Below are positions 1 to 64,000 of a stretch of 64,000 bases of DNA, one piece after another. The first letter of the stretch is position 1. Each line of letters begins with the position of its first letter. A model generated the notes under the pieces. That model was given only the letters and a program-made list of their open reading frames with translations, ran no database searches and was not told where the DNA came from. The DNA comes from Methanolobus zinderi (GTDB lineage: Archaea > Halobacteriota > Methanosarcinia > Methanosarcinales > Methanosarcinaceae). The stretch spans positions 1,116,001 to 1,180,000 of the forward strand of contig NZ_CP058215.1 of assembly GCF_013388255.1 (NCBI RefSeq), written 5' to 3'. Made by a program: the position numbers and the translations under genes.

Positions 1-2
1 AG

Positions 3-593
3 GCTCAACCAAGAGATACTAGGTATGCAAAAGAGATCATCAGGAAACACAACCTGAACCCATCAGCTACACTCAGTACCCTCCGTAAAATGAGAGTATC
101 TGATATTGCACCTGCTTTTAGTCCTTTTAACAAGCTTTCTCCTGAACAGCGAGAAATGAGAACTAGAGCACTCTACACATTGAATGATATGAGGAAAGGC
201 AAATCCCTTACTTCAGCAGCAAAAGAGCAAGGAATCAATGTGCAGGATGCTCTAAAGCATCTTGGAAATGCCGTCTCTAAAAAGAATGGTCGTTGGGTTG
301 CAACAAAAACAGACAGCATAGAGAGAAGTAGATGGCTCTACTCTAATGGCAAAAGGATTAGTGTTGTAATCAAAAGCTCAAGAGATGCATCTCTTATCAG
401 CAAGTACCTCAATGCTGTCAGGATTGCTGTAATAACAGGACCTGCAACAAAACTTGAAGCGTTCAAAGGTGTCACAATAAAGGGAGTAGATGGAAAAGAT
501 TACCCATTTGAAACCGATCTTGAGAAGTTGTATGAGTTAAAACTGCAGATCGAAAATCCTGAGCTTTTACCAATATACGACGACAGAAGCTAA
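3..593 (+). CDS. Partial HTH-like protein of the integrated element
   Basis: The frame is open to the window edge; an ATG at 90 is internal, because about 29 codons upstream continue a basic, helix-rich sequence without a stop. The visible 196 residues include a stretch around LTSAAKEQGINVQDALKHL that looks like a helix-turn-helix, followed by a part rich in beta strand. It ends 27 nt before the HNH gene and is probably co-transcribed with it and polB. I do not recognise the family. A role as DNA-binding accessory protein of the element is inferred from the HTH-like stretch and the neighbours only. Confidence 0.55.
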   Translation, partial: AQPRDTRYAKEIIRKHNLNPSATLSTLRKMRVSDIAPAFSPFNKLSPEQREMRTRALYTLNDMRKGKSLTSAAKEQGINVQDALKHLGNAVSKKNGRWVATKTDSIERSRWLYSNGKRISVVIKSSRDASLISKYLNAVRIAVITGPATKLEAFKGVTIKGVDGKDYPFETDLEKLYELKLQIENPELLPIYDDRS

Positions 594-620
594 ACAACTC
601 TAGTTCAATGAGGGAGCGGT

Positions 621-965
621 TTGTCCAACGAGGATTTTATTTCACAGATAAAACAACAGGCTAAGACTGAACAGCTTGTTAAAAATGGCATCTGTGAAAT
701 TTGTGGAGAAACCAATCCTTATGCTTTGAAGATTTTTGAAAATCATCACATTTCCACAAGAGGCTTTTCGGATGAAACTAGAGTTCTCTGTCTGAACTGT
801 CATGCTGCTGTCACGCATTTTCAGAATAATTTACCGCCTAAATTCCGATCAAGCAAATTACCACTAGAAGAGAGAATAGAATACATTCTCCTTTCACATG
901 CAGCATTAAGAAAACGGATGGATGAAGTTGAAATTGATTTAATAAACCAAAAGTATGGGGGTTGA
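621..965 (+). CDS. HNH endonuclease-like protein
   Basis: A 114-residue protein with the zinc-ribbon and HNH layout: CEICGE near residue 24, then ENHHIS around residue 40 as the catalytic HH, then LCLNCHAAV as the second Cys pair. This is the small stand-alone HNH fold used to nick or cut DNA. The start is TTG at 621, chosen because a GGGAG-type ribosome binding site ends about 5 nt upstream and no ATG fits. It ends 3 nt before polB, so the two are almost certainly translated together. HNH next to PolB is a hallmark of family 2 casposons, but HNH genes are also common in archaeal viruses. Confidence 0.8.
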   Translation: MSNEDFISQIKQQAKTEQLVKNGICEICGETNPYALKIFENHHISTRGFSDETRVLCLNCHAAVTHFQNNLPPKFRSSKLPLEERIEYILLSHAALRKRMDEVEIDLINQKYGG

Positions 966-968
966 AAT

Positions 969-3653
969 ATGAATAACGTTGCCTTAAGGACATTCTCAAC
1001 AAAAAAAGAAGAGAAGAAACAATCAACTTTCAGATATAAGCAGGATACTCCAGAATTTTCCAGAGTTTTTACTTTTGATACAGAAACAACAGCAGATGAG
1101 TATCTTAACTTGAAATTTGGGTCTTTTAATGTACATGAAAATGATGTATATCATTACGGTGGGCTATTCTGGGATGAAAGGCATGTTTCAGAGAAAGAGC
1201 ATAAAGTCCTGAAGGAGTATGCAGAAAAACACAACATACGCTTATTCTCCCTTAAAGAGTTCATCAAACTCTTTTATCTGGAAGTCTATGAAAAGAAAGT
1301 GCTCTGCATTGGCTATAATATCAACTTCGATCTATCAAGGATTATTCTTGATTATGGTCATGGCAGATATTCGGGCAAGGATGGTTTTTCCCTCGTACTT
1401 AGTGAAGATACGACTTACCCAAGACTACGCATAAAGCATCTGACTGGGAGATCATATAATGTTGAGTTTACCAGAGCAAAGGGCAAGTACAGAAAGAAGA
1501 AAACCTTCAAAGGACATTTTCTGGATGTAAGTAACTTAGCTTGTACTTTAACTGACAACAAATCTCTTACACTTGAAAAAGCCTGTGAGATATTTGATAC
1601 TCCAATTAAGAAAAAAGCAACAGATGAACATGGAAAGATTACTCCAAAGTACATTGATTACAACATAAAAGATGTAAAGTCCACTTATCAGCTATTCAAA
1701 AAAGTAAGACTGGAGTATGAAAAGTATCAGTTGGGCATTCCAATGACTGATATTTATTCTGCTGCTTCTCTTGGTAAACAGGCACTTAATCAATTCAACT
1801 TAACTCCCTTTATGCAACAAAATCCAGAATTTCCTCCTGAAATTCTTGGAAATCTGATGAGCGCCTACTATGGAGGGAGATGCGAATGCAGGGAAAGAAA
1901 GATTCCTGTTAAAGTCACAGTACTAGATTTTTTCAGCATGTATCCAACAGTAACACTACTTCTTGATCTTTGGAAATATGTCATAGCAGATAAGGTTCAT
2001 TACATCGACGATACGGAGAACGTTCGGCGATTCATCGAGGCATTCACCTTTGAGGATGCACTCGACGGCGATATGTGGAAGCAACTGAACGCCGTCGTTG
2101 AAATCGAACCTGATGGCGATATCCTCCCCACTAGAGCAAAGTATGTAGGGGAGGATGGAACGTTCAATATCGGCATTAATCACCTAACTTCGAATGATTC
2201 GATGTACTATTTCCTCCCTGATATTTTAGCATCAAAGCTGCTTACAGGCAAGTCTCCTAAAATTAAGAGAGCTATCAGTTTCATTCCTAAAGGCATACAG
2301 GAAGATCTCAAAGAATCGGAGGTCTATGGCGTTCACGTGAACCCAAAGGAAGATAATCTTATCAAAGTCCTTGTTGAACGCAGGCAGGAGATCAAAGGGG
2401 AAATGAAGAAAGTATCTAAAGACTCCCATGAATATGATGTTCTGGATGCACAACAGAGGGCTTTGAAAATCCTCAATAATTCCACTACTTACGGAATTTA
2501 TATTGAGATGCATCCAAAGGATGAGGAAAAACTGGATGTATTCAGTAATGTCAATTTTGGGACTGAAGGCAAATATGAACAACCAGGAAAGTTCTTTAAT
2601 CCTATAATCGGAGCAAATATTACAGCAGGAGCAAGGTTATTAATTGCGATTGCTGAAAGGTTTGTACTGGATAAAGGAGAAGTACATGCTTACATGGATA
2701 CGGATTCAATATTCGTTCCTCCACATCTTGCAAATGAATTGAGCCATCTGTTTGATTCATTGAACCCTTATGACTTTGATAAGCCTATTCTGGAAATAGA
2801 GGATGGAATGGAAGATATCTGGTTCTATGGAATCAGTTCCAAGAGGTATTGCCTGTTTCATAAGGAAGGAAACAAAGTTATCATTCCCGAAGGTAAGAAA
2901 CTGTTCTATAAACTACATGGATTAGGACATATCACAAACCCATTTAGCAGGAAGCTGAAGGAAGGAGACCAATGGCACAAGAGACTGTGGGAAGACATTC
3001 TCAAAGTTCATTTTCATCCTGAAAGCCTGCCTGATGTGCTAGAGATGTATGAGAACTATGCAGTAATCTCCAATCTCGCAGTATCAACAGGAACTATCCT
3101 GAAACGATTCAAGAAGCTGAATGAAGGGAAGGGATTTGACAAGCAGATCAAACCGTTCAATTTCATGCTTGTAGGTAATGGTACAACAGTTGATGAGGAT
3201 GGGGAGAAGGTTAAACCAGTTGCTCCTTTCAATAAGAATCCACAGATTGCAATTGAGAAAGAGTTCATAGACTACAATACAGGAGATACGCTTCAGGGAA
3301 GGCAGTACTGGAAGCCATTAAGCGATGTGTTCCTTGATTACATAGATCATCCTGAAGCCAAGTTTGAAGGAGATGTTGGTGTGCTGCAAAGAAGGCACAT
3401 AAAGCCTACTGGATGCGTGTATATTGGAAAGGAAGCGAATAAGGTTGAAATGCAGGAGCTTGAGAGTAATACTGTTGAGACATATCATGATATTGAAAAG
3501 TTGAGGCGATTCATTCTGAATTTAACTCCTGCTGAAGCTAGAGAGATTGGAATTAAGTACAGAAGCACGTTGAAGAAATTGAAGGATAGGGTGAAGGAAG
3601 GCGAATTTAAGTTAAATACGAAGGAGATGAGGAAGATTATAAAATCATTGTAA
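969..3653 (+). CDS. polB: Family B DNA polymerase of the element
   Basis: An 894-residue DNA polymerase with both exonuclease and polymerase centres. Exo I is FDTETT (D37, E39), Exo II is the YNINFDLSR stretch, Exo III is YNIKD. Polymerase motif A is DFFSMYP (D near 320), motif B is LKILNNSTTYG (near 500), motif C is YMDTDS (near 576). All catalytic acids are present, so proofreading and synthesis should both work. It is not the replicative archaeal PolB1: it lacks the usual flanking context and sits 3 nt behind an HNH gene in AT-rich DNA. It probably replicates or repairs the mobile element. Whether it is protein-primed cannot be settled by eye. Confidence 0.88.
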   Translation: MNNVALRTFSTKKEEKKQSTFRYKQDTPEFSRVFTFDTETTADEYLNLKFGSFNVHENDVYHYGGLFWDERHVSEKEHKVLKEYAEKHNIRLFSLKEFIKLFYLEVYEKKVLCIGYNINFDLSRIILDYGHGRYSGKDGFSLVLSEDTTYPRLRIKHLTGRSYNVEFTRAKGKYRKKKTFKGHFLDVSNLACTLTDNKSLTLEKACEIFDTPIKKKATDEHGKITPKYIDYNIKDVKSTYQLFKKVRLEYEKYQLGIPMTDIYSAASLGKQALNQFNLTPFMQQNPEFPPEILGNLMSAYYGGRCECRERKIPVKVTVLDFFSMYPTVTLLLDLWKYVIADKVHYIDDTENVRRFIEAFTFEDALDGDMWKQLNAVVEIEPDGDILPTRAKYVGEDGTFNIGINHLTSNDSMYYFLPDILASKLLTGKSPKIKRAISFIPKGIQEDLKESEVYGVHVNPKEDNLIKVLVERRQEIKGEMKKVSKDSHEYDVLDAQQRALKILNNSTTYGIYIEMHPKDEEKLDVFSNVNFGTEGKYEQPGKFFNPIIGANITAGARLLIAIAERFVLDKGEVHAYMDTDSIFVPPHLANELSHLFDSLNPYDFDKPILEIEDGMEDIWFYGISSKRYCLFHKEGNKVIIPEGKKLFYKLHGLGHITNPFSRKLKEGDQWHKRLWEDILKVHFHPESLPDVLEMYENYAVISNLAVSTGTILKRFKKLNEGKGFDKQIKPFNFMLVGNGTTVDEDGEKVKPVAPFNKNPQIAIEKEFIDYNTGDTLQGRQYWKPLSDVFLDYIDHPEAKFEGDVGVLQRRHIKPTGCVYIGKEANKVEMQELESNTVETYHDIEKLRRFILNLTPAEAREIGIKYRSTLKKLKDRVKEGEFKLNTKEMRKIIKSL

Positions 3654-3690
3654 TTCATGGGATTAAAACTGGAAGTTAAATATGACTTAA

Positions 3691-4515
3691 TTATAGGTCA
3701 CTTTTTTCTTGTAGTTCTCTATCAACATACATTTTTTGAGTTAGTTCTCTTGTGCTTTCTAGCTCTTCAAAACGTTTTATTGCCTCTGATTCACCTGAGG
3801 TCATCTTAGAAATTTCAAGTAAAATACGATTTTCAAAAATTTGCATTCCTTTGCTAAATGAACCAAATTTTTCAGAGGAAATATTTTTCATTTCTTCGTC
3901 ATTAAAAACTTGCTTTAAGAGAGACTTAACACTATCATCTTTGTGCCAGCAGACAACATCATTCTTTCGATATCCATCCCATAATAAAAACGATGATCTC
4001 CCAACAAAAGTCAGGTACAATTCAAACGATACCCATAGTCCTTCTCCCAAAAAAGGTCTATTAATTTCGGTTTCACTTTTGATTGTATCAATTTTTGGAG
4101 AAAATATATTTATATCTAATTCATTCTTAATAAAATCACTAATCTTTGGTTCTTTAATGATTTTATTGTACTCCTCTTCAGCAAATACATCATAGAAGAA
4201 TTGGGATTTTGAAGCCATTTTTCTCACAGATAGAACATTCTCCCAAATATTTTTGATTGCTAAGACTCTTTCAGGATAATTATTTTGTTGAACAAAAGAA
4301 AATGAGTCTATAAACGATGAAAAAATGGCATTTTCTTCTTTAATTTCAGCACGTAACTGCTCTAATTTTTGATTCTCTTCACTTGTCCATTTAATTTTCA
4401 TTTTGTCTGCCAATCTCTCAGCTAGGTATTTTGAACCAATATAAGTTATTATAACCCATCCACCCAAAGATGTGACAATAATCTCAATATTATCGAAAAT
4501 TAAAGAAAAATCCAT
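3691..4515 (-). CDS. Membrane-anchored coiled-coil protein, unknown, possible cargo
   Basis: 274 residues. The N-terminus carries one likely membrane helix (about residues 11-29, IIVTSLGGWVIITYIG), then a charged stretch with coiled-coil character (SEENQKLEQLRAEIKEE), and a soluble alpha-helical body with no motif I recognise. The C-terminal tail is again helical and charged. It is convergent with polB (37 nt apart) and is the last gene before the inferred right edge of the element. Base composition matches the element, not the host. A passenger function such as defence or exclusion is a guess from position only. Confidence 0.6.
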   Translation of the reverse strand: MDFSLIFDNIEIIVTSLGGWVIITYIGSKYLAERLADKMKIKWTSEENQKLEQLRAEIKEENAIFSSFIDSFSFVQQNNYPERVLAIKNIWENVLSVRKMASKSQFFYDVFAEEEYNKIIKEPKISDFIKNELDINIFSPKIDTIKSETEINRPFLGEGLWVSFELYLTFVGRSSFLLWDGYRKNDVVCWHKDDSVKSLLKQVFNDEEMKNISSEKFGSFSKGMQIFENRILLEISKMTSGESEAIKRFEELESTRELTQKMYVDRELQEKSDL

Positions 4516-4525
4516 ATAAATTATA

Positions 4526-5854
4526 ATGTCTCAAAACTTTAAAATGTTATCGGAAAAAATCTCAAAACAAGAGATTTCAAAGCGTACACTTTTTTCGCGT
4601 TATATATATCCCACCATATCCGGATCTGACGAAGATGTAAAAGATGTCAGCATCAATCTATTGTCGGATTCCGGAAGTCAGGTAAAAACAATCAACGCTG
4701 ACAACGAGGGTGATGGCACCTGGGTTGGTGAATTCGATCTGTCCTCTGTCCCGGATGGAAACTATAATGTTACAGCTGTTGCAACGGACACTGCAAAGAA
4801 CGTCAAGGATGCAAGTTCGGCTATAACAGTCAATGTCGACAAGACCGCACCTGTGATTGAAAATTATTCACCCGCAGACGGCAAGGTATTTGCTGAAGGT
4901 ACAACTGCTGTGGACATCAGTTTCGATTACAGTGACGCAAGGACTGGCATAAATGAAAGTTCTGTAGGAATGATAGTTGACAATATTGATGTAACAAATA
5001 ATGCAACGATAAATGCATCTTCGGCTTCGTACAATGGCACGGGTTTGGCTGTGGGCAGTCATGCTGCTTCAATATTCATAGCAGATAACACGGGTAATAA
5101 TAAGAAATTCACCACTAATTTCTGGATCGGTCCGAAACCGTCAGCAACTACCTCCAGTAGCAGTGGAAGCAGCAGTGGTGGCGGTGGCGGCGGTTCTACC
5201 GGTGAAAAGTATGAGAACATCCGTGTAAAGGAAGTGGAAAGCATCTATGTCACCAAGGACTCACGCATCAACTACGAGTTCAATAAAGATGGAAATGCCA
5301 TTACTTCTGTACATTTCGATGCTCTGAGGAATGCAGGCACAATATCAACAATTATTGAAGTATTGAAGGACAGGTCTACTTTCGCAAAGACAGATGTCCC
5401 CGGAAATGTCTACCAACAGATGAATATCTGGGTGGGTAAATCCGGTTTTGTCGATCCTGAGAATGTTGAGAATCTTGGAATAGGTTTCATGGTGGAAAAG
5501 ACATGGCTGGAAGAGAATAACATTGAAAGTGACACAGTAAAACTATACAGGTATTCAAACGAATCCTGGACAGCACTTGATACTGAAGTTACTGAAGAAG
5601 ACGATGAGTATGTGTACTTTGAAAGTCAGACTCCGGCATTCTCACCATTTGCCATAAGCTCGGAAGCCGAAAGTGAGGAACTTACCGATGAAGCAATACT
5701 GCAATCTGTAGATGATGAAAGTGTTATTTCAGACGGGGAGCCTATCGAGGTTAAGACAACAAGCAGTGAAAGTTCCACTTTTGTATTTGTAATACTTGGT
5801 GGGCTTTCGGTAGTGCTTATAGGTGCATACCTTATCTACAGGAAAGGAAAGTAA
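4526..5854 (+). CDS. 5'-truncated PGF-pre-PGF surface protein
   Basis: From about residue 31 the protein is a typical methanogen cell-surface protein: two Ig-like domains (to about residue 200), a Ser/Gly linker with a run of six Gly, then a PGF-pre-PGF domain (about 225-375, VESIYVTKDSRINYEF to TPAFSPFAISSEA) and a C-terminal membrane helix FVFVILGGLSVVLIGAYLIY followed by basic residues. The first 30 residues are basic and unrelated, there is no signal peptide, and the ATG at 4526 falls in element DNA. The natural reading is that the insertion removed the front of a larger gene, leaving an unexportable remnant. Normal members begin with a signal peptide and are often much longer. The product is anchored in the membrane when intact. 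Confidence 0.75.
   Translation: MSQNFKMLSEKISKQEISKRTLFSRYIYPTISGSDEDVKDVSINLLSDSGSQVKTINADNEGDGTWVGEFDLSSVPDGNYNVTAVATDTAKNVKDASSAITVNVDKTAPVIENYSPADGKVFAEGTTAVDISFDYSDARTGINESSVGMIVDNIDVTNNATINASSASYNGTGLAVGSHAASIFIADNTGNNKKFTTNFWIGPKPSATTSSSSGSSSGGGGGGSTGEKYENIRVKEVESIYVTKDSRINYEFNKDGNAITSVHFDALRNAGTISTIIEVLKDRSTFAKTDVPGNVYQQMNIWVGKSGFVDPENVENLGIGFMVEKTWLEENNIESDTVKLYRYSNESWTALDTEVTEEDDEYVYFESQTPAFSPFAISSEAESEELTDEAILQSVDDESVISDGEPIEVKTTSSESSTFVFVILGGLSVVLIGAYLIYRKGK
4557..4577. repeat. Short inverted repeat near the inferred element edge
   Basis: AAATCTC and GAGATTT form a perfect 7-bp inverted repeat with a 7-nt spacer. It lies about 30 nt inside the place where element-like sequence gives way to the surface-protein reading frame. 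It may be part of the element terminus or only a small hairpin; the matching left end is not available. Confidence 0.35.
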
Positions 5855-5911
5855 TTCTTAACTTTCCTGCATCTTTTTTTATTTATTTTTCACATAAAAT
5901 CAGTACTATTG

Positions 5912-6571
5912 TTATTCGTTTTTTTCCGTAAGAATGTTCTCGGCGGTTTTCCAGGAATGTCTTACAATATCAGGAAGTTCTCCGAATTCATTGAACCATT
6001 CTCTGAGGAACTGCCTTGTTTTTGGGTCTGATGGATACCCACTTCCAAAATCAACACCAATCTCCTCCTTGAGCTCTTCTATCAGTGCATCTCTGCGGAC
6101 TTTTGCAACGATAGATGCGGCGGATACGATGGGATAAATATCATCGGCCTGGTGCCTGGATACGATTGAAATATCTGCGGCTTTGTCAGGGTATTTTTTA
6201 GTATATTCCTGTAGGAGCCTTTTCCCGAATCTCTCTTCATTAACATCAGCAGCATCAACATATGCTTCATCCGGATGCAGCTCTTCCAGGACCTTTGAGA
6301 ATGCAAGTACCATGATATCGTTCATGCTCATGAGCTTGCGGAACTCATCGATCTGCTGTGGTGCTATCTCAAGGACAAAGATCTTTTCAGAATACTTTTC
6401 GATCTGATGGGCAAGCAGTTCTCTTTTTTTTGGAGCGATTTTTTTTGAATCGGCAACTCCCAGATTCTTCAGAGAATTGATCTGTGTATCTGTGGCAAGT
6501 ACGCCTCCGACACACATGGGGCCGATTACCGGCCCTTTACCTGCCTCATCTATTCCAGCTACTTTCATCAT
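5912..6571 (-). CDS. rnhB: Ribonuclease HII
   Basis: 219 residues, normal for archaeal RNase HII, which cuts RNA in RNA-DNA hybrids and removes misincorporated ribonucleotides. The N-terminal GIDEAGKGPVIGP motif supplies the first catalytic Asp and Glu (usually GIDEAGRG; Lys here is a mild change). YVDAADV near residue 100 and SRHQADDIYPIVSAASIVAK near 140 supply the other two acids and the substrate-binding part. It lies 36 nt downstream of the tadC-like gene on the same strand, so it probably shares that transcript. Two ATGs in tandem make the start uncertain by one codon. Confidence 0.95.
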   Translation of the reverse strand: MMKVAGIDEAGKGPVIGPMCVGGVLATDTQINSLKNLGVADSKKIAPKKRELLAHQIEKYSEKIFVLEIAPQQIDEFRKLMSMNDIMVLAFSKVLEELHPDEAYVDAADVNEERFGKRLLQEYTKKYPDKAADISIVSRHQADDIYPIVSAASIVAKVRRDALIEELKEEIGVDFGSGYPSDPKTRQFLREWFNEFGELPDIVRHSWKTAENILTEKNE

Positions 6572-6607
6572 ATTCTATGGGTTAATGGGTCTACTTTAAA
6601 CTGACCA

Positions 6608-8788
6608 TCAGATGAACAGGGTGAATATGGAGTAGCCGATTATTATCATAATAGTTGAGTGCTTGAGGCCTGCCATCACACTGCCCTCCCCCATTGCGCC
6701 TGCCATCAGGCCGGAACTGAGTCCCTGGATGATGGCTGCATGTTTGAAAAGCTGGGTGTATGCATCAAGATCGAAGTTTCCGAGGAAACCGCCTGCACTG
6801 GATCCGGAATCCGCCATCTGTTTCCCTGCTTCTGCCATCTCACTTAAGAAAGTAGTTGAGATGACATAGATGACACCTACAAAGACTAGGAATGAGATAT
6901 AGATGATAACAATATAGATCATCATGCTCATTGTACGTTCTCTTTTCATTCCCTGCTCGGAAGCCGCATCCCTTGCGGCGACCATAAGAACTTCACCGAT
7001 ATCACCACTGGACTCATTAGCTTTCGTGATAAGGGACAGAGAGCGTGTAACTACCTGAGTTCTCAGCCTGTTTGCAAATCTTATGAGGGCATCATTGATC
7101 TCAAGTCCCCAGAAAACATCGTGCCAGATCTTCCTGATCTCCGAGCTGAGAGAGTCGGTATCGGACCTTGACATAAGTCTTATGGAATCTCTGAGAGTCA
7201 TACCGGTTTCATTGGTACTTGCCAGTTTCTTCAGGAAATCAGGGAAACTGCTTTCAAGCTTCTTCTTCCTTCTCTGCTTGATCTCATAGAAGGCTGAAAG
7301 TGGTATTATGACAAGCAGGATTGCAAATACTATCTTGTCGTCTATGAACTCCACCATCATCGCAAGGTTGCCTACTCTGTTGGCATTCAGGAACAGGGAA
7401 CTCATTACTATGAGAAGTGCAAGAGGGATTGTGATTGCGAGTGTGAATAGGGGATTTCTGAACATGGGTGTAAGCGGATTCTTCATTATCTGCTTCATGG
7501 ACAGTGATTTCTTTGATTTCTCAAACAGTTCGAAGTTTGTCCTTTCCCTTACTTTCTCTTCGCTTTCATCCACCGGTTCCCCGTGCTCGTCATAGACGGG
7601 TTTCAGGTGAGCCGGCATATCAGGTATCCCATGGTCAAGTACTGTATTTGTGCTAAGGATCTTAGGCTCTCCCATTTCAGTGGGTGTTATGATGCTGATC
7701 ATAACTACAAACATCAGTGATCCCACTGGCAGAACTGCATATATGATCGCATACACCATGGTCGCAGAACCTGAACCCATTACTGCCATCATGACACCCA
7801 TGATGATAATGAACAATGGACCTGCTACAAAAGCAGTCACATATGATTCGGCAAGTAAAGCCAGTGTTTCAAGGAAACCTTTCTGGTCTACCTCTGCCTT
7901 TACAAGGTATTGTTCCGATTTGTCGCGGAAATAATTGGGGATATTACCTCCACTGTCGATAACTGTCAGGAGGTTGTAGATGAGATCCTGGAACCTCTCG
8001 GAAGGTGTGATCTCAGATGCATTTGTGAGTGCGGTCCTCAGGTCATGTCCGAAGTACTCCATGTCCCTTACAATGGAATCTATCTCCTTTGAGACCTCTC
8101 CATACGTATCTTCAGAACGTGCGAGTGCCTTGAAAACATCTATAATGTTCATGCCACCCTTACTGAGGGCGTACATGAATGTTACGGCATAAGGCAACTG
8201 CATATCGATCTTCGTTTTCCTCTCTCCCGCCTGGAATCCGGGATAGAGCATGAAGATCGTATAGACCAGGCCGCCGAGTCCTACAATGAAAACAATAGTT
8301 ATGAAGAATGCGACAAATATTTCTTTATAGTCCAGCAGGAATGCCATACCGGGGCTGAATGTAAGTTTGGTGAGATTCTCAGGAAGGCCGATGATCGCAA
8401 TTATGAAATAGGTAATGACCAATCCGAGCAACGCACCCAAAACTCCCGCAAGTACCGAGTAGAATACTGCGTTTGAAATATACATCTCATGGGAAATCGG
8501 TATACGTGCCTGGTTCAGTTGTTTCTGCAGATTGACGTAATTCTGTTTCTTTGCCTTTATCTGGGTTCCGAGAAGAACGAAAGGTATCCTTTTGAGAATA
8601 TTGAAATACAGGGTGGCTTTTTTGACGTAAGGGTCAAGATCAATCTTTGGCTTTTTTTTCTTCTTTGTAACTTTGTCTGCAGGAAGCTCTGATGCTTCTG
8701 CATTTTCGAAATTGAGTTCAGGTTCTTGAGTCCCGGATTCTTCCATTTCGGATGTTTCGATCTCAGAGGAATCATTTTTTTCTGTCAC
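6608..8788 (-). CDS. Fused double TadC/ArlJ-type pilus platform protein
   Basis: 726 residues holding two type II secretion F domains in one chain. Each half has membrane helices flanking a cytoplasmic helical domain: about residues 60-350 (ending MSIITPTEMG) and about 430-726. The N-terminal 60 residues are acidic and then Lys-rich. Platform proteins of this family sit in the membrane and are moved by the secretion ATPase to extrude pilin-like fibres. The ATPase gene lies 16 nt upstream on the same strand. The second pilus locus in this window (41.8-44.1 kb) has the same two domains as separate proteins, so this is a fusion. No pilin gene is adjacent. Confidence 0.88.
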   Translation of the reverse strand: MTEKNDSSEIETSEMEESGTQEPELNFENAEASELPADKVTKKKKKPKIDLDPYVKKATLYFNILKRIPFVLLGTQIKAKKQNYVNLQKQLNQARIPISHEMYISNAVFYSVLAGVLGALLGLVITYFIIAIIGLPENLTKLTFSPGMAFLLDYKEIFVAFFITIVFIVGLGGLVYTIFMLYPGFQAGERKTKIDMQLPYAVTFMYALSKGGMNIIDVFKALARSEDTYGEVSKEIDSIVRDMEYFGHDLRTALTNASEITPSERFQDLIYNLLTVIDSGGNIPNYFRDKSEQYLVKAEVDQKGFLETLALLAESYVTAFVAGPLFIIIMGVMMAVMGSGSATMVYAIIYAVLPVGSLMFVVMISIITPTEMGEPKILSTNTVLDHGIPDMPAHLKPVYDEHGEPVDESEEKVRERTNFELFEKSKKSLSMKQIMKNPLTPMFRNPLFTLAITIPLALLIVMSSLFLNANRVGNLAMMVEFIDDKIVFAILLVIIPLSAFYEIKQRRKKKLESSFPDFLKKLASTNETGMTLRDSIRLMSRSDTDSLSSEIRKIWHDVFWGLEINDALIRFANRLRTQVVTRSLSLITKANESSGDIGEVLMVAARDAASEQGMKRERTMSMMIYIVIIYISFLVFVGVIYVISTTFLSEMAEAGKQMADSGSSAGGFLGNFDLDAYTQLFKHAAIIQGLSSGLMAGAMGEGSVMAGLKHSTIMIIIGYSIFTLFI

Positions 8789-8804
8789 TGTCTAACCCCC
8801 GCTG

Positions 8805-11042
8805 TCAATCCAGCTGAAGTTTCTTCAGTACCTTCTCAGGTGTTGACTGGTACGCATTGATTATTCCTGATATCACATTGAAATCATTTATTTCGTTGCT
8901 TACCATGTACTCAAGTATCTTCTGCCTGTAATACAATTCCTGATCTATCCTTGACTGTCCCCATCCACGGCGCATCTTGATATCAAATATTGCCTTGGAC
9001 TCACCGGTTCTTACAAATACGTCAGACTCGGAATCCCAGACAAAGATATCATTGGTTCTGATGTTCCTGGTATTGGGATCGATGTCAATGATCTCTACAA
9101 GCTTGAGGTTCCTTCTTACACGCTTACCTTTGGTGTAGGTCTGTGCCTGTATACTCATGATGTCCAGTGCCTGGATCATCGTACGCGGGACACTGATCGG
9201 TGGGTTCTCAAGCCTGTGGATAGCAGATGCAACTGAGTCGGCGTGCATTGTCGAGAAAGTGGTGTGACCTGTTGACATCGCCTGGAAGAGCGTAAGTGCT
9301 TCCTTACCTCGGACCTCACCCACAAGCAGGTACTCAGGACGTTGACGCAGTGCAGCCTTTAGCAGGTCATACATATCCACGGCTCCTCTTTCATCCGCTG
9401 TGAAGGAGTCCCTGGTAATACTCGGAATCCAGTTAGGGTGCGGGAGTTTAAGTTCACGTGTATCTTCAAGAGTAATGATTTTGGCCTTTTCAGGAATGAA
9501 AAGAGATACTGCGTTAAGAGATGATGTCTTACCCGAAGCCGTACCTCCGGCGTATATCAGACTCTTGTTGTTCTCTATACAGAGCCAGAGATAGGCCATG
9601 GCCTCTGCCGAGAATGTGCCCCATTTGATCAGATCAACAGGTGTGATCGGCGTATCGCTGAACTTACGGATGGTAAAGGTACTTCCATGTGCAGTGACAC
9701 ATGTACCCAGTGTCATCTGTATCCTTGAGCCGTCAGGCATGGTGGCATCTATCATAGGTTCGGCGACTGAAATGTGTTTGCCACTTCTCTGTGCCATCTG
9801 GATTATGAAGGAGTTCAGTTCATCTTCTCCATATACTATATTAGTGGCAATGTTCTGGTGTACGCGGTGGTAAAGGAATATTGGAACATCATGGCCGTTA
9901 CCGGAAACATCCTCAATGGAATCATCGTACATCAGAGCATCTATCTTTCCGAAGCGCACGAAATCCCGTTTTATGTAGTAGGATATCTTGGCAAGTATAG
10001 CAGGTGTAAGTTCAAGGGTATAATCCTGGATAATCGACCAGATCTTATTATCGAGTACCTTCTCTTTGTCCTCTTCATCCTCTGATATCTCTTCTACCAG
10101 AAGTACATCACGAAGTCTGTCCATGATCTCGTTCAGGAGAACTTCTTCAAAATCACTAAGTTCGGGTTCCACCACATAGTACAGATGATTATTCACATCT
10201 TCATTATAAAGAATAACAATAAGTGTATAGGGTTCGTTTACCCAGTAACGGTCGATTTCCTCATATCCTTCGACCCCTTTGAATTCGGTAATAGGACCGT
10301 GTAATTCGGGGTCGTAGGGTTCCATCTCGAACTCGACCTGCTTGAACAGTTTTTTGATCTTTCCAAAAAAGCCCTTTTCTTCTTCGTCTTTTTGCTTTTC
10401 TTCACTGATCTCGTTCAGGGAAACTTCGCTATCTTCAAGAGTTTCTTCCTCTTCATCGTTGGTGACTATGTTCTCTTCCTTGGCTTTTTCTTCGAGGATA
10501 CTCTTTACCCTGGCCTTTGCTTCCTCATCCTTTTGAGATGAAAGCGTGTCTGCTTTCTTTTTAACTGGAGCTTCTGTTTTTTTGGGTCCGAAGCCTGAAG
10601 ATCTAGGAAGCAATATGTTCAGCTCATCGTCGTCATCAGATAAATCAGAATCAAGTTCATCCGTTGTGGAAGCAGAACTTGCCTTTTCTTCTTCAACAGC
10701 AGGTTTATCTTCTGTTTCGTTATCTGAAAAAAGCAGGTCTTCTTCATCCCTGTCATCTTCAAGCTCTTTTTTCAGAGGACTCTTCTTGATGATCGAGGTG
10801 AATTCTTCTTCAAGTTTCTGATCTGACTCCTTTATCTCCGCTAACTTTTCAAGAAGATTCGATGTTTCCAGAGAATCATCAGTTTCATCCTCATCTGTCT
10901 CTAGATCATCACTCGAATCGGATGACCCTTCATCAGCCTCGGACAGATCATCATAGGTCGATGCTAGTTCATCAGCCTCATCTGTTTCTTTGGCATCTTC
11001 AAGCTCTTTTTTTCCAGGATCTTCTATCTGAGCATCAGCCAT
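8805..11042 (-). CDS. Type II/IV secretion ATPase with acidic N-terminal tail
   Basis: About 745 residues, member of the ArlI/GspE/TadA motor ATPases. The C-terminal half carries Walker A GGTASGKTSS, an Asp box (ITLEDTRELKLPHPNW), Walker B with LVGEVRGKEALTLF and the His box HTTFSTMHADS. The first 230 residues are low complexity and dominated by Asp, Glu and Ser, with very few aromatic residues, and are probably disordered. The start ATG at 11042 is preferred to the ATG four codons upstream because a GGTGA sequence sits 5-6 nt before it. It drives the fused platform protein encoded 16 nt downstream. It is a clear paralogue of the ATPase at 39.7 kb (shared VYxExELNxF and PxxDATxxDGSR). Confidence 0.9.
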   Translation of the reverse strand: MADAQIEDPGKKELEDAKETDEADELASTYDDLSEADEGSSDSSDDLETDEDETDDSLETSNLLEKLAEIKESDQKLEEEFTSIIKKSPLKKELEDDRDEEDLLFSDNETEDKPAVEEEKASSASTTDELDSDLSDDDDELNILLPRSSGFGPKKTEAPVKKKADTLSSQKDEEAKARVKSILEEKAKEENIVTNDEEEETLEDSEVSLNEISEEKQKDEEEKGFFGKIKKLFKQVEFEMEPYDPELHGPITEFKGVEGYEEIDRYWVNEPYTLIVILYNEDVNNHLYYVVEPELSDFEEVLLNEIMDRLRDVLLVEEISEDEEDKEKVLDNKIWSIIQDYTLELTPAILAKISYYIKRDFVRFGKIDALMYDDSIEDVSGNGHDVPIFLYHRVHQNIATNIVYGEDELNSFIIQMAQRSGKHISVAEPMIDATMPDGSRIQMTLGTCVTAHGSTFTIRKFSDTPITPVDLIKWGTFSAEAMAYLWLCIENNKSLIYAGGTASGKTSSLNAVSLFIPEKAKIITLEDTRELKLPHPNWIPSITRDSFTADERGAVDMYDLLKAALRQRPEYLLVGEVRGKEALTLFQAMSTGHTTFSTMHADSVASAIHRLENPPISVPRTMIQALDIMSIQAQTYTKGKRVRRNLKLVEIIDIDPNTRNIRTNDIFVWDSESDVFVRTGESKAIFDIKMRRGWGQSRIDQELYYRQKILEYMVSNEINDFNVISGIINAYQSTPEKVLKKLQLD

Positions 11043-11465
11043 TAATGTCACCATTTGATGAATATTTTGAAGGTAAGATAATCATTTGATTATATTAGAT
11101 ATATATTATAATTACACATATTATTAAAGTTATTGTATCGAATAGGTACTGCAGGGAAATTCCTGTAAAGGTCCGGTTTTGCCATTAAACTTGCAAAACA
11201 GTCTGATTCAGTCTATTATGGATTTGAGATGTACATGTTTAAAACAGGCATGTACATGATGTGCAGGATAATTGCTGTAATTTAAGCTGGTTTCTGAAAT
11301 ATCTGTACAAATCTAATGGAAAGTCATGTATTTGTGTACATAGAACGCAAATCCCGGAATCTGTGTAGAATTCAAATGCAGTTTCACTCAAAAAAGTTAA
11401 ATCCAAGGGTTGATATGTTCTGGTAGAAATAAGAGAAGCAATCTGGAATTGAGAGGATATCCTGC
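11043..11465. promoter_or_regulatory. Divergent control region of the secretion operon and pheT
   Basis: No gene is visible in these 423 nt. A long A/T stretch around 11090-11130 can supply a TATA box for the minus-strand operon. Two copies of the palindrome ATGTACAT lie at 11229-11236 and 11250-11257, exactly 21 bp apart, that is two helical turns, a layout typical of a dimeric regulator binding one DNA face. A third, partial copy (TGTACATA) lies near 11335. Which gene they control is unknown. Confidence 0.35.
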
Positions 11466-13088
11466 ATGCCTATAATAACCCTACCATATGAAGACCTTGA
11501 AGAGCTTACCGGGACAGATAAGGATACCATCATCGAACGTGTGCCGATGATCGGAGCTGACATTGAACGTATAGAAGTTGACTCCATAGATATCGAGTTC
11601 TTCCCAGATCGTCCCGACCTCTATAGTGTTGAGGGTGTGGCACGTGCCATGCGCGGCTTCCTTGATATCGAAACCGGTTTTCGTGAGTACGAGGTCAGGC
11701 CTTATCAGATAGAGATATCAAAGGATGCTGATATCGAGGATATCCGCCCTGTTTTCGGGTGTGCTGTGGTAAGAGGGTTAAAATTCAACTCCACTTCAAT
11801 TAAGAGCCTGATGGACCTGCAGGAATCACTTCACTGGGGTCTTGGGCGTGACAGGAAAAAGGTATCTATCGGAGTACATGACCTCTCAAAGGTCCAGCCA
11901 CCTTTCCGTTATATTGCAGCCGACCCGGACTTTGAGTTCGTACCACTGGATTTCACAGAACCCATGTCCATGAAAGATATACTTGAAAAGCATCCCAAGG
12001 GCGTGCGATTTGCACATATCGTCGAGGATTTTGACAAATATCCACTTATCCTGGATGCAAATGATAATGTTCTCTCCTTCCCGCCGATCATCAACGGAAC
12101 CCTCACAATGGTCAATGAGAACACCACTGATCTGCTACTTGACGTAACAGGTCTCGGAGATGAGGTATATACCGCACTGAATATCGTGGCTGCGGCACTT
12201 GCGGAACGCGGCGGGCAGATCGAATATGTGAAGGTCGTCAAAGCAGATGGTACGGAACATATCCCACTTGATCTGACTCCTCGCGTCAAGATCCTGAAAA
12301 GGTCCGAGATCGACTCACTCATTGGTATGGACCTTTCCACAGACGAGATAATAAATCAACTCAATCGCATGGGTTTTGGTGCCAGGGAGCTTGGTGAGGA
12401 TGTCATTGAGGTAATGATTCCGCGCTACCGTGCGGATATTCTTGACAGTTCCGATATTATTGAGGACATTGCCATAGGATTTGGCTTTGACAACATACCT
12501 GCCGTGTTCCCGATGAACGCAACAGTCGGAAGTTCTCATGAAGTAGCGGATATAAGTTCTGCAATGAGAGAGATCATGACGGCTCTTGGTTATCAGCAGG
12601 TGATGCCTTTCACACTCACAAGTGAGAGGGTCCACTTCGAGTGGATGTGCCGGGAGGCCACTGATAACGTAACGCATGTCATGCACCCAATAAGCGAAGA
12701 CCAGACAATGGTAAGGACCACTGTCCTGCCAAACCTCATGGAGATACTTTCCATGAACCAGCACAGGGAACTCCCTCAGAGGATATTCGAGGTAGGTGAT
12801 GTAGTGGTCGACGGAAAGACTGGTCTGCACCTTGCAGCAGTCTCCATAAATGCCCAGGCCAATTTCACCGAAGCCAGGGAACTTTTGGATGCGGTCATGA
12901 GGGAGAGAATGCTGGAATACGAAGTCTCGGAATCATCAGATCCGGCATTCCTTGAAGGCAGAAGAGCGGATATTATTGTAGAAGGCAAAAAGATTGGTGT
13001 GATGGGCGAGTTTAACCCCCAGGTGATTGTTAATTTCGGTCTTGGCCAGCCGGTTGTCGGATTTGAGATGAATCTGACCGGTAAATAA
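11466..13088 (+). CDS. pheT: Phenylalanine-tRNA ligase beta subunit
   Basis: 540 residues, the usual size for the archaeal PheT. It opens with [16 protein letters not shown] and the [16 protein letters not shown] region of the B1 part, includes the B3/B4 editing-like region (residues about 90-240), the B5 DNA-binding-like domain ([15 protein letters not shown]), and the catalytic-like C-terminal domain ending [10 protein letters not shown]. It pairs with PheS, not seen here, to charge tRNA-Phe in the cytoplasm. It lies alone, divergent from the secretion operon and convergent with the tRNA-Arg gene. Confidence 0.96.
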
Positions 13089-13109
13089 CTTTTTTTTGAA
13101 AACAGAGTA

Positions 13110-13207
13110 TGGCGGGCCCGCCGCGATTCGAACGCGAGTCAATGGGTAACTTCGTGACCTGAGTCACATCGAAGCCCATTAGGATATCCTGGCTACCCTA
13201 CGGGCCC
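13110..13207 (-). tRNA. tRNA-Arg(UCG) with a 21-nt intron, CCA encoded
   Basis: On the minus strand a 7-bp acceptor stem (GGGCCCG with CGGGCCC), a D arm with AGCCAGGAUA loop, an anticodon stem AUGGG/CCCAU and a T arm with UUCGAAU loop fold into a cloverleaf. The 3' CCA is encoded (13110-13112). The anticodon UCG at 13170-13172 reads CGA. The anticodon loop is 28 nt long, giving an intron of 21 nt between positions 37 and 38. It ends 22 nt from the 3' end of pheT on the other strand. Confidence 0.95.
13148..13168 (-). other. tRNA intron with canonical bulge-helix-bulge
   Basis: The precursor folds so that CUUC pairs with GAAG (4 bp), flanked by 3-nt bulges GAU and UUA, and the intron core is a GUGAC/GUCAC hairpin. 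This is the exact hBHBh shape cut by the archaeal splicing endonuclease, cutting after A37 and before A38 and leaving a 7-nt anticodon loop. Confidence 0.9.
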
Positions 13208-13255
13208 ACGGGATGTATTCATAGCTACCGACGGTATTAAAGGTTTCTATTAAGT

Positions 13256-13999
13256 CTATCCGCTTATGATCCTTATGGCCATGAGCAGCAAGACAACTCC
13301 GAATAATTTCTTCAGTGTATCTGATTTCATCTTCCCGGACATCAGGTGTGATCCCAGCTGTGCACCTGCAAAAGAGGCTATTACAATATAGATCACCAGG
13401 CTGAGATCGGGTTCCCATGTATCTGCATGGGCAATAAAACCCGAAAGGGAGGTGAAGATCACTATAAACCCTGATGTGGCAGCGGCACGTTTGATCCCGT
13501 ATCCAAGCAGGAGCAGCATCGGTACGATAAAAGAACCGCCTCCTATACCCAGCATACCCGAGAGAATACCCACTATCATACCACCGGCTGTCACCAGAAT
13601 AAGTTTTTTACTTCCCTCGATCTTCCTTTTGCGATAGAACTTCTCCGCCCTGGAAAAGATCATTTCCAGACCGACAATTATCATAAGGATTGCAAAAAGG
13701 AACAGCAACACATTGACAGGGACAAGTTCTGTAAAATAAGCGCCTATCTGGGCACCTATGGCAGATGCCGCAATAAAAGGTACTGCTATTTTCAGATCGA
13801 CAAGCTTTCTACGCAGGTATATTACGGTTGCGGAACCTGATGTAACTATATTAAGCAGGAGGGCTGTGGTGATGGCCCCGACGAGTTCCATCCCGGTCCA
13901 GTAAAAGAAGGGGACATAGAAGATAGCTCCACCCAGGCCGAGCATGGAGAACACTATGGAGATTATAAAAACAGCAAGTACTATCAGCATATCTTCCAT
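13256..13999 (-). CDS. TauE/SafE (TSUP) family permease
   Basis: 247 residues with about eight hydrophobic segments in two repeats. Each half starts with the family signature: FSMLGLGGAIFYVPFF near residue 16 and LSGMLGIGGGSFIVPML near residue 160. Family members export or import sulfite, sulfoacetate or related sulfur anions; the substrate cannot be read from the sequence. It lies between the tRNA gene and the TrkA-type gene on the same strand, with a 27-nt gap to the latter. Confidence 0.88.
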   Translation of the reverse strand: MEDMLIVLAVFIISIVFSMLGLGGAIFYVPFFYWTGMELVGAITTALLLNIVTSGSATVIYLRRKLVDLKIAVPFIAASAIGAQIGAYFTELVPVNVLLFLFAILMIIVGLEMIFSRAEKFYRKRKIEGSKKLILVTAGGMIVGILSGMLGIGGGSFIVPMLLLLGYGIKRAAATSGFIVIFTSLSGFIAHADTWEPDLSLVIYIVIASFAGAQLGSHLMSGKMKSDTLKKLFGVVLLLMAIRIISG

Positions 14000-14026
14000 T
14001 TTTCACACCTGCACTTGCCTGTGCTT

Positions 14027-14722
14027 TCATTTATTTTTCTTTACGTATTTTTCCTTGAAGAGATTGATCTCTTCTTTGCCGCCGACAACCGCGATTACGT
14101 CATTTTCTTCAATAGTAGTTGAAGGGAGAATATCAGTAATTATTTCTTCACCCCGTTCGATACCTATTATTGTGCATCCTACGGATTTTCTCAGGTTAAG
14201 CTCTTCAACGGTTTTGCCGTTAAGGTTTGATCCACCGGTAACATGATGTTTTTCGATATCTATACCCTCGTAGAGCATAATGTCCTCGTCCATCTTCTTA
14301 CAGGCGGCTTCCAGACAGTGCGATGTCATCCTGGCAAGCATCTGTCCTGCAACAATGGAAAGGGAGGCAACATAGTCGGCACCTGCCTTGTATATCTTAT
14401 CGATGGACCTGTACGAATTCGCCCTTGATATTATGGTGGATTTAGGGTTTAAACCACGGGCTATGAGTGTTGCAAAGATCACGTCGGTATCATCGTTCAA
14501 TGTTATGATAACCTCGGAAGCGGTTTCGATACCTGCATCCATAAGGATATCCTCCTCGGTTGCATTACCGATTATATGCTCAAAATCTGCATTTTCAAGT
14601 TTATCCGGATCTGAGTCCACAACGATAAAGTTTATTCCGGCATGTTGCAGAGTTTCTATCACTCGCTTCCCGACATCTCCGCAACCCAGAACTATAAGGT
14701 GTCCGTCGCCTCTTTCATTCAT
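14027..14722 (-). CDS. TrkA/RCK-domain potassium regulatory protein
   Basis: 231 residues. Residues 8-130 are a TrkA-N Rossmann domain with GCGDVG at 13-18 and an acidic residue in IVVDSDP at the end of the second strand, fit for NAD or ATP binding. Residues about 150-225 form a TrkA-C (RCK-C) domain (GKTVEELNLRKSVGCTIIGI). It has no membrane segment. It follows the K+ channel gene with only 4 nt between them, so it is probably a channel-gating subunit made with it. Confidence 0.88.
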   Translation of the reverse strand: MNERGDGHLIVLGCGDVGKRVIETLQHAGINFIVVDSDPDKLENADFEHIIGNATEEDILMDAGIETASEVIITLNDDTDVIFATLIARGLNPKSTIISRANSYRSIDKIYKAGADYVASLSIVAGQMLARMTSHCLEAACKKMDEDIMLYEGIDIEKHHVTGGSNLNGKTVEELNLRKSVGCTIIGIERGEEIITDILPSTTIEENDVIAVVGGKEEINLFKEKYVKKNK

Positions 14723-14726
14723 CTTA

Positions 14727-15740
14727 TCACTCCAGACGCTGGGTCAGCTTTCTAAGTTCGGATAGCTGGTCGGTAGTCCCTATGGCAAGTAATACGGAAT
14801 TATCCCGTATAATATCCTCGGGTCTTAGGTGAAAGGAAAGGCTTCCTCCTTTCCACATACCAACAACGTTAACACCTGTCTTTTCTCTTATGGCGGCGTT
14901 TCTCATCGTTTTTCCTATAAGCGGGCTTTTAGGATATATGGGAAATTCCACTATGCTAATACCTTCAAAGAATTCGGTGGCACCAGTTAGCCTTTTTACG
15001 AAGGGGTCTGCTGCCTTTCTTCCAATATATCTTCCATAGAGTTCCTTTGGGGAAACAACGCTTGTGGCGCCAGCATATTTCAGGTATTTCTTATTGGAGC
15101 TGTCTTCGACTATTGCAATGATATTCAGGTCACTCAGTTTGCGGGCCGTAAGGACGATATTTGCGTTCATCTCGTCCGAGCGGTTTGCAATTACAAAGCT
15201 TGCAGTGCCTATGTTCGCATTTTTCAGGGTCTCTTCTTCGGAAGGTATACCTAATATGGTGTGGATATTTCTCTTCAGTAGATCTTCGATAAGCTCTTCA
15301 TCCTCTTCGATGAGCACGTAGGGTATATCGTCTTCATTCAACTCTTCCATGAGAGTTTCGACGAGTTTATTGTATCCGCAGATGATAATGTGTTCTTTAA
15401 GGTTCCTGGAAGCCTTTGTGGGCAGTCCTGAACGCATGTTCTTTTCAAACCATGGTATTATTACGGCGGTGAAAAGAAGACCGAATACGAGGGGAATGCC
15501 TGATAGCTGCACAAAGACCGAGAACATTTTTCCCAGGGTGGACTCAAGGACAATATCACCGTAGCCAACAGTGGTGACAGTGGATACTACCCAGTAGAGG
15601 CCGTCAAAGAAGTTGGCATACTCATAGCTTTGTTCATACTGTACTATCTGTATGAATATGAAAATGTAGGTAAAAATTACAGCAAAGGCGAATAAAATGG
15701 ATTTAATGATCGTTTTATGCAAAAGATGGCTATCTCTCAT
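14727..15740 (-). CDS. Two-helix potassium channel with RCK domains
   Basis: 337 residues. Two membrane helices (about 15-32 and 73-95) flank a pore loop with the selectivity filter TVGYGD at 57-62. From about residue 110 follow a TrkA-N domain (EHIIICGYNKLVETL; the Gly pattern is weaker than in NAD-binding forms) and a TrkA-C domain to the end. The layout is that of MthK-type calcium- or nucleotide-gated K+ channels. It is followed 4 nt later by a separate RCK protein, suggesting a heteromeric gating ring. The upstream neighbour is a site-2 protease on the same strand. Confidence 0.93.
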   Translation of the reverse strand: MRDSHLLHKTIIKSILFAFAVIFTYIFIFIQIVQYEQSYEYANFFDGLYWVVSTVTTVGYGDIVLESTLGKMFSVFVQLSGIPLVFGLLFTAVIIPWFEKNMRSGLPTKASRNLKEHIIICGYNKLVETLMEELNEDDIPYVLIEEDEELIEDLLKRNIHTILGIPSEEETLKNANIGTASFVIANRSDEMNANIVLTARKLSDLNIIAIVEDSSNKKYLKYAGATSVVSPKELYGRYIGRKAADPFVKRLTGATEFFEGISIVEFPIYPKSPLIGKTMRNAAIREKTGVNVVGMWKGGSLSFHLRPEDIIRDNSVLLAIGTTDQLSELRKLTQRLE

Positions 15741-15796
15741 CGTACCAGCTCAAATATCTCTTTTCCAATCGATCCTTAAATCCTTCTGGCCTTTAT

Positions 15797-17563
15797 TTAG
15801 AAACCATGCACAAAGTATGGTCCGAATATCATCAGCAGGAACGACATCAGTATCAGTAGTGCAAAGGTTCCGGAAACTGTGGCCGACAGCCTTTCCGCCT
15901 TCAACTCATTGTTGGTGAGACGATAGATGGCAGAGTACAGGTAATCTCTGAAAACGTGCCCTCCGTCGAGTGGTACCGCCGGAAGACAGTTGAACAGGCC
16001 TACGTAGAAGTTCAGCCATCCGATCCACAGCAGGGAGTTCGCTATCCAGAACAGCCCGACACCAAGTGGTTCGGCCCAGCCGACAGGTTCGTAGAACTGT
16101 GCCAGTGTCCCGCTGAATCCCGGGAAGCCTTCGCCTGCGAATCCGATGATTGGAAGTCCAAGGATTATTATCCAGCCAGCTGCTCCGGTAAGCATGGAAG
16201 GTAGCTGTTGCAGAAGCTGCAGGTACTCACGTGCAGGGAATTCCCCCACAGAGAATCCAAGGGATGTTTCCACAAAACCGTTGCCCTGGGTGTAAACTCC
16301 CAGGTAGCCTTTATCCTCATCAGGATGCTGAGCAAGCTCGATCGTATATTCGCTGCTGACATCATCGCTGCCTGCGACTTCCACGCTGACTTCCTGGCCG
16401 GGGCTTGTTGTACCCATGAAATCTGTGAAGTCAGAGACTGTTCTGATGGTCTGCCCGTCTATGCTCAGGATATACGTGCCCTGTTCAAAACCAGCTTCAT
16501 CGGCAGGTGATCCTTCCACCGTATCCTGGATCATGATTCCCGTTATCTCGGGGTTTTCTTCTGTCACCTCTACATCATATACGGAAACCACTCTATCCGT
16601 TGCGGCATGAACCTGTACCGTGGATCCCATTTCCACGGAATCGAGGTAGTCCAGCATTTCCTGTACATTGGCTATACTGGTATCGTCAAGTTGTGTTATC
16701 ACCATATCTTCCCTGATGCCGGCTGCATATGCAGGTGAATCCTCCCCTACATCCACCACCATGGTGTTTCCAAGCGGGGCCATGGCACCGAGCACGGGTC
16801 CGAAGAGCAGGGAGAAGGCGATCAGGGTTACCACGAAGTTTGCCATCACACCTGCGGCAAGTATCCTTGCCCTCTGATTTCTTGTTGCCTTTTTCTCGGG
16901 TACTTCTTCAGTTTTCGGCTCTTGTGTTTCCTGTTTTTCTTCTTCTTCTTCTTCTTCTTCTTCTTCTTCTATGACTATTCCAAGTCTGCGGTCCCCGTAA
17001 GGATCAGGTTTGTCTTCCTCATCTTCTTCCTTTTTACCGAAGAGCTCTTCCTCATCAGGTTCTGCAAAACCACCTATGGGTACAAGTGCAAGCAGTATTC
17101 CCATGGACTTTACCCTGATGTCCTCAACCCGGCAGAGAATCGCATGTGAGAATTCGTGCACCACCAGGGTCACTATCAGGGCGATGACGCCCCAGGTAAG
17201 GGGTATGAACTCATTGACGCCCGGTATCAGGAATATGTTCCTTGCTTCGTTGAACCTGCCGGGCTCGGGCAATGTGTTATCGCCTATGGAACTGAGCAGC
17301 GCTATGTCTGATAGGATGACTATCAGGAACATGGCCACCATGCCTATGAACATCAGGACTATGCCGATATTTGCATAGACTTTCCAGGCCTTCCCTGGTC
17401 TGGCAAGTTTGTCAAGCAACTTGAGTCCCTTTGTGGTCCGTATCATTAATACGGGGCCGTAAGTGGTTATGTTGTATTTTTCAAGTATACCTTTTCGTTT
17501 CAGGACAATGACGATCATCCAATACACTAAAAAGAGTGCCAATGCAAGGTAAGTTTCGTTCAA
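15797..17563 (-). CDS. Site-2 protease family (M50) membrane metalloprotease with PDZ domains
   Basis: 588 residues. HEFSH at 136-140 within a membrane helix gives the zinc ligands and catalytic Glu; LPAVPLDGGHVF near residue 530 gives the third ligand. Between them lie an acidic cytoplasmic insert with 11 consecutive Glu (about 195-210), a membrane helix, and two PDZ-like domains (about 270-440). Such proteases cut within membrane-embedded substrates, often to release anti-regulators. The Glu run is encoded by a perfect GAA repeat. It is transcribed away from ftsZ across a shared 395-nt gap. The substrate is unknown. Confidence 0.92.
   Translation of the reverse strand: MNETYLALALFLVYWMIVIVLKRKGILEKYNITTYGPVLMIRTTKGLKLLDKLARPGKAWKVYANIGIVLMFIGMVAMFLIVILSDIALLSSIGDNTLPEPGRFNEARNIFLIPGVNEFIPLTWGVIALIVTLVVHEFSHAILCRVEDIRVKSMGILLALVPIGGFAEPDEEELFGKKEEDEEDKPDPYGDRRLGIVIEEEEEEEEEEEKQETQEPKTEEVPEKKATRNQRARILAAGVMANFVVTLIAFSLLFGPVLGAMAPLGNTMVVDVGEDSPAYAAGIREDMVITQLDDTSIANVQEMLDYLDSVEMGSTVQVHAATDRVVSVYDVEVTEENPEITGIMIQDTVEGSPADEAGFEQGTYILSIDGQTIRTVSDFTDFMGTTSPGQEVSVEVAGSDDVSSEYTIELAQHPDEDKGYLGVYTQGNGFVETSLGFSVGEFPAREYLQLLQQLPSMLTGAAGWIIILGLPIIGFAGEGFPGFSGTLAQFYEPVGWAEPLGVGLFWIANSLLWIGWLNFYVGLFNCLPAVPLDGGHVFRDYLYSAIYRLTNNELKAERLSATVSGTFALLILMSFLLMIFGPYFVHGF
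16937..16970. repeat. TTC/GAA trinucleotide repeat inside the site-2 protease gene
   Basis: About eleven TTC units in a row on the plus strand encode the poly-Glu tract of the minus-strand protease. Changes in repeat number would lengthen or shorten the tract without shifting the frame. Confidence 0.9.
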
Positions 17564-17958
17564 AAAAACTCTCCGATCCAGATCTTGAATATGGGTTTTG
17601 TTAATTTTTCCAAAACCAGTAGCATCTAAGCTACTGTAGTTTAGGTCTCTATATGCCCTATCATATAAAAAAGCAACTTAGATATGCTTATATATTACTA
17701 TATTTAAATATGAAATATGACATCGTTTGTTTCGCTTTATGCCCGTGTACTGAATCAGGATTTGTCTGAACTGGGAATCAGGTGAGGCAGTAAGGTCCCA
17801 TATTCAAGTTGCATAAAAGCATAAGTATAAAAACCATAAAAGAAATATAGCAATCACAGAATTATGAAACGTTGATAAACGTTGATGAATGGTTCAACGT
17901 CCAAGAGCAAATCTTAAAAAGCGAATACTATACCGCGATGTAACATATCCGTGAGGGG
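17564..17958. promoter_or_regulatory. Divergent control region of the site-2 protease and ftsZ
   Basis: No convincing gene. A/T-rich stretches around 17690-17715 and 17815-17850 can carry TATA boxes. Just upstream of ftsZ, AAACGTTGAT occurs twice in tandem (17867-17876 and 17877-17886), followed by the near-inverted GTTCAACG (17892-17899). This is a candidate operator or an untranslated-leader structure for ftsZ. A 22-codon open frame at 17717-17785 is too short to support. Confidence 0.4.
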
Positions 17959-19149
17959 ATGAATGTGCAATCGATAGTCCAGGAAGCATTAAAACACACC
18001 GAAAAAGAAAAAGAGTACCGCCAAACGATAGCAGTAGACGACCAACTCGACATACTTGGCCAGCCCAGGATCATGATCGTCGGTTGTGGTGGTGCCGGTA
18101 ACAATACTATTAACAGACTCTACAATCTCGGCATTGATGGCGCCGAGACTGTTGCAATAAACACTGACAAGCAACATCTTGATCTCATTCGTGCGGACAA
18201 GAAGATCCTTGTGGGAAAGACACTGACCCGCGGACTGGGTGCAGGAGGATATCCCGAAGTAGGTGCAAAAGCGGCAGAACTTGCCCGCGGCACACTTGAA
18301 GAGGTCTTCAAGGACGCAGATCTTGTTTTCGTAACAGCAGGTATGGGAGGAGGTACCGGTACCGGTGTCGCCCCTGTGGTAGCTGAGGTCGCAAAGGAGC
18401 AGGGAGCGATCGTTGTAGGTATGGTCTCCAGTCCTTTCAGGGTTGAAAGGGCAAGGGCAGTCAAGGCAGAGGAAGGACTCGAGGAGTTCCGCCGTGCCGC
18501 AGACACAGTAATCGTACTCGACAACAACAGACTTCTGGAATACGTTCCAAACCTGCCGATTGACCAGGCTTTCTCTGTAATGGACCAGCTTATCTCTGAA
18601 ACCGTGAAAGGTATCACAGAAACAATCACAAGGCCTTCACTTATCAATCTCGACTACGCCGACATCAGGGCTATCATGAGCTGCGGCGGAGTTGCAGTGA
18701 TGCTTGTAGGTGAGAGCAAGAACCAGGACAAGAGCGATGATGTGGTAAGGAATGCACTGAACCACCCACTGCTTGATGTGGATTACAGGGGTGCGACCGG
18801 CAGTCTTGTGCACATCACAGGAGGTCCCGACCTTAGCCTCAAGGAAGCCGAGGATATTGCCGCTTCACTCACATACGAACTGTCCCCCCGTGCAAACGTC
18901 ATATGGGGAGCACGTATCAGTAACGAGTATGAAGGCAAGGTGCGTGTCATGGCTATCATGACCGGTGTCCAGTCAGCACAGGTACTCGGTCCTCAGTACA
19001 GTGAAGCTTCAGCAGCCTCAAACCCGGAACCGGAAACTCCAAGGGGATACAGGCACGCCAGCACACAACTGAACAAGACCAGACGCTCTGTCGTTGAGCC
19101 TGTAAGCACCAGAAACGGTGGCGGCTCAATTATAGACATAATACACTAA
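17959..19149 (+). CDS. ftsZ: Cell division GTPase FtsZ
   Basis: 396 residues. The GTP-binding core starts with [14 protein letters not shown] (about 41-54), includes the T3 AINTD loop, and the tubulin signature GGGTGTG at 130-136. The T7 region ([11 protein letters not shown]) supplies the catalytic Asp for the neighbouring subunit. The C-terminal tail after residue 350 is short, basic and ends in a hydrophobic patch (SIIDIIH), probably the partner-binding tip. FtsZ polymerises at midcell. Methanosarcinales usually have two paralogues; I cannot assign which. The spacing of 95 nt to the next gene includes a hairpin, so it is probably transcribed alone. Confidence 0.96.
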
Positions 19150-19170
19150 ATATTTTCTAAGACTATGCAG

Positions 19171-19200
19171 CCGGATATCTGCTATCCGGTTCTGCAATTA
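19171..19200 (+). terminator. Hairpin after ftsZ
   Basis: CCGGATA (19171-19177) pairs with TATCCGG (19183-19189) around a 5-nt loop and is followed by a T-rich stretch. It lies 21 nt past the ftsZ stop codon. Confidence 0.55.
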
Positions 19201-19244
19201 TTTTCAAAGGATATTCTTATCTGTATAAATTACTATTTTTAGCC

Positions 19245-20747
19245 ATGAAAGTACTAGTTGCTACAGGTCACCTTGCCGAACAGACAGTAAGGGATGCGGT
19301 GGGAGTCAGTGCTGATGTACTGGTGGTTGATACCAAAATCGCGGCCTTTATCACACCCCGCAAGCTGCTGGCGGCTATTAAAAGGGATTTTCCTGACTTC
19401 GATGAATCTGAAAATAAGAATTTTGAATATGATCTGATATTCATCCCCGGCCTGGTATCCGGCGATTTCTCACGGCTTTCAACTGAACTTGGCTGCAGTA
19501 TCCGTCTTGGCCCCAAGCATGCCTATGACCTGTCCTTTGTCCTGCCTTTTGCTGATGACATTGAGTTCTCCACCGAGATTCCCGCATGTGAACTGCTTGC
19601 GGATGTCAGGCGTGAGATGGCCCTGGAGAAGATCACTGAACTCGAGGACCTGTCATCTCCCTCGACGGTTGTTGGCGGGCTGAAACTTGGCGGCAACTCG
19701 CGCATGAAGGTAATGGCGGAAGTGGTGGATGCAACAGGTCTGGACCCGGATTTGCTTTCAGAAAGGATAGAATCCTTTGTTAGAAAGGGTGCGGATATAA
19801 TCGACCTTGGTGCATCCCTGCATGCGGAGCCCGATGATGTGGAGCGTGCTATCAGAGTTGCAAGGTCAGTTACATCATTTCCCGTAAGTACCGACACACT
19901 TGATCCCGAGCTGCTCACAAGGGCGCTGGAGGTGGGTGTCGACATAATCCTCAGCCTTGACAGCTCCAATATGGACACTATTGCCCCGAAAATTGCAGGC
20001 TCAGATGTGGCCGCTGTAGTAATACCGGATTCCGGGGAAGGTCTGGACAGTCTTGTAAGGAATATAGATACTGCCCGCAGGCTGGGTGTTAAAAACATTA
20101 TCGCCGATCCTGTACTTGATCCCATAGGCCATGATATCACCTCTTCTATTATCCGCTACAGCAGCTTCCATGATATGTTCCCGGATCTGCCTGTCTTCTT
20201 CGGTGTCGGCAACGTAACAGAGCTAATTGATGTCGATTCCACTGGAGTGAACGCAACACTGTGCGGCATAGCAGCAGATGTGGGTGCAAGCATATTATTC
20301 ACACCGGAATACAGTAACAAGACCCAGGGTTCCATCGATGAGCTGAAAAAGGCCTCACAGATGATGCTGCTTGCAAAGGAGCGCAAAAGCTCTCCCAAGG
20401 ACCTTGGTATCGACCTGATACAGATCAAAGAGAAGAGAAGGCGCACAGACTCCGATCTTCCCGAAAACTTCGTCCGGGCAAAGAAGAGCAAGATGTGGAA
20501 ACTGGATCCCAGGGGAAGCATCAGAATAAGCATAATTCCTGACCGTTACGGAAAGGGTGGATGTATCCTGGCAGAACATGAAACTGCTTCCATTGCTGGC
20601 AGGACCGCAGGCGAGATCATGGATACCATTCTGGAAATGGACCTTGTTTCCAGGATGGAACATGCGGCTTATCTGGGACAGGAACTTAAAAAGGCGGAAA
20701 TTGCCCTGAAGTTTGGAAGAAGTTATTCGCAGGATGATGAGTTCTAG
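19245..20747 (+). CDS. Dihydropteroate synthase-like protein of methanogens
   Basis: 500 residues. An N-terminal domain of about 150 residues unique to the methanogen family (MKVLVATGHLAEQTV) precedes a TIM-barrel pterin-binding domain: LKLGGNSRMKVMAEVVDAT, GADIIDLGASLHAEPDDVERAI, FPVSTDTLDPELL and FFGVGNVTEL match dihydropteroate synthase motifs. The family is linked to tetrahydromethanopterin (sarcinapterin) metabolism, but its precise reaction is not established to my knowledge. About 150 further residues at the C-terminus are family specific. It stands between ftsZ and a hypothetical gene, on the same strand. Confidence 0.85.
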   Translation: MKVLVATGHLAEQTVRDAVGVSADVLVVDTKIAAFITPRKLLAAIKRDFPDFDESENKNFEYDLIFIPGLVSGDFSRLSTELGCSIRLGPKHAYDLSFVLPFADDIEFSTEIPACELLADVRREMALEKITELEDLSSPSTVVGGLKLGGNSRMKVMAEVVDATGLDPDLLSERIESFVRKGADIIDLGASLHAEPDDVERAIRVARSVTSFPVSTDTLDPELLTRALEVGVDIILSLDSSNMDTIAPKIAGSDVAAVVIPDSGEGLDSLVRNIDTARRLGVKNIIADPVLDPIGHDITSSIIRYSSFHDMFPDLPVFFGVGNVTELIDVDSTGVNATLCGIAADVGASILFTPEYSNKTQGSIDELKKASQMMLLAKERKSSPKDLGIDLIQIKEKRRRTDSDLPENFVRAKKSKMWKLDPRGSIRISIIPDRYGKGGCILAEHETASIAGRTAGEIMDTILEMDLVSRMEHAAYLGQELKKAEIALKFGRSYSQDDEF

Positions 20748-20838
20748 AAAGGTAACCAATCAAAATAATCTTTAAAATCATTTTACAAATGGTATATAAT
20801 TAAATGTAATAGCATCATTATACGCAGCAGGTGTTAAA

Positions 20839-21294
20839 ATGGAGCTTGAAAAACAGGACATGGACAAGATTGTTGCCGTCGTGGCAGCACGATATTTTGC
20901 ACAGCAGGAATGGAAATGGGTAGACCTCAGAAATGATGTTTCTGTTATCCGCAAGGCATATGATGATCTGAAAGAGCAGTACGATGCCTATCCCTACATG
21001 AGCCTTGACTGGTATGTCAGCAATTCCGCCACCAAGAACATACACATGTGCGAAAGGTGGGAAGAACTGACAGATCTGATCGGTTTTCTGGAGGATTATG
21101 GGGAGTACTTCGACTTTCTGGTGAGGGATGCAAGGAAATCCTTCTGTATAACAAGCACCGACGGTGAGCTCGGTCCGGAACAGAAGAACGCCATAGCAGT
21201 TGCCAGAAGATTGAGGTACAATGTCTTTGTCTTCAGGGTAGATGTACCGGAAAGTATAGGTTTTGAGCTGCTTCAGGTTGGCGGAGGGCTCTGA
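20839..21294 (+). CDS. Conserved hypothetical soluble protein
   Basis: 151 residues without membrane segments or recognised motifs. The first half is helical and rich in aromatic residues (QQEWKWVDLRNDV, YMSLDWYVSN), the second half mixed alpha/beta with a single basic stretch (VARRLRYNVFVFRVDVP). A good promoter-like TATATAATTAAA lies about 45 nt upstream, so it may have its own transcript, 91 nt after the DHPS-like gene. No function can be proposed. Confidence 0.7.
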   Translation: MELEKQDMDKIVAVVAARYFAQQEWKWVDLRNDVSVIRKAYDDLKEQYDAYPYMSLDWYVSNSATKNIHMCERWEELTDLIGFLEDYGEYFDFLVRDARKSFCITSTDGELGPEQKNAIAVARRLRYNVFVFRVDVPESIGFELLQVGGGL

Positions 21295-21496
21295 GGGTCT
21301 GTCGATCGTTAGCTTAATATCCGGGATGTCTTATTTCGGCCTACATTTATATATTATATTATTCATTATAGCCGAGTTGTAAAAAATTGTGCAACAGGTC
21401 ATCCAGCAGCGATTTGATGCATCTGGTAACACTTGTGTACAAAAATGATTAGAAATTACAGTATTCGTAGTAGTATTAATAAAGAGGAGTTAAAAT

Positions 21497-23512
21497 ATGG
21501 AAGCTTTAATTTATCTCGCCCCTCTTGCTGGTCTTATTAGTTTGTTATTTGCCGGCTTCTTTGCACGCAGTGTCCTCAAAGAGGAACCTGGTTCAGAGAA
21601 AATGCAGGAAATAGCAGGTGCTATCCAGGAAGGTGCGATGGCATACTTGAATCGTCAGTATAAAACAATCGCAGTAGTAGCTGTGATCCTTGCAGTGCTC
21701 ATCTTTGCCCTGCTTGAAGATGGCAGTAAGATCGCAATCGGTTTCCTTGTTGGTGCTATCAGTTCAGCAGCAGCAGGATATGTAGGTATGAACGTGTCTG
21801 TCAGGGCAAATGTCAGGACTGCACACGCAGCATCAAAGGGTCTGCAGAAGGCAATGTCCGTTGCTTTCCGTGGCGGAGCTGTTACCGGTCTTGCAGTAGT
21901 CGGTCTTGCACTTATGGGTACAAGCGGCTTCTACATCCTTTACGGTAATGTTGACCTTGTAGTCGGATTCGGTTTCGGTGCAAGTCTTATCAGTCTTTTC
22001 GCAAGGGTTGGCGGTGGAATATTCACCAAGGCAGCCGATGTTGGTGCTGATCTCGTAGGTAAGGTCGAGGCCGGAATTCCTGAAGATGACCCGCGTAACG
22101 CCGGTGTTATCGCTGACAACGTAGGTGACAACGTAGGGGACTGTGCCGGAATGGGTGCTGACCTCTTCGAAACATACGTGGTTACGGTCCTTGCATCAAT
22201 GCTCCTTGGATCACTTATCCTTGACTCATACACAAACGCAATTCTTTATCCGCTCATCCTTGGTGCAGTGGCAATCTTCGCATCCATCATTTCCGTATTC
22301 TTCGTGAAGGTCGGCAGTGATGGCAAGATCATGAAGGCTCTGTATAAAGGAGTAGCAGTATCCGCAGTTCTCTCTCTTGTTGCTTTCTACTTCGTTACGA
22401 CATATCTTATGGGAGATCTGAGATTCTACTATGCAGCCCTGGTGGGTATTGTCATTATGGTTCTCATGGTAGTAATCACTGAATACTACACTTCAACTAA
22501 ATTCCGTCCGGTAAAGACGATTGCCGCAGCATCCGAAACAGGTGCAGGTACAAACGTCATTTCCGGTCTTGCAATAGGTTTTGAGAGTACTGCGATTCCT
22601 GTGGTAGTTATCATTCTTGGAATCCTCACCTCATTCTTCATCGTGGGAGGAGGAGCAAGCCCTGCTATCGGTCTTTACGGTATTGCCATAGCAGCAGCAG
22701 CAATGCTTTCCACCACTGGAATGATCGTAGCACTTGACTCATACGGACCCATCACCGACAATGCAGGTGGTATCGCAGAAATGGCAGGTATGCCATCCAA
22801 CGTACGTAAGATCACCGATGCCCTCGATGCAGTAGGTAACACCACAAAGGCGGTCACAAAGGGATATGCGATCGGTTCAGCGGCACTTGGTGCACTGGCC
22901 CTGTTTGCAGACTACACAGGTAAAGTAGACCTGACAGGTGACGCGCTCAGTCTCAGCAGGCCTGTGGTGCTTGTAGGTCTTTTCGTTGGAGGACTGCTTC
23001 CTTTTATCTTCAGTGCGGTAACAATGCAGGCTGTAGGAAAGGCAGCTTTCAAGATCGTTAACGAGGTTCGCCGCCAGTTCCGCGAGATCCCTGGTATCAT
23101 GGAAGGAACTGCAAAGCCTGAATACGGTAAATGTGTGGACATCGTAACAGCAGCAGCGATCCGTGAGATGGCCATACCGGGTGCACTCGCAATCTTCACG
23201 CCACTTATTGTCGGACTTCTGCTAGGACCTGCAGCCCTTGGCGGACTGCTTATAGGTATCATTGTCAGTGGTCTTTTGCTTGCACTTACAATGGACAACG
23301 GTGGCGGTGCATGGGATAATGCAAAGAAGCTCATCGAAGATGGTAAACACGGTGGAAAAGGCTCTGAAGCTCACAAGGCAGCTGTTGTCGGTGACACCGT
23401 TGGTGACCCGTTCAAGGACACATCCGGACCTGCACTTAACGCCCTGATCAAGGTGGTTAACATGGTAGCTATCCTGTTCTCCTCCCTGTTCATTGGCGCA
23501 GGTCTTTTCTAA
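21497..23512 (+). CDS. hppA: Membrane pyrophosphatase, K+-independent H+-pumping type
   Basis: 671 residues with about 16 membrane helices. It hydrolyses pyrophosphate and pumps ions across the membrane. The substrate loops [19 protein letters not shown] and [15 protein letters not shown] are intact. The stretch [19 protein letters not shown] has Lys where K+-dependent enzymes have Ala and Thr three residues on, the signature of the K+-independent class; all Na+-pumping enzymes known to me are K+-dependent, so this is predicted to pump protons. The ribosome binding site AAGAGGAG precedes the ATG. A strong terminator follows. Confidence 0.95.
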
Positions 23513-23523
23513 AAACATATTTG

Positions 23524-23556
23524 TTTCCGGCATTGCCGGAAATATTTTCTTTTTTT
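23524..23556 (+). terminator. Terminator after hppA
   Basis: TTTCCGGC (23524-23531) pairs with GCCGGAAA (23535-23542) around a 3-nt loop, then a long T-rich tract follows. It starts 12 nt after the stop codon. Confidence 0.75.
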
Positions 23557-23942
23557 CTTTCTTATTTCAGTTTCTAATTATAGATTCTAAATAGCACTTT
23601 AGAAACTGGTTTTCTGATAACTCACCAAAAGTAACTAGCTGAAAATGCGAAAAAGTCTTCTTATGGGTTATATCTGAGTTTGATGAAAAGTATGCGCGGG
23701 TTGGGGAGTGGGGGTTTAATGTATTTGGGGAGTGGGGTTTAGTGTATGAAAAAAGTACCCGCGCAATACGAGTTATAACATGATTCTATTTAATTATTGC
23801 CGTCAGGACAAACATAATTAGTTTTATTTTACTTATTTAAAATACTTACGTTTAATTAGTAACTATGTTACTGCACATTTTTGCAACGTAAAAAATATAA
23901 AGTGACCGCCCATAGTGCACTTATCTCCGGAGAAGATTATCG
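23557..23942. other. Intergenic stretch with a structured G-rich element
   Basis: No gene is visible. The stretch holds the G-rich repeat element described separately (23690-23769) and, close to the next gene, A/T-rich promoter-like DNA (23790-23900). A CTGA followed by TGATGA (23674-23686) resembles the inner boxes of a C/D guide RNA but no outer boxes fit. Confidence 0.4.
23690..23769. repeat. Tandem G-rich repeats closed by a long inverted repeat
   Basis: GTATGCGCGGGT (23690-23701) is the reverse complement of ACCCGCGCAATAC (23757-23769) apart from one bulged base, giving a 12-bp stem. The enclosed loop has two near-identical units of 24 and 23 nt (23701-23724, 23725-23747), each starting TTGGGGAGTGGGG. 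Five runs of three or more G occur within 40 nt, enough for a four-stranded G structure in the plus-strand sequence. It may be a small RNA, a structured site in DNA or a remnant of a repeat family. Confidence 0.6.
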
Positions 23943-24851
23943 ATGAAAGAAGATATCGGCACAATTATCAGCAGAGGATTCAGCACCTGGACCAGAAATC
24001 TTGTGATCTGTGTACCTTTTATTCTTGAAATACTCGTAACCGTGCTTCTTTCAATGCTGGCTGCCGTATTGTTTGTAATGGTACTTGTCATGCCTATTGT
24101 CTCAGGAAGCAATATGGATCCGGAACAGCTATCTCCCGAGGCGATGATGGCCATTCTTGAATCACTTTTCTCGGCCAATCTGCTTATACTGCTTGCCTTT
24201 GGTATTGTATTCCTTTTATTTTACACTCTTATCCAGTCTTTTTTCGCAGCAGGGGCCATCGGCATGTCCAAAGAGGCACTGGAAAAAGGTGATACGGGTA
24301 TAGGTGATCTCTTTTCATATGGTTTGGAGAACTTCTTCAATCTCTTTCTGTTAAAAGTCCTGATATCGCTGCTGGTTATTGCCGGAGTAGTCTTCCTGAT
24401 CCCGGGATTTCTTTCAATGGGGGATATCGGAAATATAATAAACAATCCTCAAACAGCACTTGCAAGTACATCCCTGCTGGCTTTCGGTCTTATCCTGTGG
24501 TTACTCTATTTCATTGTCCTGAGCATTATACTGATATTTGTCGAATATGCTCTTGTGACCGATCATCTTGATCCTGTCAGTGCTATTGAGAAGGGTGTTT
24601 CTTTCTTTATGGCCAACAAGTTTCCAGCACTGGTGCTATGGGTACTGCTTATTGGCATATCTGTACTCTTTGTGATTATCGGTGAGGTCTTCAGTTACAG
24701 CGATATACTGGCGCAGATATGGACTTATGTTGATTTCGTGCTCACGGTCCTTGTAGTGAGGCCACTTATCACTATATGGTGGACACGCTTCTATCTCAAC
24801 AGGAACGACAGAAAACTCTATTCATTTGATGAATACACGCTGGATAACTGA
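23943..24851 (+). CDS. Polytopic membrane protein, unknown
   Basis: 302 residues with about six membrane helices, starting MKEDIGTIISRGFSTWTRNLVICVPF. The pattern of an amphipathic N-terminal helix (ISRGFSTW) followed by pairs of long hydrophobic helices resembles archaeal membrane proteins of the glycerophosphoryl diester phosphodiesterase membrane-domain type. No catalytic or binding residues stand out. It is convergent with ncsA, 5 nt apart. A role in membrane or envelope upkeep is only a possibility. Confidence 0.7.
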   Translation: MKEDIGTIISRGFSTWTRNLVICVPFILEILVTVLLSMLAAVLFVMVLVMPIVSGSNMDPEQLSPEAMMAILESLFSANLLILLAFGIVFLLFYTLIQSFFAAGAIGMSKEALEKGDTGIGDLFSYGLENFFNLFLLKVLISLLVIAGVVFLIPGFLSMGDIGNIINNPQTALASTSLLAFGLILWLLYFIVLSIILIFVEYALVTDHLDPVSAIEKGVSFFMANKFPALVLWVLLIGISVLFVIIGEVFSYSDILAQIWTYVDFVLTVLVVRPLITIWWTRFYLNRNDRKLYSFDEYTLDN

Positions 24852-24856
24852 CTCGT

Positions 24857-25768
24857 TCACTTTGACCTGCCCAGCAATTTGCATGCCTGGCAAACATCTG
24901 CAGTGCATGCCTGGCCACATATGCTGCACTCAGACAGACCTTCCTGCGGGAATTCCCTGCCGAGTATACCTGATATCTTATCAAAGCCACTGAGCAGTGC
25001 ATACTTTGTGCCTGGGTGCTTTACTTCAAAATCGTTAAGTAGGACTCTTATTTCCTTACGCATGGCCTCATGTGAATACGGACATCCACCGAAACCAAGA
25101 GGCAGGTCATGCAGGTATGCATACAGGGCAACCTCTTTTTCAGGAATTTGTCTCAGGGGTTTCATGCGCAGGACAAGTCCCTCAAGCTCCTTGGGAGGTG
25201 CCAGTCTGACCATGCGTGACACATCACCTTTAAGGTGGTTCAAAAGTATGGTCTGGGCCTCGTCATCAAGATTGTGACCAATGGCAAGTCTGGTGGCACC
25301 GATCTCAAGTGCGGTTTTGTTAAGCAATGACTTTCTGAGTACACCGCAGTAGCTGCACGCTCCCTTTTCGCGCTTCATGGGTGCTATCTCATCCATTGTC
25401 CTGTCGTATTCTTCCATAAAAGAGCGAACTATCAATTCAATGCCCAGCTCATCGGTCAACTGCTTTGCCGACTCTATGGTCTGTGGCCTGTAACCTTCAA
25501 TACCCTCATCTATGGAAATGCCCACAAGCCTGATATCCGGCCTCATTCCGAATATCTTATGCAGGATGTACAGCGTTGTACTGCTGTCCTTGCCACCGCT
25601 CAGGCCCACGGCGATGGTTTCGTTCCTTTTGATACTGTAATGTTTTCTGATGGTGAGTTTTATCTTCCGTTCGACATCATCTGTGAAATGTTTCCTGCAC
25701 AGGTGCATACCCGAATATTTCTGATAGATGATGGCGTCCTTATTGCATTTGTCACATTTGAGCGTCAT
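24857..25768 (-). CDS. ncsA: tRNA 2-thiouridine synthetase NcsA/TtuA-type
   Basis: 303 residues. An N-terminal zinc finger (CDKCNKDAI and C24xxxH) precedes the PP-loop SGGKDS at 57-62, which adenylates uridine 34 of tRNA. CSYCG near residue 137 and the H(N)LDDEAQT stretch belong to the [Fe-S]-dependent thiolation site, and the C-terminal zinc finger CSICGQACTADVCQAC closes the chain. Family length and motif order fit TtuA/NcsA/Ctu1 proteins. It works with a ubiquitin-like sulfur carrier not seen here. The TctA-like gene starts divergently 131 nt away. Confidence 0.92.
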   Translation of the reverse strand: MTLKCDKCNKDAIIYQKYSGMHLCRKHFTDDVERKIKLTIRKHYSIKRNETIAVGLSGGKDSSTTLYILHKIFGMRPDIRLVGISIDEGIEGYRPQTIESAKQLTDELGIELIVRSFMEEYDRTMDEIAPMKREKGACSYCGVLRKSLLNKTALEIGATRLAIGHNLDDEAQTILLNHLKGDVSRMVRLAPPKELEGLVLRMKPLRQIPEKEVALYAYLHDLPLGFGGCPYSHEAMRKEIRVLLNDFEVKHPGTKYALLSGFDKISGILGREFPQEGLSECSICGQACTADVCQACKLLGRSK

Positions 25769-25899
25769 AGGTTCTGTCCAAGCAACGGGATATTGGTATA
25801 AAAAGCTGTCCTGTATTCCAGTTCTTATTTCTGCGGGAACAAAAAGAAAAAATTAAATAACTGCTGAATATTCTTCCTACAAAACCAAGGAATATTAAA

Positions 25900-27252
25900 A
25901 TGAGCCCGTTCGGTGAGATATCTTTTCAAATCTTCATTCTTTCAGTAATCGCAGGCTATTTCCTTGGAGTGTTCTCAGGTCTTGTCCCGGGAATACATAC
26001 CAATAACTTTGCACTGGTACTGCTTGCACTCTCGCCGGTAATGTCTGATTATGGAATACCTGTGTTCTATGTTGCGGTAATGATACTTGCAAACTCTGTG
26101 GCCCATAGCTTCCATGACATTATACCTGCAATCTTTCTTGGGGCTCCAAGTGATGATATGGCACTTGCGGTACTTCCCGGACACACTCTCCTGCTCGAGG
26201 GAAGGGGAGCAGAAGCCATCAGGTTATCCGCACTTGGCAGCGCAGGTTCTGTTGCCTTTGCAGCAGTTCTTGCACTGCCACTCTCGATATTGTTCAAAAG
26301 CGCTTACGTGATGATACAATCGTACCTTGCGTGGATCCTGATAACTGTAGTAATTGTAATGATACTGACAGAAAAAGGGGAATCTGTAGCCGGCCAGGGC
26401 TCGCTGTCCCGCTGGAAGTTCAGATTTTATGCATTGCTGGTGTTCTTGCTGAGCGGTTCCCTGGGTGTGATCGCCTTTAACACGGAATACCTGATGAATC
26501 CTGTTGTTAACCTCGGCGAGCCATCGATATTGCTGCCATTGCTCAGTGGTCTTTTCGGTTCATCACAACTGATCATAAGCCTTATGTCAGCTCCTGTAAT
26601 TCCCGCCCAGCTAGGTTATCGCATTGATCTTGAAAGAAAACGTATATTCAGGGGTATATTCATTGGCGGCCTTTCCGGCTCCTTTGTGGCATGGCTACCC
26701 GGTATATCATCTTCTGTGGCAACGGTCTTTGCAAGGCTTTTCATACGACAGGAACCCGGAGAAGAATGGGAAGGCTATAGCAAATACGAGGACCCGGTTT
26801 CCATGCTTGATCCGGCAAAGGAGTTCATCGTCTCGGTATCCGGTGTAAACACATGCAACGCGATATTTGCACTGGTCGCCCTTGCAGTTATCGGTAAATC
26901 AAGGAATGGTGCAATGGTTGTAGTGGATGGTCTGCTTGGAGGTATCGAACCGGGTACATCGGTTATGATACTCTTTCTGTGTGCAGTATCACTGACTGCA
27001 CTCTTCTCTTATTTTTCCACGATATATATCGGTGACAGGGTTCACAGCAGGCTCTCCGACCTGAACTATCCTGTTTTGTGTTACACTGTCCTGGCAGTCC
27101 TTTCGATTATTGTAGTTCTTTTCACAGGTACCTATGGGATTGTTATATTTGCGATTTCAACTTCAGTGGGCATGCTTGCGCCATTTCTGAAAGTACGCAA
27201 GAGTCATGCCATGGGTGTAATATTATTGCCGGTGATACTTTACTTTGTATAA
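25900..27252 (+). CDS. TctA-like tripartite tricarboxylate transporter permease
   Basis: 450 residues, about 11-12 membrane helices. The family signature near the N-terminus is present as LGVFSGLVPGIHTNNF, and a second half-repeat starts GLSGSFVAWLPGISSSVATV, the usual inverted pair of Pro-Gly motifs. Family permeases take up organic acids with a periplasmic binding protein. No TctB- or TctC-like gene is next to it, as is common for the archaeal branch, so the substrate is open. Confidence 0.82.
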   Translation: MSPFGEISFQIFILSVIAGYFLGVFSGLVPGIHTNNFALVLLALSPVMSDYGIPVFYVAVMILANSVAHSFHDIIPAIFLGAPSDDMALAVLPGHTLLLEGRGAEAIRLSALGSAGSVAFAAVLALPLSILFKSAYVMIQSYLAWILITVVIVMILTEKGESVAGQGSLSRWKFRFYALLVFLLSGSLGVIAFNTEYLMNPVVNLGEPSILLPLLSGLFGSSQLIISLMSAPVIPAQLGYRIDLERKRIFRGIFIGGLSGSFVAWLPGISSSVATVFARLFIRQEPGEEWEGYSKYEDPVSMLDPAKEFIVSVSGVNTCNAIFALVALAVIGKSRNGAMVVVDGLLGGIEPGTSVMILFLCAVSLTALFSYFSTIYIGDRVHSRLSDLNYPVLCYTVLAVLSIIVVLFTGTYGIVIFAISTSVGMLAPFLKVRKSHAMGVILLPVILYFV

Positions 27253-27255
27253 TTC

Positions 27256-27642
27256 CTAATCCAGCCCCATATAGAAAATAATTTGCCACACTGCGAGTGA
27301 AATAGTCGATGCCGCCAGACCAATCCGTGTCTTTAGTGATGCAAAGTAACCTATTGTCGCTCCTATGAATGATAAGATGATCCAGTAAACACTTGATCGA
27401 ATAAATCTGCTTGTATCGGATGTAGGCGTATCTCCTGAGATTAAAAGTATATACAAATAGATAGTCATGTGGGATAACACTGCAGTTGCGGGTGCTTCAA
27501 TCTTGTCATCTGAAAAATATCCATATATGAGTATAAATAATGGCAAAAAAATGAATGCTGTTTGAAAAAAGGTAGTGCCTATTACTATTATCAGGGACAA
27601 AAACAGAGGAACCTTATATCTATCAAAAAAACTGCTCTTCAT
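27256..27642 (-). CDS. Small membrane protein, paralogue of the gene at 48.2 kb
   Basis: 128 residues with four hydrophobic segments and hardly any extramembrane part. It shares with the 131-residue product at 48218-48613 the pattern FxFLPxxxxxYGxFS followed later by YWIxLxxI, TxGY and the C-terminal GLD. It is convergent with the TctA-like gene (3 nt) and lies just downstream of the cupin gene. I do not recognise a function. Confidence 0.65.
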   Translation of the reverse strand: MKSSFFDRYKVPLFLSLIIVIGTTFFQTAFIFLPLFILIYGYFSDDKIEAPATAVLSHMTIYLYILLISGDTPTSDTSRFIRSSVYWIILSFIGATIGYFASLKTRIGLAASTISLAVWQIIFYMGLD

Positions 27643-27661
27643 AAATTCCCTGTAATATAAT

Positions 27662-28033
27662 TTATGACCTGTCTGACAATTCCGTATGATAATGCGAGTA
27701 CGGCGGAGAGCAACAGCAAAGTATCTTCAGAGCTACGTCCCCGATGTTCCTGATACTATGGACCTCTCCGGGAAGAATGCATATTGTATCGCCAGTCTTT
27801 ATCTCGAAGTTCTGTCCTTCGATGGTTATGCGCCCGCTGCCTTCTGTAATATGATATATTTCCTCAGATCTGTTATGCCTGTGGGGTATGGTTGAGCTAC
27901 CCACAGGAACAGTGGCTTCGGCAAGGCTCTGGGCACGATTTCCATGAACTTCGGGATGCATTAGTTCCCTAATGGAAGAGCCATCTTTTGTTATATATGG
28001 CTCTATATCCTCTTGTATACTCTCAATTGGCAT
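27662..28033 (-). CDS. Cupin-domain protein
   Basis: 123 residues forming a single cupin barrel. Motif 1 appears as PHRHNRSEEIYHITEGSG (metal ligands His, His, Glu) around residues 51-68 and motif 2 as PGEVHSIRN around residue 88 with the fourth ligand His. Such small cupins bind a metal and act as isomerases, dioxygenases or sensors of small ligands. It is 14 nt downstream of cooC on the same strand and probably co-transcribed. The substrate is unknown. Confidence 0.88.
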   Translation of the reverse strand: MPIESIQEDIEPYITKDGSSIRELMHPEVHGNRAQSLAEATVPVGSSTIPHRHNRSEEIYHITEGSGRITIEGQNFEIKTGDTICILPGEVHSIRNIGDVALKILCCCSPPYSHYHTELSDRS

Positions 28034-28047
28034 CCTGACAATCCGGC

Positions 28048-28818
28048 TCAGGTTTCTTTTTCAAAGTCCTGGATCATAGCAAGCATATTGTCTTTTATGT
28101 TTGTGACTGAGTCAACCCACGGTCCTCCGACATCTATGGGTGCAAGGCCTTTGAAATCGGCTTCAACAAGCTCGGTGTCATAGGGTATTTCTCCGAGCAC
28201 CGGGATGCCGAGCTTTTCCAGGTGGGGCTTGATGTTGGCAGAGGTTCCCTTATTGATGACGGCAGCAAGGTTCCTGATATCTATACCTTCAGAGAGTTCC
28301 TTGATGCGCTGGGCTGTTTCAATGGACCTCATGCCGGGTTCCACTACGATTATCATAAGATCGATACCTCTGGTGGTACCCCTTCCCAGATGTTCGATAC
28401 CTGCCTCCATATCGAGTATGACCGCACTTGTGTCTTTCAGGACCACATGACGCAGGAACGCACGCAGGAAAGCCGATGCAGGACACATGCAACCGCTTCC
28501 ACCTTTCTCAACCGTGCCCATGACCAGCATTTTGACATCATCCGGACCCACGACCCCGAACTTGTCTACAATATCATCGACCTTTGGATTGAACTTGAAC
28601 ATGCCTCCGGTCTCTCCAGCTCTCTCTTCAATAAGGTCTTTAAAATCTGTAAGGGGCTGGGGTGGGTTCTTCACACCAAGGGATGATGCCAGGTTCATGT
28701 CGGCGTCGGCATCAATTGCAAGCACATCATAGCCTTCCCTTGCAAGCATGCGTGCAAGTGTGCCTGAAAGTGTTGTCTTGCCAACTCCACCTTTTCCGGT
28801 AATTGCGATCTTAACCAT
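28048..28818 (-). CDS. cooC: CooC-type nickel-insertion ATPase
   Basis: About 256 residues from MVKIAITGKGG; a second ATG three codons upstream is less likely. The P-loop GKGGVGKTT (8-16) has the deviant Lys of the SIMIBI/MinD class, and DADADMNLASSLG follows as switch I. A CMCP motif (GSGCMCPASAFLRA, near residue 110) is the Cys pair that binds metal at the dimer interface in CooC. Family members load Ni into the carbon monoxide dehydrogenase of the acetyl-CoA synthase complex. No CODH gene is in the window, so it acts in trans or on another Ni protein. Confidence 0.88.
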   Translation of the reverse strand: MVKIAITGKGGVGKTTLSGTLARMLAREGYDVLAIDADADMNLASSLGVKNPPQPLTDFKDLIEERAGETGGMFKFNPKVDDIVDKFGVVGPDDVKMLVMGTVEKGGSGCMCPASAFLRAFLRHVVLKDTSAVILDMEAGIEHLGRGTTRGIDLMIIVVEPGMRSIETAQRIKELSEGIDIRNLAAVINKGTSANIKPHLEKLGIPVLGEIPYDTELVEADFKGLAPIDVGGPWVDSVTNIKDNMLAMIQDFEKET

Positions 28819-28905
28819 GCTTTTCAAGTCGGGACTTATACAAATTATATTTTCCGGTTTACAGGAAGCTGGGTATAAGGCAGCCGAGTAAGTTTGAACA
28901 AATTC

Positions 28906-29736
28906 CTAAATATCTTTCACTAGCCTGAAACCAAGAACATTCAGGCTGCTGTCAGCATCGAGCTGTCCGCGGAACGAACACTGACAGATGTTCGGCCCAT
29001 CCATCCAGCTACCGCCTCTTCCGACTTTTATGTTAGTATTCGTATCTTCCCATGCGCTTCCGTCTGCAGGTGCACCTTCGTAATTGTCATGCCAGCTATC
29101 CTGGGTCCATTCCCAGACATTGCCATGCATATCATACAGTCCCCACTGGTTGGCCTGCTTTTCTCCCACAGGGTGGGTCGTAGCATTTGAATTGAGGGCA
29201 CACCATCCACATGTGTCAGACCATCCGTAATTATCAAGATCGTCTGCATCCTCGGTGAAAGAGAACTTGCCGGTGCTACCGGCTCTTGCAGCGTACTCCC
29301 ATTCGGCTTCTGTGGGTAGCCTGTATTTTGTTGTGCCTTCCATCTCATTGAGTTTGTCGATGAATTGCTGTGCATCATTCCAGGACACCTGCTCGACCGG
29401 CCGGTTGTCATCTTTAAAAAAGGACGGGTTCTCTCCCATGACTGTGGTCCATTCCTCCTGTGTGACCTCATATATGCCCATGTAGAATGATTCGGAGATG
29501 CTGACTGCATGATATGGGTCGTCAAAGGCTACAATGGGTGTTGAATCGGATCCCATGGAAAATTCACCTTCAGGTATAAGTACGAACTCCATTCCAAGGG
29601 AATTGTTATAGGTCGTTTCTAATTCTCCACTGCTACTCTCTATGCATCCCGGTAAAAGGAGTGCCGAAATTATAATGAGGATGATAGAGCATTCTCTAAC
29701 AGGTATCTTATTTGAATAAATGATCATGTTCAACAC
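28906..29736 (-). CDS. SUMF1/formylglycine-generating-enzyme-fold lipoprotein
   Basis: 276 residues. The N-terminus has a signal with lipobox LLPGC (Cys near residue 31), so the protein is exported and probably lipid anchored. From GMEFVLIPEGEFSMGSD to GFRLVKDI it is a complete FGE-sulfatase fold with EVTQEEW, RLPTEAEWEYAARAG, MHGNVWEW and GRGGSW. True formylglycine-generating enzymes have two Cys in the GGS-to-C region; here the region reads SWMDGPNICQCSFR, so the pair geometry differs and a binding or scaffolding role is more likely than sulfatase activation. Confidence 0.88.
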   Translation of the reverse strand: MLNMIIYSNKIPVRECSIILIIISALLLPGCIESSSGELETTYNNSLGMEFVLIPEGEFSMGSDSTPIVAFDDPYHAVSISESFYMGIYEVTQEEWTTVMGENPSFFKDDNRPVEQVSWNDAQQFIDKLNEMEGTTKYRLPTEAEWEYAARAGSTGKFSFTEDADDLDNYGWSDTCGWCALNSNATTHPVGEKQANQWGLYDMHGNVWEWTQDSWHDNYEGAPADGSAWEDTNTNIKVGRGGSWMDGPNICQCSFRGQLDADSSLNVLGFRLVKDI

Positions 29737-29854
29737 CAGTGATCCGATGCTGATTCCTGTATAAATAAGTGCTCTATTTTATCTATATATGCATAATTAG
29801 GTATATATTTCTATTAAAAAAGAGAAGGTAACAAATGATGCATATTATTACGCA

Positions 29855-30562
29855 TCATTCGATAGTGGATATCAGTTCAAGCATCTCCTCTATCTCATCG
29901 TTGCCGTCTATGGATAACAGATCTGCCTCCACGGACCCGATGTTTACAGGCAGGCTTCCGTTTGGGGTCATGCCCATGACAATCACGCTTGAATCCCCAT
30001 CCTCAAATACCGTTACAAGTCCGAGTACGTTAAGGCTGGAATTCTGACCGGTGGCTCCTGAGTAAATGGATACCGAAACAACAGAACCGTCTTGCATTGC
30101 CAGCTCTCTTGTATCTATTTTACTGAAGCTCCGGACGTCGTTCTGTTCTGACATATCATTCACGTTGCTGTCTCTCAGTTTTGATATCAGGTCAGTGGGG
30201 ATCTTTGCTCCTCCGGGGAGGGTTATGCGATTGGTCCTGATCCAGGCCTCTGTCATCGGAACTTCCGGGGCGAAGGGGACATTGTAAGCCTGCTTGAATT
30301 CTTCCCTCTGCTCTTCTATCTCAGAAGCAAGTCGGTCATTTTTGTATCTCACGACGGTGCTTTTGAAACTGATAGCACTTGAATCGGAAATGTTCTGCTG
30401 GAATGAGTTGTATTCTATCTCTTCGTCCTGCGACCAGCCGTAAGCTGCAAGTGCGTTCTCATCGATCAGCGCCGGACTTGCTTCAGGGGTTTCCATACAT
30501 CCCGAGAATGCAATTAAAAACACAACACACGTTATTGACAGTAGCTTATATGTTAGCTGCAA
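29855..30562 (-). CDS. Lipoprotein of unknown function
   Basis: 235 residues with a signal peptide and lipobox FSGC (Cys near residue 22). The mature part is acidic and mixed alpha/beta; no domain is recognised. The pattern of one N-terminal lipoprotein signal followed by a domain with several long beta strands (ELAMQDGSVVSVSIYSG, VTVFEDGDSSVIVMG) resembles many archaeal small exported proteins. It lies 118 nt from the SUMF1-type lipoprotein, same strand, with an A/T-rich promoter between them. Confidence 0.7.
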   Translation of the reverse strand: MQLTYKLLSITCVVFLIAFSGCMETPEASPALIDENALAAYGWSQDEEIEYNSFQQNISDSSAISFKSTVVRYKNDRLASEIEEQREEFKQAYNVPFAPEVPMTEAWIRTNRITLPGGAKIPTDLISKLRDSNVNDMSEQNDVRSFSKIDTRELAMQDGSVVSVSIYSGATGQNSSLNVLGLVTVFEDGDSSVIVMGMTPNGSLPVNIGSVEADLLSIDGNDEIEEMLELISTIE

Positions 30563-30674
30563 GATTTCACCTTTAATTAATAAGAGATAATTTTATATTA
30601 ATATGTTATGACATGATATATTGTTGGCTCCCCTTCTTTTTTTAGACAAGAGAATCATAGATTTTATATTGTAC

Positions 30675-31586
30675 ATGATTAATAGTCTTACCATGCAAAC
30701 TAAGGGCTCGAGGTTTCGGAAAATACAAAGGGTCATGTGGTATGTGCTCTTTCTGAACCTTGCAGTTGCCATTGCCAAAATAGCGTATGGTATGTGGACC
30801 AACGTATTGAGTATGCAGTCAGATGGTTACCATTCTCTTTTTGACGGTGTGTCAAATGTCATCGGGCTTATCGGCATACAGATAGCCTCAAAACCACCTG
30901 ACAGGGAACACCCTTACGGACACAGAAAATTCGAGACCCTTGCAGCGTTTTTCATTGCATTTATCCTTGGAATTGTGGCCTTTGAGATCGTACGCTCGGC
31001 CCTCGAGCGTTTTGGCAACGGTAATAGTCCCGAAGTAACGACCATCAGTTTTCTTGTAATGCTGGGTACCATGGCCGTTAATTATACAGTCTCGACCTAT
31101 GAAAAGAAGAAAGGAACCGAACTCCAGAGTGAGGTACTGCTGGCAGACTCGGCACACACCAGAAGTGACATTTATGTCTCGATCTCTGTTCTGCTCGGTC
31201 TGGTTGCCATAAGGGCTGGATATCCCATCGTTGATCCTATTATCTCTATTCTTGTGGCTATTGTTATACTTCATGCAGGACTGGAGATCATATTCAGCAG
31301 TGCTTCCATACTCTGTGATGAGTCACGCATCGATCCTGAAAAGATCTTCAATATTGTTTGTAGTGTGGAAGGGGTTTACAGCTGTCACAATATCCGCACC
31401 CGGGGTCCCGAGGGTAATGTCTATGTGGATCTTCATGTGGAAGTCGATCCCACAATGCCGACTTATAAATCGCACACTGTGGCCCATATAGTTCAGTATC
31501 GTCTGAAAGAGGCTTTCGAGGGGATAGAGGAAGTGCTTGTTCATGTCGAACCTGCAGACGGGAACAATAATTATAACTATAAATAA
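30675..31586 (+). CDS. Cation diffusion facilitator transporter
   Basis: About 303 residues. The frame opens at a TTG at 30621, but ATG at 30675 or 30693 (MQTKGSRFRKIQR) fits the family start better; no clear ribosome binding site decides. The first membrane helices carry the metal site SDGYHSLFDGVSN (D and H/D pairs), followed by HPYGHRKFE, a CDF signature, and later DSAHTRSDIYVS. The C-terminal cytoplasmic domain has HNIRTRG and HVEVDPTMP metal-sensing stretches. It exports Zn2+, Fe2+, Mn2+ or similar; the metal cannot be told. aroC follows 21 nt later on the same strand. Confidence 0.9.
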   Translation: MINSLTMQTKGSRFRKIQRVMWYVLFLNLAVAIAKIAYGMWTNVLSMQSDGYHSLFDGVSNVIGLIGIQIASKPPDREHPYGHRKFETLAAFFIAFILGIVAFEIVRSALERFGNGNSPEVTTISFLVMLGTMAVNYTVSTYEKKKGTELQSEVLLADSAHTRSDIYVSISVLLGLVAIRAGYPIVDPIISILVAIVILHAGLEIIFSSASILCDESRIDPEKIFNIVCSVEGVYSCHNIRTRGPEGNVYVDLHVEVDPTMPTYKSHTVAHIVQYRLKEAFEGIEEVLVHVEPADGNNNYNYK

Positions 31587-31607
31587 CATCAGTGCTTTTT
31601 TAGGACT

Positions 31608-32708
31608 ATGCCAGGAAACACCTTTGGTCATTCATTCAGGATCACAACATGGGGAGAATCGCACGGTGCAGCCGTAGGTGTAGTCGTTGACGGCGTACCT
31701 GCAGGACTTGAGCTGACCGAGGCGGATGTTCAGAAGGAACTGAGCAGAAGGCGTCCGGGACAGAGCGAGGTATCGACCCCGCGTTCGGAGTCGGATACTG
31801 TGGAGATACTTTCAGGTGTTTTCGAAGGCATGACCACCGGTACTCCAATATCCATGCTTGTAAGGAACAAGAATGCAAATCCCGGTGCTTATGATTATAT
31901 AAGGAATATTCCACGACCCGGTCATGCGGACCTTTTCTACATGGAAAAATACGGTTTTCGCGATCACAGGGGAGGAGGCAGGTCATCCGGCAGGGAAACC
32001 GTCGGAAGGGTTGCAGGCGGTGCCATTGCAAAGAAACTGCTTTCAAGCTTTGGTATTGAGGTTCTTGCACACGTGATCGAACTTGGAGGCGTAAAAGCCA
32101 GGCAGGTTACTGTCGAGGAGATCCGTGATAATGTAGACCGAACTGTTGTCAGATGCGCTGATATGGAAGCTGCTGAAAAAATGCTTGAGCAGGTAAGACT
32201 TGCACGTGAAGAAGGCGACAGCATAGGTGGCATAGTCGAGCTGATTGCAACAGGTGTGCCGGAAGGGCTGGGTGAGCCGGTCTTTGACAAACTGGATGCG
32301 GATATCGCCGGGGCGCTGATGAGCATCGGTGCTGTTAAGGGTGTTGAGATTGGTGCTGGTTTTGACTGTGCCCGTATGAAGGGCAGCCAGATGAACGATG
32401 CATTCGTGATGGAGGATGATGGCTCAGTTATCACTGAAACCAACAACGCAGGCGGGATCATAGGAGGTCTTTCCACGGGAATGCCACTAATATGCCGTAT
32501 TGCGGTGAAGCCCACACCTTCAATATCAAAAAAGCAGAAGACCGTGGATATGTCTTCTATGGAAGAGATGGACATCGAGGTTCGCGGCCGTCATGATCCG
32601 ACAATACCTCCGAGGATGGTGCCTGTGGCCGAGTCCATGCTGGCTCTGGTGCTGGCAGATCATATGATACGAAGCGGAAGGATGAATTCCGAATACCTGC
32701 TAAGGTAA
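31608..32708 (+). CDS. aroC: Chorismate synthase
   Basis: 366 residues, the normal length. It converts EPSP to chorismate with reduced flavin, the last step of the shikimate pathway. The three family signatures are present: [18 protein letters not shown] near the N-terminus, the [19 protein letters not shown] stretch in the first third, and [17 protein letters not shown] near the C-terminus. It sits directly behind the CDF transporter gene; no other shikimate gene is nearby. Confidence 0.97.
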
Positions 32709-32867
32709 TCTTTTCTTGTTTTCATTTTGCTTTTTAAATCAGCTATTGAATCTTCAACAGGATTAGAATTGTAAATATATATTCTATACAACTGCTATAT
32801 ATCTATAAAGGTTATCTATTTAATTCATTCTGCAGAGTCATTGCGTAAAAATAATTGATGTGTAGAG

Positions 32868-33830
32868 ATGGATACGAGAAAAGTACAGGTAACCGGTAAG
32901 TCCACATATATTGTAACGATCCCGAAGAAATGGGCTGTTAAATCAAGACTGAAATCCGGCTCTCCACTCTCTATCCTGTATGCCGAGGACGGCTCTCTTA
33001 TCATCAAACCCCCGGGTTTTAAAGAATCTAAAAAGACAAAGAAGATCAAAACCGATAAGAAACTTGAGCACCTTAAAAGAGATATAATAGGTCTCTACAT
33101 CGTGGGCGATCACCATATGGTAGAGATACAGGGAGAGAACCTGTCCCGGGACTTCAGGGAAGAGATCAAAGCTCTTTGCACACGTCTTGTGGGCTTCGAG
33201 CTGGTGGAGAGTAGTGAAACCGCCCTTGTGATACAGAATTACCTTGATTCTGACGAGTTCACCATCGAAAAAGGAATAAAGCGTATGTCGTCGATCATCT
33301 ACCTGATGCTTGACGAGCTCGAACAGGCTTTTGGTGAGAATGACCGGTTAATGTGCAAAGAGATCATCAAGCGTGATGATGATATTGACCGGATGTTCAC
33401 TCTTGTGTCTAGGCAGTATGTTAACAGACTTAACCTCAAAAAGGCTTCAAGCAAGGATGCTCTGAGCCTGATAGAGGCCTTTTATTACAGGATGGCAGGA
33501 AGAGAAATCGAAAGGATCGGAGATCACATTACTAAAATTGCTTTGCATTATGAATACACTGAAATACATCCGGATGTTTTACTACTGCTTGCAGAACTCT
33601 GCGGGGAATTGCAAACCCTGTTCATGGATTCCTTTGAATCCCTCAGGCAGGCCGACAATGAACTTGGCAACAGGGTGCTTGAGAGCGGAGAGGAATTTGA
33701 CAGCAAGCTTGTGATTGCCGGGAATATGCCGGTCTACGACTCCATCGATATCATAATTGACAGTTTCAGCAGGATAAAGGACTATGCATCGAATATTGCA
33801 GAACATGCTATCGATCTATCACAACTATAG
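32868..33830 (+). CDS. Phosphate regulator: AbrB-type N-terminus fused to PhoU domains (copy 1)
   Basis: 320 residues. Residues 1-45 form a SpoVT/AbrB swapped-hairpin DNA-binding domain (VTGKSTYIVTIPKKWA). The rest is a helical PhoU-type protein: repeats around residues 120-200 (CKEIIKRDDDIDRMF, MAGREIERIGDHITKIAL) and the C-terminal half contain the E/DxxxD metal-binding style of PhoU. Such fusions probably act as phosphate-linked transcription regulators. It is the first gene of the region that leads to pstS, 3 kb downstream, and is paralogous to the protein at 46240. A/T-rich promoter DNA lies upstream of the ATG. Confidence 0.9.
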   Translation: MDTRKVQVTGKSTYIVTIPKKWAVKSRLKSGSPLSILYAEDGSLIIKPPGFKESKKTKKIKTDKKLEHLKRDIIGLYIVGDHHMVEIQGENLSRDFREEIKALCTRLVGFELVESSETALVIQNYLDSDEFTIEKGIKRMSSIIYLMLDELEQAFGENDRLMCKEIIKRDDDIDRMFTLVSRQYVNRLNLKKASSKDALSLIEAFYYRMAGREIERIGDHITKIALHYEYTEIHPDVLLLLAELCGELQTLFMDSFESLRQADNELGNRVLESGEEFDSKLVIAGNMPVYDSIDIIIDSFSRIKDYASNIAEHAIDLSQL

Positions 33831-34218
33831 GTTGATTCCTCTGTTTCTCAGTGTATCCGTAATAATCGATTATTCCCTAACCTTCTATTTTGCCGGAAGT
33901 ATCGAAAATATCCTTGCCCATGAGTTCAGTCCCACCCTTGTATTTGCGGTGAAGAATGATATAGTACTGCCATACCTGGCAGTTATAGTAGTGTTCTACT
34001 ATTTCATGGGTTATACGATTCTGAAGTTCCTTGACGGCGAGGAGATCTACCCCATCGGAGTCTTCATAATCATGCTGATGAGCCTGACTCATGTGCTGGG
34101 TGGTATGTCCTGGTACGTGCTGAGCGAGTCCTACTCGAACATGATTTTCATGCTGTCAATGACATCGGTTATTATAGCTCTCTCTGTTTTTGGGTATGAG
34201 ATATTCAGAAAAGGGTAA
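33784..34218 (+). CDS. Small membrane protein overlapping phoU copy 1
   Basis: 144 residues (120-136 if a later ATG, for example 33808, is used). Four hydrophobic segments; the first ends in IIDYSLTFYF, which recalls the D..T pattern of DUF5658-like proteins. The frame overlaps the end of phoU by 23-47 nt, indicating translational coupling. The second PhoU gene also has a small four-helix protein beside it (47257-47646), so a functional link between PhoU-type regulators and this membrane protein is plausible. No function is known. Confidence 0.65.
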   Translation: MHRILQNMLSIYHNYRLIPLFLSVSVIIDYSLTFYFAGSIENILAHEFSPTLVFAVKNDIVLPYLAVIVVFYYFMGYTILKFLDGEEIYPIGVFIIMLMSLTHVLGGMSWYVLSESYSNMIFMLSMTSVIIALSVFGYEIFRKG

Positions 34219-34327
34219 AAAGAAGCAGTCTATAGTTCTATATACTTTCCATACCTGAAATAGCTCCGGAAATATCTATTTATTTCATTTGTGCAAGGAA
34301 TATTACTGAACAATACTACTAGCCCGT

Positions 34328-34507
34328 ATGAAGAGGTTGGTCAGTCTACTCGCAGCGACGATACTGTCACTATGTACTTTCTATTCTACCTGCTGGTACA
34401 CCCCTTCAGCTTTTTTTGATACGGCCGTACCTTTTGTTTTTGTGACCCTCTTTGGGTACATTCTTCTTATGTATATGGTATTCAAACGGTTTTCGAAGAA
34501 AACATGA
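34328..34507 (+). CDS. 59-residue two-helix membrane protein
   Basis: A short frame, ATG at 34328 to TGA at 34505-34507, encoding MKRLVSLLAATILSLC, then a Cys- and Trp-containing loop, then a second helix (VPFVFVTLFGYILLMYMVF) and a basic end KRFSKK. Positive charge at both ends is typical of a small inner-membrane protein with both termini in the cytoplasm. It ends 16 nt before the start of the large surface-protein gene and is probably made with it. Confidence 0.5.
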   Translation: MKRLVSLLAATILSLCTFYSTCWYTPSAFFDTAVPFVFVTLFGYILLMYMVFKRFSKKT

Positions 34508-34523
34508 GTGGGGAGTGGAATTT

Positions 34524-36548
34524 ATGAAAAAAAGGTTTTATGATTGGTTTAGTTTACTCTGTATTGTGGGTCTGGTTTTGTTTTTCTTAATACCTGCTCC
34601 TGCAATGGCAGAAAGTAGTCTTTGTCCCTGCGATGATCTTGATTATTGTGTAGAGTGGGTCAAAGAAGATACTGTCACTATAAAGTGGGGTCAGATTGGG
34701 AAAGCAATTGTTGGTGGCACTGAGTACAAGTTCAGGCCGGATGATTTCAATGAGGATAATACAGGAGTATTGATCTCTGCACAGAGGGGCAATGAAGATG
34801 TCCTAAGTGAATTCCTTTTCCTCAATGGTGACAGTACCTTCCACTGGGACCATGACATAATGGTCGCACTCAAGGATATCAGCACCGGCAGTCAGGAGAC
34901 CCCGGACGTTAAGCTGGAAATATATTCAAGAGGTTTACCTGAACTTGATTTTGAGTTTAAGGCGAGTTCTGAGAAAATAGATGACGTCAAGGTAGAATCT
35001 GATCAGTACGCACCGGGTGAAGAAAAATTCGTTGAAGTTACAGTCAAGAACACCGGTGATGCATGGATAGAGAATGTTGTACTTGAGATGGATATAGATA
35101 ATTTCAGACTCAAATCAAAAGGCGATTTTGAGTTCAGGGATCAAGTAATCAAAAAGAATCTGGGCTGTTTTGAGCAGGAGGAATCCAAAAAAGTAAACTT
35201 TACGGTTATAGCACCTGAATGGGATGGAACAACCTCTCCGTATTCTATTAATTACAACATAACTGCAAAGGCCGGTGGTTATGATATCAAGGGTGGCTAT
35301 CACAGTTTTGGTGATTCCACAACATTTAGCTGCACTGAGCCTGAAATAAAGGTTAAGCTTGAGGTTGTGAACGAGGAAATAAACATGAGTTCATGGTTCG
35401 TGAGACCTCTCTACACCCAGACAGATACGCACCAGTCCGTGGATTTTGAGATATGGAATGCCTGGGAACATTCCTTTTTGAGGACGAATATCTATAATAC
35501 GGGTCTCTATACGGTTGATGATCTTGAGGTCCAGTTTGCCGAAATCCCGGATGAGCTTATGGTCTCAGAGACTCACGAATCAGGTGATTACAAACGTGTC
35601 AGTCCTGAAGGACAGTATTATCTCGGTCAGAAACTGATCCCGATCGAGTCCGGCACCTACAAATTCCCTGCTGTGGTTGTGACTGCCGATTTTTATGGTA
35701 AGGAGTTTACATGGAAGTCAAAATCCGAAAATTTGAAGGTACACGGTCCTCATATCCTCTTCAGCAAATCCCTCGCCAAATCGGATGAAGGGTACACTGT
35801 TACCCTCAAGGTATCCAATGACGGTGACCGGCCTTCCTGGGTCAATGTTACTGACAGGGTACCATCTGATGTAAACTATATTGGCGGCAGCTTTGAGGAA
35901 AACCTGAAAGGTGAGGTACCCCTTTCGGAATGGGACTGGTCTTCTTCCAGGATCAACGGAACACAGACAATGTCAGTTGACGGTGTGCTCCTTGCACCCG
36001 GTGAGAGTTTCTCCTTCGGATACAATATCAATCCTGATAGTGCACCGGACCTGCCCTATGCCACATGTGAGTTCAGGGGTCTTCCTGACTATGAGGGAGA
36101 ATTGCAGTCGTCGCATTTTGTTTCCGGGAACGAGGTGGAGCGAAACTTCGACCTGTCCACAGGTGAATGGGTGGATGATACAGAAGACCCGCAGGCAGCC
36201 AGTGTCGAAGTAGCTGCTCCGGATTCTGTTGATGAAGATGAGGAAATATTGTATTCTATGGAAGAAAACGATGAAGAATTGATCGTTCCCGATGCGTCTG
36301 TGGAAGTCAGTGATGAGTCGGTCAATCCTTCATTCCTTTCAAAGCTTCTGGGACCTCTCGGAGATTATTTCAACAGGGCACAGCAGTTCGTGCACAACCT
36401 TTTCCAGAGCACTCTCGGAGGTTTCGGATCAGCCTTTGGTACTATGGAAGGTGCAGCCATCAATGCTGTTGAGAATTATCTCTATGCTATTGTGATAATC
36501 ATTGCACTGGCAGTATTCGGGATAGTTTACACCCTCGTTTCCAGATAA
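34524..36548 (+). CDS. Exported surface protein with CARDB/NEW3-like domains and C-terminal anchor
   Basis: 674 residues from the ATG at 34524, chosen over the upstream open frame because a GGGGAG sequence precedes it and a signal peptide (LLCIVGLVLFFLIPAPAMA) follows. After a CPCDDLDYC start the protein has three or so Ig-like or CARDB domains: APGEEKFVEVTVKNTGDAWI, HGPHILFSKSLAK and WVNVTDRVPSDVNYIGG, the latter like DUF11 repeats. An acidic linker leads to an amphipathic helix, then one membrane helix (YLYAIVIIIALAVFGIVYTLV). It is an envelope-attached protein; its place between phoU and pstS suggests involvement in phosphate capture at the surface, which is inference. Confidence 0.8.
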   Translation: MKKRFYDWFSLLCIVGLVLFFLIPAPAMAESSLCPCDDLDYCVEWVKEDTVTIKWGQIGKAIVGGTEYKFRPDDFNEDNTGVLISAQRGNEDVLSEFLFLNGDSTFHWDHDIMVALKDISTGSQETPDVKLEIYSRGLPELDFEFKASSEKIDDVKVESDQYAPGEEKFVEVTVKNTGDAWIENVVLEMDIDNFRLKSKGDFEFRDQVIKKNLGCFEQEESKKVNFTVIAPEWDGTTSPYSINYNITAKAGGYDIKGGYHSFGDSTTFSCTEPEIKVKLEVVNEEINMSSWFVRPLYTQTDTHQSVDFEIWNAWEHSFLRTNIYNTGLYTVDDLEVQFAEIPDELMVSETHESGDYKRVSPEGQYYLGQKLIPIESGTYKFPAVVVTADFYGKEFTWKSKSENLKVHGPHILFSKSLAKSDEGYTVTLKVSNDGDRPSWVNVTDRVPSDVNYIGGSFEENLKGEVPLSEWDWSSSRINGTQTMSVDGVLLAPGESFSFGYNINPDSAPDLPYATCEFRGLPDYEGELQSSHFVSGNEVERNFDLSTGEWVDDTEDPQAASVEVAAPDSVDEDEEILYSMEENDEELIVPDASVEVSDESVNPSFLSKLLGPLGDYFNRAQQFVHNLFQSTLGGFGSAFGTMEGAAINAVENYLYAIVIIIALAVFGIVYTLVSR

Positions 36549-36858
36549 TTTTCTTCTTAATTTCCTTATACACTTCTTTTTTTCTGTATCTAAAGGCTTT
36601 CAATCAGCAGGCAGAAGTATCCATATCTCTTGACTGATCTGTATCCTTTTCACAATATTTTGATTACAGAATGCTTCTTTTTCTTCCATAAAATATTCTC
36701 TGATTGTATATGCAGTCGTATATAGATATATTGTAAATCTATATGGATTGTTGGAGTATATACATTATTTGTGGAAGTATTATATATCGACGATACGATG
36801 TAGGACTCAGAGCGCGTAAAACCCGCTCCGATAGAACAACTAAAAATTGGTGTACGAT
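36549..36858. promoter_or_regulatory. Control region of the pstS-pilin gene
   Basis: No gene is visible in 310 nt. A perfect 8-bp inverted repeat ATATAGAT/ATCTATAT with a 9-nt spacer lies at 36720-36744, followed by further A/T-rich TATA-like DNA (36755-36790). A short GAGCG/CGCTC hairpin (36810-36830) lies in the leader. The inverted repeat is a candidate operator for a phosphate-responsive regulator such as the neighbouring AbrB-PhoU proteins. Confidence 0.4.
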
Positions 36859-37812
36859 ATGAACATAAAGAAACTTTTTAACAATGAAGCTGGTGTTTCA
36901 CCTATTGTTGCAACCCTCGTTTTAGTGGTAGTTGCAATCGCCGGTGCAGCAGCAGTAGGAACCATAATGGGTTCATTCTCAAGCGACGTATCTGACAGTG
37001 CAAATGTTGGCGATGCAACTGGTGCAGCCTCAACAGAAATCCTTATTGCTGGTTCAACAACCGTCCAGCCTGTTTCTGAACTCCTCGCAGAAGCATACAT
37101 GGACGCACACCAGGGTGTAAAGGTATCAGTACAGGGCGGTGGATCCGGTGCTGGTGTATCATCCGTTGCAATGGGAATCAGCGACATTGGTGCAGCATCC
37201 AGAGCAGTCAAAGACAGTGAACTCGACAAATACCCAGACATCAAGACACACCAGATTGGTGGCAGTGCAGTAGTAATCATCGCAAACGACGATCTTACTG
37301 GTCTTGCAACCTACAATGTTACAAAGGCAGACCTTGCTGACCTTTACATCAACGATTCAAAAGCAATCGACGGTGTTACTGTAAAGGCATACCAGAGAGC
37401 TGAATCTTCCGGTACAGAAGACACATTCGTGGACTTCATCGGAGACGACATCAACGACTCCATAGAAGGTGCAGTAGGTAATGCAGGTGTCCTTGCAGCA
37501 GTACAGGAAGACACAACCGGTGTAGGATTTGTTGACTTCGGATTTGCTGACGGCGCTGACGATGTATTCATCATGGGTGTCAAAGACGGTTCATACGAAT
37601 TTGGCTCTGACGAAATCACAGCAGACGCAATCATGGATGAGTTCGGTGCTGACAACGAGTACTACCTCCACGATCTTACAAGGCCACTCAACTACCTTAC
37701 AAACGGTGAACCAACTGCAATGCAGCAGTCCTTCATTACCTTTGCAAGGTCCCCAGGAGCAACAGAATACTTCACAGAAGTAGGCTACTTCGCTCTTAAC
37801 GAGATCGCTTAA
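36859..37812 (+). CDS. pstS: Phosphate-binding protein PstS with type IV pilin N-terminus
   Basis: 317 residues from the ATG at 36859 (GGTG 6 nt upstream). Residues 1-35 are a class III (type IV pilin) signal: MNIKKLFNNEAG, then VSPIVATLVLVVVAIAGAAAVG, which matches the archaeal Pilin_N pattern cut by prepilin peptidase. From about residue 58 it is a PstS-type binding protein: IAGSTTVQPVSELLAEAY, VSVQGGGSGAGVSS, ISDIGAASRAVK and RAESSGTEDTFVDFI bind phosphate. The usual archaeal PstS has a lipoprotein or ordinary signal. The codon use is biased, fitting high expression. A terminator separates it from pstC. It should assemble as a phosphate-binding pilin, or be held in the membrane through its helix. 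Confidence 0.93.
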   Translation: MNIKKLFNNEAGVSPIVATLVLVVVAIAGAAAVGTIMGSFSSDVSDSANVGDATGAASTEILIAGSTTVQPVSELLAEAYMDAHQGVKVSVQGGGSGAGVSSVAMGISDIGAASRAVKDSELDKYPDIKTHQIGGSAVVIIANDDLTGLATYNVTKADLADLYINDSKAIDGVTVKAYQRAESSGTEDTFVDFIGDDINDSIEGAVGNAGVLAAVQEDTTGVGFVDFGFADGADDVFIMGVKDGSYEFGSDEITADAIMDEFGADNEYYLHDLTRPLNYLTNGEPTAMQQSFITFARSPGATEYFTEVGYFALNEIA

Positions 37813-37841
37813 ATAAATAGTTGAGAAATTAAAGCACATCA

Positions 37842-37876
37842 GATCTGTGTTGCCTGCAACACAGGTCTTTTTTTTT
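37842..37876 (+). terminator. Terminator or attenuator between pstS and pstC
   Basis: GATCTGTGTTGC (37842-37853) pairs with GCAACACAGGTC (37856-37867), 12 bp with one G-U pair and a 2-nt loop, followed by nine T. It would let pstS be expressed far above pstCA. Confidence 0.8.
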
Positions 37877-37899
37877 GTAATCTTAAAAACGAGGGGCAA

Positions 37900-38808
37900 A
37901 TGAACAATAAAAGATTGGATGACAGGTATCCTCAGTACTTTTTCTTCATGTGCGCATTTATTACAGTAAGTGTCGCAGTTTACTTTATTCTATTTATATT
38001 TAATACCGCAATGCCTACCTTTCAAAGTCAGGGTATCATTAATTTCTTAACAGGCACGGTCTGGAGCTATGACGATAACATTTATGGTATACGTACTTTT
38101 ATCGCAGGTACTATTGTCATAACCATCGTTAGTCTGATAATTGCAGTTCCAATAAGCGTTTTTACTGCAATATTCCTTTCAGAATACGCATCTTCAAACG
38201 TAGCTTCGACAATCAGACCCTTTATTGAACTGCTAGTAGGTATTCCTTCAGTGGTATATGGTATATTCGGATTGTTTGTACTTGAGAATTTTTTCCAGAA
38301 TAATATTGATCCACTGATCAGTGCATTGAGTTTTATTCCGATATTTGAAGATCTAACTCCCAACAGAGGCAATGGTGTACTTCTAGCGTCTACTGTGCTT
38401 GCTATAATGATACTCCCGACTATTACCTCTCTTTCCGAAAATGCGATGCGTTCAGTACCGTTTGATTACAGGGAAGCATCTTTTGCAATCGGGGCTACGC
38501 ACTGGGAAACAATAAAAAAAATAGTTCTACCCACTGCATCTCCTGGAATACTTACAGCCATTATTCTTGGTATGATGAGAGCAATGGGCGAAACCATGGC
38601 AATAGTCATGCTGCTTGGAAATGTCGGACATGTTCCTGGCTCTATTCTTGATACAGGTTATGCCATGACATCAAAAATACTCAATGACATTGGATATTAT
38701 TCTGCAATGGATGGACCCAGAAGTGCTCTTTTTGCAATAGCTGCCGTTCTTTTTGCTATTGAGATATTTTTTGTTGCAGCAGCTCGGAGGATAGGTGGTT
38801 CAAGATGA
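37900..38808 (+). CDS. pstC: Phosphate ABC transporter permease PstC
   Basis: 302 residues with six membrane helices. The conserved ABC-facing loop is present as REASFAIGATHWETIKKIVLP (around residue 200), and GVLLASTVLAIMILPT and MMRAMGETMA match PstC. It pairs with PstA to carry phosphate released by PstS. GAGGGG lies 6-8 nt before the ATG. Its end overlaps the pstA start by 4 nt (ATGA), so the two are coupled. No PstB ATPase follows. Confidence 0.95.
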   Translation: MNNKRLDDRYPQYFFFMCAFITVSVAVYFILFIFNTAMPTFQSQGIINFLTGTVWSYDDNIYGIRTFIAGTIVITIVSLIIAVPISVFTAIFLSEYASSNVASTIRPFIELLVGIPSVVYGIFGLFVLENFFQNNIDPLISALSFIPIFEDLTPNRGNGVLLASTVLAIMILPTITSLSENAMRSVPFDYREASFAIGATHWETIKKIVLPTASPGILTAIILGMMRAMGETMAIVMLLGNVGHVPGSILDTGYAMTSKILNDIGYYSAMDGPRSALFAIAAVLFAIEIFFVAAARRIGGSR

Positions 38809-39698
38809 ACATTCGTAGAATGGAAGGAACAATCTTTAAGGGAATTTCATATACTGCAGCTTCATTAACAATACTTGCACTTGTATTGATTCTTGGCAGA
38901 ATCACTCTGGAGGCAATTCCAAGTCTTTCACTTGAGATGATATTTACTCCTGAATCGGAAGCAGCAGGATTTGGTGGTGGCCTTGCAAATGCAATAATTG
39001 GCACTATCATACTTTCATTAGGTTCAACTTTGCTCGCAACTCCGTTTGCAGTAGGTACTGCAATTTACCTTAAAAGATATGCAGGTGACGGAAAATTTGT
39101 CCGCTTTTTCAGTTTCATGCTTGATGTGATGTCAGGAACACCTTCGATAGTTCTAGGTATCTTTGCTCTGCTTCTTCTTGTCTATTCGATGCGCACCATT
39201 ACCGGAGGTTTTTCAATGATATCCGGTATCATTGCACTCGCTATATTGATTTTACCTGTATTGGAAAGAGCATCAGAAGCTGCAATTGAATCCGTACCAA
39301 CTGAAATAGAGCATGCAAGTTATGCTCTTGGTGCAAATAAATGGGAAACAATTAAATTAATAACAATTCCATACGCTTTGAGTGGAATTCTTACAGGATT
39401 TGTTCTTAGTGTGGGACGTGCAGCAGAAGAATCGGCAGTTGTTATACTTTCAGCAGGCTATAGTCAGTTCATACCTGAATTTAAGACTCTTCCAAATGAA
39501 AAATTCCTTTTTGGAATTAAAATCTATCCTTTCCAGGATTTAATTGCAGCTTTACCTATCACCGTATATCATTCATTTGAGTTCCCACATATGATTGATC
39601 GTTCAGAAGGATTTGCTGCTGCATTTGTTCTGATTGCCATTGTAATGATCATTAATGCAATAGCCCGTCTGATTGTCTGGAGGCGCAGAATTGGGTAA
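38805..39698 (+). CDS. pstA: Phosphate ABC transporter permease PstA
   Basis: 297 residues, six membrane helices, with the EAA-type loop EHASYALGANKWETIKLITIP near residue 180, so it keeps the docking site for an ABC ATPase. The start overlaps pstC by ATGA and its last codons overlap the next gene, a secretion ATPase, by 8 nt. In most genomes pstB would follow here; in this locus a pilus motor does. Confidence 0.95.
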   Translation: MNIRRMEGTIFKGISYTAASLTILALVLILGRITLEAIPSLSLEMIFTPESEAAGFGGGLANAIIGTIILSLGSTLLATPFAVGTAIYLKRYAGDGKFVRFFSFMLDVMSGTPSIVLGIFALLLLVYSMRTITGGFSMISGIIALAILILPVLERASEAAIESVPTEIEHASYALGANKWETIKLITIPYALSGILTGFVLSVGRAAEESAVVILSAGYSQFIPEFKTLPNEKFLFGIKIYPFQDLIAALPITVYHSFEFPHMIDRSEGFAAAFVLIAIVMIINAIARLIVWRRRIG

Positions 39699-41829
39699 AC
39701 TGCGCTTAAAATCCAGATTGAGTGGAAGAAAACCACGCTCGGAACCAGATGATATTGAAGATAGCTCAGCTTATATTGAAGAGATTGAAGAGGAAACTAT
39801 TGAAGAAAGTGCAGATGACGGGGTAATTTCCACAAAAGAACATACGGTTAAAGAGGAAGTTATCTCTCTTCCGAAAGAATCCAATCCCGAAGATGGTTTT
39901 GACCATGCTATTATGGATTATATGGAAAATGATAGTACTTCTGTATCCGAAAAATCACAAATAGCTGAAGAGGAGCTCATAGAACCTACGGAAGAAAAGG
40001 AAGAAACACCTTCCAAAAAGAAAAGATTTGGTCTGAGCCTGGGTAGAAAGCGCAAAAAATCTTCTGTAGCTAAACAGGATACTAAAAAGGCAGAACCTCC
40101 AAAGGAAAAGGAAAAAGCAGACGTCAAGCCTGCAAAGAAGAAAAAAAAGTTCAGTCTCAACTTTGGAAGAAAAAAGAAATCTTCCGGTGAAAACACAGAT
40201 CAAGATGAATCAAACTCCGCAAACGGGCAGGGACAGGAATCCGCAAAGAAGTCCTCTTCTTCCCTTCTTAATAAGATTGAACAGATAATAACCCCCAAAC
40301 CCGAATCAATCGAAGAGATGGAATTCGTTGTCGGTGAATTATCCGTTCCTGCTCCCGGAGTTCCTCAAAAGGACGTTGATATCACCTATGAAGTGACACC
40401 TGGGTGTCAGTATGTGCATATCGGTTTTGAAGGTGAGTCACTGGTCTATAACTGTATGGAGCCACCCATGAGTGAAAGTGAGGAGGAGGCGTTTTACATC
40501 ATAAAGAATGCCTTTGACAAGATGGCACACTCTGAGATCCTGCTCGTGGAAGAAGAGGATCGTGTGGAAGCACTCAGGGACAGGTTCGAGCTTATCGTGG
40601 ACATCTACCGTCTGAAGCTCAGTGATACCCAGAAGGACAAATTCTTCTATTATTTGCATAAGAAGTACATGGGCTTTGACAGGATGGACCTGCTCATGAA
40701 AGATCCCTATATCGAGGATATCACCTGTAATGGTCCCTACACTCCGCTTTATGTCAATCACAGGGTCTACGGCTCGGTGGCCACGGATGTGGTCTACGAG
40801 GAGATAGAGCTCAACAACTTTGTCATGAGAATGGCACAGGCAGCAGGCAGGCATATCTCCGTGCTTGAGCCCATCAGGGACGCAACCCTTGTGGACGGAA
40901 GCCGTGCCAATCTGACACTCGGGAAAGAAGTAACGAAAAGAGGCTCGACCTTTACCATCAGGCGTTTCAAATCAAATCCGGTTTCCTGTATCGATCTGAT
41001 GAACTACAAAACATACGATTCAACAGTACTCGCCTATTTCTGGCTCATGGTGGAATACAAACGGTCCGTACTGGCAGCAGGTGGAACAGCATCCGGTAAG
41101 ACCACAACCCTCAACGCCCTCGGAGCCTTCATCCCGCCGGAGTACAAGATCGTGTCAATCGAGGATACCGCTGAGATGAACCTCATGCATCCCAACTGGA
41201 CCCAGTCCATCACAAGGGCCGGATTTGGTGGAAATGAAGGCGGGAAGTCTGCCGGAGATATCGAACTCTACGACCTCCTGAAAGCCGCACTGAGGCAGAG
41301 GCCTGAATACATCGTTGTCGGTGAGGTTCGTGGTGCTGAAGCTGGTACCCTTTTCCAGGCCATCTCAGTCGGTCACCCCTGTATGGGTACAATACACGCA
41401 GGTTCCATACATGAGTTGCTTTCGAGAGTGGAATCCGAACCCATGAACGTGCCAAGGAACCTCTTTGCCAGTGTGGATATGGTAATTTTCAATGCCATGA
41501 TAAAGGTCGGTGAACATTTCCTCAGGCGTGCACTGAGGATCGTGGAGATAGTGGAACTGGATTCTGAACGTGGTGATCTTATCACAAACCCGGTATTCAA
41601 ATGGAACCCTGTTACGGACGAATATGAGTATAGCGGCAGCAGTGCTCTTTTCGATGCTATATATGAGGAATTCGGTATCGACCAGTCGGAACTTGTACAG
41701 GAGATGAATATCAGGGCAAAATATCTTGAAAGCCTTGCAAGTGAAGGTATTACCGAATACGAGGCAGTTGCCAAAGCCATCAGGAAATATTCGAGACACA
41801 AGGATGAACTGATGGAGATGATGCATTAA
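39691..41829 (+). CDS. Type IV pilus/secretion ATPase with basic repeated tail
   Basis: 712 residues. TTG at 39691 is chosen as start because GGAGG lies 7 nt upstream and it overlaps the pstA stop (TTGGGTAA), suggesting translational coupling; an upstream TTG at 39673 is possible. The first 220 residues are low complexity, rich in Lys, Glu and Ser, and contain two related basic repeats, KKRFGLSLGRKRKKSS and KKKFSLNFGRKKKSS. The catalytic half has Walker A GGTASGKTTT, IVSIEDTAEMNLMHPNW, VVGEVRGAEAGTLF and HPCMGTIHAGS. It belongs with ArlI/TadA motors and powers the platform proteins encoded next. It is a paralogue of the acidic-tailed ATPase at 8.8 kb. Confidence 0.92.
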   Translation: MGKLRLKSRLSGRKPRSEPDDIEDSSAYIEEIEEETIEESADDGVISTKEHTVKEEVISLPKESNPEDGFDHAIMDYMENDSTSVSEKSQIAEEELIEPTEEKEETPSKKKRFGLSLGRKRKKSSVAKQDTKKAEPPKEKEKADVKPAKKKKKFSLNFGRKKKSSGENTDQDESNSANGQGQESAKKSSSSLLNKIEQIITPKPESIEEMEFVVGELSVPAPGVPQKDVDITYEVTPGCQYVHIGFEGESLVYNCMEPPMSESEEEAFYIIKNAFDKMAHSEILLVEEEDRVEALRDRFELIVDIYRLKLSDTQKDKFFYYLHKKYMGFDRMDLLMKDPYIEDITCNGPYTPLYVNHRVYGSVATDVVYEEIELNNFVMRMAQAAGRHISVLEPIRDATLVDGSRANLTLGKEVTKRGSTFTIRRFKSNPVSCIDLMNYKTYDSTVLAYFWLMVEYKRSVLAAGGTASGKTTTLNALGAFIPPEYKIVSIEDTAEMNLMHPNWTQSITRAGFGGNEGGKSAGDIELYDLLKAALRQRPEYIVVGEVRGAEAGTLFQAISVGHPCMGTIHAGSIHELLSRVESEPMNVPRNLFASVDMVIFNAMIKVGEHFLRRALRIVEIVELDSERGDLITNPVFKWNPVTDEYEYSGSSALFDAIYEEFGIDQSELVQEMNIRAKYLESLASEGITEYEAVAKAIRKYSRHKDELMEMMH

Positions 41830-41830
41830 A

Positions 41831-42748
41831 ATGGTCAGAACAGAAGATACTGATATTCATCAGGCTTTCAATGACGGTGCTACTAACAAGTACGTTGAGA
41901 AGTACAAGATGTTCTGCTATGTCTTCGGCAAACATATAGACAAAAAGCCGCAGAACGATATTGCGAAATCACTCTACCAGGCGGATATGATCATGACCCC
42001 TGGCATGTTCATGTCCCTGGCACTTGTAACAGCAGCACTGGCAACTGCAATAGTATTCATATTCTCTCTGATATTTTTCATGAATTCATCATCACCTCTG
42101 GTTTATATAAGCACCCTGACCTTTCTGACATTCGGACTGACAGTCAGTGGTTTTCCTTTCGTGCTCTATAACAAGATATCCAACAAGAATATGAACATCG
42201 AGCACGAGCTTCCGTTTACGCTTGGATACATGACCATCCTTGCAAGCTCGGGTTCCTCTCCCATGGATGTCATCAGAAAGGTGGCCATAGAGGATTACGG
42301 TGATGTTTCCACCGAATTTGGCAAGGTGATGTACCGTGTGGACGTTCTGGGTGAAGACGGTGTCAGCGCCATGAATCATCTCATCCGCAACACCTCTTCC
42401 GAATCCCTCAGGGCAATCTGTATCGATCTTGCCAATGCCATGCAATCCGGAGGTGGCCTGCGTACATACCTGGATATGAAATCCAGGGAACTCATGGACA
42501 TGAGAAGGAAGATGCAGCAGGAATTCGTTGATTCCCTGGGTGTGTACGGTGAAGGTTATCTCAGCGGGGTCGTAATGAGCGTCGTACTTGTGGTGCTGAT
42601 GATCGTGGTTACAAGTGCTCTTGGAATCGACCTTGGACCATTTACCGCGAAACAGATGTTCCAGTTCTTTGTCTACTTCATGCTGCCTTTCATAAACATC
42701 GTATTTCTAATTCTGCTTTGGATGAAATATTCAAGGAGCATTCTATGA
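41831..42748 (+). CDS. TadC/ArlJ-type pilus platform protein 1
   Basis: 305 residues. Two membrane helices (about 55-110) precede a type II secretion F domain (ELPFTLGYMTILASSGSSPMDVIRKVA) with the conserved helical hairpin, and two membrane helices close the protein. It starts 1 nt after the ATPase stop codon and its stop overlaps the next start as ATGA. It corresponds to the first half of the fused 726-residue protein at 6.6 kb. Confidence 0.9.
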   Translation: MVRTEDTDIHQAFNDGATNKYVEKYKMFCYVFGKHIDKKPQNDIAKSLYQADMIMTPGMFMSLALVTAALATAIVFIFSLIFFMNSSSPLVYISTLTFLTFGLTVSGFPFVLYNKISNKNMNIEHELPFTLGYMTILASSGSSPMDVIRKVAIEDYGDVSTEFGKVMYRVDVLGEDGVSAMNHLIRNTSSESLRAICIDLANAMQSGGGLRTYLDMKSRELMDMRRKMQQEFVDSLGVYGEGYLSGVVMSVVLVVLMIVVTSALGIDLGPFTAKQMFQFFVYFMLPFINIVFLILLWMKYSRSIL

Positions 42749-44112
42749 ACTTTGCCATGGATATTGAAAGATACCGTCTGATGATCCAGCGTCATGTGCA
42801 GATTCTGACAATACGCTATGATATCAAACGAGAGTATCTGACTCTGTGTGTGCCGATATTTGTTGCATTGATGATTCTGGCTATGGCCGTTCTCACAGGT
42901 CATACTTTTGTAACCGACGAAGCTGCAGGTGAGGTTGTAAGTGATGAAGAATCTGCAAGACAGGCTGCATATGAGCAGCTTGTAAAAGAAATGGAAGCTG
43001 CTGAGGCTGTGGAAAGAGGTGAGGTTTTACCCGCTGAGGAAGAAGAACCAGAACCACAACCTGAAGAAGAAAAATCCAAAGAGGATCTGGACCATATAAT
43101 GGTTTTTGCAATACTGGTTGCTATTATTCCGTACTCCATTGATTCCTATTTCCAGAAGAAACTTCTGCAAAAGAGGGAAGTGGCCTTCAGCGAACTGCTG
43201 TACAAGCTCTCCGAACTTATGCGGGGTGGTATCGATCCCGTAAAGGGTTTCATCAATCTGTCAAAGACCAACCTTGGTGTTATCACAAGCAATGCACAGG
43301 ATGCTGCATCTTCTATGGTTCTGGGTAAATCCTTCGAGGAATCCATGCACCGCATGTCGGATTCCATGAAAAGCCGCCTTGTTGCAAGGTATATTGATGT
43401 GGTTGTTCAGGCTGCATATACGGGTGGTAATGTTGCTGATCTGCTGTTTCGTACCTCGGAGGACATGAGGTCAGTTATATCTATCCAGAAAGAAAAGGAG
43501 ACCAATCTTAAACAGTACATAGTCATCTTCTATCTCGCCCAGGGTATCATAGTGATGCTCACATACATTCTTTCCACATCACTGCTTCCCCTGATCCAGG
43601 GTGTGGGTATGGAAATGCTCGGTGGCGCGGGACTTTCGGATATTGATTTCGAACGCGGCTTTTTCCATATGATCATACTTAACGCCCTCTTTGGAGGACT
43701 GATTATAGGTCAGATCACCGAAGGGGAGATAAAACACGGGTTCAAACACTCGGCAGTGCTCATAACCCTGAGCTATATTGCCTGTGTAACTCTTCTGCTT
43801 CCTGCAGGTGCCGGGGGTGCATATATTATTGATATCGTATCCGGTGATGGTCAGGAAGTGATGGGTGGTATTCCATTGCAAGAGCCAATAGTTTTTAATG
43901 TGACTGATATGGATGGAAATCCGGTTCCAGATACTTTTGTCAAGCTGTCAATATCGCCGGAAGGTGTGATAACAAGTTCCATGACCGAAGATGACGGTAC
44001 GGTATCAGTCTCGCCTGTACCCGGCTCTGAAGCCGGTACGTATATAGTGACTGCCGAGGCCGGAGAATCTAAAGGAACGGCAACCATTGTAGTTAAAGGA
44101 TTTGATGACTGA
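42745..44112 (+). CDS. TadC/ArlJ-type platform protein 2 with C-terminal Ig-like domain
   Basis: 455 residues from the ATG at 42745 (AAGGAG 6 nt upstream, ATGA overlap with platform 1). After one membrane helix comes an acidic external loop with a Glu/Pro-rich stretch (EEEEPEPQPEEEK), then a membrane helix, the type II secretion F domain (AFSELLYKLSELMRGGIDP), and further helices to about residue 370. The last 75 residues are an Ig-like or invasin-like beta domain (PIVFNVTDMDGNPVPDTFVKL to TIVVKGFDD), which by topology should face outside. Platform proteins normally end in a membrane helix, so this added domain is unusual and may contact the pilins or the S-layer. Confidence 0.88.
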   Translation: MNFAMDIERYRLMIQRHVQILTIRYDIKREYLTLCVPIFVALMILAMAVLTGHTFVTDEAAGEVVSDEESARQAAYEQLVKEMEAAEAVERGEVLPAEEEEPEPQPEEEKSKEDLDHIMVFAILVAIIPYSIDSYFQKKLLQKREVAFSELLYKLSELMRGGIDPVKGFINLSKTNLGVITSNAQDAASSMVLGKSFEESMHRMSDSMKSRLVARYIDVVVQAAYTGGNVADLLFRTSEDMRSVISIQKEKETNLKQYIVIFYLAQGIIVMLTYILSTSLLPLIQGVGMEMLGGAGLSDIDFERGFFHMIILNALFGGLIIGQITEGEIKHGFKHSAVLITLSYIACVTLLLPAGAGGAYIIDIVSGDGQEVMGGIPLQEPIVFNVTDMDGNPVPDTFVKLSISPEGVITSSMTEDDGTVSVSPVPGSEAGTYIVTAEAGESKGTATIVVKGFDD

Positions 44113-44278
44113 AATTTTAATTTTTACTTAAGTCCATTTCCTTTAGAAATTATTTATATAAGAGCGCCTGAACAGAAATATGTGGCAATATTTTTTGCGC
44201 CGTGTACATTGTGATTTATTGCTCTTATGAATTTAAGGATAGCAATATGTAAAAACAGAGAGTTCAAAGTCTGTAAAT

Positions 44279-44974
44279 TCAGCCAACCCTTTCCCTTGTA
44301 TCCATTGTGATTCCCTGGCTGGTCACATTGTAGGCTATCATTTTGTTTAAGGGGAGGCTTCCTTTCATTTTTGGGATATTGATGTACCTGTTTATTTTGC
44401 CACCGGTGTACTCGGTCCTGAACTGGATTACGCCGTCAACCATGGAGCGGATTATCTTTTCGGCTCTTTCCGGAAGTATCCCCATATCCGCCGAAAGAAG
44501 AAATGTTATGTTTGAATCCCTGCTGATATTGATGAGTGATTCGATGGCCTCGGAAATGATTTCGACTTCCTCATGAATGAACAATGAGGAGAACATGTCT
44601 ATAATGCATACATCGGCATCGGTTATGTTATGAAGCGGCCCTGCATCATCTCCGTAGAGCCTGTTACAGAGTTTATGCCTTTTGTAGCACATATCAAACA
44701 ATGCTACAGGTTCGGAAAAATTTCCTATGATGGTCAGTTTTTCGTCAAAATCCTGGATTCCGAAGTTATTCATTTCTTCGGCCAGTATCTTTTCCGAGCT
44801 TCGTGTAGAGATATAATACACTTTTTTTCCGATAGCCAGTGCATCGGAACATATTTTCTGGAAGAATACGCTTTTTACGTCTCCTATATCTTCCTCGATT
44901 AACAGTACCACATTTTGAGGTACGTTTTTAAGACCGAAGCTAGTTAGCACCATCAGATTCCTTAAAGCCATCAT
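44279..44974 (-). CDS. KaiC/ArlH-like RecA-fold protein with degenerate P-loop
   Basis: 231 residues with the strand and helix order of KaiC/ArlH proteins. Where Walker A should be it reads LLIEEDIGDVKSVFFQKI, that is only a trace of GxxGxGKS; the Walker B position reads ADVCIIDMFSSLF. Thus ATP binding by the usual loop is doubtful. ArlH is the ATP-sensing partner of the archaellum motor ArlI/ArlJ. This gene lies on the opposite strand between the platform genes and a pilin gene, and may be the equivalent regulator of this pilus. Its promoter faces the pilin gene promoter. Confidence 0.65.
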   Translation of the reverse strand: MMALRNLMVLTSFGLKNVPQNVVLLIEEDIGDVKSVFFQKICSDALAIGKKVYYISTRSSEKILAEEMNNFGIQDFDEKLTIIGNFSEPVALFDMCYKRHKLCNRLYGDDAGPLHNITDADVCIIDMFSSLFIHEEVEIISEAIESLINISRDSNITFLLSADMGILPERAEKIIRSMVDGVIQFRTEYTGGKINRYINIPKMKGSLPLNKMIAYNVTSQGITMDTRERVG

Positions 44975-45077
44975 TGCTTAAATCGTTTTGGAATAAAATC
45001 GCCATCTATAGACATTATGGAGTACTATATATATTACAGTAGTAAAGTATATAATTGCCAATATGCTTTAATCCACG

Positions 45078-46211
45078 ATGGTTGGTAGTCAAAAAAGCTC
45101 GTTAATGAACGATACGTGTGGCGTTTCTGTAATATTCGCAACATTGTTATTGATCCTGATAACTATAATTGCAGCCTCGGGTGTGGCTTACATGGTCTCT
45201 ACCATGCAGAAGGAAGCCATGGACCGGGAAAGCCACCAGGCTGCAGTGGAGAGCGAAGAGCTCAAGATCGTGTCCATTGATCCTGTACACGGAAATGGTG
45301 GTTCCTGGCAGGCAATAGATCTCACAATTTTAAATCTCAATACAGCTGACTCAAGAATTTCCTCAATACGTGTAAATGACGGTTATTTCTTAAACTTCAG
45401 GGCATATTATGATCCGGATTCATTCGATGTGTACAGAGATTATCCTGCTGTTTACAGTGCTGGTCACAGGCTCGTTATCCCCGCTACAAAGAGCAAGAAG
45501 ATCCACCTGAATTTTTCGGACATAGTTATTGAAGGCTCGGAAACGATCTTCACATCCGGCTGGACCAATAACAGTACGGATTTTACTTACAGTTTGCAAA
45601 TGCATCCCTGGAAAGCCTACAATGGTGTGGATTTTGACTTTGTTCTAAACGACACAGCAAGCATGACAGAATGTTTGCCTGATGGTAACTTCACGCTGGA
45701 TAACGATGAGCAGCAAATCACATTCTTCGGGAACGATTCCGGTGGCAACCTCACAAACACCACAGACTATCAGATCTTCTATACAATAGATTTCGAATCA
45801 TATGCAGGTTCTGCACCCCTTGAGAGAGAACCCCTCAGAATAGAATTGATCACTTCTTATATCAATATCTTCAAGGAACTCTTTACCCCGCCAATGCCCG
45901 TGGCAGAGGTACAGTTCAAGGTAGAAAACCTACAGGCTCCTAATGGAACACAATCTCCTAATAGTTACTTCATACTGGATGCTTCCGATTCAATGGATTC
46001 TGATGGCTTTATCACCAGCTACAGATGGGCAGTATGGAAGGATTCAGGTAACGAGACCTTATATGACTACAATCTCACAGGTATGGTTGTACGACCGATC
46101 GGCATCGATTCCTATAATGACCAGGATGTTGTGATCGATCTTGAGATCACGGATGACACGGGCATGACATCACGACTCAGTCAGGTTTCCGGCAATCTTA
46201 CAGTTCTTTAA
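45078..46211 (+). CDS. Archaeal type IV pilin-like protein with PKD-type domain
   Basis: 377 residues. The N-terminus (MNDTCG then VSVIFATLLLILITIIAASGVAYM) is a class III pilin signal similar to that of the PstS-pilin. The middle, about residues 50-260, is beta rich with several N-x-S/T sites (NNSTDF, NDSGGNLTNTT). The C-terminal 90 residues resemble a PKD domain (YFILDASDSMDSDGFITSYRW). It is a large pilin-like or minor pilin surface subunit. It lies 28 nt before the second PhoU gene, apparently in the same transcript, and divergent from the ArlH-like gene. Confidence 0.8.
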   Translation: MVGSQKSSLMNDTCGVSVIFATLLLILITIIAASGVAYMVSTMQKEAMDRESHQAAVESEELKIVSIDPVHGNGGSWQAIDLTILNLNTADSRISSIRVNDGYFLNFRAYYDPDSFDVYRDYPAVYSAGHRLVIPATKSKKIHLNFSDIVIEGSETIFTSGWTNNSTDFTYSLQMHPWKAYNGVDFDFVLNDTASMTECLPDGNFTLDNDEQQITFFGNDSGGNLTNTTDYQIFYTIDFESYAGSAPLEREPLRIELITSYINIFKELFTPPMPVAEVQFKVENLQAPNGTQSPNSYFILDASDSMDSDGFITSYRWAVWKDSGNETLYDYNLTGMVVRPIGIDSYNDQDVVIDLEITDDTGMTSRLSQVSGNLTVL

Positions 46212-46227
46212 TAACGCTAACTAAAAA

Positions 46228-46233
46228 GAGGTG
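46228..46233 (+). promoter_or_regulatory. Ribosome binding site deciding an ATT start
   Basis: GAGGTG ends 6 nt before ATT at 46240. In this frame a TAA lies at 46234-46236 and the next ATG is 47 codons further on, inside the conserved domain; ATT is the codon at the right distance. Confidence 0.65.
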
Positions 46234-46239
46234 TAACTC

Positions 46240-47262
46240 ATTTCAGAAAAAAGAAAGATCCAGCTTACAGGCGGATCAACATACATAGTATCACTGCCGA
46301 TCAAATGGGTTCGGGAGAACGGTCTTTCGGCAGGGGATGTTGTTACTCTTTCAGCAAGGCCCAACCACTCTCTCACCATTATGGCAGAACCCGGAACAGA
46401 GGACAGGAAACAGCATTCCAGGGTTGAGATATCCCTGACCGGGGATTCGGAAGATGATTTCAGGATGCTGGTCTCCAACTATCTTGTTGGTTATGACATA
46501 ATAAAGGTAACATCTCTCAGTGACTTCACCGCAGATCAGAGGAAATTCATCAAGGAAGCTGCTCGCAGGCGTCTTATAGGTATTGAGATAGTCGAAGAGT
46601 CAAGGACCGAGCTGGTGCTGCAGAGCCTGCTGAACTATCAGGATATATCCCTGGAAAAATCGATCCATAGCATGTACAGGATAATTTCCTCCATGCTTGA
46701 GGATGTGCTGCGTGCGATAGAGAATCATGATCTTGAACTGGCACGGGATGTTATTCAGAGGGATGATGACGTGGACAGGTTCTATCTGCTGACTGTAAGG
46801 CAATTGAAAGCCTCCATAGACGACTCGTCCCTGGCACAGAAGATAGGGTTGGCTAACTCAAAGGATTGTCTTGGCTTCAGGCTTGTGGCAAAGAGCGTTG
46901 AGAGGGTCGGGGACCATGTCCAGAGGATCGCAAAGAATGTAATAGACATGGACTCACAACTTGAAAGCGACGATGAGATACTGCGTCTGGGTAAGCTTTC
47001 CAGAAACGTGTTCATGGATTCCATCGAGGCTATATCCACATCGGATGCTGTGTTTGCCAACAATATCATAAAGACATCCACAAAGATCTCCGCAATGGCA
47101 GACCATATCTGTAAAAAGGACTGCGGTACGGAAAGCAGGATCGGTGAGAGCAAAAGGAATATACTGGAAAGCCTGCAGCGCATCTCCGAATACAGCGCCG
47201 ATATCGCTGAGATCGTCATCAATATGCATGCAAAAGAGATGAAGGATGCCTGCCAGTTATAG
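46240..47262 (+). CDS. Phosphate regulator: AbrB-type N-terminus fused to PhoU domains (copy 2), ATT start
   Basis: About 340 residues when read from ATT at 46240: (M)SEKRKIQLTGGSTYIVSLPIKW matches residue for residue in register with copy 1 (MDTRKVQVTGKSTYIVTIPKKW), so the region before the first ATG (46381) is coding. The AbrB-type domain is followed by the helical PhoU-type part with ARDVIQRDDDVDRF and VAKSVERVGDHVQRIAKN. The presence of the PhoU family at both ends of the Pst-pilus cassette suggests control of it. It is convergent with the following small membrane protein gene, overlapping it by 6 nt. Confidence 0.85.
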   Translation: MSEKRKIQLTGGSTYIVSLPIKWVRENGLSAGDVVTLSARPNHSLTIMAEPGTEDRKQHSRVEISLTGDSEDDFRMLVSNYLVGYDIIKVTSLSDFTADQRKFIKEAARRRLIGIEIVEESRTELVLQSLLNYQDISLEKSIHSMYRIISSMLEDVLRAIENHDLELARDVIQRDDDVDRFYLLTVRQLKASIDDSSLAQKIGLANSKDCLGFRLVAKSVERVGDHVQRIAKNVIDMDSQLESDDEILRLGKLSRNVFMDSIEAISTSDAVFANNIIKTSTKISAMADHICKKDCGTESRIGESKRNILESLQRISEYSADIAEIVINMHAKEMKDACQL

Positions 47263-47646
47263 GAATCCCATGTACTCGAAAAGACTGAATCTCAGGCCTA
47301 TGACCAGCAGGTTGTTTACCACCAGTACAAGCCCGAGCAGGCTGATGGCTGTTTTTGAGAGTGTCCACAGTGTTCCGGATCCGGCTGACAGCTTGATCGA
47401 ATGGTAAGCCCAGAAGATCACTCCAAGGATCGCTATTTTTACAAGCAGAAGTGACCATATACCGTAACTTGCTATCATTGTTGACAGGAAACCGTTTTCT
47501 TCAAAGCCGAGTCCGCTCTCAATTGCATGGAAGGTCGTGAGGAAATCCCCTATTACGTATAGCAGGATCACATATCGTATGTCGTAAAGGAATTTTCCTA
47601 TTTCCGATGCGTTTAATACATTGATATCAGAGTGATTTGAAAGCAT
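47257..47646 (-). CDS. Small membrane protein, DUF5658-like
   Basis: 129 residues, four hydrophobic segments. The first helix ends in YVIGDFLTTFHAIESGLGFEENGFL, matching the pattern of DUF5658-type proteins (Asp, paired Thr, then a Gly/Glu-Asn motif). It overlaps the phoU copy 2 end by 6 nt in convergent orientation. The other PhoU gene is also followed by a small four-helix protein with a related pattern. Function unknown. Confidence 0.65.
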   Translation of the reverse strand: MLSNHSDINVLNASEIGKFLYDIRYVILLYVIGDFLTTFHAIESGLGFEENGFLSTMIASYGIWSLLLVKIAILGVIFWAYHSIKLSAGSGTLWTLSKTAISLLGLVLVVNNLLVIGLRFSLFEYMGFL

Positions 47647-47838
47647 AATCTGAAGACTGTATGCTCAAATATATCTAAAACATGTATATTTTTATTAAAA
47701 TAATGTACTTGTTATATTATTTATGTTCATATAATCGAAATCCAGCTACATGTTCAAGTGAGAAAACAATCCTGAAAATGTATCTCTAAATGTATGGGAA
47801 CTCTATAGTTACTGTTTGTCTTTAAACCAATATAATTT
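47647..47838. other. Intergenic flank left of the transposon-like element
   Basis: A/T-rich DNA upstream of the DUF5658-like gene, probably its promoter (TATTTTTATTAAAATAAT region). No gene is supported; an antisense frame crossing into the element has no family features. Confidence 0.4.
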
Positions 47839-47863
47839 TCTATATAGGGCTTGCCCATAAAGT
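47839..47863 (+). repeat. Left inverted terminal repeat with flanking TCTATATA
   Basis: The left end GGGCTTGCCCATAAAGT with the outer TCTATATA copy. The inner half TTGCCCATAAAGT also resembles the 20-bp repeat units that follow 4 nt later. Confidence 0.65.
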
Positions 47864-47867
47864 CTTC

Positions 47868-47927
47868 TTGACCACAAACTACGCAATTTGACCACAAAGT
47901 GCTACAGTTGACTATAAACTCGAGAAA
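47868..47927 (+). repeat. Three tandem 20-bp repeats, left end
   Basis: Units start at 47868, 47888 and 47908, each beginning TTGAC(C/T)A(C/T)AAA(C/G)T and exactly 20 bp long. Positions 13-20 of each unit vary. Confidence 0.8.
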
Positions 47928-48217
47928 TCGGCAACGTCCAATGGCTTTGATTTTTTGAAAATGGCCGAATTTTAAGCATTGTTTAACAAGGAACACGGCA
48001 TCTATATTTATATATAATTCTAACGATAAATTATAGTTTTCCATTATACTACGGAACTTTGATGATTTTGAAAGGAGTTTTGAAATTATGATTTTTTGGT
48101 TGCGATTGCTTGTATGTTTTTTAGTATTTTCTATAAACCTTGGATAATAGTTGAAATCATAATCTAAATATACTAATAAGTATAATTTAATACGCTAAAG
48201 ATGGAGAAAGGAACATC

Positions 48218-48613
48218 ATGAAATCCATTACCGAAATTGATTTTAAAAACACATATAGGTCATTGATTTTATCATTGTTGTTATTTTTAATCATTTTAAA
48301 ATTTGATTTCATTATCTTTTTATTGCCTATAATTGCATTGGGCTATGGTAGGTTTTCGAAAAACCAAATCGCCGCTTGTATAATCGGCAGTTTCCCGTGC
48401 ATTTTTAGTCTTTTATACATAGTTTTTGTCCTAAGCGGATATCCTTTTCTTGCTGACAAGCAATTACTTGGAACAATAATATATTGGATCAGTTTGACAG
48501 CTATTATGGGAACAGTTGGTTACGCATCATCATACAATACATCGACGAGTTTAATAATAGCATTCGGGCTTTTAATTTTAGCAGAATATGTTTTGTATAG
48601 CGGTCTTGATTAA
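48218..48613 (+). CDS. Small membrane protein carried inside the transposon-like element
   Basis: 131 residues, four hydrophobic segments, few charged residues after the first 15. It is paralogous to the 128-residue protein at 27256-27642 (shared LPxxxxGYGxFS, YWISL, TxGY, C-terminal GLD). A GGAGAAAGG sequence lies 6-10 nt before the ATG. It is the only clear gene between the terminal repeats. No function is recognised; very AT-rich compared with the genes on either side. Confidence 0.7.
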   Translation: MKSITEIDFKNTYRSLILSLLLFLIILKFDFIIFLLPIIALGYGRFSKNQIAACIIGSFPCIFSLLYIVFVLSGYPFLADKQLLGTIIYWISLTAIMGTVGYASSYNTSTSLIIAFGLLILAEYVLYSGLD

Positions 48614-48726
48614 TAGTTTCTTCATTCATAGTTGCAGCAACATCAATGAGGTCGTAACTTCAATTTTTGCAACCAAAATTATTTTTAATTCACTCGATAG
48701 TCGGAAAGGGGTTTCCGATATCCAAT

Positions 48727-48786
48727 TTAACCATAAACTAAGCTACTTGACTATAAAGTAGGCTATTTGACCACAAACTAAGGCAC
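48727..48786 (+). repeat. Three tandem 20-bp repeats, right end
   Basis: Units start at 48727, 48747 and 48767, in the same orientation as the left set and exactly 20 bp each (TTAACCATAAACTAAGCTAC, then two TTGAC units). They run straight into the right inverted repeat, which overlaps the third unit by 2 nt. Confidence 0.8.
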
Positions 48787-48810
48787 TTTATAGGCAAGCC
48801 CCTCTATATA
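48785..48810 (+). repeat. Right inverted terminal repeat with flanking TCTATATA
   Basis: ACTTTATAGGCAAGCCC, one extra C, then TCTATATA. Its reverse complement differs from the left repeat at one base. Confidence 0.65.
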
Positions 48811-48936
48811 GAAAGTTTTTTATAGTATAATATCGGTAAAGGGATTCTGTCTTCTGTGTTTATCGCAATGCAGAACAAGTACAGGATATACAGCTAACAA
48901 ACGATTGACAGAATAAGTTTCAGGTAGAAAGATATT

Positions 48937-49356
48937 ATGACAGAATCCGTATCGAATCTAATAAATAATGTTCCCAGAGGATGCAGCATGAGGAAGATCC
49001 AGTTCTATTTCTGGCTGGGTCTGGTCTCGGCAGTCCTGTTGAGATTGATAATCATTGCTGACTACTATAACGGGATCATGGCAAAGGCTCTTTTCTACCT
49101 GGGTGTCATGGGTTACCTTATCTTCTTTGCTCACAGGTACCATATTGCAACACGCCGGGTAGGTGTTCTGAGAAACCTTGAGCTGCTTAAAAAAGTTGAA
49201 GAAAGGAGAACCCTGAGCGATAAGGACTACGAAGGGCTCGAATACATCATGTGGAGTCTCTCAGTTTCCAAGGAGCGCATGAATTACCTCGTGATCTTCG
49301 CATTCTCGATCCTTGCAATTGCAGGATCCCTTGTGCTTGATCTCGGGATCGTCTGA
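48937..49356 (+). CDS. Membrane protein, unknown
   Basis: 139 residues. A short polar N-terminus is followed by two close hydrophobic helices (about 22-38 and 48-64), a basic cytoplasmic loop with charged helices (RRVGVLRNLELLKKVEERRTLSD), and one C-terminal helix (LVIFAFSILAIAGSLVLDLGIV). An alternative start is the ATG at 48988 (MRKIQFYFW), which would remove the polar lead. I do not recognise it. It precedes the truncated corrinoid protein on the same strand by 68 nt. Confidence 0.65.
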   Translation: MTESVSNLINNVPRGCSMRKIQFYFWLGLVSAVLLRLIIIADYYNGIMAKALFYLGVMGYLIFFAHRYHIATRRVGVLRNLELLKKVEERRTLSDKDYEGLEYIMWSLSVSKERMNYLVIFAFSILAIAGSLVLDLGIV

Positions 49357-49424
49357 AAATGTAATGATCACAAATCTATGAAATCATGATAAAAATTACG
49401 AAAACCAGAGTAACAGGTGAAAAT

Positions 49425-49733
49425 ATGACTCTTACCAAGGATGAGATCATTGACAGTGCGAGGCATGCTGTGATCGATCTTGATGAAAGTGCTGTCGAAA
49501 GGATTGCAAACGAAGCTCTTGAAGCAGGTATGGATCCGGTTGACCTTATAGAACAGGGATTCATTGAAGGACTTAAGTCCGTGGGAGACCTGTTCGAGGA
49601 AGGCAAATCCCAGATATCAAGAGTACTCGAGGCATCACATATAGTCAATTCCGGTATAAACGCACTCAAACCTGCAATAGTGAGCTCAGACAGCGATTTT
49701 TGCCAGTTCGGCAATCTGATCGTTGGAATTTGA
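49425..49733 (+). CDS. Truncated methyltransferase corrinoid protein (cap domain only)
   Basis: 102 residues from ATG at 49425 (AGGTGA just upstream). The sequence follows the helical B12-binding-2 cap of MtbC/MttC/MtaC-type corrinoid proteins: DEIIDSARHAVIDLDESAV, ALEAGMDPVDLIEQGFIEGLKSVGDLFEEG, then LEASHIVNSGINALKP. Full proteins are about 210-220 residues and continue after the short G-L-V-I-G stretch with the cobalamin-binding DxHxxG domain; here the frame stops at FGNLIVGI, before any such motif. A terminator follows within 17 nt. It is either a decayed gene or a stand-alone cap with a different role. Confidence 0.78.
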   Translation: MTLTKDEIIDSARHAVIDLDESAVERIANEALEAGMDPVDLIEQGFIEGLKSVGDLFEEGKSQISRVLEASHIVNSGINALKPAIVSSDSDFCQFGNLIVGI

Positions 49734-49749
49734 GATTATGTCTATCTAT

Positions 49750-49795
49750 GGGTTCTGCCAGAAAGCAGAACCCTCCTCCTTCAAAGTTTTGTTTG
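49750..49795 (+). terminator. Terminator after the corrinoid cap gene
   Basis: GGGTTCTGC (49750-49758) pairs perfectly with GCAGAACCC (49765-49773) around a 6-nt loop, followed by a pyrimidine-rich and T-rich tract. Confidence 0.8.
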
Positions 49796-49911
49796 GTCTT
49801 AATTTCGTCTATTTTTACTGTTCTCACCTCAATTCGAACATAGCAAAGTATATATGTTTTTAGAATTTACTCAGCCCCATTTGCAAATATATAATATACA
49901 GTAAGTCTATA

Positions 49912-49986
49912 ATGAAGCTCCGCCGCCGGAAAGATTACCGGCTGGCTTTATCGGCTGATATGTCTGAACAAATCACATTCAGGTAA
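49912..49986 (+). CDS. Possible 24-residue leader peptide upstream of acnA
   Basis: ATG at 49912 to TAA at 49984-49986, product MKLRRRKDYRLALSAD and eight further residues, strongly basic at the start. The ATG lies 14 nt after the TATA-like box, so it could only be translated if transcription starts at or before it. Support is limited to the frame and its position. Confidence 0.2.
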   Translation: MKLRRRKDYRLALSADMSEQITFR

Positions 49987-50046
49987 GCACAACGCGTTTA
50001 AACCTTAATCCACTTTAACGATATGTAATTATTATAGGTGACAGTA

Positions 50047-52827
50047 ATGAACGACACTCACGGTCATGACCCCTTCGGGGCCAAACAGATTTTTGAAATG
50101 GACGGTAAAAAGATCACACTTTACCGGTTAAAAAAGCTTGAAGAACTTGGTCTTGTCAAATTATCAACTCTCCCCTTTTCTATCAGGGTACTGCTGGAAG
50201 ACCTCCTGAGAAATATCGATGGAAAGCTTGTCACCGAGGATGATGTGAAGAACCTGGCAGGATGGAGTCCGGATTCCGTCCCTTCAGATGATATACCATT
50301 CATACCTTCAAGGGTTATACTTCAGGACTTTACAGGTGTCCCTGCCGTAGTCGATATAGCTGCGATCAGATCCGCAATGCAGAGACTGGGCGGAGACCCC
50401 TCGAAGATCAACCCCGTAATTCCTGCAGACCTTGTTATCGATCACTCGGTTCAGGTTGACTATTATGGAACATCCTATGCACGCAACTGTAACGAGAAAT
50501 ATGAGTTCCACAGGAACCAGGAACGCTATGAGATCCTTCACTGGGCACAGAACTCCTTTGCTAACATGAGAGTTGTTCCGCCAGCAAGCGGTATAATTCA
50601 CCAGGTCAACCTTGAGTATCTCGCACCTCTGGTTCACCTTGTGGAAAAGGACTCGGAACTGCTCGCATATCCTGATACGCTTGTGGGGACCGACTCACAC
50701 ACTACGATGATAAACGGTCTCGGTGTACTTGGATGGGGAGTAGGTGGCATTGAAGCAGAAGCTGTCATGCTCGGCCAGCCCTACTACATGCCTGTTCCTG
50801 AGGTCGTGGGATTCAAGCTCACCGGAGAGCTCAAGGAAGGCGTCAGTTCCACCGACCTTGTACTGAGGGTTGTCCAGATGCTCAGGGAACATGGAGTTGT
50901 CGGAAAGTTTGTAGAGTTCTTCGGTCCGGGTTACAGGACCCTGGACCTTGCAGACAGGGCTGTTCTTGCGAACATGGCACCTGAATACGGTGCTACAATG
51001 GGATTCTGTCCTGTGGATGAGGTCACACTGGAATACATGACCATGACAGGCCGCAGTAAAGAGCATGTAGATCTTGTCAGAGAGTATTGCAAGCAGCAGG
51101 GTCTGTTCCTGGAAAAGGATGCCCCTGAACCTAATTTCAGCTCAATGCTGGAACTGGATATGGGAACTGTTGACGCCTGTCTTGCAGGACCCAAGAGACC
51201 ACAGGACCGTATTCCTATCCAGGATATGTCCAGGGTCTTCCATCAGACAATGAAGGATGTCTATGAGTTAAAGAATAATAAGCCGATGAATGGTGATGAA
51301 GCTTACAGCAGATGGCTAGAAGAAGGTGGTTACAGTGTCGCTGAAGCTACACAACCTCATCACACAGGAATCGCAAAGGTCAAATGCGCTGACGATATCG
51401 TAAAAGTAACTCATGGATCGGTGGTCATAGCATCTATCACATCCTGTACCAATACTTCAAACCCAGCACTTATGATGGGTGCCGGTCTGCTTGCAAAGAA
51501 TGCCGTTGAAAAAGGCCTGAAGGTAAAACCATTTGTCAAGACAAGCCTTGCACCTGGCTCCCGTGTAATTACAGACTATCTCGAGGAAGCGGACCTTATG
51601 CCATATCTGGAAGCCCTCGGTTTCCATCTGGTGGGTTATGGCTGTATGACATGTATCGGTAACAGTGGTCCTCTCAGAGAGGCCGTCGCCAGGGAGATCG
51701 AGGATAAGGACCTTACAGTTGCCGCCGTGCTCAGCGGTAACAGGAACTTTGAAGGCAGGATAAGTCCGCATGTAAAGGCGAACTATCTTGCATCACCCAT
51801 GCTTGTGGTGGCATACGCCCTGGCGGGAACCGTTGATATTGACCTGACCTCAGAGCCGATAGCATGCGATCCTAACGGACAGCCTGTATATCTGTCCGAC
51901 ATATGGCCTGGAAGAGAGGATATCAAAAAGTATACACAGGATTTTGTAAGGCCTGAGATGTTCGAAGATGAGTATTCCAATGTTTTCGAGGGAACCGAAC
52001 TCTGGAGAGAACTTGATGCACCGTCCGGCCTGCTCTACGACTGGGATGCAGATTCCAGCTACATTCAGGAGCCGCCATTCTTCAAGGATTTCCCGATGGA
52101 AACAGAGAACCTTCAGGACATAGAGAACGCACGTACCCTTGTCATGGTGGGCGATAGTATCACCACCGATCATATATCACCAGCAGGTTCCATACGTACC
52201 GATTACCCGGCAGGCCAGTACCTGCTCTCAAAGGGTGTTGACGAGAAGAACTTCAACTCATATGGCTCCAGACGTGGTAACCACGAGGTTATGATGAGGG
52301 GTACGTTTGGAAACGTACGCCTGCAGAACCAGCTTGCCCCCGGAAAAGAGGGTTCATGGACATTATACGTTCCCACCGGTGAGGAGATGCATATCTACCC
52401 TGCAGCAATGAAATACATGGAGAATGACATTCCTCTGATCATCCTTGCAGGAAAAGAATATGGTACGGGCAGCTCCCGTGACTGGGCCGCAAAGGGTACT
52501 CAGCTTCTGGGTGTAAAGGCTGTCATTGCCGAGTCATTTGAGAGGATCCATCGCAGTAACCTGGTAGGAATGGGTGTATTGCCTCTGAAGTTTGCAGATG
52601 GCGAGAACATACAGAGCCTTGGTCTTACAGGCAGGGAATCATTCGATATTAAGGGAATCGGAGACCTTCAGCCCAATGGAGAACTTACCGTAGTTGCTAA
52701 AGATTCTGAAGGAAAGACCACTCAGTTCAGGGCAATTGTTTGCCTGAACTCGGAAATTGAGATAGAGTACTATAGGAACGGTGGTATCCTTCACAAGTTC
52801 CTCAGGGATAAGGTAAGAGGGGAATAA
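50047..52827 (+). CDS. acnA: Aconitate hydratase, AcnA type
   Basis: About 926 residues, the bacterial/IRP type. ATG at 50047 is preferred to the upstream GTG because AGGTGA ends 5 nt before it. The three Fe-S Cys are seen as SCTNTS (near residue 465) and GCMTCIGNSG (near residue 535), and substrate loops include VGTDSHTTMINGLGVLGWGVGG and the C-terminal swivel AGKEYGTGSSRDWAAKGTQLLGVKAVI. It isomerises citrate and isocitrate. With the citrate synthase gene 165 nt downstream it forms the start of a partial oxidative TCA branch leading to 2-oxoglutarate and glutamate. Confidence 0.97.
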   Translation: MNDTHGHDPFGAKQIFEMDGKKITLYRLKKLEELGLVKLSTLPFSIRVLLEDLLRNIDGKLVTEDDVKNLAGWSPDSVPSDDIPFIPSRVILQDFTGVPAVVDIAAIRSAMQRLGGDPSKINPVIPADLVIDHSVQVDYYGTSYARNCNEKYEFHRNQERYEILHWAQNSFANMRVVPPASGIIHQVNLEYLAPLVHLVEKDSELLAYPDTLVGTDSHTTMINGLGVLGWGVGGIEAEAVMLGQPYYMPVPEVVGFKLTGELKEGVSSTDLVLRVVQMLREHGVVGKFVEFFGPGYRTLDLADRAVLANMAPEYGATMGFCPVDEVTLEYMTMTGRSKEHVDLVREYCKQQGLFLEKDAPEPNFSSMLELDMGTVDACLAGPKRPQDRIPIQDMSRVFHQTMKDVYELKNNKPMNGDEAYSRWLEEGGYSVAEATQPHHTGIAKVKCADDIVKVTHGSVVIASITSCTNTSNPALMMGAGLLAKNAVEKGLKVKPFVKTSLAPGSRVITDYLEEADLMPYLEALGFHLVGYGCMTCIGNSGPLREAVAREIEDKDLTVAAVLSGNRNFEGRISPHVKANYLASPMLVVAYALAGTVDIDLTSEPIACDPNGQPVYLSDIWPGREDIKKYTQDFVRPEMFEDEYSNVFEGTELWRELDAPSGLLYDWDADSSYIQEPPFFKDFPMETENLQDIENARTLVMVGDSITTDHISPAGSIRTDYPAGQYLLSKGVDEKNFNSYGSRRGNHEVMMRGTFGNVRLQNQLAPGKEGSWTLYVPTGEEMHIYPAAMKYMENDIPLIILAGKEYGTGSSRDWAAKGTQLLGVKAVIAESFERIHRSNLVGMGVLPLKFADGENIQSLGLTGRESFDIKGIGDLQPNGELTVVAKDSEGKTTQFRAIVCLNSEIEIEYYRNGGILHKFLRDKVRGE

Positions 52828-52992
52828 ACCCCTTTTTAATTACATATTACTTTTTTTAATTTTTTTTGTTTTAAATTACTTTATTTTTCTTTTTTATTAT
52901 ATAATCCTTAAGCAAGCTATATATACAGCAAGACGAATGATATATAAGGGATATTTTACCAAAATGGATTTCCTTCGCTGGGGGGCGTTTAC

Positions 52993-54090
52993 TTGCAAGA
53001 GACAAAAAAAGGACTAGAAGGCATTGTAGCTTTGGATACAAGTATATCCTTTATCGACGGTATGCAGGGCATTTTAAAATACAGGGGACTCGCCATAGAA
53101 CAGCTGGCAGAGATGTCCTATGATTCTGTTTCATATTTATTGGTCAACGGGATGCTTCCCAATGACCAGGAGCTTGCTGCCTATTCTTTCAGACTGAAGA
53201 CAGAACGCCGTATTAACGGAGAGATGATCGATATCATGAGGGTCTGTAACTACGGTACGGAGGCGCTTGATTCTCTCAGAACGGCTATATCCTGCACAGC
53301 TCAGATGGACCATGAGAATGATAATAACTCGCTGGAGGCAAACAAGAATAAGGCTATTCGGCTTATAGCAAAACTACCTACCATGTTAGCTGCTCTGTAC
53401 AGGTGCAAAAAAGGTGAGACTCCGTACCTTCCTGACGATAATCTATCGCATGGGGCCAATTTCCTGTATATGCTAAGGGGTGAAGCTCCTTCGGCTATAG
53501 AAGCCGAGGCTATGGAAAAGGACTTTATAATCAGTGCCGAGCATGAACTGAATCCTTCCACTTTTGCACTGAGGATTACGGCTTCCACTCTGGCGGACGT
53601 ATATTCAGCCATAATCACAGGTCTGTGCACCCTGAAAGGTCCTCTCCACGGAGGCGCCAGAAAAGGTGTAATGGAAATGCTGGATGAAGTAGGTAATCCT
53701 GAAAATGCGAATGCCTATGTACTCCATAAACTTGCCAGCAAACAGAAGATAATGGGTTTTGGACACAGGGTATACAGAACAGGTGATCCGCGGTCCAGGA
53801 TATTCAAAGAAATGGCAAGAAGGCTGGCAGATGAAAAAGGTGATCCTACCTGGTACGAGATCGCAGAGAGCCTGGAGCATGCCATGTATCGTGAGTTCCT
53901 GGAAATGCGCGGCAGGCCAATGTATCCGAATGTGGATTTCTATTCAGGTGTGATCTACAAGTATCTGGACATACCACTGGAACTTGCGACCTCGGTGTTT
54001 GCCATAGGTAGGGTATCAGGCTGGACTGCTCACTGCTTCGAGCAATACATGGATAACCGTGTTATCAGGCCGCGGGCACATTACGTATGA
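52993..54090 (+). CDS. gltA: Citrate synthase
   Basis: 365 residues. The start is TTG at 52993, with a strong GGGGGG-type ribosome binding site about 7 nt upstream; the first ATG lies too far inside the conserved start (GLEGIVALDTSISFIDG). Catalytic residues are seen in GPLHGGARKGVMEML (His), MGFGHRVYRTGDPRS (His) and NVDFYSGVIY (Asp). It makes citrate from oxaloacetate and acetyl-CoA. The small (type II-like, archaeal and Gram-positive) size fits. It has its own A/T-rich promoter region (52850-52950) and overlaps the end of the SRPBCC gene by 10 nt. Confidence 0.96.
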   Translation: MQETKKGLEGIVALDTSISFIDGMQGILKYRGLAIEQLAEMSYDSVSYLLVNGMLPNDQELAAYSFRLKTERRINGEMIDIMRVCNYGTEALDSLRTAISCTAQMDHENDNNSLEANKNKAIRLIAKLPTMLAALYRCKKGETPYLPDDNLSHGANFLYMLRGEAPSAIEAEAMEKDFIISAEHELNPSTFALRITASTLADVYSAIITGLCTLKGPLHGGARKGVMEMLDEVGNPENANAYVLHKLASKQKIMGFGHRVYRTGDPRSRIFKEMARRLADEKGDPTWYEIAESLEHAMYREFLEMRGRPMYPNVDFYSGVIYKYLDIPLELATSVFAIGRVSGWTAHCFEQYMDNRVIRPRAHYV

Positions 54091-54530
54091 GCCTTTGATA
54101 CTTTCTCACTGACATTTTTCAGGGACCGGTTCATTTTTTCAAACCCTGTTTCTATATTCTCTTTCATCAGGTGAAGTATCAGTGGGGCAAGTATCCCGCG
54201 AAATCTTTCACACTGTATCAGACGTGTCCTGTGCTCATCCAGTTTTTCAATTCTGAATACATGTTCCCCGTCAAAGATGCCCCTTATCCACATGTTTCCG
54301 GACCAGCGAAATTCTTTAACAGGATCAACTTTCAGGACAATCGGCTTGAAGGTCATAGGCCTGGAACCGGGAATGCTTAATGTTACCTCCAGGCGTTTTC
54401 CTTCTTCGAGCTTTCCTTTTTTGACGATCATGAAAGGATTCCAGCTGGACAGGTTTTCAAAATCAGTCAGTATATGCCACACTTTATCGGCCGGGGCATT
54501 GATTTCAATATCAGTGCATATCTTTTGCAT
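54081..54530 (-). CDS. SRPBCC/START-like ligand-binding protein
   Basis: 149 residues with the polyketide-cyclase/START fold: an N-terminal strand and two helices (EINAPADKVWHILTDFENLSSWNPFM), six further strands (LEVTLSIPG, FRWSGNMW, EHVFRIEKLDEHRTRLIQ) and a long C-terminal helix. The fold has a deep cavity for a hydrophobic ligand. It is convergent with citrate synthase. The ligand is unknown. Confidence 0.85.
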   Translation of the reverse strand: MQKICTDIEINAPADKVWHILTDFENLSSWNPFMIVKKGKLEEGKRLEVTLSIPGSRPMTFKPIVLKVDPVKEFRWSGNMWIRGIFDGEHVFRIEKLDEHRTRLIQCERFRGILAPLILHLMKENIETGFEKMNRSLKNVSEKVSKAHT

Positions 54531-54614
54531 TAAGAAATAGACCTCCCTTAAAGAAGGGATAATGGAATTGCATACTTTTACTAGACATTCAGATAGACGA
54601 TTTAGTATTTAAAC

Positions 54615-55736
54615 TTAAAGTGTATTTTTCAGTTCGTAGTAGTAATTTCCCAGAGGTATGAGAGTGGCTACAAGGTACACCAGCCATCCGATTATCGGCA
54701 GCTCGCTGATCAACAGCAGGATAAATACTCCAAGTACGAGTTCCGCCCATGGTTTCTGATCCCATCCGACCTTTGCGAACACATATTTACCTATCCAGAG
54801 TCCCGTTATAACTCTCGCAAAGTACATAACTGCCACTATAAACAGAAGCAACAGCACTCCGATAGGTATGCCGACCAGTGTTATCAGGAGCAGCACAGAG
54901 GTTATCCAGGCACCGAGGATCAGTCCCAGACCTATCAGGAATTTCTTTCCGGGGGAAACTGTTGTTTCCCGGGCCAGCTTTTCCATTTTCCCGGGCCAGA
55001 TTGCCAGCACGACAAGAGCCAGGATTGTCAGCACGATATATTTTAAAATCCACCAGATCACTGAAAACAGTCCTATGCTGCCACTGTCTTCATCTCTGTT
55101 TCCGGTTTCTACAAAATCCACTTCTCCGTTGACAGTGCCCTCGGGTATGGTGATCCTTTCAGGGACCATATACCTGAGATTTCCTCCGATGGCTGCAGCG
55201 GGCAGTATTCCAAGCTCACTGGCTTCAAGGTCTGCATTTCCTCCAATATGTCCGCCAATGGTGATCTCACCTCCGGACCCCATCATATCGCCGTCAACAC
55301 TGCCAAGCATTTGCATCTGTCCTGAAGTAAAGGAGAGATCTCCACCGATTGTTGACCCGCTGGACAAAAAAGTCTCTCCGGAAGCTAGGATAAGGTCATC
55401 TCTTACTTCCCCTTCCATATCCAGTGAACCGGTAGCAATCCGGATATCATCACCAACACTCCCGGTGATGATCACCTCACTACCCATCACAGTAAGGTCC
55501 CGTGTGATATTGCCTCTTACCTCAACTCTTCCGCCTGCGGCTACCACATTACCCATAATATTACCTGAAATGATTATATTGTCGCCGGCAAGGTAGAGGT
55601 CATCCTCAACGGTATCATCTATTATTATGATATTTCCGACTCTTGTGGTCAGGGCGGTGGCAGGGCTGCTGAAAGCTGCCAGTATGAATATGGATGATAA
55701 AAAGATAGCAAATGCTCTTCTCATGTTATTTTCCAC
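54615..55736 (-). CDS. Exported bactofilin-like polymer-forming protein with membrane domain
   Basis: 373 residues (or 369 from a second ATG). The first 30 residues form a signal peptide (AFAIFLSSIFILAAFSSPATA). Residues about 30-205 are a beta-helix with a repeat near every 17 residues (GDDIRIATGSLDMEGEVRDDLILASGE pattern) as in the DUF583/bactofilin family. Residues about 225-365 have four membrane helices. Bacterial bactofilins are cytoplasmic; here the signal and the anchor put the repeat part outside the membrane. It may form an external scaffold next to the S-layer, which is inference. Confidence 0.82.
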   Translation of the reverse strand: MENNMRRAFAIFLSSIFILAAFSSPATALTTRVGNIIIIDDTVEDDLYLAGDNIIISGNIMGNVVAAGGRVEVRGNITRDLTVMGSEVIITGSVGDDIRIATGSLDMEGEVRDDLILASGETFLSSGSTIGGDLSFTSGQMQMLGSVDGDMMGSGGEITIGGHIGGNADLEASELGILPAAAIGGNLRYMVPERITIPEGTVNGEVDFVETGNRDEDSGSIGLFSVIWWILKYIVLTILALVVLAIWPGKMEKLARETTVSPGKKFLIGLGLILGAWITSVLLLITLVGIPIGVLLLLFIVAVMYFARVITGLWIGKYVFAKVGWDQKPWAELVLGVFILLLISELPIIGWLVYLVATLIPLGNYYYELKNTL

Positions 55737-55893
55737 TACCTACCCCTTTAATAGATTGTTCTGATCATTTAAAATCTTTATGAAAAGGAAAAAATACGAG
55801 TCAATCCGCCGATATTATCAGCTTGATTCTCATCTCAAAATAGAAAATAGTGTAAATAACGCAGTAAATGTAAGATCCTGAGTCTTTAAGGAC

Positions 55894-56508
55894 TCAGGAC
55901 TCGAAAGCAAGTGCCTTTGTGGGACAGGCTGTCACACATCTTCCGCACTTTATGCAGTCAGGTTTCTTCTCGTTGGTATGAACCTCAAGCTGCATGGGAC
56001 ATGATTTGTCACACTTCTTACAGCTTACACATTTTGACTCATCCATCTGAAGCTGGTATTTGCTGCCGCCGATAAGGTTCTGTACCGTTCCCATGGGACA
56101 GAATGTACACCAGGTACGGGGGCTGATACTAACACCGGCAAGCAGTGCGATGGAAGTTGTCATAAGACACATGATCACGAAAACCATGCCTATCTGGTTA
56201 ACAAGACCCTCGGTCTGAAGAAGTCTGTATCCCATAAATCCCATCATCAGTGCAAAGAGAGGGATCCTGATCCACAGACTTCTGAGGAAATCAGGTATCT
56301 TTTTGTTCCTTGTGATCTTGCTTACCCAGAAGTCATTGAAACTGCCTCTCGGGCAGAGATTTCCACAGAACCATCTTCCCCTGAAGATACTGCTTATCAG
56401 GAGTGCGGCAAATACCACAAGCAGGAAATATCCAAGCAGCGGGAACCACAGTCCTGCGACTGATACTATTATAACGAGTATACCAAGATAAGGAGTGATT
56501 TTTAGCAT
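55894..56508 (-). CDS. Membrane 4Fe-4S ferredoxin, NapH/polyferredoxin-like
   Basis: 204 residues. Three to four membrane helices with the CGNLCPRGSF motif of the NapH/NosR family around residue 52 and WCTFCPMG near residue 134, then a soluble end with two [4Fe-4S] binding motifs: CVSCKKCDKSCP and CIKCGRCVTACP. It should pass electrons between membrane and cytoplasm. The redox partner is not evident. It follows the HTH regulator gene by 4 nt, so both are in one transcript and the regulator probably controls it. Confidence 0.92.
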   Translation of the reverse strand: MLKITPYLGILVIIVSVAGLWFPLLGYFLLVVFAALLISSIFRGRWFCGNLCPRGSFNDFWVSKITRNKKIPDFLRSLWIRIPLFALMMGFMGYRLLQTEGLVNQIGMVFVIMCLMTTSIALLAGVSISPRTWCTFCPMGTVQNLIGGSKYQLQMDESKCVSCKKCDKSCPMQLEVHTNEKKPDCIKCGRCVTACPTKALAFES

Positions 56509-56512
56509 TGTT

Positions 56513-56920
56513 TCACCTTTGATCAGAAGTGTCAGCTATTTTATGATGCTCATCTGTTGTTTTTGTCTCTTCGGCCCATGCCTGCAATTCACTGTCCACA
56601 CGCTTGACCCAGCTGTTGACTATATCCATGATCAGTTCGCGGATTTCCTTCTTGCTGCGTATCTTGTAGACAAAGAAATATCCGCCACCGTCCATATTGT
56701 TCTGGGAGCGAATGAGGATATTGCGCTCATACAGTTTCTTCACACTTCTCTGAACCGTGGAAAGATTAAGACCCAGATCCTCGGCAATATGCTCTGTATT
56801 GAGCCAGTTCTGCCCGAACTGCAGGAAATGCTTGAGTACCTGCAGATCGGCTTTTGTAAGGTTCAGGCCGCATTTAATTACGGCTTCGATTTCAAATTCC
56901 TTGCAGGCAAAGTCGATCAT
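56513..56920 (-). CDS. Winged-helix transcription regulator (TrmB/MarR-like)
   Basis: 135 residues. The winged helix-turn-helix is at about residues 20-70: LTKADLQVLKHFLQFG, then TEHIAEDLGLNLSTVQRSVKKLYERN as recognition part, then the wing (RSQNNMDGGGYFFVYKI). A helical tail follows with probable dimer contacts. There is no Cys cluster in the sensing part, but the gene is 4 nt upstream of the ferredoxin gene, so it may regulate a redox function. It has its own promoter region to the right. Confidence 0.85.
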   Translation of the reverse strand: MIDFACKEFEIEAVIKCGLNLTKADLQVLKHFLQFGQNWLNTEHIAEDLGLNLSTVQRSVKKLYERNILIRSQNNMDGGGYFFVYKIRSKKEIRELIMDIVNSWVKRVDSELQAWAEETKTTDEHHKIADTSDQR

Positions 56921-57140
56921 ATGACACCTCTGTTTTTCAACAGTACTGTATTAAATCAGCAGTATATATAAAGGGTTTCAAGTACTGCTTGGAATCGATA
57001 AAAAACAGAAGTACCGTAAAAAGATATATGAAACAAATTAAAACAGGATAAATACAGGCCTTGAGTGTACAAAGGCAGAAACGAAATCATTTATCTAAGG
57101 TGAAGTGCCTCTGTGCACTTGTTTTTCAAAAATTATCGTT

Positions 57141-59950
<2,810 letters not shown>

Positions 59951-60167
59951 TCACGAAATGATCTTGCTTAAGTGCTACACTCTATACTAGTAACAACAAA
60001 CATATAAATCTTTGCATATTACAATTGTGAATAAATAACTAATAGTAATATTGGTGATTGAGTACTCTGGAAAAAGAACAAATACAGCAGTAATAGCAAT
60101 TGAAAAAATTAAAAAAGCTTTTCTGAAAAAAGAAGGATTATCAGTACTGCACAATCTGATAGAATCT

Positions 60168-60752
60168 TCAGGTAATGAGGTTCTTCAGCTCTCCTTTTTC
60201 ACTGGGTGCTGATACACGAATGATACGTGCCCTTGGATTCATTTTAGAGATCATCTCTTCGATCTTATTGATCTTACTCCGGTCTGCGATGTCTATTTTA
60301 TTGATACAGATGATCTCCGCTCCGTCAAGCTGCTTTCGGGCATATTCCGTAAGCTGATCCTCTTCTGTTTCAAAGTCGCTTGCGTTCACGATAACCACAA
60401 CCGGGAGGAAGTCTACATCCGGAAGCTCCATCCGCTCGATATCGACTCTTATCTTATGGGGGATCACAGTCTCTTCGGCCTCGATAAAGACCAGATCTGG
60501 CTTTGATTCTTCTTTAAGGCTCAGGAGGTTTGACCTGATATCCGTATCCAGCGAACATGGTATGCAGACGCTGTCGATTTCCTTTGTTTCAATCCCGAGA
60601 CTGTTCAGTGTCTTTTCATCATAGTCAACCTGACCGTTCTCCTGGATTATGACGCCGGGATGTTTTCCCCTGTCACGAAGGTACTTGCATAGTCTGAGTA
60701 TAATTGTAGTCTTTCCACTGTCAGTTGCTCCTCCAATTACAGATACTTGCAT
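60168..60752 (-). CDS. G3E-family GTPase (CobW/HypB-like)
   Basis: 194 residues. P-loop GGATDSGKTT at 7-16, a CIPCS pair (SVCIPCSLDTD) in the metal-motif position of the CobW/HypB relatives, EAEETV as switch region, and NKID as the G4 base-specific motif. Family members insert or deliver metals (Ni, Zn, Co) or act on B12-dependent enzymes. The substrate is not revealed by neighbours: metY upstream-side and a CheF-like gene divergent. Confidence 0.85.
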   Translation of the reverse strand: MQVSVIGGATDSGKTTIILRLCKYLRDRGKHPGVIIQENGQVDYDEKTLNSLGIETKEIDSVCIPCSLDTDIRSNLLSLKEESKPDLVFIEAEETVIPHKIRVDIERMELPDVDFLPVVVIVNASDFETEEDQLTEYARKQLDGAEIICINKIDIADRSKINKIEEMISKMNPRARIIRVSAPSEKGELKNLIT

Positions 60753-60867
60753 AATAAACCCATATCTAAGTTTTTCAGGATGCCTTATTTATTTTGCCGT
60801 CAACGACTTGATAATATCTATATATACATAATTATATATTATGTGTTCTTGTAAACTATAAATTGAT

Positions 60868-62142
60868 ATGATCCCCAGGTCCGAAAAACCAATGTTCTAT
60901 GGCGAAATGGATTTCTATGGTATAGCCGGGATCCCGCAGATATCAACGATGTACTATATCGATTCTTCAAAATGGAATGCATGGAGAGTTCGCTTAACGG
61001 ATAGAAACATCGAGATAATTGCCGGTACTGAAGTAATTCGGATCCTTCTTGAACAAATTGAATTTATAGACCGGCCACTTTCACATGCAGTTGCCAATAA
61101 AATCCAGAATTACACGAAACATGGTTCTTTTCTGGTGGTTGACTATAAACAAAAAGCGACCATTGGCCATGGAAATGCTCTTTTCTCCCTGGTTCTCGCA
61201 GGCAAAAAGGAAGATGTCTCTACTTTGAAACACCTTCTCATGCGGCTTTTAGGTTTAAAAGCGGATCCGGTAATTGGAAATCTTCAGCCGGAAGAAATAC
61301 GTCTTCTATGCCTCTTTGCGACAGGAATGGACAGCTCAACCGTAATTCTTCCTCTTTTTAATAATGACACTGCTCTTCTACAGAGGACCTTTAACAGTCT
61401 GAAAAGAAAAGATATGGTGGATGACTATGCATCTTTAACATCATCGGGTATGGATGTAGTGGAAAAGATCAGAGATAGTGGGAAAGTAAAACTTGGTACC
61501 GATATTGATAATAAGTTCAACGAACTATCGAGCAACTGGACCTTCAGGGAAGACATACCGGCAAATACGATAGCTAACAAAATACTCTGGAAACACGAAA
61601 ACTCTTCTCTTAGCGGTTTCGTTCAGACAGAGGATATCTGGAAATATCTTAATGTTGATAATATAGGGATGGCAGAACTGAAAAAACTCCATATCTCAGG
61701 TCTGGGTCTGCTAATGCACACACTGGACGGATCAACAGTTTTTCTTTTGTCACATGACAGTTCCGTTGTACTTGCACTCTATGGTATCCTGAATAAAACA
61801 GAGGACATACAAATGAGGATATTGTTCATGTTTTTCCTTGGTTTTGAAAATGAGAGGAATCTGCTGGGATATATTGGTTTGAATGATTCCGGATTTGAGG
61901 ATCATTGTTATCAGATGATTCAAAAAGGCATTCTGGATGAAAAGCGTAAATCCATAACTAAAAAAGGTCTTGACCTGCTATATAGAAAATTGATGGGGGA
62001 TGTTTCAGTTCTGCTGGAACATGACAGGGTTGACAGACAGCTTGGAGAATTCAGCAGGCTTGACCGGATGAAAAGATCAAGTGCGAAAAAAAGAGTCATG
62101 CAGGCTCTCCAACACAAACACATGCAAATGGGAAACTTTTGA
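60868..62142 (+). CDS. CheF-like archaeal taxis protein
   Basis: 424 residues. The N-terminal 130 residues (MFYGEMDFYGIAGIPQIST, WNAWRVRLTDRNIEIIAG) form a split PH-like beta fold as in archaeal CheF, which joins the chemotaxis system to the archaellum motor. The rest holds repeated winged-helix units (LQPEEIRLLCLFATGMDSSTVI, LKRKDMVDDYASLTSSGMDVVEKI) and a basic C-terminus. No archaellum or che genes are nearby, so the assignment rests on overall pattern only. A transcription regulator is an alternative. Confidence 0.55.
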   Translation: MIPRSEKPMFYGEMDFYGIAGIPQISTMYYIDSSKWNAWRVRLTDRNIEIIAGTEVIRILLEQIEFIDRPLSHAVANKIQNYTKHGSFLVVDYKQKATIGHGNALFSLVLAGKKEDVSTLKHLLMRLLGLKADPVIGNLQPEEIRLLCLFATGMDSSTVILPLFNNDTALLQRTFNSLKRKDMVDDYASLTSSGMDVVEKIRDSGKVKLGTDIDNKFNELSSNWTFREDIPANTIANKILWKHENSSLSGFVQTEDIWKYLNVDNIGMAELKKLHISGLGLLMHTLDGSTVFLLSHDSSVVLALYGILNKTEDIQMRILFMFFLGFENERNLLGYIGLNDSGFEDHCYQMIQKGILDEKRKSITKKGLDLLYRKLMGDVSVLLEHDRVDRQLGEFSRLDRMKRSSAKKRVMQALQHKHMQMGNF

Positions 62143-62171
62143 AAATTGGGAAGGGATGCAAAAGAAAAGTT

Positions 62172-64000
62172 TCAGCCCTGTACTTCCCTTTGCATTCTCT
62201 TCATTTCCTGTATCTCTCTGATCCTTCTGAGTATGACCTCCCCCAGGAAGATCACAAGGGCTGCCAGCAGGAACCAGATCTTCTGGCTGATGCTCTCACG
62301 CACCAGTGTCTGTGAGTTCTCCCTTGCATCCACAAGCAGGTTTGCACGGGCATCCTGTCCGTCCTCATAGGTCTGGCCGCCATATTGTTTTATCATTGCG
62401 GGTAGGTCCTCATTGAGTCCCACATCCCTGTATTCAAGGCCGTAGTTAATCGCGATTGGATAGCCTGACAGATCATGCATTCCTATGGTATCGGGCTCCA
62501 CGGATGCTTCATAGACATTATCACCTGTAAGTGAAATGGATACGTCTTCCCCGTCAAGTTTCAGGATCGGTATTCCATCGTCATACATAGTGAGCTCGAT
62601 CTCCACGGGTGTTCCGAACCAGCCGTCAGGAGCTTCAACCACAGCACCTGTCTCTTCCCTTGGATTGCCCACAGCCCAGCTCAGGGTGGATGATATGAGC
62701 TTTGAATTATTTCCTGAATAAAGCTGGGTAGCCCATCTTGTCTCCCCGCCTTCTCCGTTATCTGTTGTCAGGGCAGCTACTCTTCCGAGGCTATATCTCC
62801 ATGTGGTTAGCACTGGTTTTCCGGTGCTGGTGATCACAAGCCTGTCTGCCCCTGCCTTGGGAGTAACGTCATTGAAACCTGTGATATTGCCTTCAAGGTC
62901 CACATCACGTGTTATAAAGTGCTTTGTGTTGAGTTCTATGAGCGGGTAGGAGCTTATCTGAGTCTCGTTACCAGTGTCAGTGGGTTCCTGCAGATCATCA
63001 AAGACGATATTTGCTCTCTCGCCCTGTGCAACATGGAAGTAAATGCCTCCTATCTCACTCATCAACTTTTCAGCATAGGGAGTTCCGGTATTATCATATT
63101 GGGAAGGGGCACTGGACTGGATATGTACATAGTACATATTCACACCATTGCCCTGTATATTATTGGCAATCTCAAGGCTTTCGTCATATGACTGCTCTAT
63201 ACCACCGTCGGATATGATTATTATATCAAGTTCTCCAACCTCGTTCTGCAGCCATTCCTCAGCGATGAGAAGTCCCTCATTAAGTGAGGTCTCACTGGTT
63301 GTTGTGGGTGAAAGTGTTTCAACACTGTTTCTTAATGATTCGACATTGGATGCACTTCCAAGATAGACCAGACCATTTGAGACATCCAGCCCTTCACTTC
63401 CAAAAGCGATGACTCCGAGATACGCATCTCTGAGATTCTCGTTTTCAATTATATGAACAGCATTTCCCAGAATATCTCCAAGTGTACCATGTGCAGCCGT
63501 ACTCTGGGATACGTCAAGCACAAGCACAACATTCCTTCCTCCACTATAGTCAGTGGGCTCGGATATCACAGGTAGTATCTGTTCTATATCCGAATCAAGA
63601 TAATTTCCGAAATTATATGACCTCTCTCCTCCCACGACAACAATACCGCGTCCGTCCCGCAGATATTCTTTAAGATCCTCCACATCGCCTGCTGAAAGTG
63701 AGTTCGCGTGTACATTATCCAGAACTATGGCCTTTGTACCATCAAGATCTGAGAAATCATCTGATGTGTCCACATCATAGAGCTTGAATAGATTGTAAGC
63801 AAGAGGCGAATCCGTTTCCAGTCCTACAGCCTGTATGGGTGGTTTGGGTATTGCATATATGCTCTTGTAGAATTCGTTATTGATGGGGTCCGAGTCTGAT
63901 GAAGGTGTAATGACCAGTCTCAAAGTATGTTCTCCGAGTTCTGAGAAACTGATCTGGGGTACAGGTATGGTCTTTGTGCGCTCATCTTCATTTATTTCAG
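62172..64000 (-). CDS. Von Willebrand factor A domain surface protein (partial, continues beyond the window)
   Basis: The frame is open to the right window edge; the 583 residues counted from a TTG at 63923 lack about 25 further in-frame codons that look like an Ig-like domain (QISFSELGEHTLRL). A VWA domain starts at NVVLVLDVSQSTAA with the MIDAS motif DxSxS. Later stretches (LVITSTGKPVLTTWRYSLGRVAALTTDNG) resemble the glutamine-amidotransferase-like region of BatA/B-type proteins, and a C-terminal membrane helix (IWFLLAALVIFLGEVIL) is followed by basic residues. It is a membrane-anchored, metal-dependent adhesion or complex-forming protein. Its end is 29 nt from the CheF-like gene, convergent. 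Confidence 0.85.
   Translation of the reverse strand, partial: EINEDERTKTIPVPQISFSELGEHTLRLVITPSSDSDPINNEFYKSIYAIPKPPIQAVGLETDSPLAYNLFKLYDVDTSDDFSDLDGTKAIVLDNVHANSLSAGDVEDLKEYLRDGRGIVVVGGERSYNFGNYLDSDIEQILPVISEPTDYSGGRNVVLVLDVSQSTAAHGTLGDILGNAVHIIENENLRDAYLGVIAFGSEGLDVSNGLVYLGSASNVESLRNSVETLSPTTTSETSLNEGLLIAEEWLQNEVGELDIIIISDGGIEQSYDESLEIANNIQGNGVNMYYVHIQSSAPSQYDNTGTPYAEKLMSEIGGIYFHVAQGERANIVFDDLQEPTDTGNETQISSYPLIELNTKHFITRDVDLEGNITGFNDVTPKAGADRLVITSTGKPVLTTWRYSLGRVAALTTDNGEGGETRWATQLYSGNNSKLISSTLSWAVGNPREETGAVVEAPDGWFGTPVEIELTMYDDGIPILKLDGEDVSISLTGDNVYEASVEPDTIGMHDLSGYPIAINYGLEYRDVGLNEDLPAMIKQYGGQTYEDGQDARANLLVDARENSQTLVRESISQKIWFLLAALVIFLGEVILRRIREIQEMKRMQREVQG

Follow-up and report, generated by a model that had tools for sequence, protein, structure and literature searches.

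The closest described counterpart of the locus reported here is the sugar bindosome of Sulfolobus (reviewed in PMC2910488 and PMC4371748), in which ABC binding proteins with class III signals are served by a type IV pilus (T4P) ATPase and a platform protein, with short pilin-like proteins alongside. The former review states that glucose uptake is strongly inhibited by basEF deletion and that 33 binding proteins were among the FlaFind positives of 22 archaeal genomes (PMC2910488). Archaeal type IV pilins of the PilA type (census, PMC4858521) possess an n-region, an [A/G]↓V-S-P processing region (arrow, cleavage), a conserved H-domain and a dedicated ATPase/TadC locus, and the canonical archaeal PstSCAB-PhoU system comprises a periplasmic-binding-protein (PBP) fold, PstC, PstA and PhoU-type regulators behind similar promoter boxes. 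The locus of Methanolobus zinderi analysed here, located in a stretch of 64,000 nt (the window), resembles all three systems in these respects. Literature searches did not find a description of such a cassette, and the main text of the 2016 archaeal T4P census mentions neither phosphate nor Pst nor PhoU, although its supplements may list individual genes (PMC4858521).

The central gene, pilPstS (36859 to 37812, forward strand), encodes a protein of 317 residues from an ATG at 36859. The original prediction, that the opening residues of this PstS are a class III pilin N-terminus followed by a complete PstS fold, was borne out on both counts. The translation opens with MNIKKLFNNEAGVSPIVATLVLVVVAIAGAAAVGTIMGSF, exactly as described, and the longer N-terminal stretch is MNIKKLFNNEAGVSPIVATLVLVVVAIAGAAAVGTIMGSFSSDVSDSAN. 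The class III (type IV pilin) signal occupies the first ~38 residues and consists of an n-region (36859 to 36894), which ends at the predicted prepilin-peptidase site NNEAG↓VSPIV (or EA↓GVSP; RA↓VS, KA↓VS and EG↓IS in orthologues), and an H-domain (residues 13-38; 36895 to 36972), which is nearly invariant in the orthologue alignment. Residues 53-295 matched PBP_like_2 (PF12849) above the cut-off with an E-value of 2.3e-18, and residues 20-312 matched the PstS family model TIGR02136 with an E-value of 9.6e-31 (107 bits, below the cut-off of 206.6). The AlphaFold model revealed a binding domain with a pLDDT of about 95, preceded by a low-confidence helix of 22 residues (15-36) and a low-confidence or disordered linker. 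PilPstS thus has a PBP fold with PstS proteins as its closest relatives; they were also the nearest solved structures in the Foldseek search.

No lipobox cysteine was present at the end of the PilPstS signal, so that an ordinary lipoprotein was ruled out; here a pilin signal replaces the lipobox of the canonical system. The PstS copies in the ordinary pst operons of the same genome, which adjoin PstC, PstA and PstB, do have a lipobox, as does the ModA-like binding protein of L029. Two of the genome's lipobox-type pstSCAB operons (L027 and L028; G000:C1:683000-697000 and 819000-833000) are near-identical copies, and a transposase-like ORF lies downstream of the former. In comparison with archaeal type IV pilins, PilPstS contains a full ligand-binding domain in place of the small pilin domain, and its H-domain (VSPIVATLVLVVVAIAGAAAVG) differs from that of the general pilin of this genome.

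By a strict FlaFind-type rule as encoded here (motif form [DERK][GA]↓), PilPstS itself was negative because it has Ala at -2 (E-A-G↓V), whereas orthologues with RA↓VS, KA↓VS, EG↓IS or EA↓VS were positive. A similar displaced site, DSAV, appears for Haloferax PilA2 in a table of PMC4371748. The pilin N-terminal models gave weak scores with PilPstS, namely 15.4 bits for TIGR02537 (cut-off 20) and 14.2 bits for PF07790 (cut-off 25.2).

Sequence conservation was compared among 26 PilPstS orthologues drawn from a full-length search. Residues 13-38 showed a mean identity of 93% and a pN/pS of 0.10, whereas the binding domain showed a mean identity of 50% and a pN/pS of 0.53; no other part of the protein is as well conserved as this signal. 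Signal peptides usually diverge quickly, and ordinary lipoprotein PstS had the reverse pattern, its signal being 37% and its mature part 66% identical. A recent exchange of identical N-termini was ruled out as the source of the H-domain identity, since the pS of the H-domain (0.53) differs little from the 0.65 of the remaining gene. Chance or an annotation artefact was likewise ruled out by the conservation, the pN/pS and the synteny, and the conservation of the signal is, as judged from these alignments, far beyond chance. The reading as a pilin signal is strengthened by the dedicated T4P ATPase, two TadC proteins, ArlH-like ATPase and second pilin conserved beside the gene, and by an A24 prepilin peptidase gene, which a family search found in the genome.

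The fast divergence of the PBP domain could also mean that it binds another oxyanion or ligand (e.g. molybdate, tungstate or arsenate), or serves only in adhesion to minerals or surfaces, with the phosphate label being misleading. Several genomes do encode a second, divergent pilin-PBP that may have a different ligand. Against this, a PDB profile search with PilPstS returned 29 sequences, nearly all annotated as phosphate-binding, and molybdate-binding proteins ranked far below phosphate-binding ones in both sequence and fold matches. Moreover, the PstS-typical ligand-loop segments GST(T/S)V, GSGAG, DIG.(A/S)S and R...SGT are largely conserved in the orthologues, and PstC, PstA and PhoU are encoded at the locus. 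We therefore regard another ligand as very unlikely. The second pilin-PBP (about 40% identity) was located at L065:12362-13444, L074:5933-7009, L086:6684-7808, L094:9284-10411 and L095:4759-5868, each near a PhoU1 homologue. Within the genus (L064-L088), PilPstS and PstC/PstA often share 50-70% identity as against about 70-90% for the cassette motor genes, as is expected of a protein exposed at the surface and of those that work with it.

The genes around pilPstS form a cassette on the forward strand, except where stated. It begins with PhoU1 (32868 to 33830; an AbrB/MazE-type DNA-binding domain and a PhoU domain by profile matches), conserved in the cassette, a small hydrophobic membrane-type protein without a Pfam match (33784 to 34218; 50-84% identity among complete cassettes), and a large surface protein with a signal-peptide-like start, a weak DUF11 match and a hydrophobic C-terminal segment (34524 to 36548). 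PilPstS is followed by the permeases PstC (37900 to 38808; TIGR02138, 298.9 bits) and PstA (38805 to 39698; TIGR00974, 244.2 bits), both above cut-off. The motor comprises a type IV pilus/archaellum-type assembly ATPase with the Walker A motif GGTASGKT (39673 to 41829, exact start uncertain) and the T2SSF-type platform proteins TadC1 (41831 to 42748) and TadC2 (42718 to 44112), assigned by profile matches. TadC2 ends in an Ig-like (Big_1) domain, which seems unusual in a platform protein. An ArlH/KaiC-like ATPase (44279 to 44974, reverse strand; NF052589 and PF06745) precedes PilX (45078 to 46211), a second pilin-like protein with a class III signal (CG↓VSVIFATLLLIL), beta domains and a weak PKD-like C-terminus. 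The last gene encodes PhoU2 (46240 to 47262), another AbrB/MazE-PhoU regulator. An in-frame TAA lies just upstream of its AbrB domain with no ATG, GTG or TTG in between (46234-46242), and translation probably starts at the ATT codon at 46240.

As in the Bas system, a predicted class III binding protein is thus linked to a dedicated T4P ATPase and platform. The motor did not score as an orthologue of BasE/BasF: the cassette ATPase reached 196 bits with the BasE model NF053672 (cut-off 1000), and NF053673 (BasF) gave 32 bits (cut-off 1300). The ArlI and ArlJ models outscored the BasE and BasF models on the cassette motor, likewise below their own cut-offs, and the ATPase was far under the NCBIfam cut-offs for both BasE and ArlI. 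The locus also differs from the Sulfolobus bindosome in that its binding protein is of the phosphate type instead of sugar-binding, its lineage is Halobacteriota, its platform is split into two TadC proteins with an ArlH-like ATPase, and receptor, permease, motor, second pilin and PhoU regulators are united in one conserved cassette. A second, separate pair of a T4P ATPase and a TadC-type protein (PilB3-like; 6608-11054, reverse strand) adjoins RNase HII in the window. In a phylogenetic tree, the cassette ATPases grouped as a single clade, to which none of the four other ATPases included from this genome belonged.

The gene order PhoU1, small membrane protein, surface protein, PilPstS, PstC, PstA, ATPase, TadC1, TadC2, ArlH-like ATPase, PilX and PhoU2 recurs across many related genomes and is conserved over many genera and several families. 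With completeness judged as far as each contig allows, whole or partial cassettes were detected in Methanolobus, Methanomethylovorans, Methanosarcina-type and ANME-type genomes (ANME-2 and ANME-1), Methanocellales and other Halobacteriota. By our own count, a pilin-type PstS copy is present in 36 of the 238 genomes available for the class. A T4P ATPase of the cassette type was found within 11 kb of 42 of the 53 pilin-type PstS genes, as against 1 of the 49 without the signal. When the comparison was confined to loci flanked by 8 kb or more in each direction, the counts were 26 of 29 and 1 of 15, respectively; the p-values (4e-17 for all loci and 8e-8 for those with long flanks) ignore relatedness and are inflated by shared ancestry. 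On a quick tree of the binding domain, the pilin label required three changes, a single gain with two losses nested within it (L090-L092 and L161-L167). In both of these apparent losses of the signal, the copies concerned are not linked to the cassette.

The pilin-type N-terminus might be an alternative membrane anchor only; PilPstS would then be exported, perhaps cleaved, and stay single beside PstCA, while the pilus genes build a separate PilX pilus. The short predicted helix and flexible linker of PilPstS do resemble an anchored receptor, unlike the model of PilX, which has a full alpha-1 helix of 47 residues, as in a pilin, so that PilX could be the sole real subunit. Most pilin-type copies without a linked ATPase lie near contig ends, but those of L070, L075 and L094 do not, and they are away from ATPase genes. 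For an anchor, however, hydrophobicity alone would suffice, yet the H-domain is near-invariant residue by residue, with a pN/pS of 0.06-0.10. The unlinked copies of L090-L092 and L161-L167 have degenerate transmembrane or lipobox N-termini, and lipoboxes already serve the other PstS copies of the same genome. A simple anchor is thus considered unlikely.

PstB is absent from the cassette of this genome, a further difference from the canonical system, as is the fixed linkage to pilus genes. In L067, an ordinary pstC-pstA-pstB-phoU operon of the same orientation is directly continuous with the start of the cassette, which suggests a source of the missing PstB. With PhoU-type regulators at both ends of the cassette and no PstB, PilPstS-PstCA might instead sense phosphate, reporting its external level to the AbrB-PhoU proteins and controlling a pilus for adhesion or spreading. 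Methanoperedens-like loci (identity inferred) fit such a role, as they retain pilin-PstS, the ATPase, the TadC pair, PilX and PhoU without an adjacent PstC/PstA. In the cassette, however, the permeases PstC and PstA are well conserved and EAA-type coupling loops can be read in their sequences (EASFAIGATHWETIKKIVLP and EHASYALGANKWETIKLITIP), and this, together with the arrangement in L067, speaks for transport; sensing in place of uptake appears improbable. In most of the Methanoperedens-like loci (L097-L102), a single pilus motor is accompanied by two distinct PstS genes with pilin signals.

The region upstream of pilPstS (36720 to 36858, forward strand) contains ATATAG/CTATAT boxes, a TATA-like element (ATTATATATC) and a leader stem GAGCG...CGCTC, and is conserved in Methanolobus-type loci; the stem shows one compensatory change, to GAGTG...CACTC, in L088. 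In an exploratory count of the boxes, which were first noticed in the PilPstS set and then counted elsewhere, the regions upstream of ordinary pst operons contained 3, 5, 2, 4, 5 and 4 boxes per 200 bp, compared with 0.43 on average in the background (p 2e-6), and the same boxes were enriched upstream of the PhoU1/2 genes (p 3e-4). This pattern suggests that control is shared between PilPstS and phosphate uptake.

In summary, the signal, the fold, the conserved cassette, the selection on the helix, the linkage and the shared promoter boxes, all evident in the sequences, point to a dedicated phosphate-uptake bindosome, in which a dedicated pilus motor would assemble a prepilin-processed receptor that feeds PstCA; we assign this reading a probability of about 70%. 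The A24 prepilin peptidase would probably cut PilPstS just before VSPIV. The freed hydrophobic helix, perhaps accompanied or seeded by PilX, may then enter a type IV pilus-like assembly, which the cassette ATPase and the TadC1/TadC2 platform would build under the ArlH-like regulator, and the flexible linker would carry the phosphate-binding domain to the level of the S-layer or past it. Bound phosphate would be passed to the cassette PstC/PstA, with PstB of the ordinary pst operon probably energising them in trans, and the AbrB-PhoU proteins at both ends probably activate the cassette when phosphate is scarce. Because the helix of PilPstS is short and its linker long, a long filament should be assumed only with caution; a long pilus is no more plausible than a short, pseudopilus-like assembly or one close to the membrane. 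A bolder form of the phosphate bindosome, which we consider possible but doubtful, is a dynamic phosphate-collecting pilus with PilPstS as the main subunit, which would extend to the medium or to phosphate minerals and be retracted or depolymerised beside PstCA, so that the motor takes part directly in uptake. If true, such a pilus would occur across methanogens and anaerobic methanotrophs.

The bindosome has so far rested on the sugar-binding proteins of Sulfolobus, and the cassette described here would provide a phosphate version that unites receptor, permease, motor, second pilin and regulators. Since its carriers include cultured Methanolobus and Methanosarcina-type archaea, the question of whether pilin-signal binding proteins assemble into a surface structure that promotes uptake would become directly testable. 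These results suggest that such archaea build a surface structure for phosphate collection, which, in methanogens and in archaea that oxidise methane, would tie the supply of phosphate to surface structures.

Follow-up and report, generated by a model that had tools for sequence, protein, structure and literature searches.

A 955-bp stretch in the genome of Methanolobus zinderi can be identified with high confidence as a mobile insertion cassette, one that carries cargo, is not autonomous and derives from a family of transposons in which the transposase joins a SWIM zinc finger at the N-terminus, a helical region and an IS5-like DDE domain. The element lies at positions 47847-48801 of the window, the 64,000-nucleotide stretch analysed here (contig NZ_CP058215.1, positions 1,116,001 to 1,180,000, forward strand). 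Transposons and mobile insertion cassettes are already known as kinds, and the element looks like a new member of an undescribed transposon family.

Architecture of the element

The terminal inverted repeats (TIRs) are located at 47847-47863 (GGGCTTGCCCATAAAGT, plus strand) and 48785-48801 (minus strand) and agree at 16/17 bases, exactly as an earlier sequence-only reading of this DNA had noticed. That reading was right that an element with TIRs exists, and slightly wrong on its length, given as 956 bp. It also proposed an 8-bp target-site duplication; the duplication is 9 bp, with 8/9 positions matching and one mismatch (TTCTATATA at 47838-47846 versus CTCTATATA at 48802-48810), and this length was set by the relatives, in which 9 bp is the rule.

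Next to each TIR there are three repeat units with 12-bp cores at 20-bp spacing. At the left end the cores are located at 47868-47879 (unit 1, TTGACCACAAAC), 47888-47899 (unit 2, TTGACCACAAAG) and 47908-47919 (unit 3, TTGACTATAAAC), and at the right end at 48727-48738 (unit 3, TTAACCATAAAC, inverted relative to the right TIR), 48747-48758 (unit 2, TTGACTATAAAG) and 48767-48778 (unit 1, TTGACCACAAAC). All six units share one orientation (plus strand), so that the core positions bear out the three same-oriented 20-bp repeats read earlier at each end, and all have the form TTG-N6-AAAR with small departures. Motif units averaged 1.77 per end, compared with 0.12 in internal control stretches. Because homologous ends recur in many genomes and the units exceed the internal controls, the end architecture of the window element is not due to chance.

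The sole gene-like ORF of the element encodes 131 aa (48218-48613, plus strand). It has no match in Pfam, looks like a small membrane protein, and has a distant paralogue at 27259-27627 on the minus strand of the window (29% identity), in agreement with the membrane protein cargo and paralogue described from the sequence. Neither a transposase ORF, as that description also had it, nor a replication gene is found inside the element, which is present as a single copy in its genome.

The SWIM-DDE transposase

A full element with a transposase, which the sequence-only reading had suggested looking for, was found in the relative G087. It is 12.4 kb long with homologous ends, and a 540-aa protein adjoins its right end. 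This protein contains a DDE_Tnp_1 domain (PF01609, 6.4e-15) and a weak SWIM match, and its best NCBIfam model is IS5_2 (115 bits, 4.3e-33), for which the cut-off of 140 is not reached. In an 11-kb sister element in G089, whose HsdR is 94% identical, only a 34-residue remnant of the transposase is left; on this comparison the G089 element is an autonomous element turned non-autonomous.

The SWIM cysteines and histidine and the DDE residues are invariant across 11 aligned transposases, and the Pfam SWIM model matches 44/46 transposases. The AlphaFold model is confident (pLDDT 87): a SWIM region at the N-terminus is followed by helices and by a core that resembles RNase H. Its top solved match in Foldseek is the Tn5 transposase, a weak, whole-chain match, and a search of solved structures by sequence with the transposase returned chance kinase matches only. 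Around the transposase of G030 there was no complete pair of TIRs and duplications, and end-like sequence was found to the right only.

A SWIM transposase is absent from the window genome, where the match to the transposase spans the DDE part only and is of the plain IS5 type. For this reason the window copy is probably immobile at present, either as a remnant or as an arrival from a different species.

The wider family and its end code

A scan of one genome per species, covering 84,980 species, found 282 relatives of the transposase. The 80 loci examined are the best-scoring of these and not a random sample; their hosts are Chloroflexi, Acidobacteria, Planctomycetes, Verrucomicrobia, Proteobacteria, DPANN archaea and methanogens. 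At 45/80 loci the transposase is bracketed by a TIR pair, nearly always GGCTTTG-like, together with a 9-bp duplication. Since chimeric loci used as a control pass a similar filter in 4/36 cases, compared with 27/36 for real loci, the 45 may include a few false positives. Locus L230, left out of this count, passed the automatic filter and was discarded as a false positive, having a TIR without GGCTTTG and no arrays.

The repeat unit across the family is TTG-N6-AAAR, and N6 varies with the transposase. When offsets were counted in 54 elements, units in the TIR orientation were found at 22 (37 ends) and 42 (31 ends), and inverted units at 32 (35 ends) and 52 (20 ends), sometimes accompanied by a same-orientation unit at 53 (13 ends). 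The plan is asymmetric: one end has forward units (+22/+42), whereas the units of the opposite end are inverted (+32/+52). The same offsets were observed in a viral collection, where 13/27 loci were resolved, none of them used to derive the rule. In the subfamily of the Methanosarcinaceae, to which the window element belongs, the offsets are 21/41/61 and 23/43/63. Transposases about 40% identical belong to elements with different repeat sequences and the same plan, and the element plan is the same for more distant transposases in other archaeal families. In a midpoint-rooted tree the methanogen type forms a separate deep branch. Plasmid and phage collections yielded distant relatives only (about 28% identity), which are annotated transposases.

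These data bear on the possibility that a resident ordinary insertion sequence of the IS5 family, not a dedicated SWIM-DDE transposase, mobilises the ends, given that plain IS5-type copies, whose DDE domain is homologous, are present both in the window genome and in its relatives. We compared ten IS5-type loci in which the transposase match covers the DDE part only, one of them from the window genome. Nearly all are elements of about 1 kb with mostly 8-bp duplications, no arrays and no cargo, and their TIRs are of the GGCTCTGTAG or a similar kind, mostly of the GGCTCTGTAGAAA type, whereas the ends that bear arrays lie on either side of SWIM transposases, and the units match within one element. 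Mobilisation by an ordinary IS5-family element is therefore improbable, and we attribute the ends to the SWIM-DDE family.

The exception is locus L276 (G031:C1:114500-126000), where a plain IS5-type insertion sequence lies among array-type ends, GGCTTTGACGATAAAC and GGCTTTGACTATAAAG. Because further array-type ends surround it, the pair that bounds it is not its own.

Relatives in Methanosarcinaceae and evidence of mobility

When 60 relatives were searched at the DNA level, several genomes proved to have homologous ends in pairs around different sequence, so that the other copies which the sequence-only reading had proposed to seek in Methanosarcinaceae do exist. Sequence models of the two ends were run against 111 genomes of this archaeal family; one matched 33 genomes and the other 36, roughly a third in each case, some of these matches being single or weak. 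The family elements examined in Methanosarcinaceae range from about 0.9 to 12.4 kb and carry unlike cargo between mostly perfect 9-bp duplications (among the perfect ones GAATAAAAC, CCAGAAGGA, GTAAAAAAG, CTCCTGATA, TAAAAATTA, TGAAATCGA and TCAGGATTA).

A 5,371-bp element is present in two species, G028 and G076, with 99.98% identity (one base differs), at different sites and with its own perfect duplication at each. Empty sites, another check proposed earlier, were found for both: the sister species G074 has the G076 site empty (joined flanks, 93% across the full 600 nt), and the sister species G073 has the G028 site empty (joined flanks, 75%, positions 4-528). For the window junction the nearest empty site is in G004, which aligns continuously across it at about 69%; this evidence is weaker but consistent, and the alignment appears to fit an empty site. 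Judged from these comparisons between genomes, family members are mobile, showing precise insertion, a 9-bp duplication and a common end architecture around unlike cargo.

The same observations bear on whether this is an ordinary regulated locus, in which the arrays would serve the cargo gene or the next one as operators or promoters. One array does lie upstream of the cargo gene, and some elements lie just upstream of genes such as amtB. Nevertheless, the arrays occur at both ends, within elements bounded by TIRs and duplications, with unrelated genes and in either orientation, and family members have empty sites. Moreover, relatives possess the flanking promoter region without the element, which contradicts the case named earlier as refuting, that the repeats are conserved as an ordinary promoter. 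An ordinary regulated locus is thus very unlikely compared with a transposon derivative.

Probable recognition of the ends by the transposase

Repeat divergence correlates with transposase divergence, most strongly for the helical region ahead of the DDE domain (Mantel r 0.42), a correlation that could partly reflect shared ancestry. When the DDE signal was removed, the helical region still correlated with the repeats (partial r 0.38, p 0.001). The SWIM finger was considered as the reader of the repeats and is a weakened candidate, as its partial correlation, with DDE allowed for, was not significant (partial r 0.08, p 0.096).

The end repeats are thus probably transposase-binding sites, which agrees with one half of the earlier suggestion that the arrays bind a transposase or a replication protein; the other half is not sustained, as there is no replication gene and the repeats track the transposase. 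It is very unlikely that the repeats, iteron-like as 20-bp direct repeats, serve a replication or partition protein of an integrated small replicon, since besides these two points they lie next to TIRs and 9-bp duplications.

Under the transposon model, the unit in the TIR, together with the TTG-N6-AAAR units phased at two helical turns, would bind several transposase protomers, and the helical domain ahead of the catalytic domain would read the N6 core. The asymmetry between forward units on the left and inverted units on the right may let the enzyme distinguish the ends, and these unequal ends may be used as in Tn7 and Mu. Because the transposase would act on the ends, anything between them could move, and varied cargo and the mobilisation in trans of transposase-less derivatives would follow.

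Cargo

Cargo is enriched in DNA methyltransferases. Individual PADLOC models of the methyltransferase type match up to 13-14/122 cargo proteins of the surveyed elements, compared with 1/122 flanking proteins, and Pfam families among the 122 cargo proteins include N6_Mtase (13), D12 (3) and N6_N4 (2). No AAA regulator (TnsC/MuB), accessory ATPase or target selector is among the 25 Pfam families listed for these proteins. The G087 element carries Type I restriction-modification (RM) genes and AriA/AriB-like (PARIS) genes, and in the methanogen cassettes examined, NosD-like proteins, serpin-like proteins and small membrane proteins are the more frequent cargo. A NosD-like cargo gene is shared at 83% identity by elements with different end types (L115:6204-7637 and L014:7019-8452), suggesting exchange of cargo between end types.

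Comparison with known systems

Tn7 and Mu have several transposase sites per end and unequal left and right ends. In the SWIM-DDE elements the sequence motifs, which may be such sites, stand at unequal offsets, 22/42 forward versus 32/52 inverted; the elements differ from Tn7 and Mu in transposase family and in a duplication of 9 bp, not 5 bp. A TIR beginning GGCTTTG and a 9-bp duplication are features of IS903, which the SWIM-DDE elements resemble. They further share with the IS903 group of the IS5 family the DDE_Tnp_1 catalytic domain, with IS5_2 as the best NCBIfam model. Unlike compact IS5 elements, the SWIM-DDE family adds a SWIM domain, phased end arrays and cargo, at 2.1-12.4 kb.

Mobile insertion cassettes and transporter IS have IS-type ends without a transposase and are presumed to be mobilised in trans by a related element, and transporter IS carry passenger genes (PMC3129680). 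The window element is similar in having TIRs, a duplication and cargo without a transposase, and a transposase-bearing element with the same end type exists (G087, 12.4 kb). MIC231, a mobile insertion cassette associated with IS231 and cited in PMC2266710, belongs to the IS4/IS231 group, whereas the window element has a SWIM-DDE partner and a phased repeat array at each end. Mobile DNA also moves RM genes, as in the IS-linked movement of RM systems (PMC3031569); the SWIM-DDE family holds RM genes inside single transposons with conserved ends.

A literature search, with subscription journals mostly outside it and no comparison with ISfinder, found no report of SWIM-DDE transposons with such arrays and no matching paper on SWIM transposases in archaea. 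We favour, with some reserve, the wider interpretation that an undescribed SWIM-DDE superfamily spans both domains and includes the window element; its conserved, asymmetric and helically phased array of predicted sites with a variable 6-bp core would be a self-recognition code, and the superfamily would be a vehicle for RM, PARIS and archaeal surface-protein genes. An unannotated intergenic oddity would thereby come to mark transposons that are widespread in bacteria and archaea, DPANN archaea among them, and that carry genes for defence against viruses. The family offers a clean system for studying the reading of phased arrays by a transposase, and the means by which the enzyme distinguishes its own ends from those of related elements, and the end code makes non-autonomous cassettes findable where annotation shows hypothetical genes only.

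Composite and adjoining elements

Several loci in the relatives show unusual arrangements of ends. Just upstream of amtB in two species there are a complete element (L084, G074) and a right end (L015:3945-4008, G028), for which no left partner was detected. A mini-element of about 115-140 bp in G087 (L082:14468-14600) consists of the two kinds of end array, right and left, set back to back without cargo, and abuts the right duplication of the 12.4-kb element. At L173:1054-1149 two left ends, GGCTTTGTTGCATAAC and GGCTTTGTAAAATAAG, differ, yet one and the same 9-mer (CCGGATCGA) precedes each of them, as would be expected had another element inserted next to the first. Finally, the G075 element L115:5886-11790 has further ends in its interior, in sets located near 7741 and 10220-10330, which suggests that three modules (NosD, transposase and serpin) joined into one larger element.
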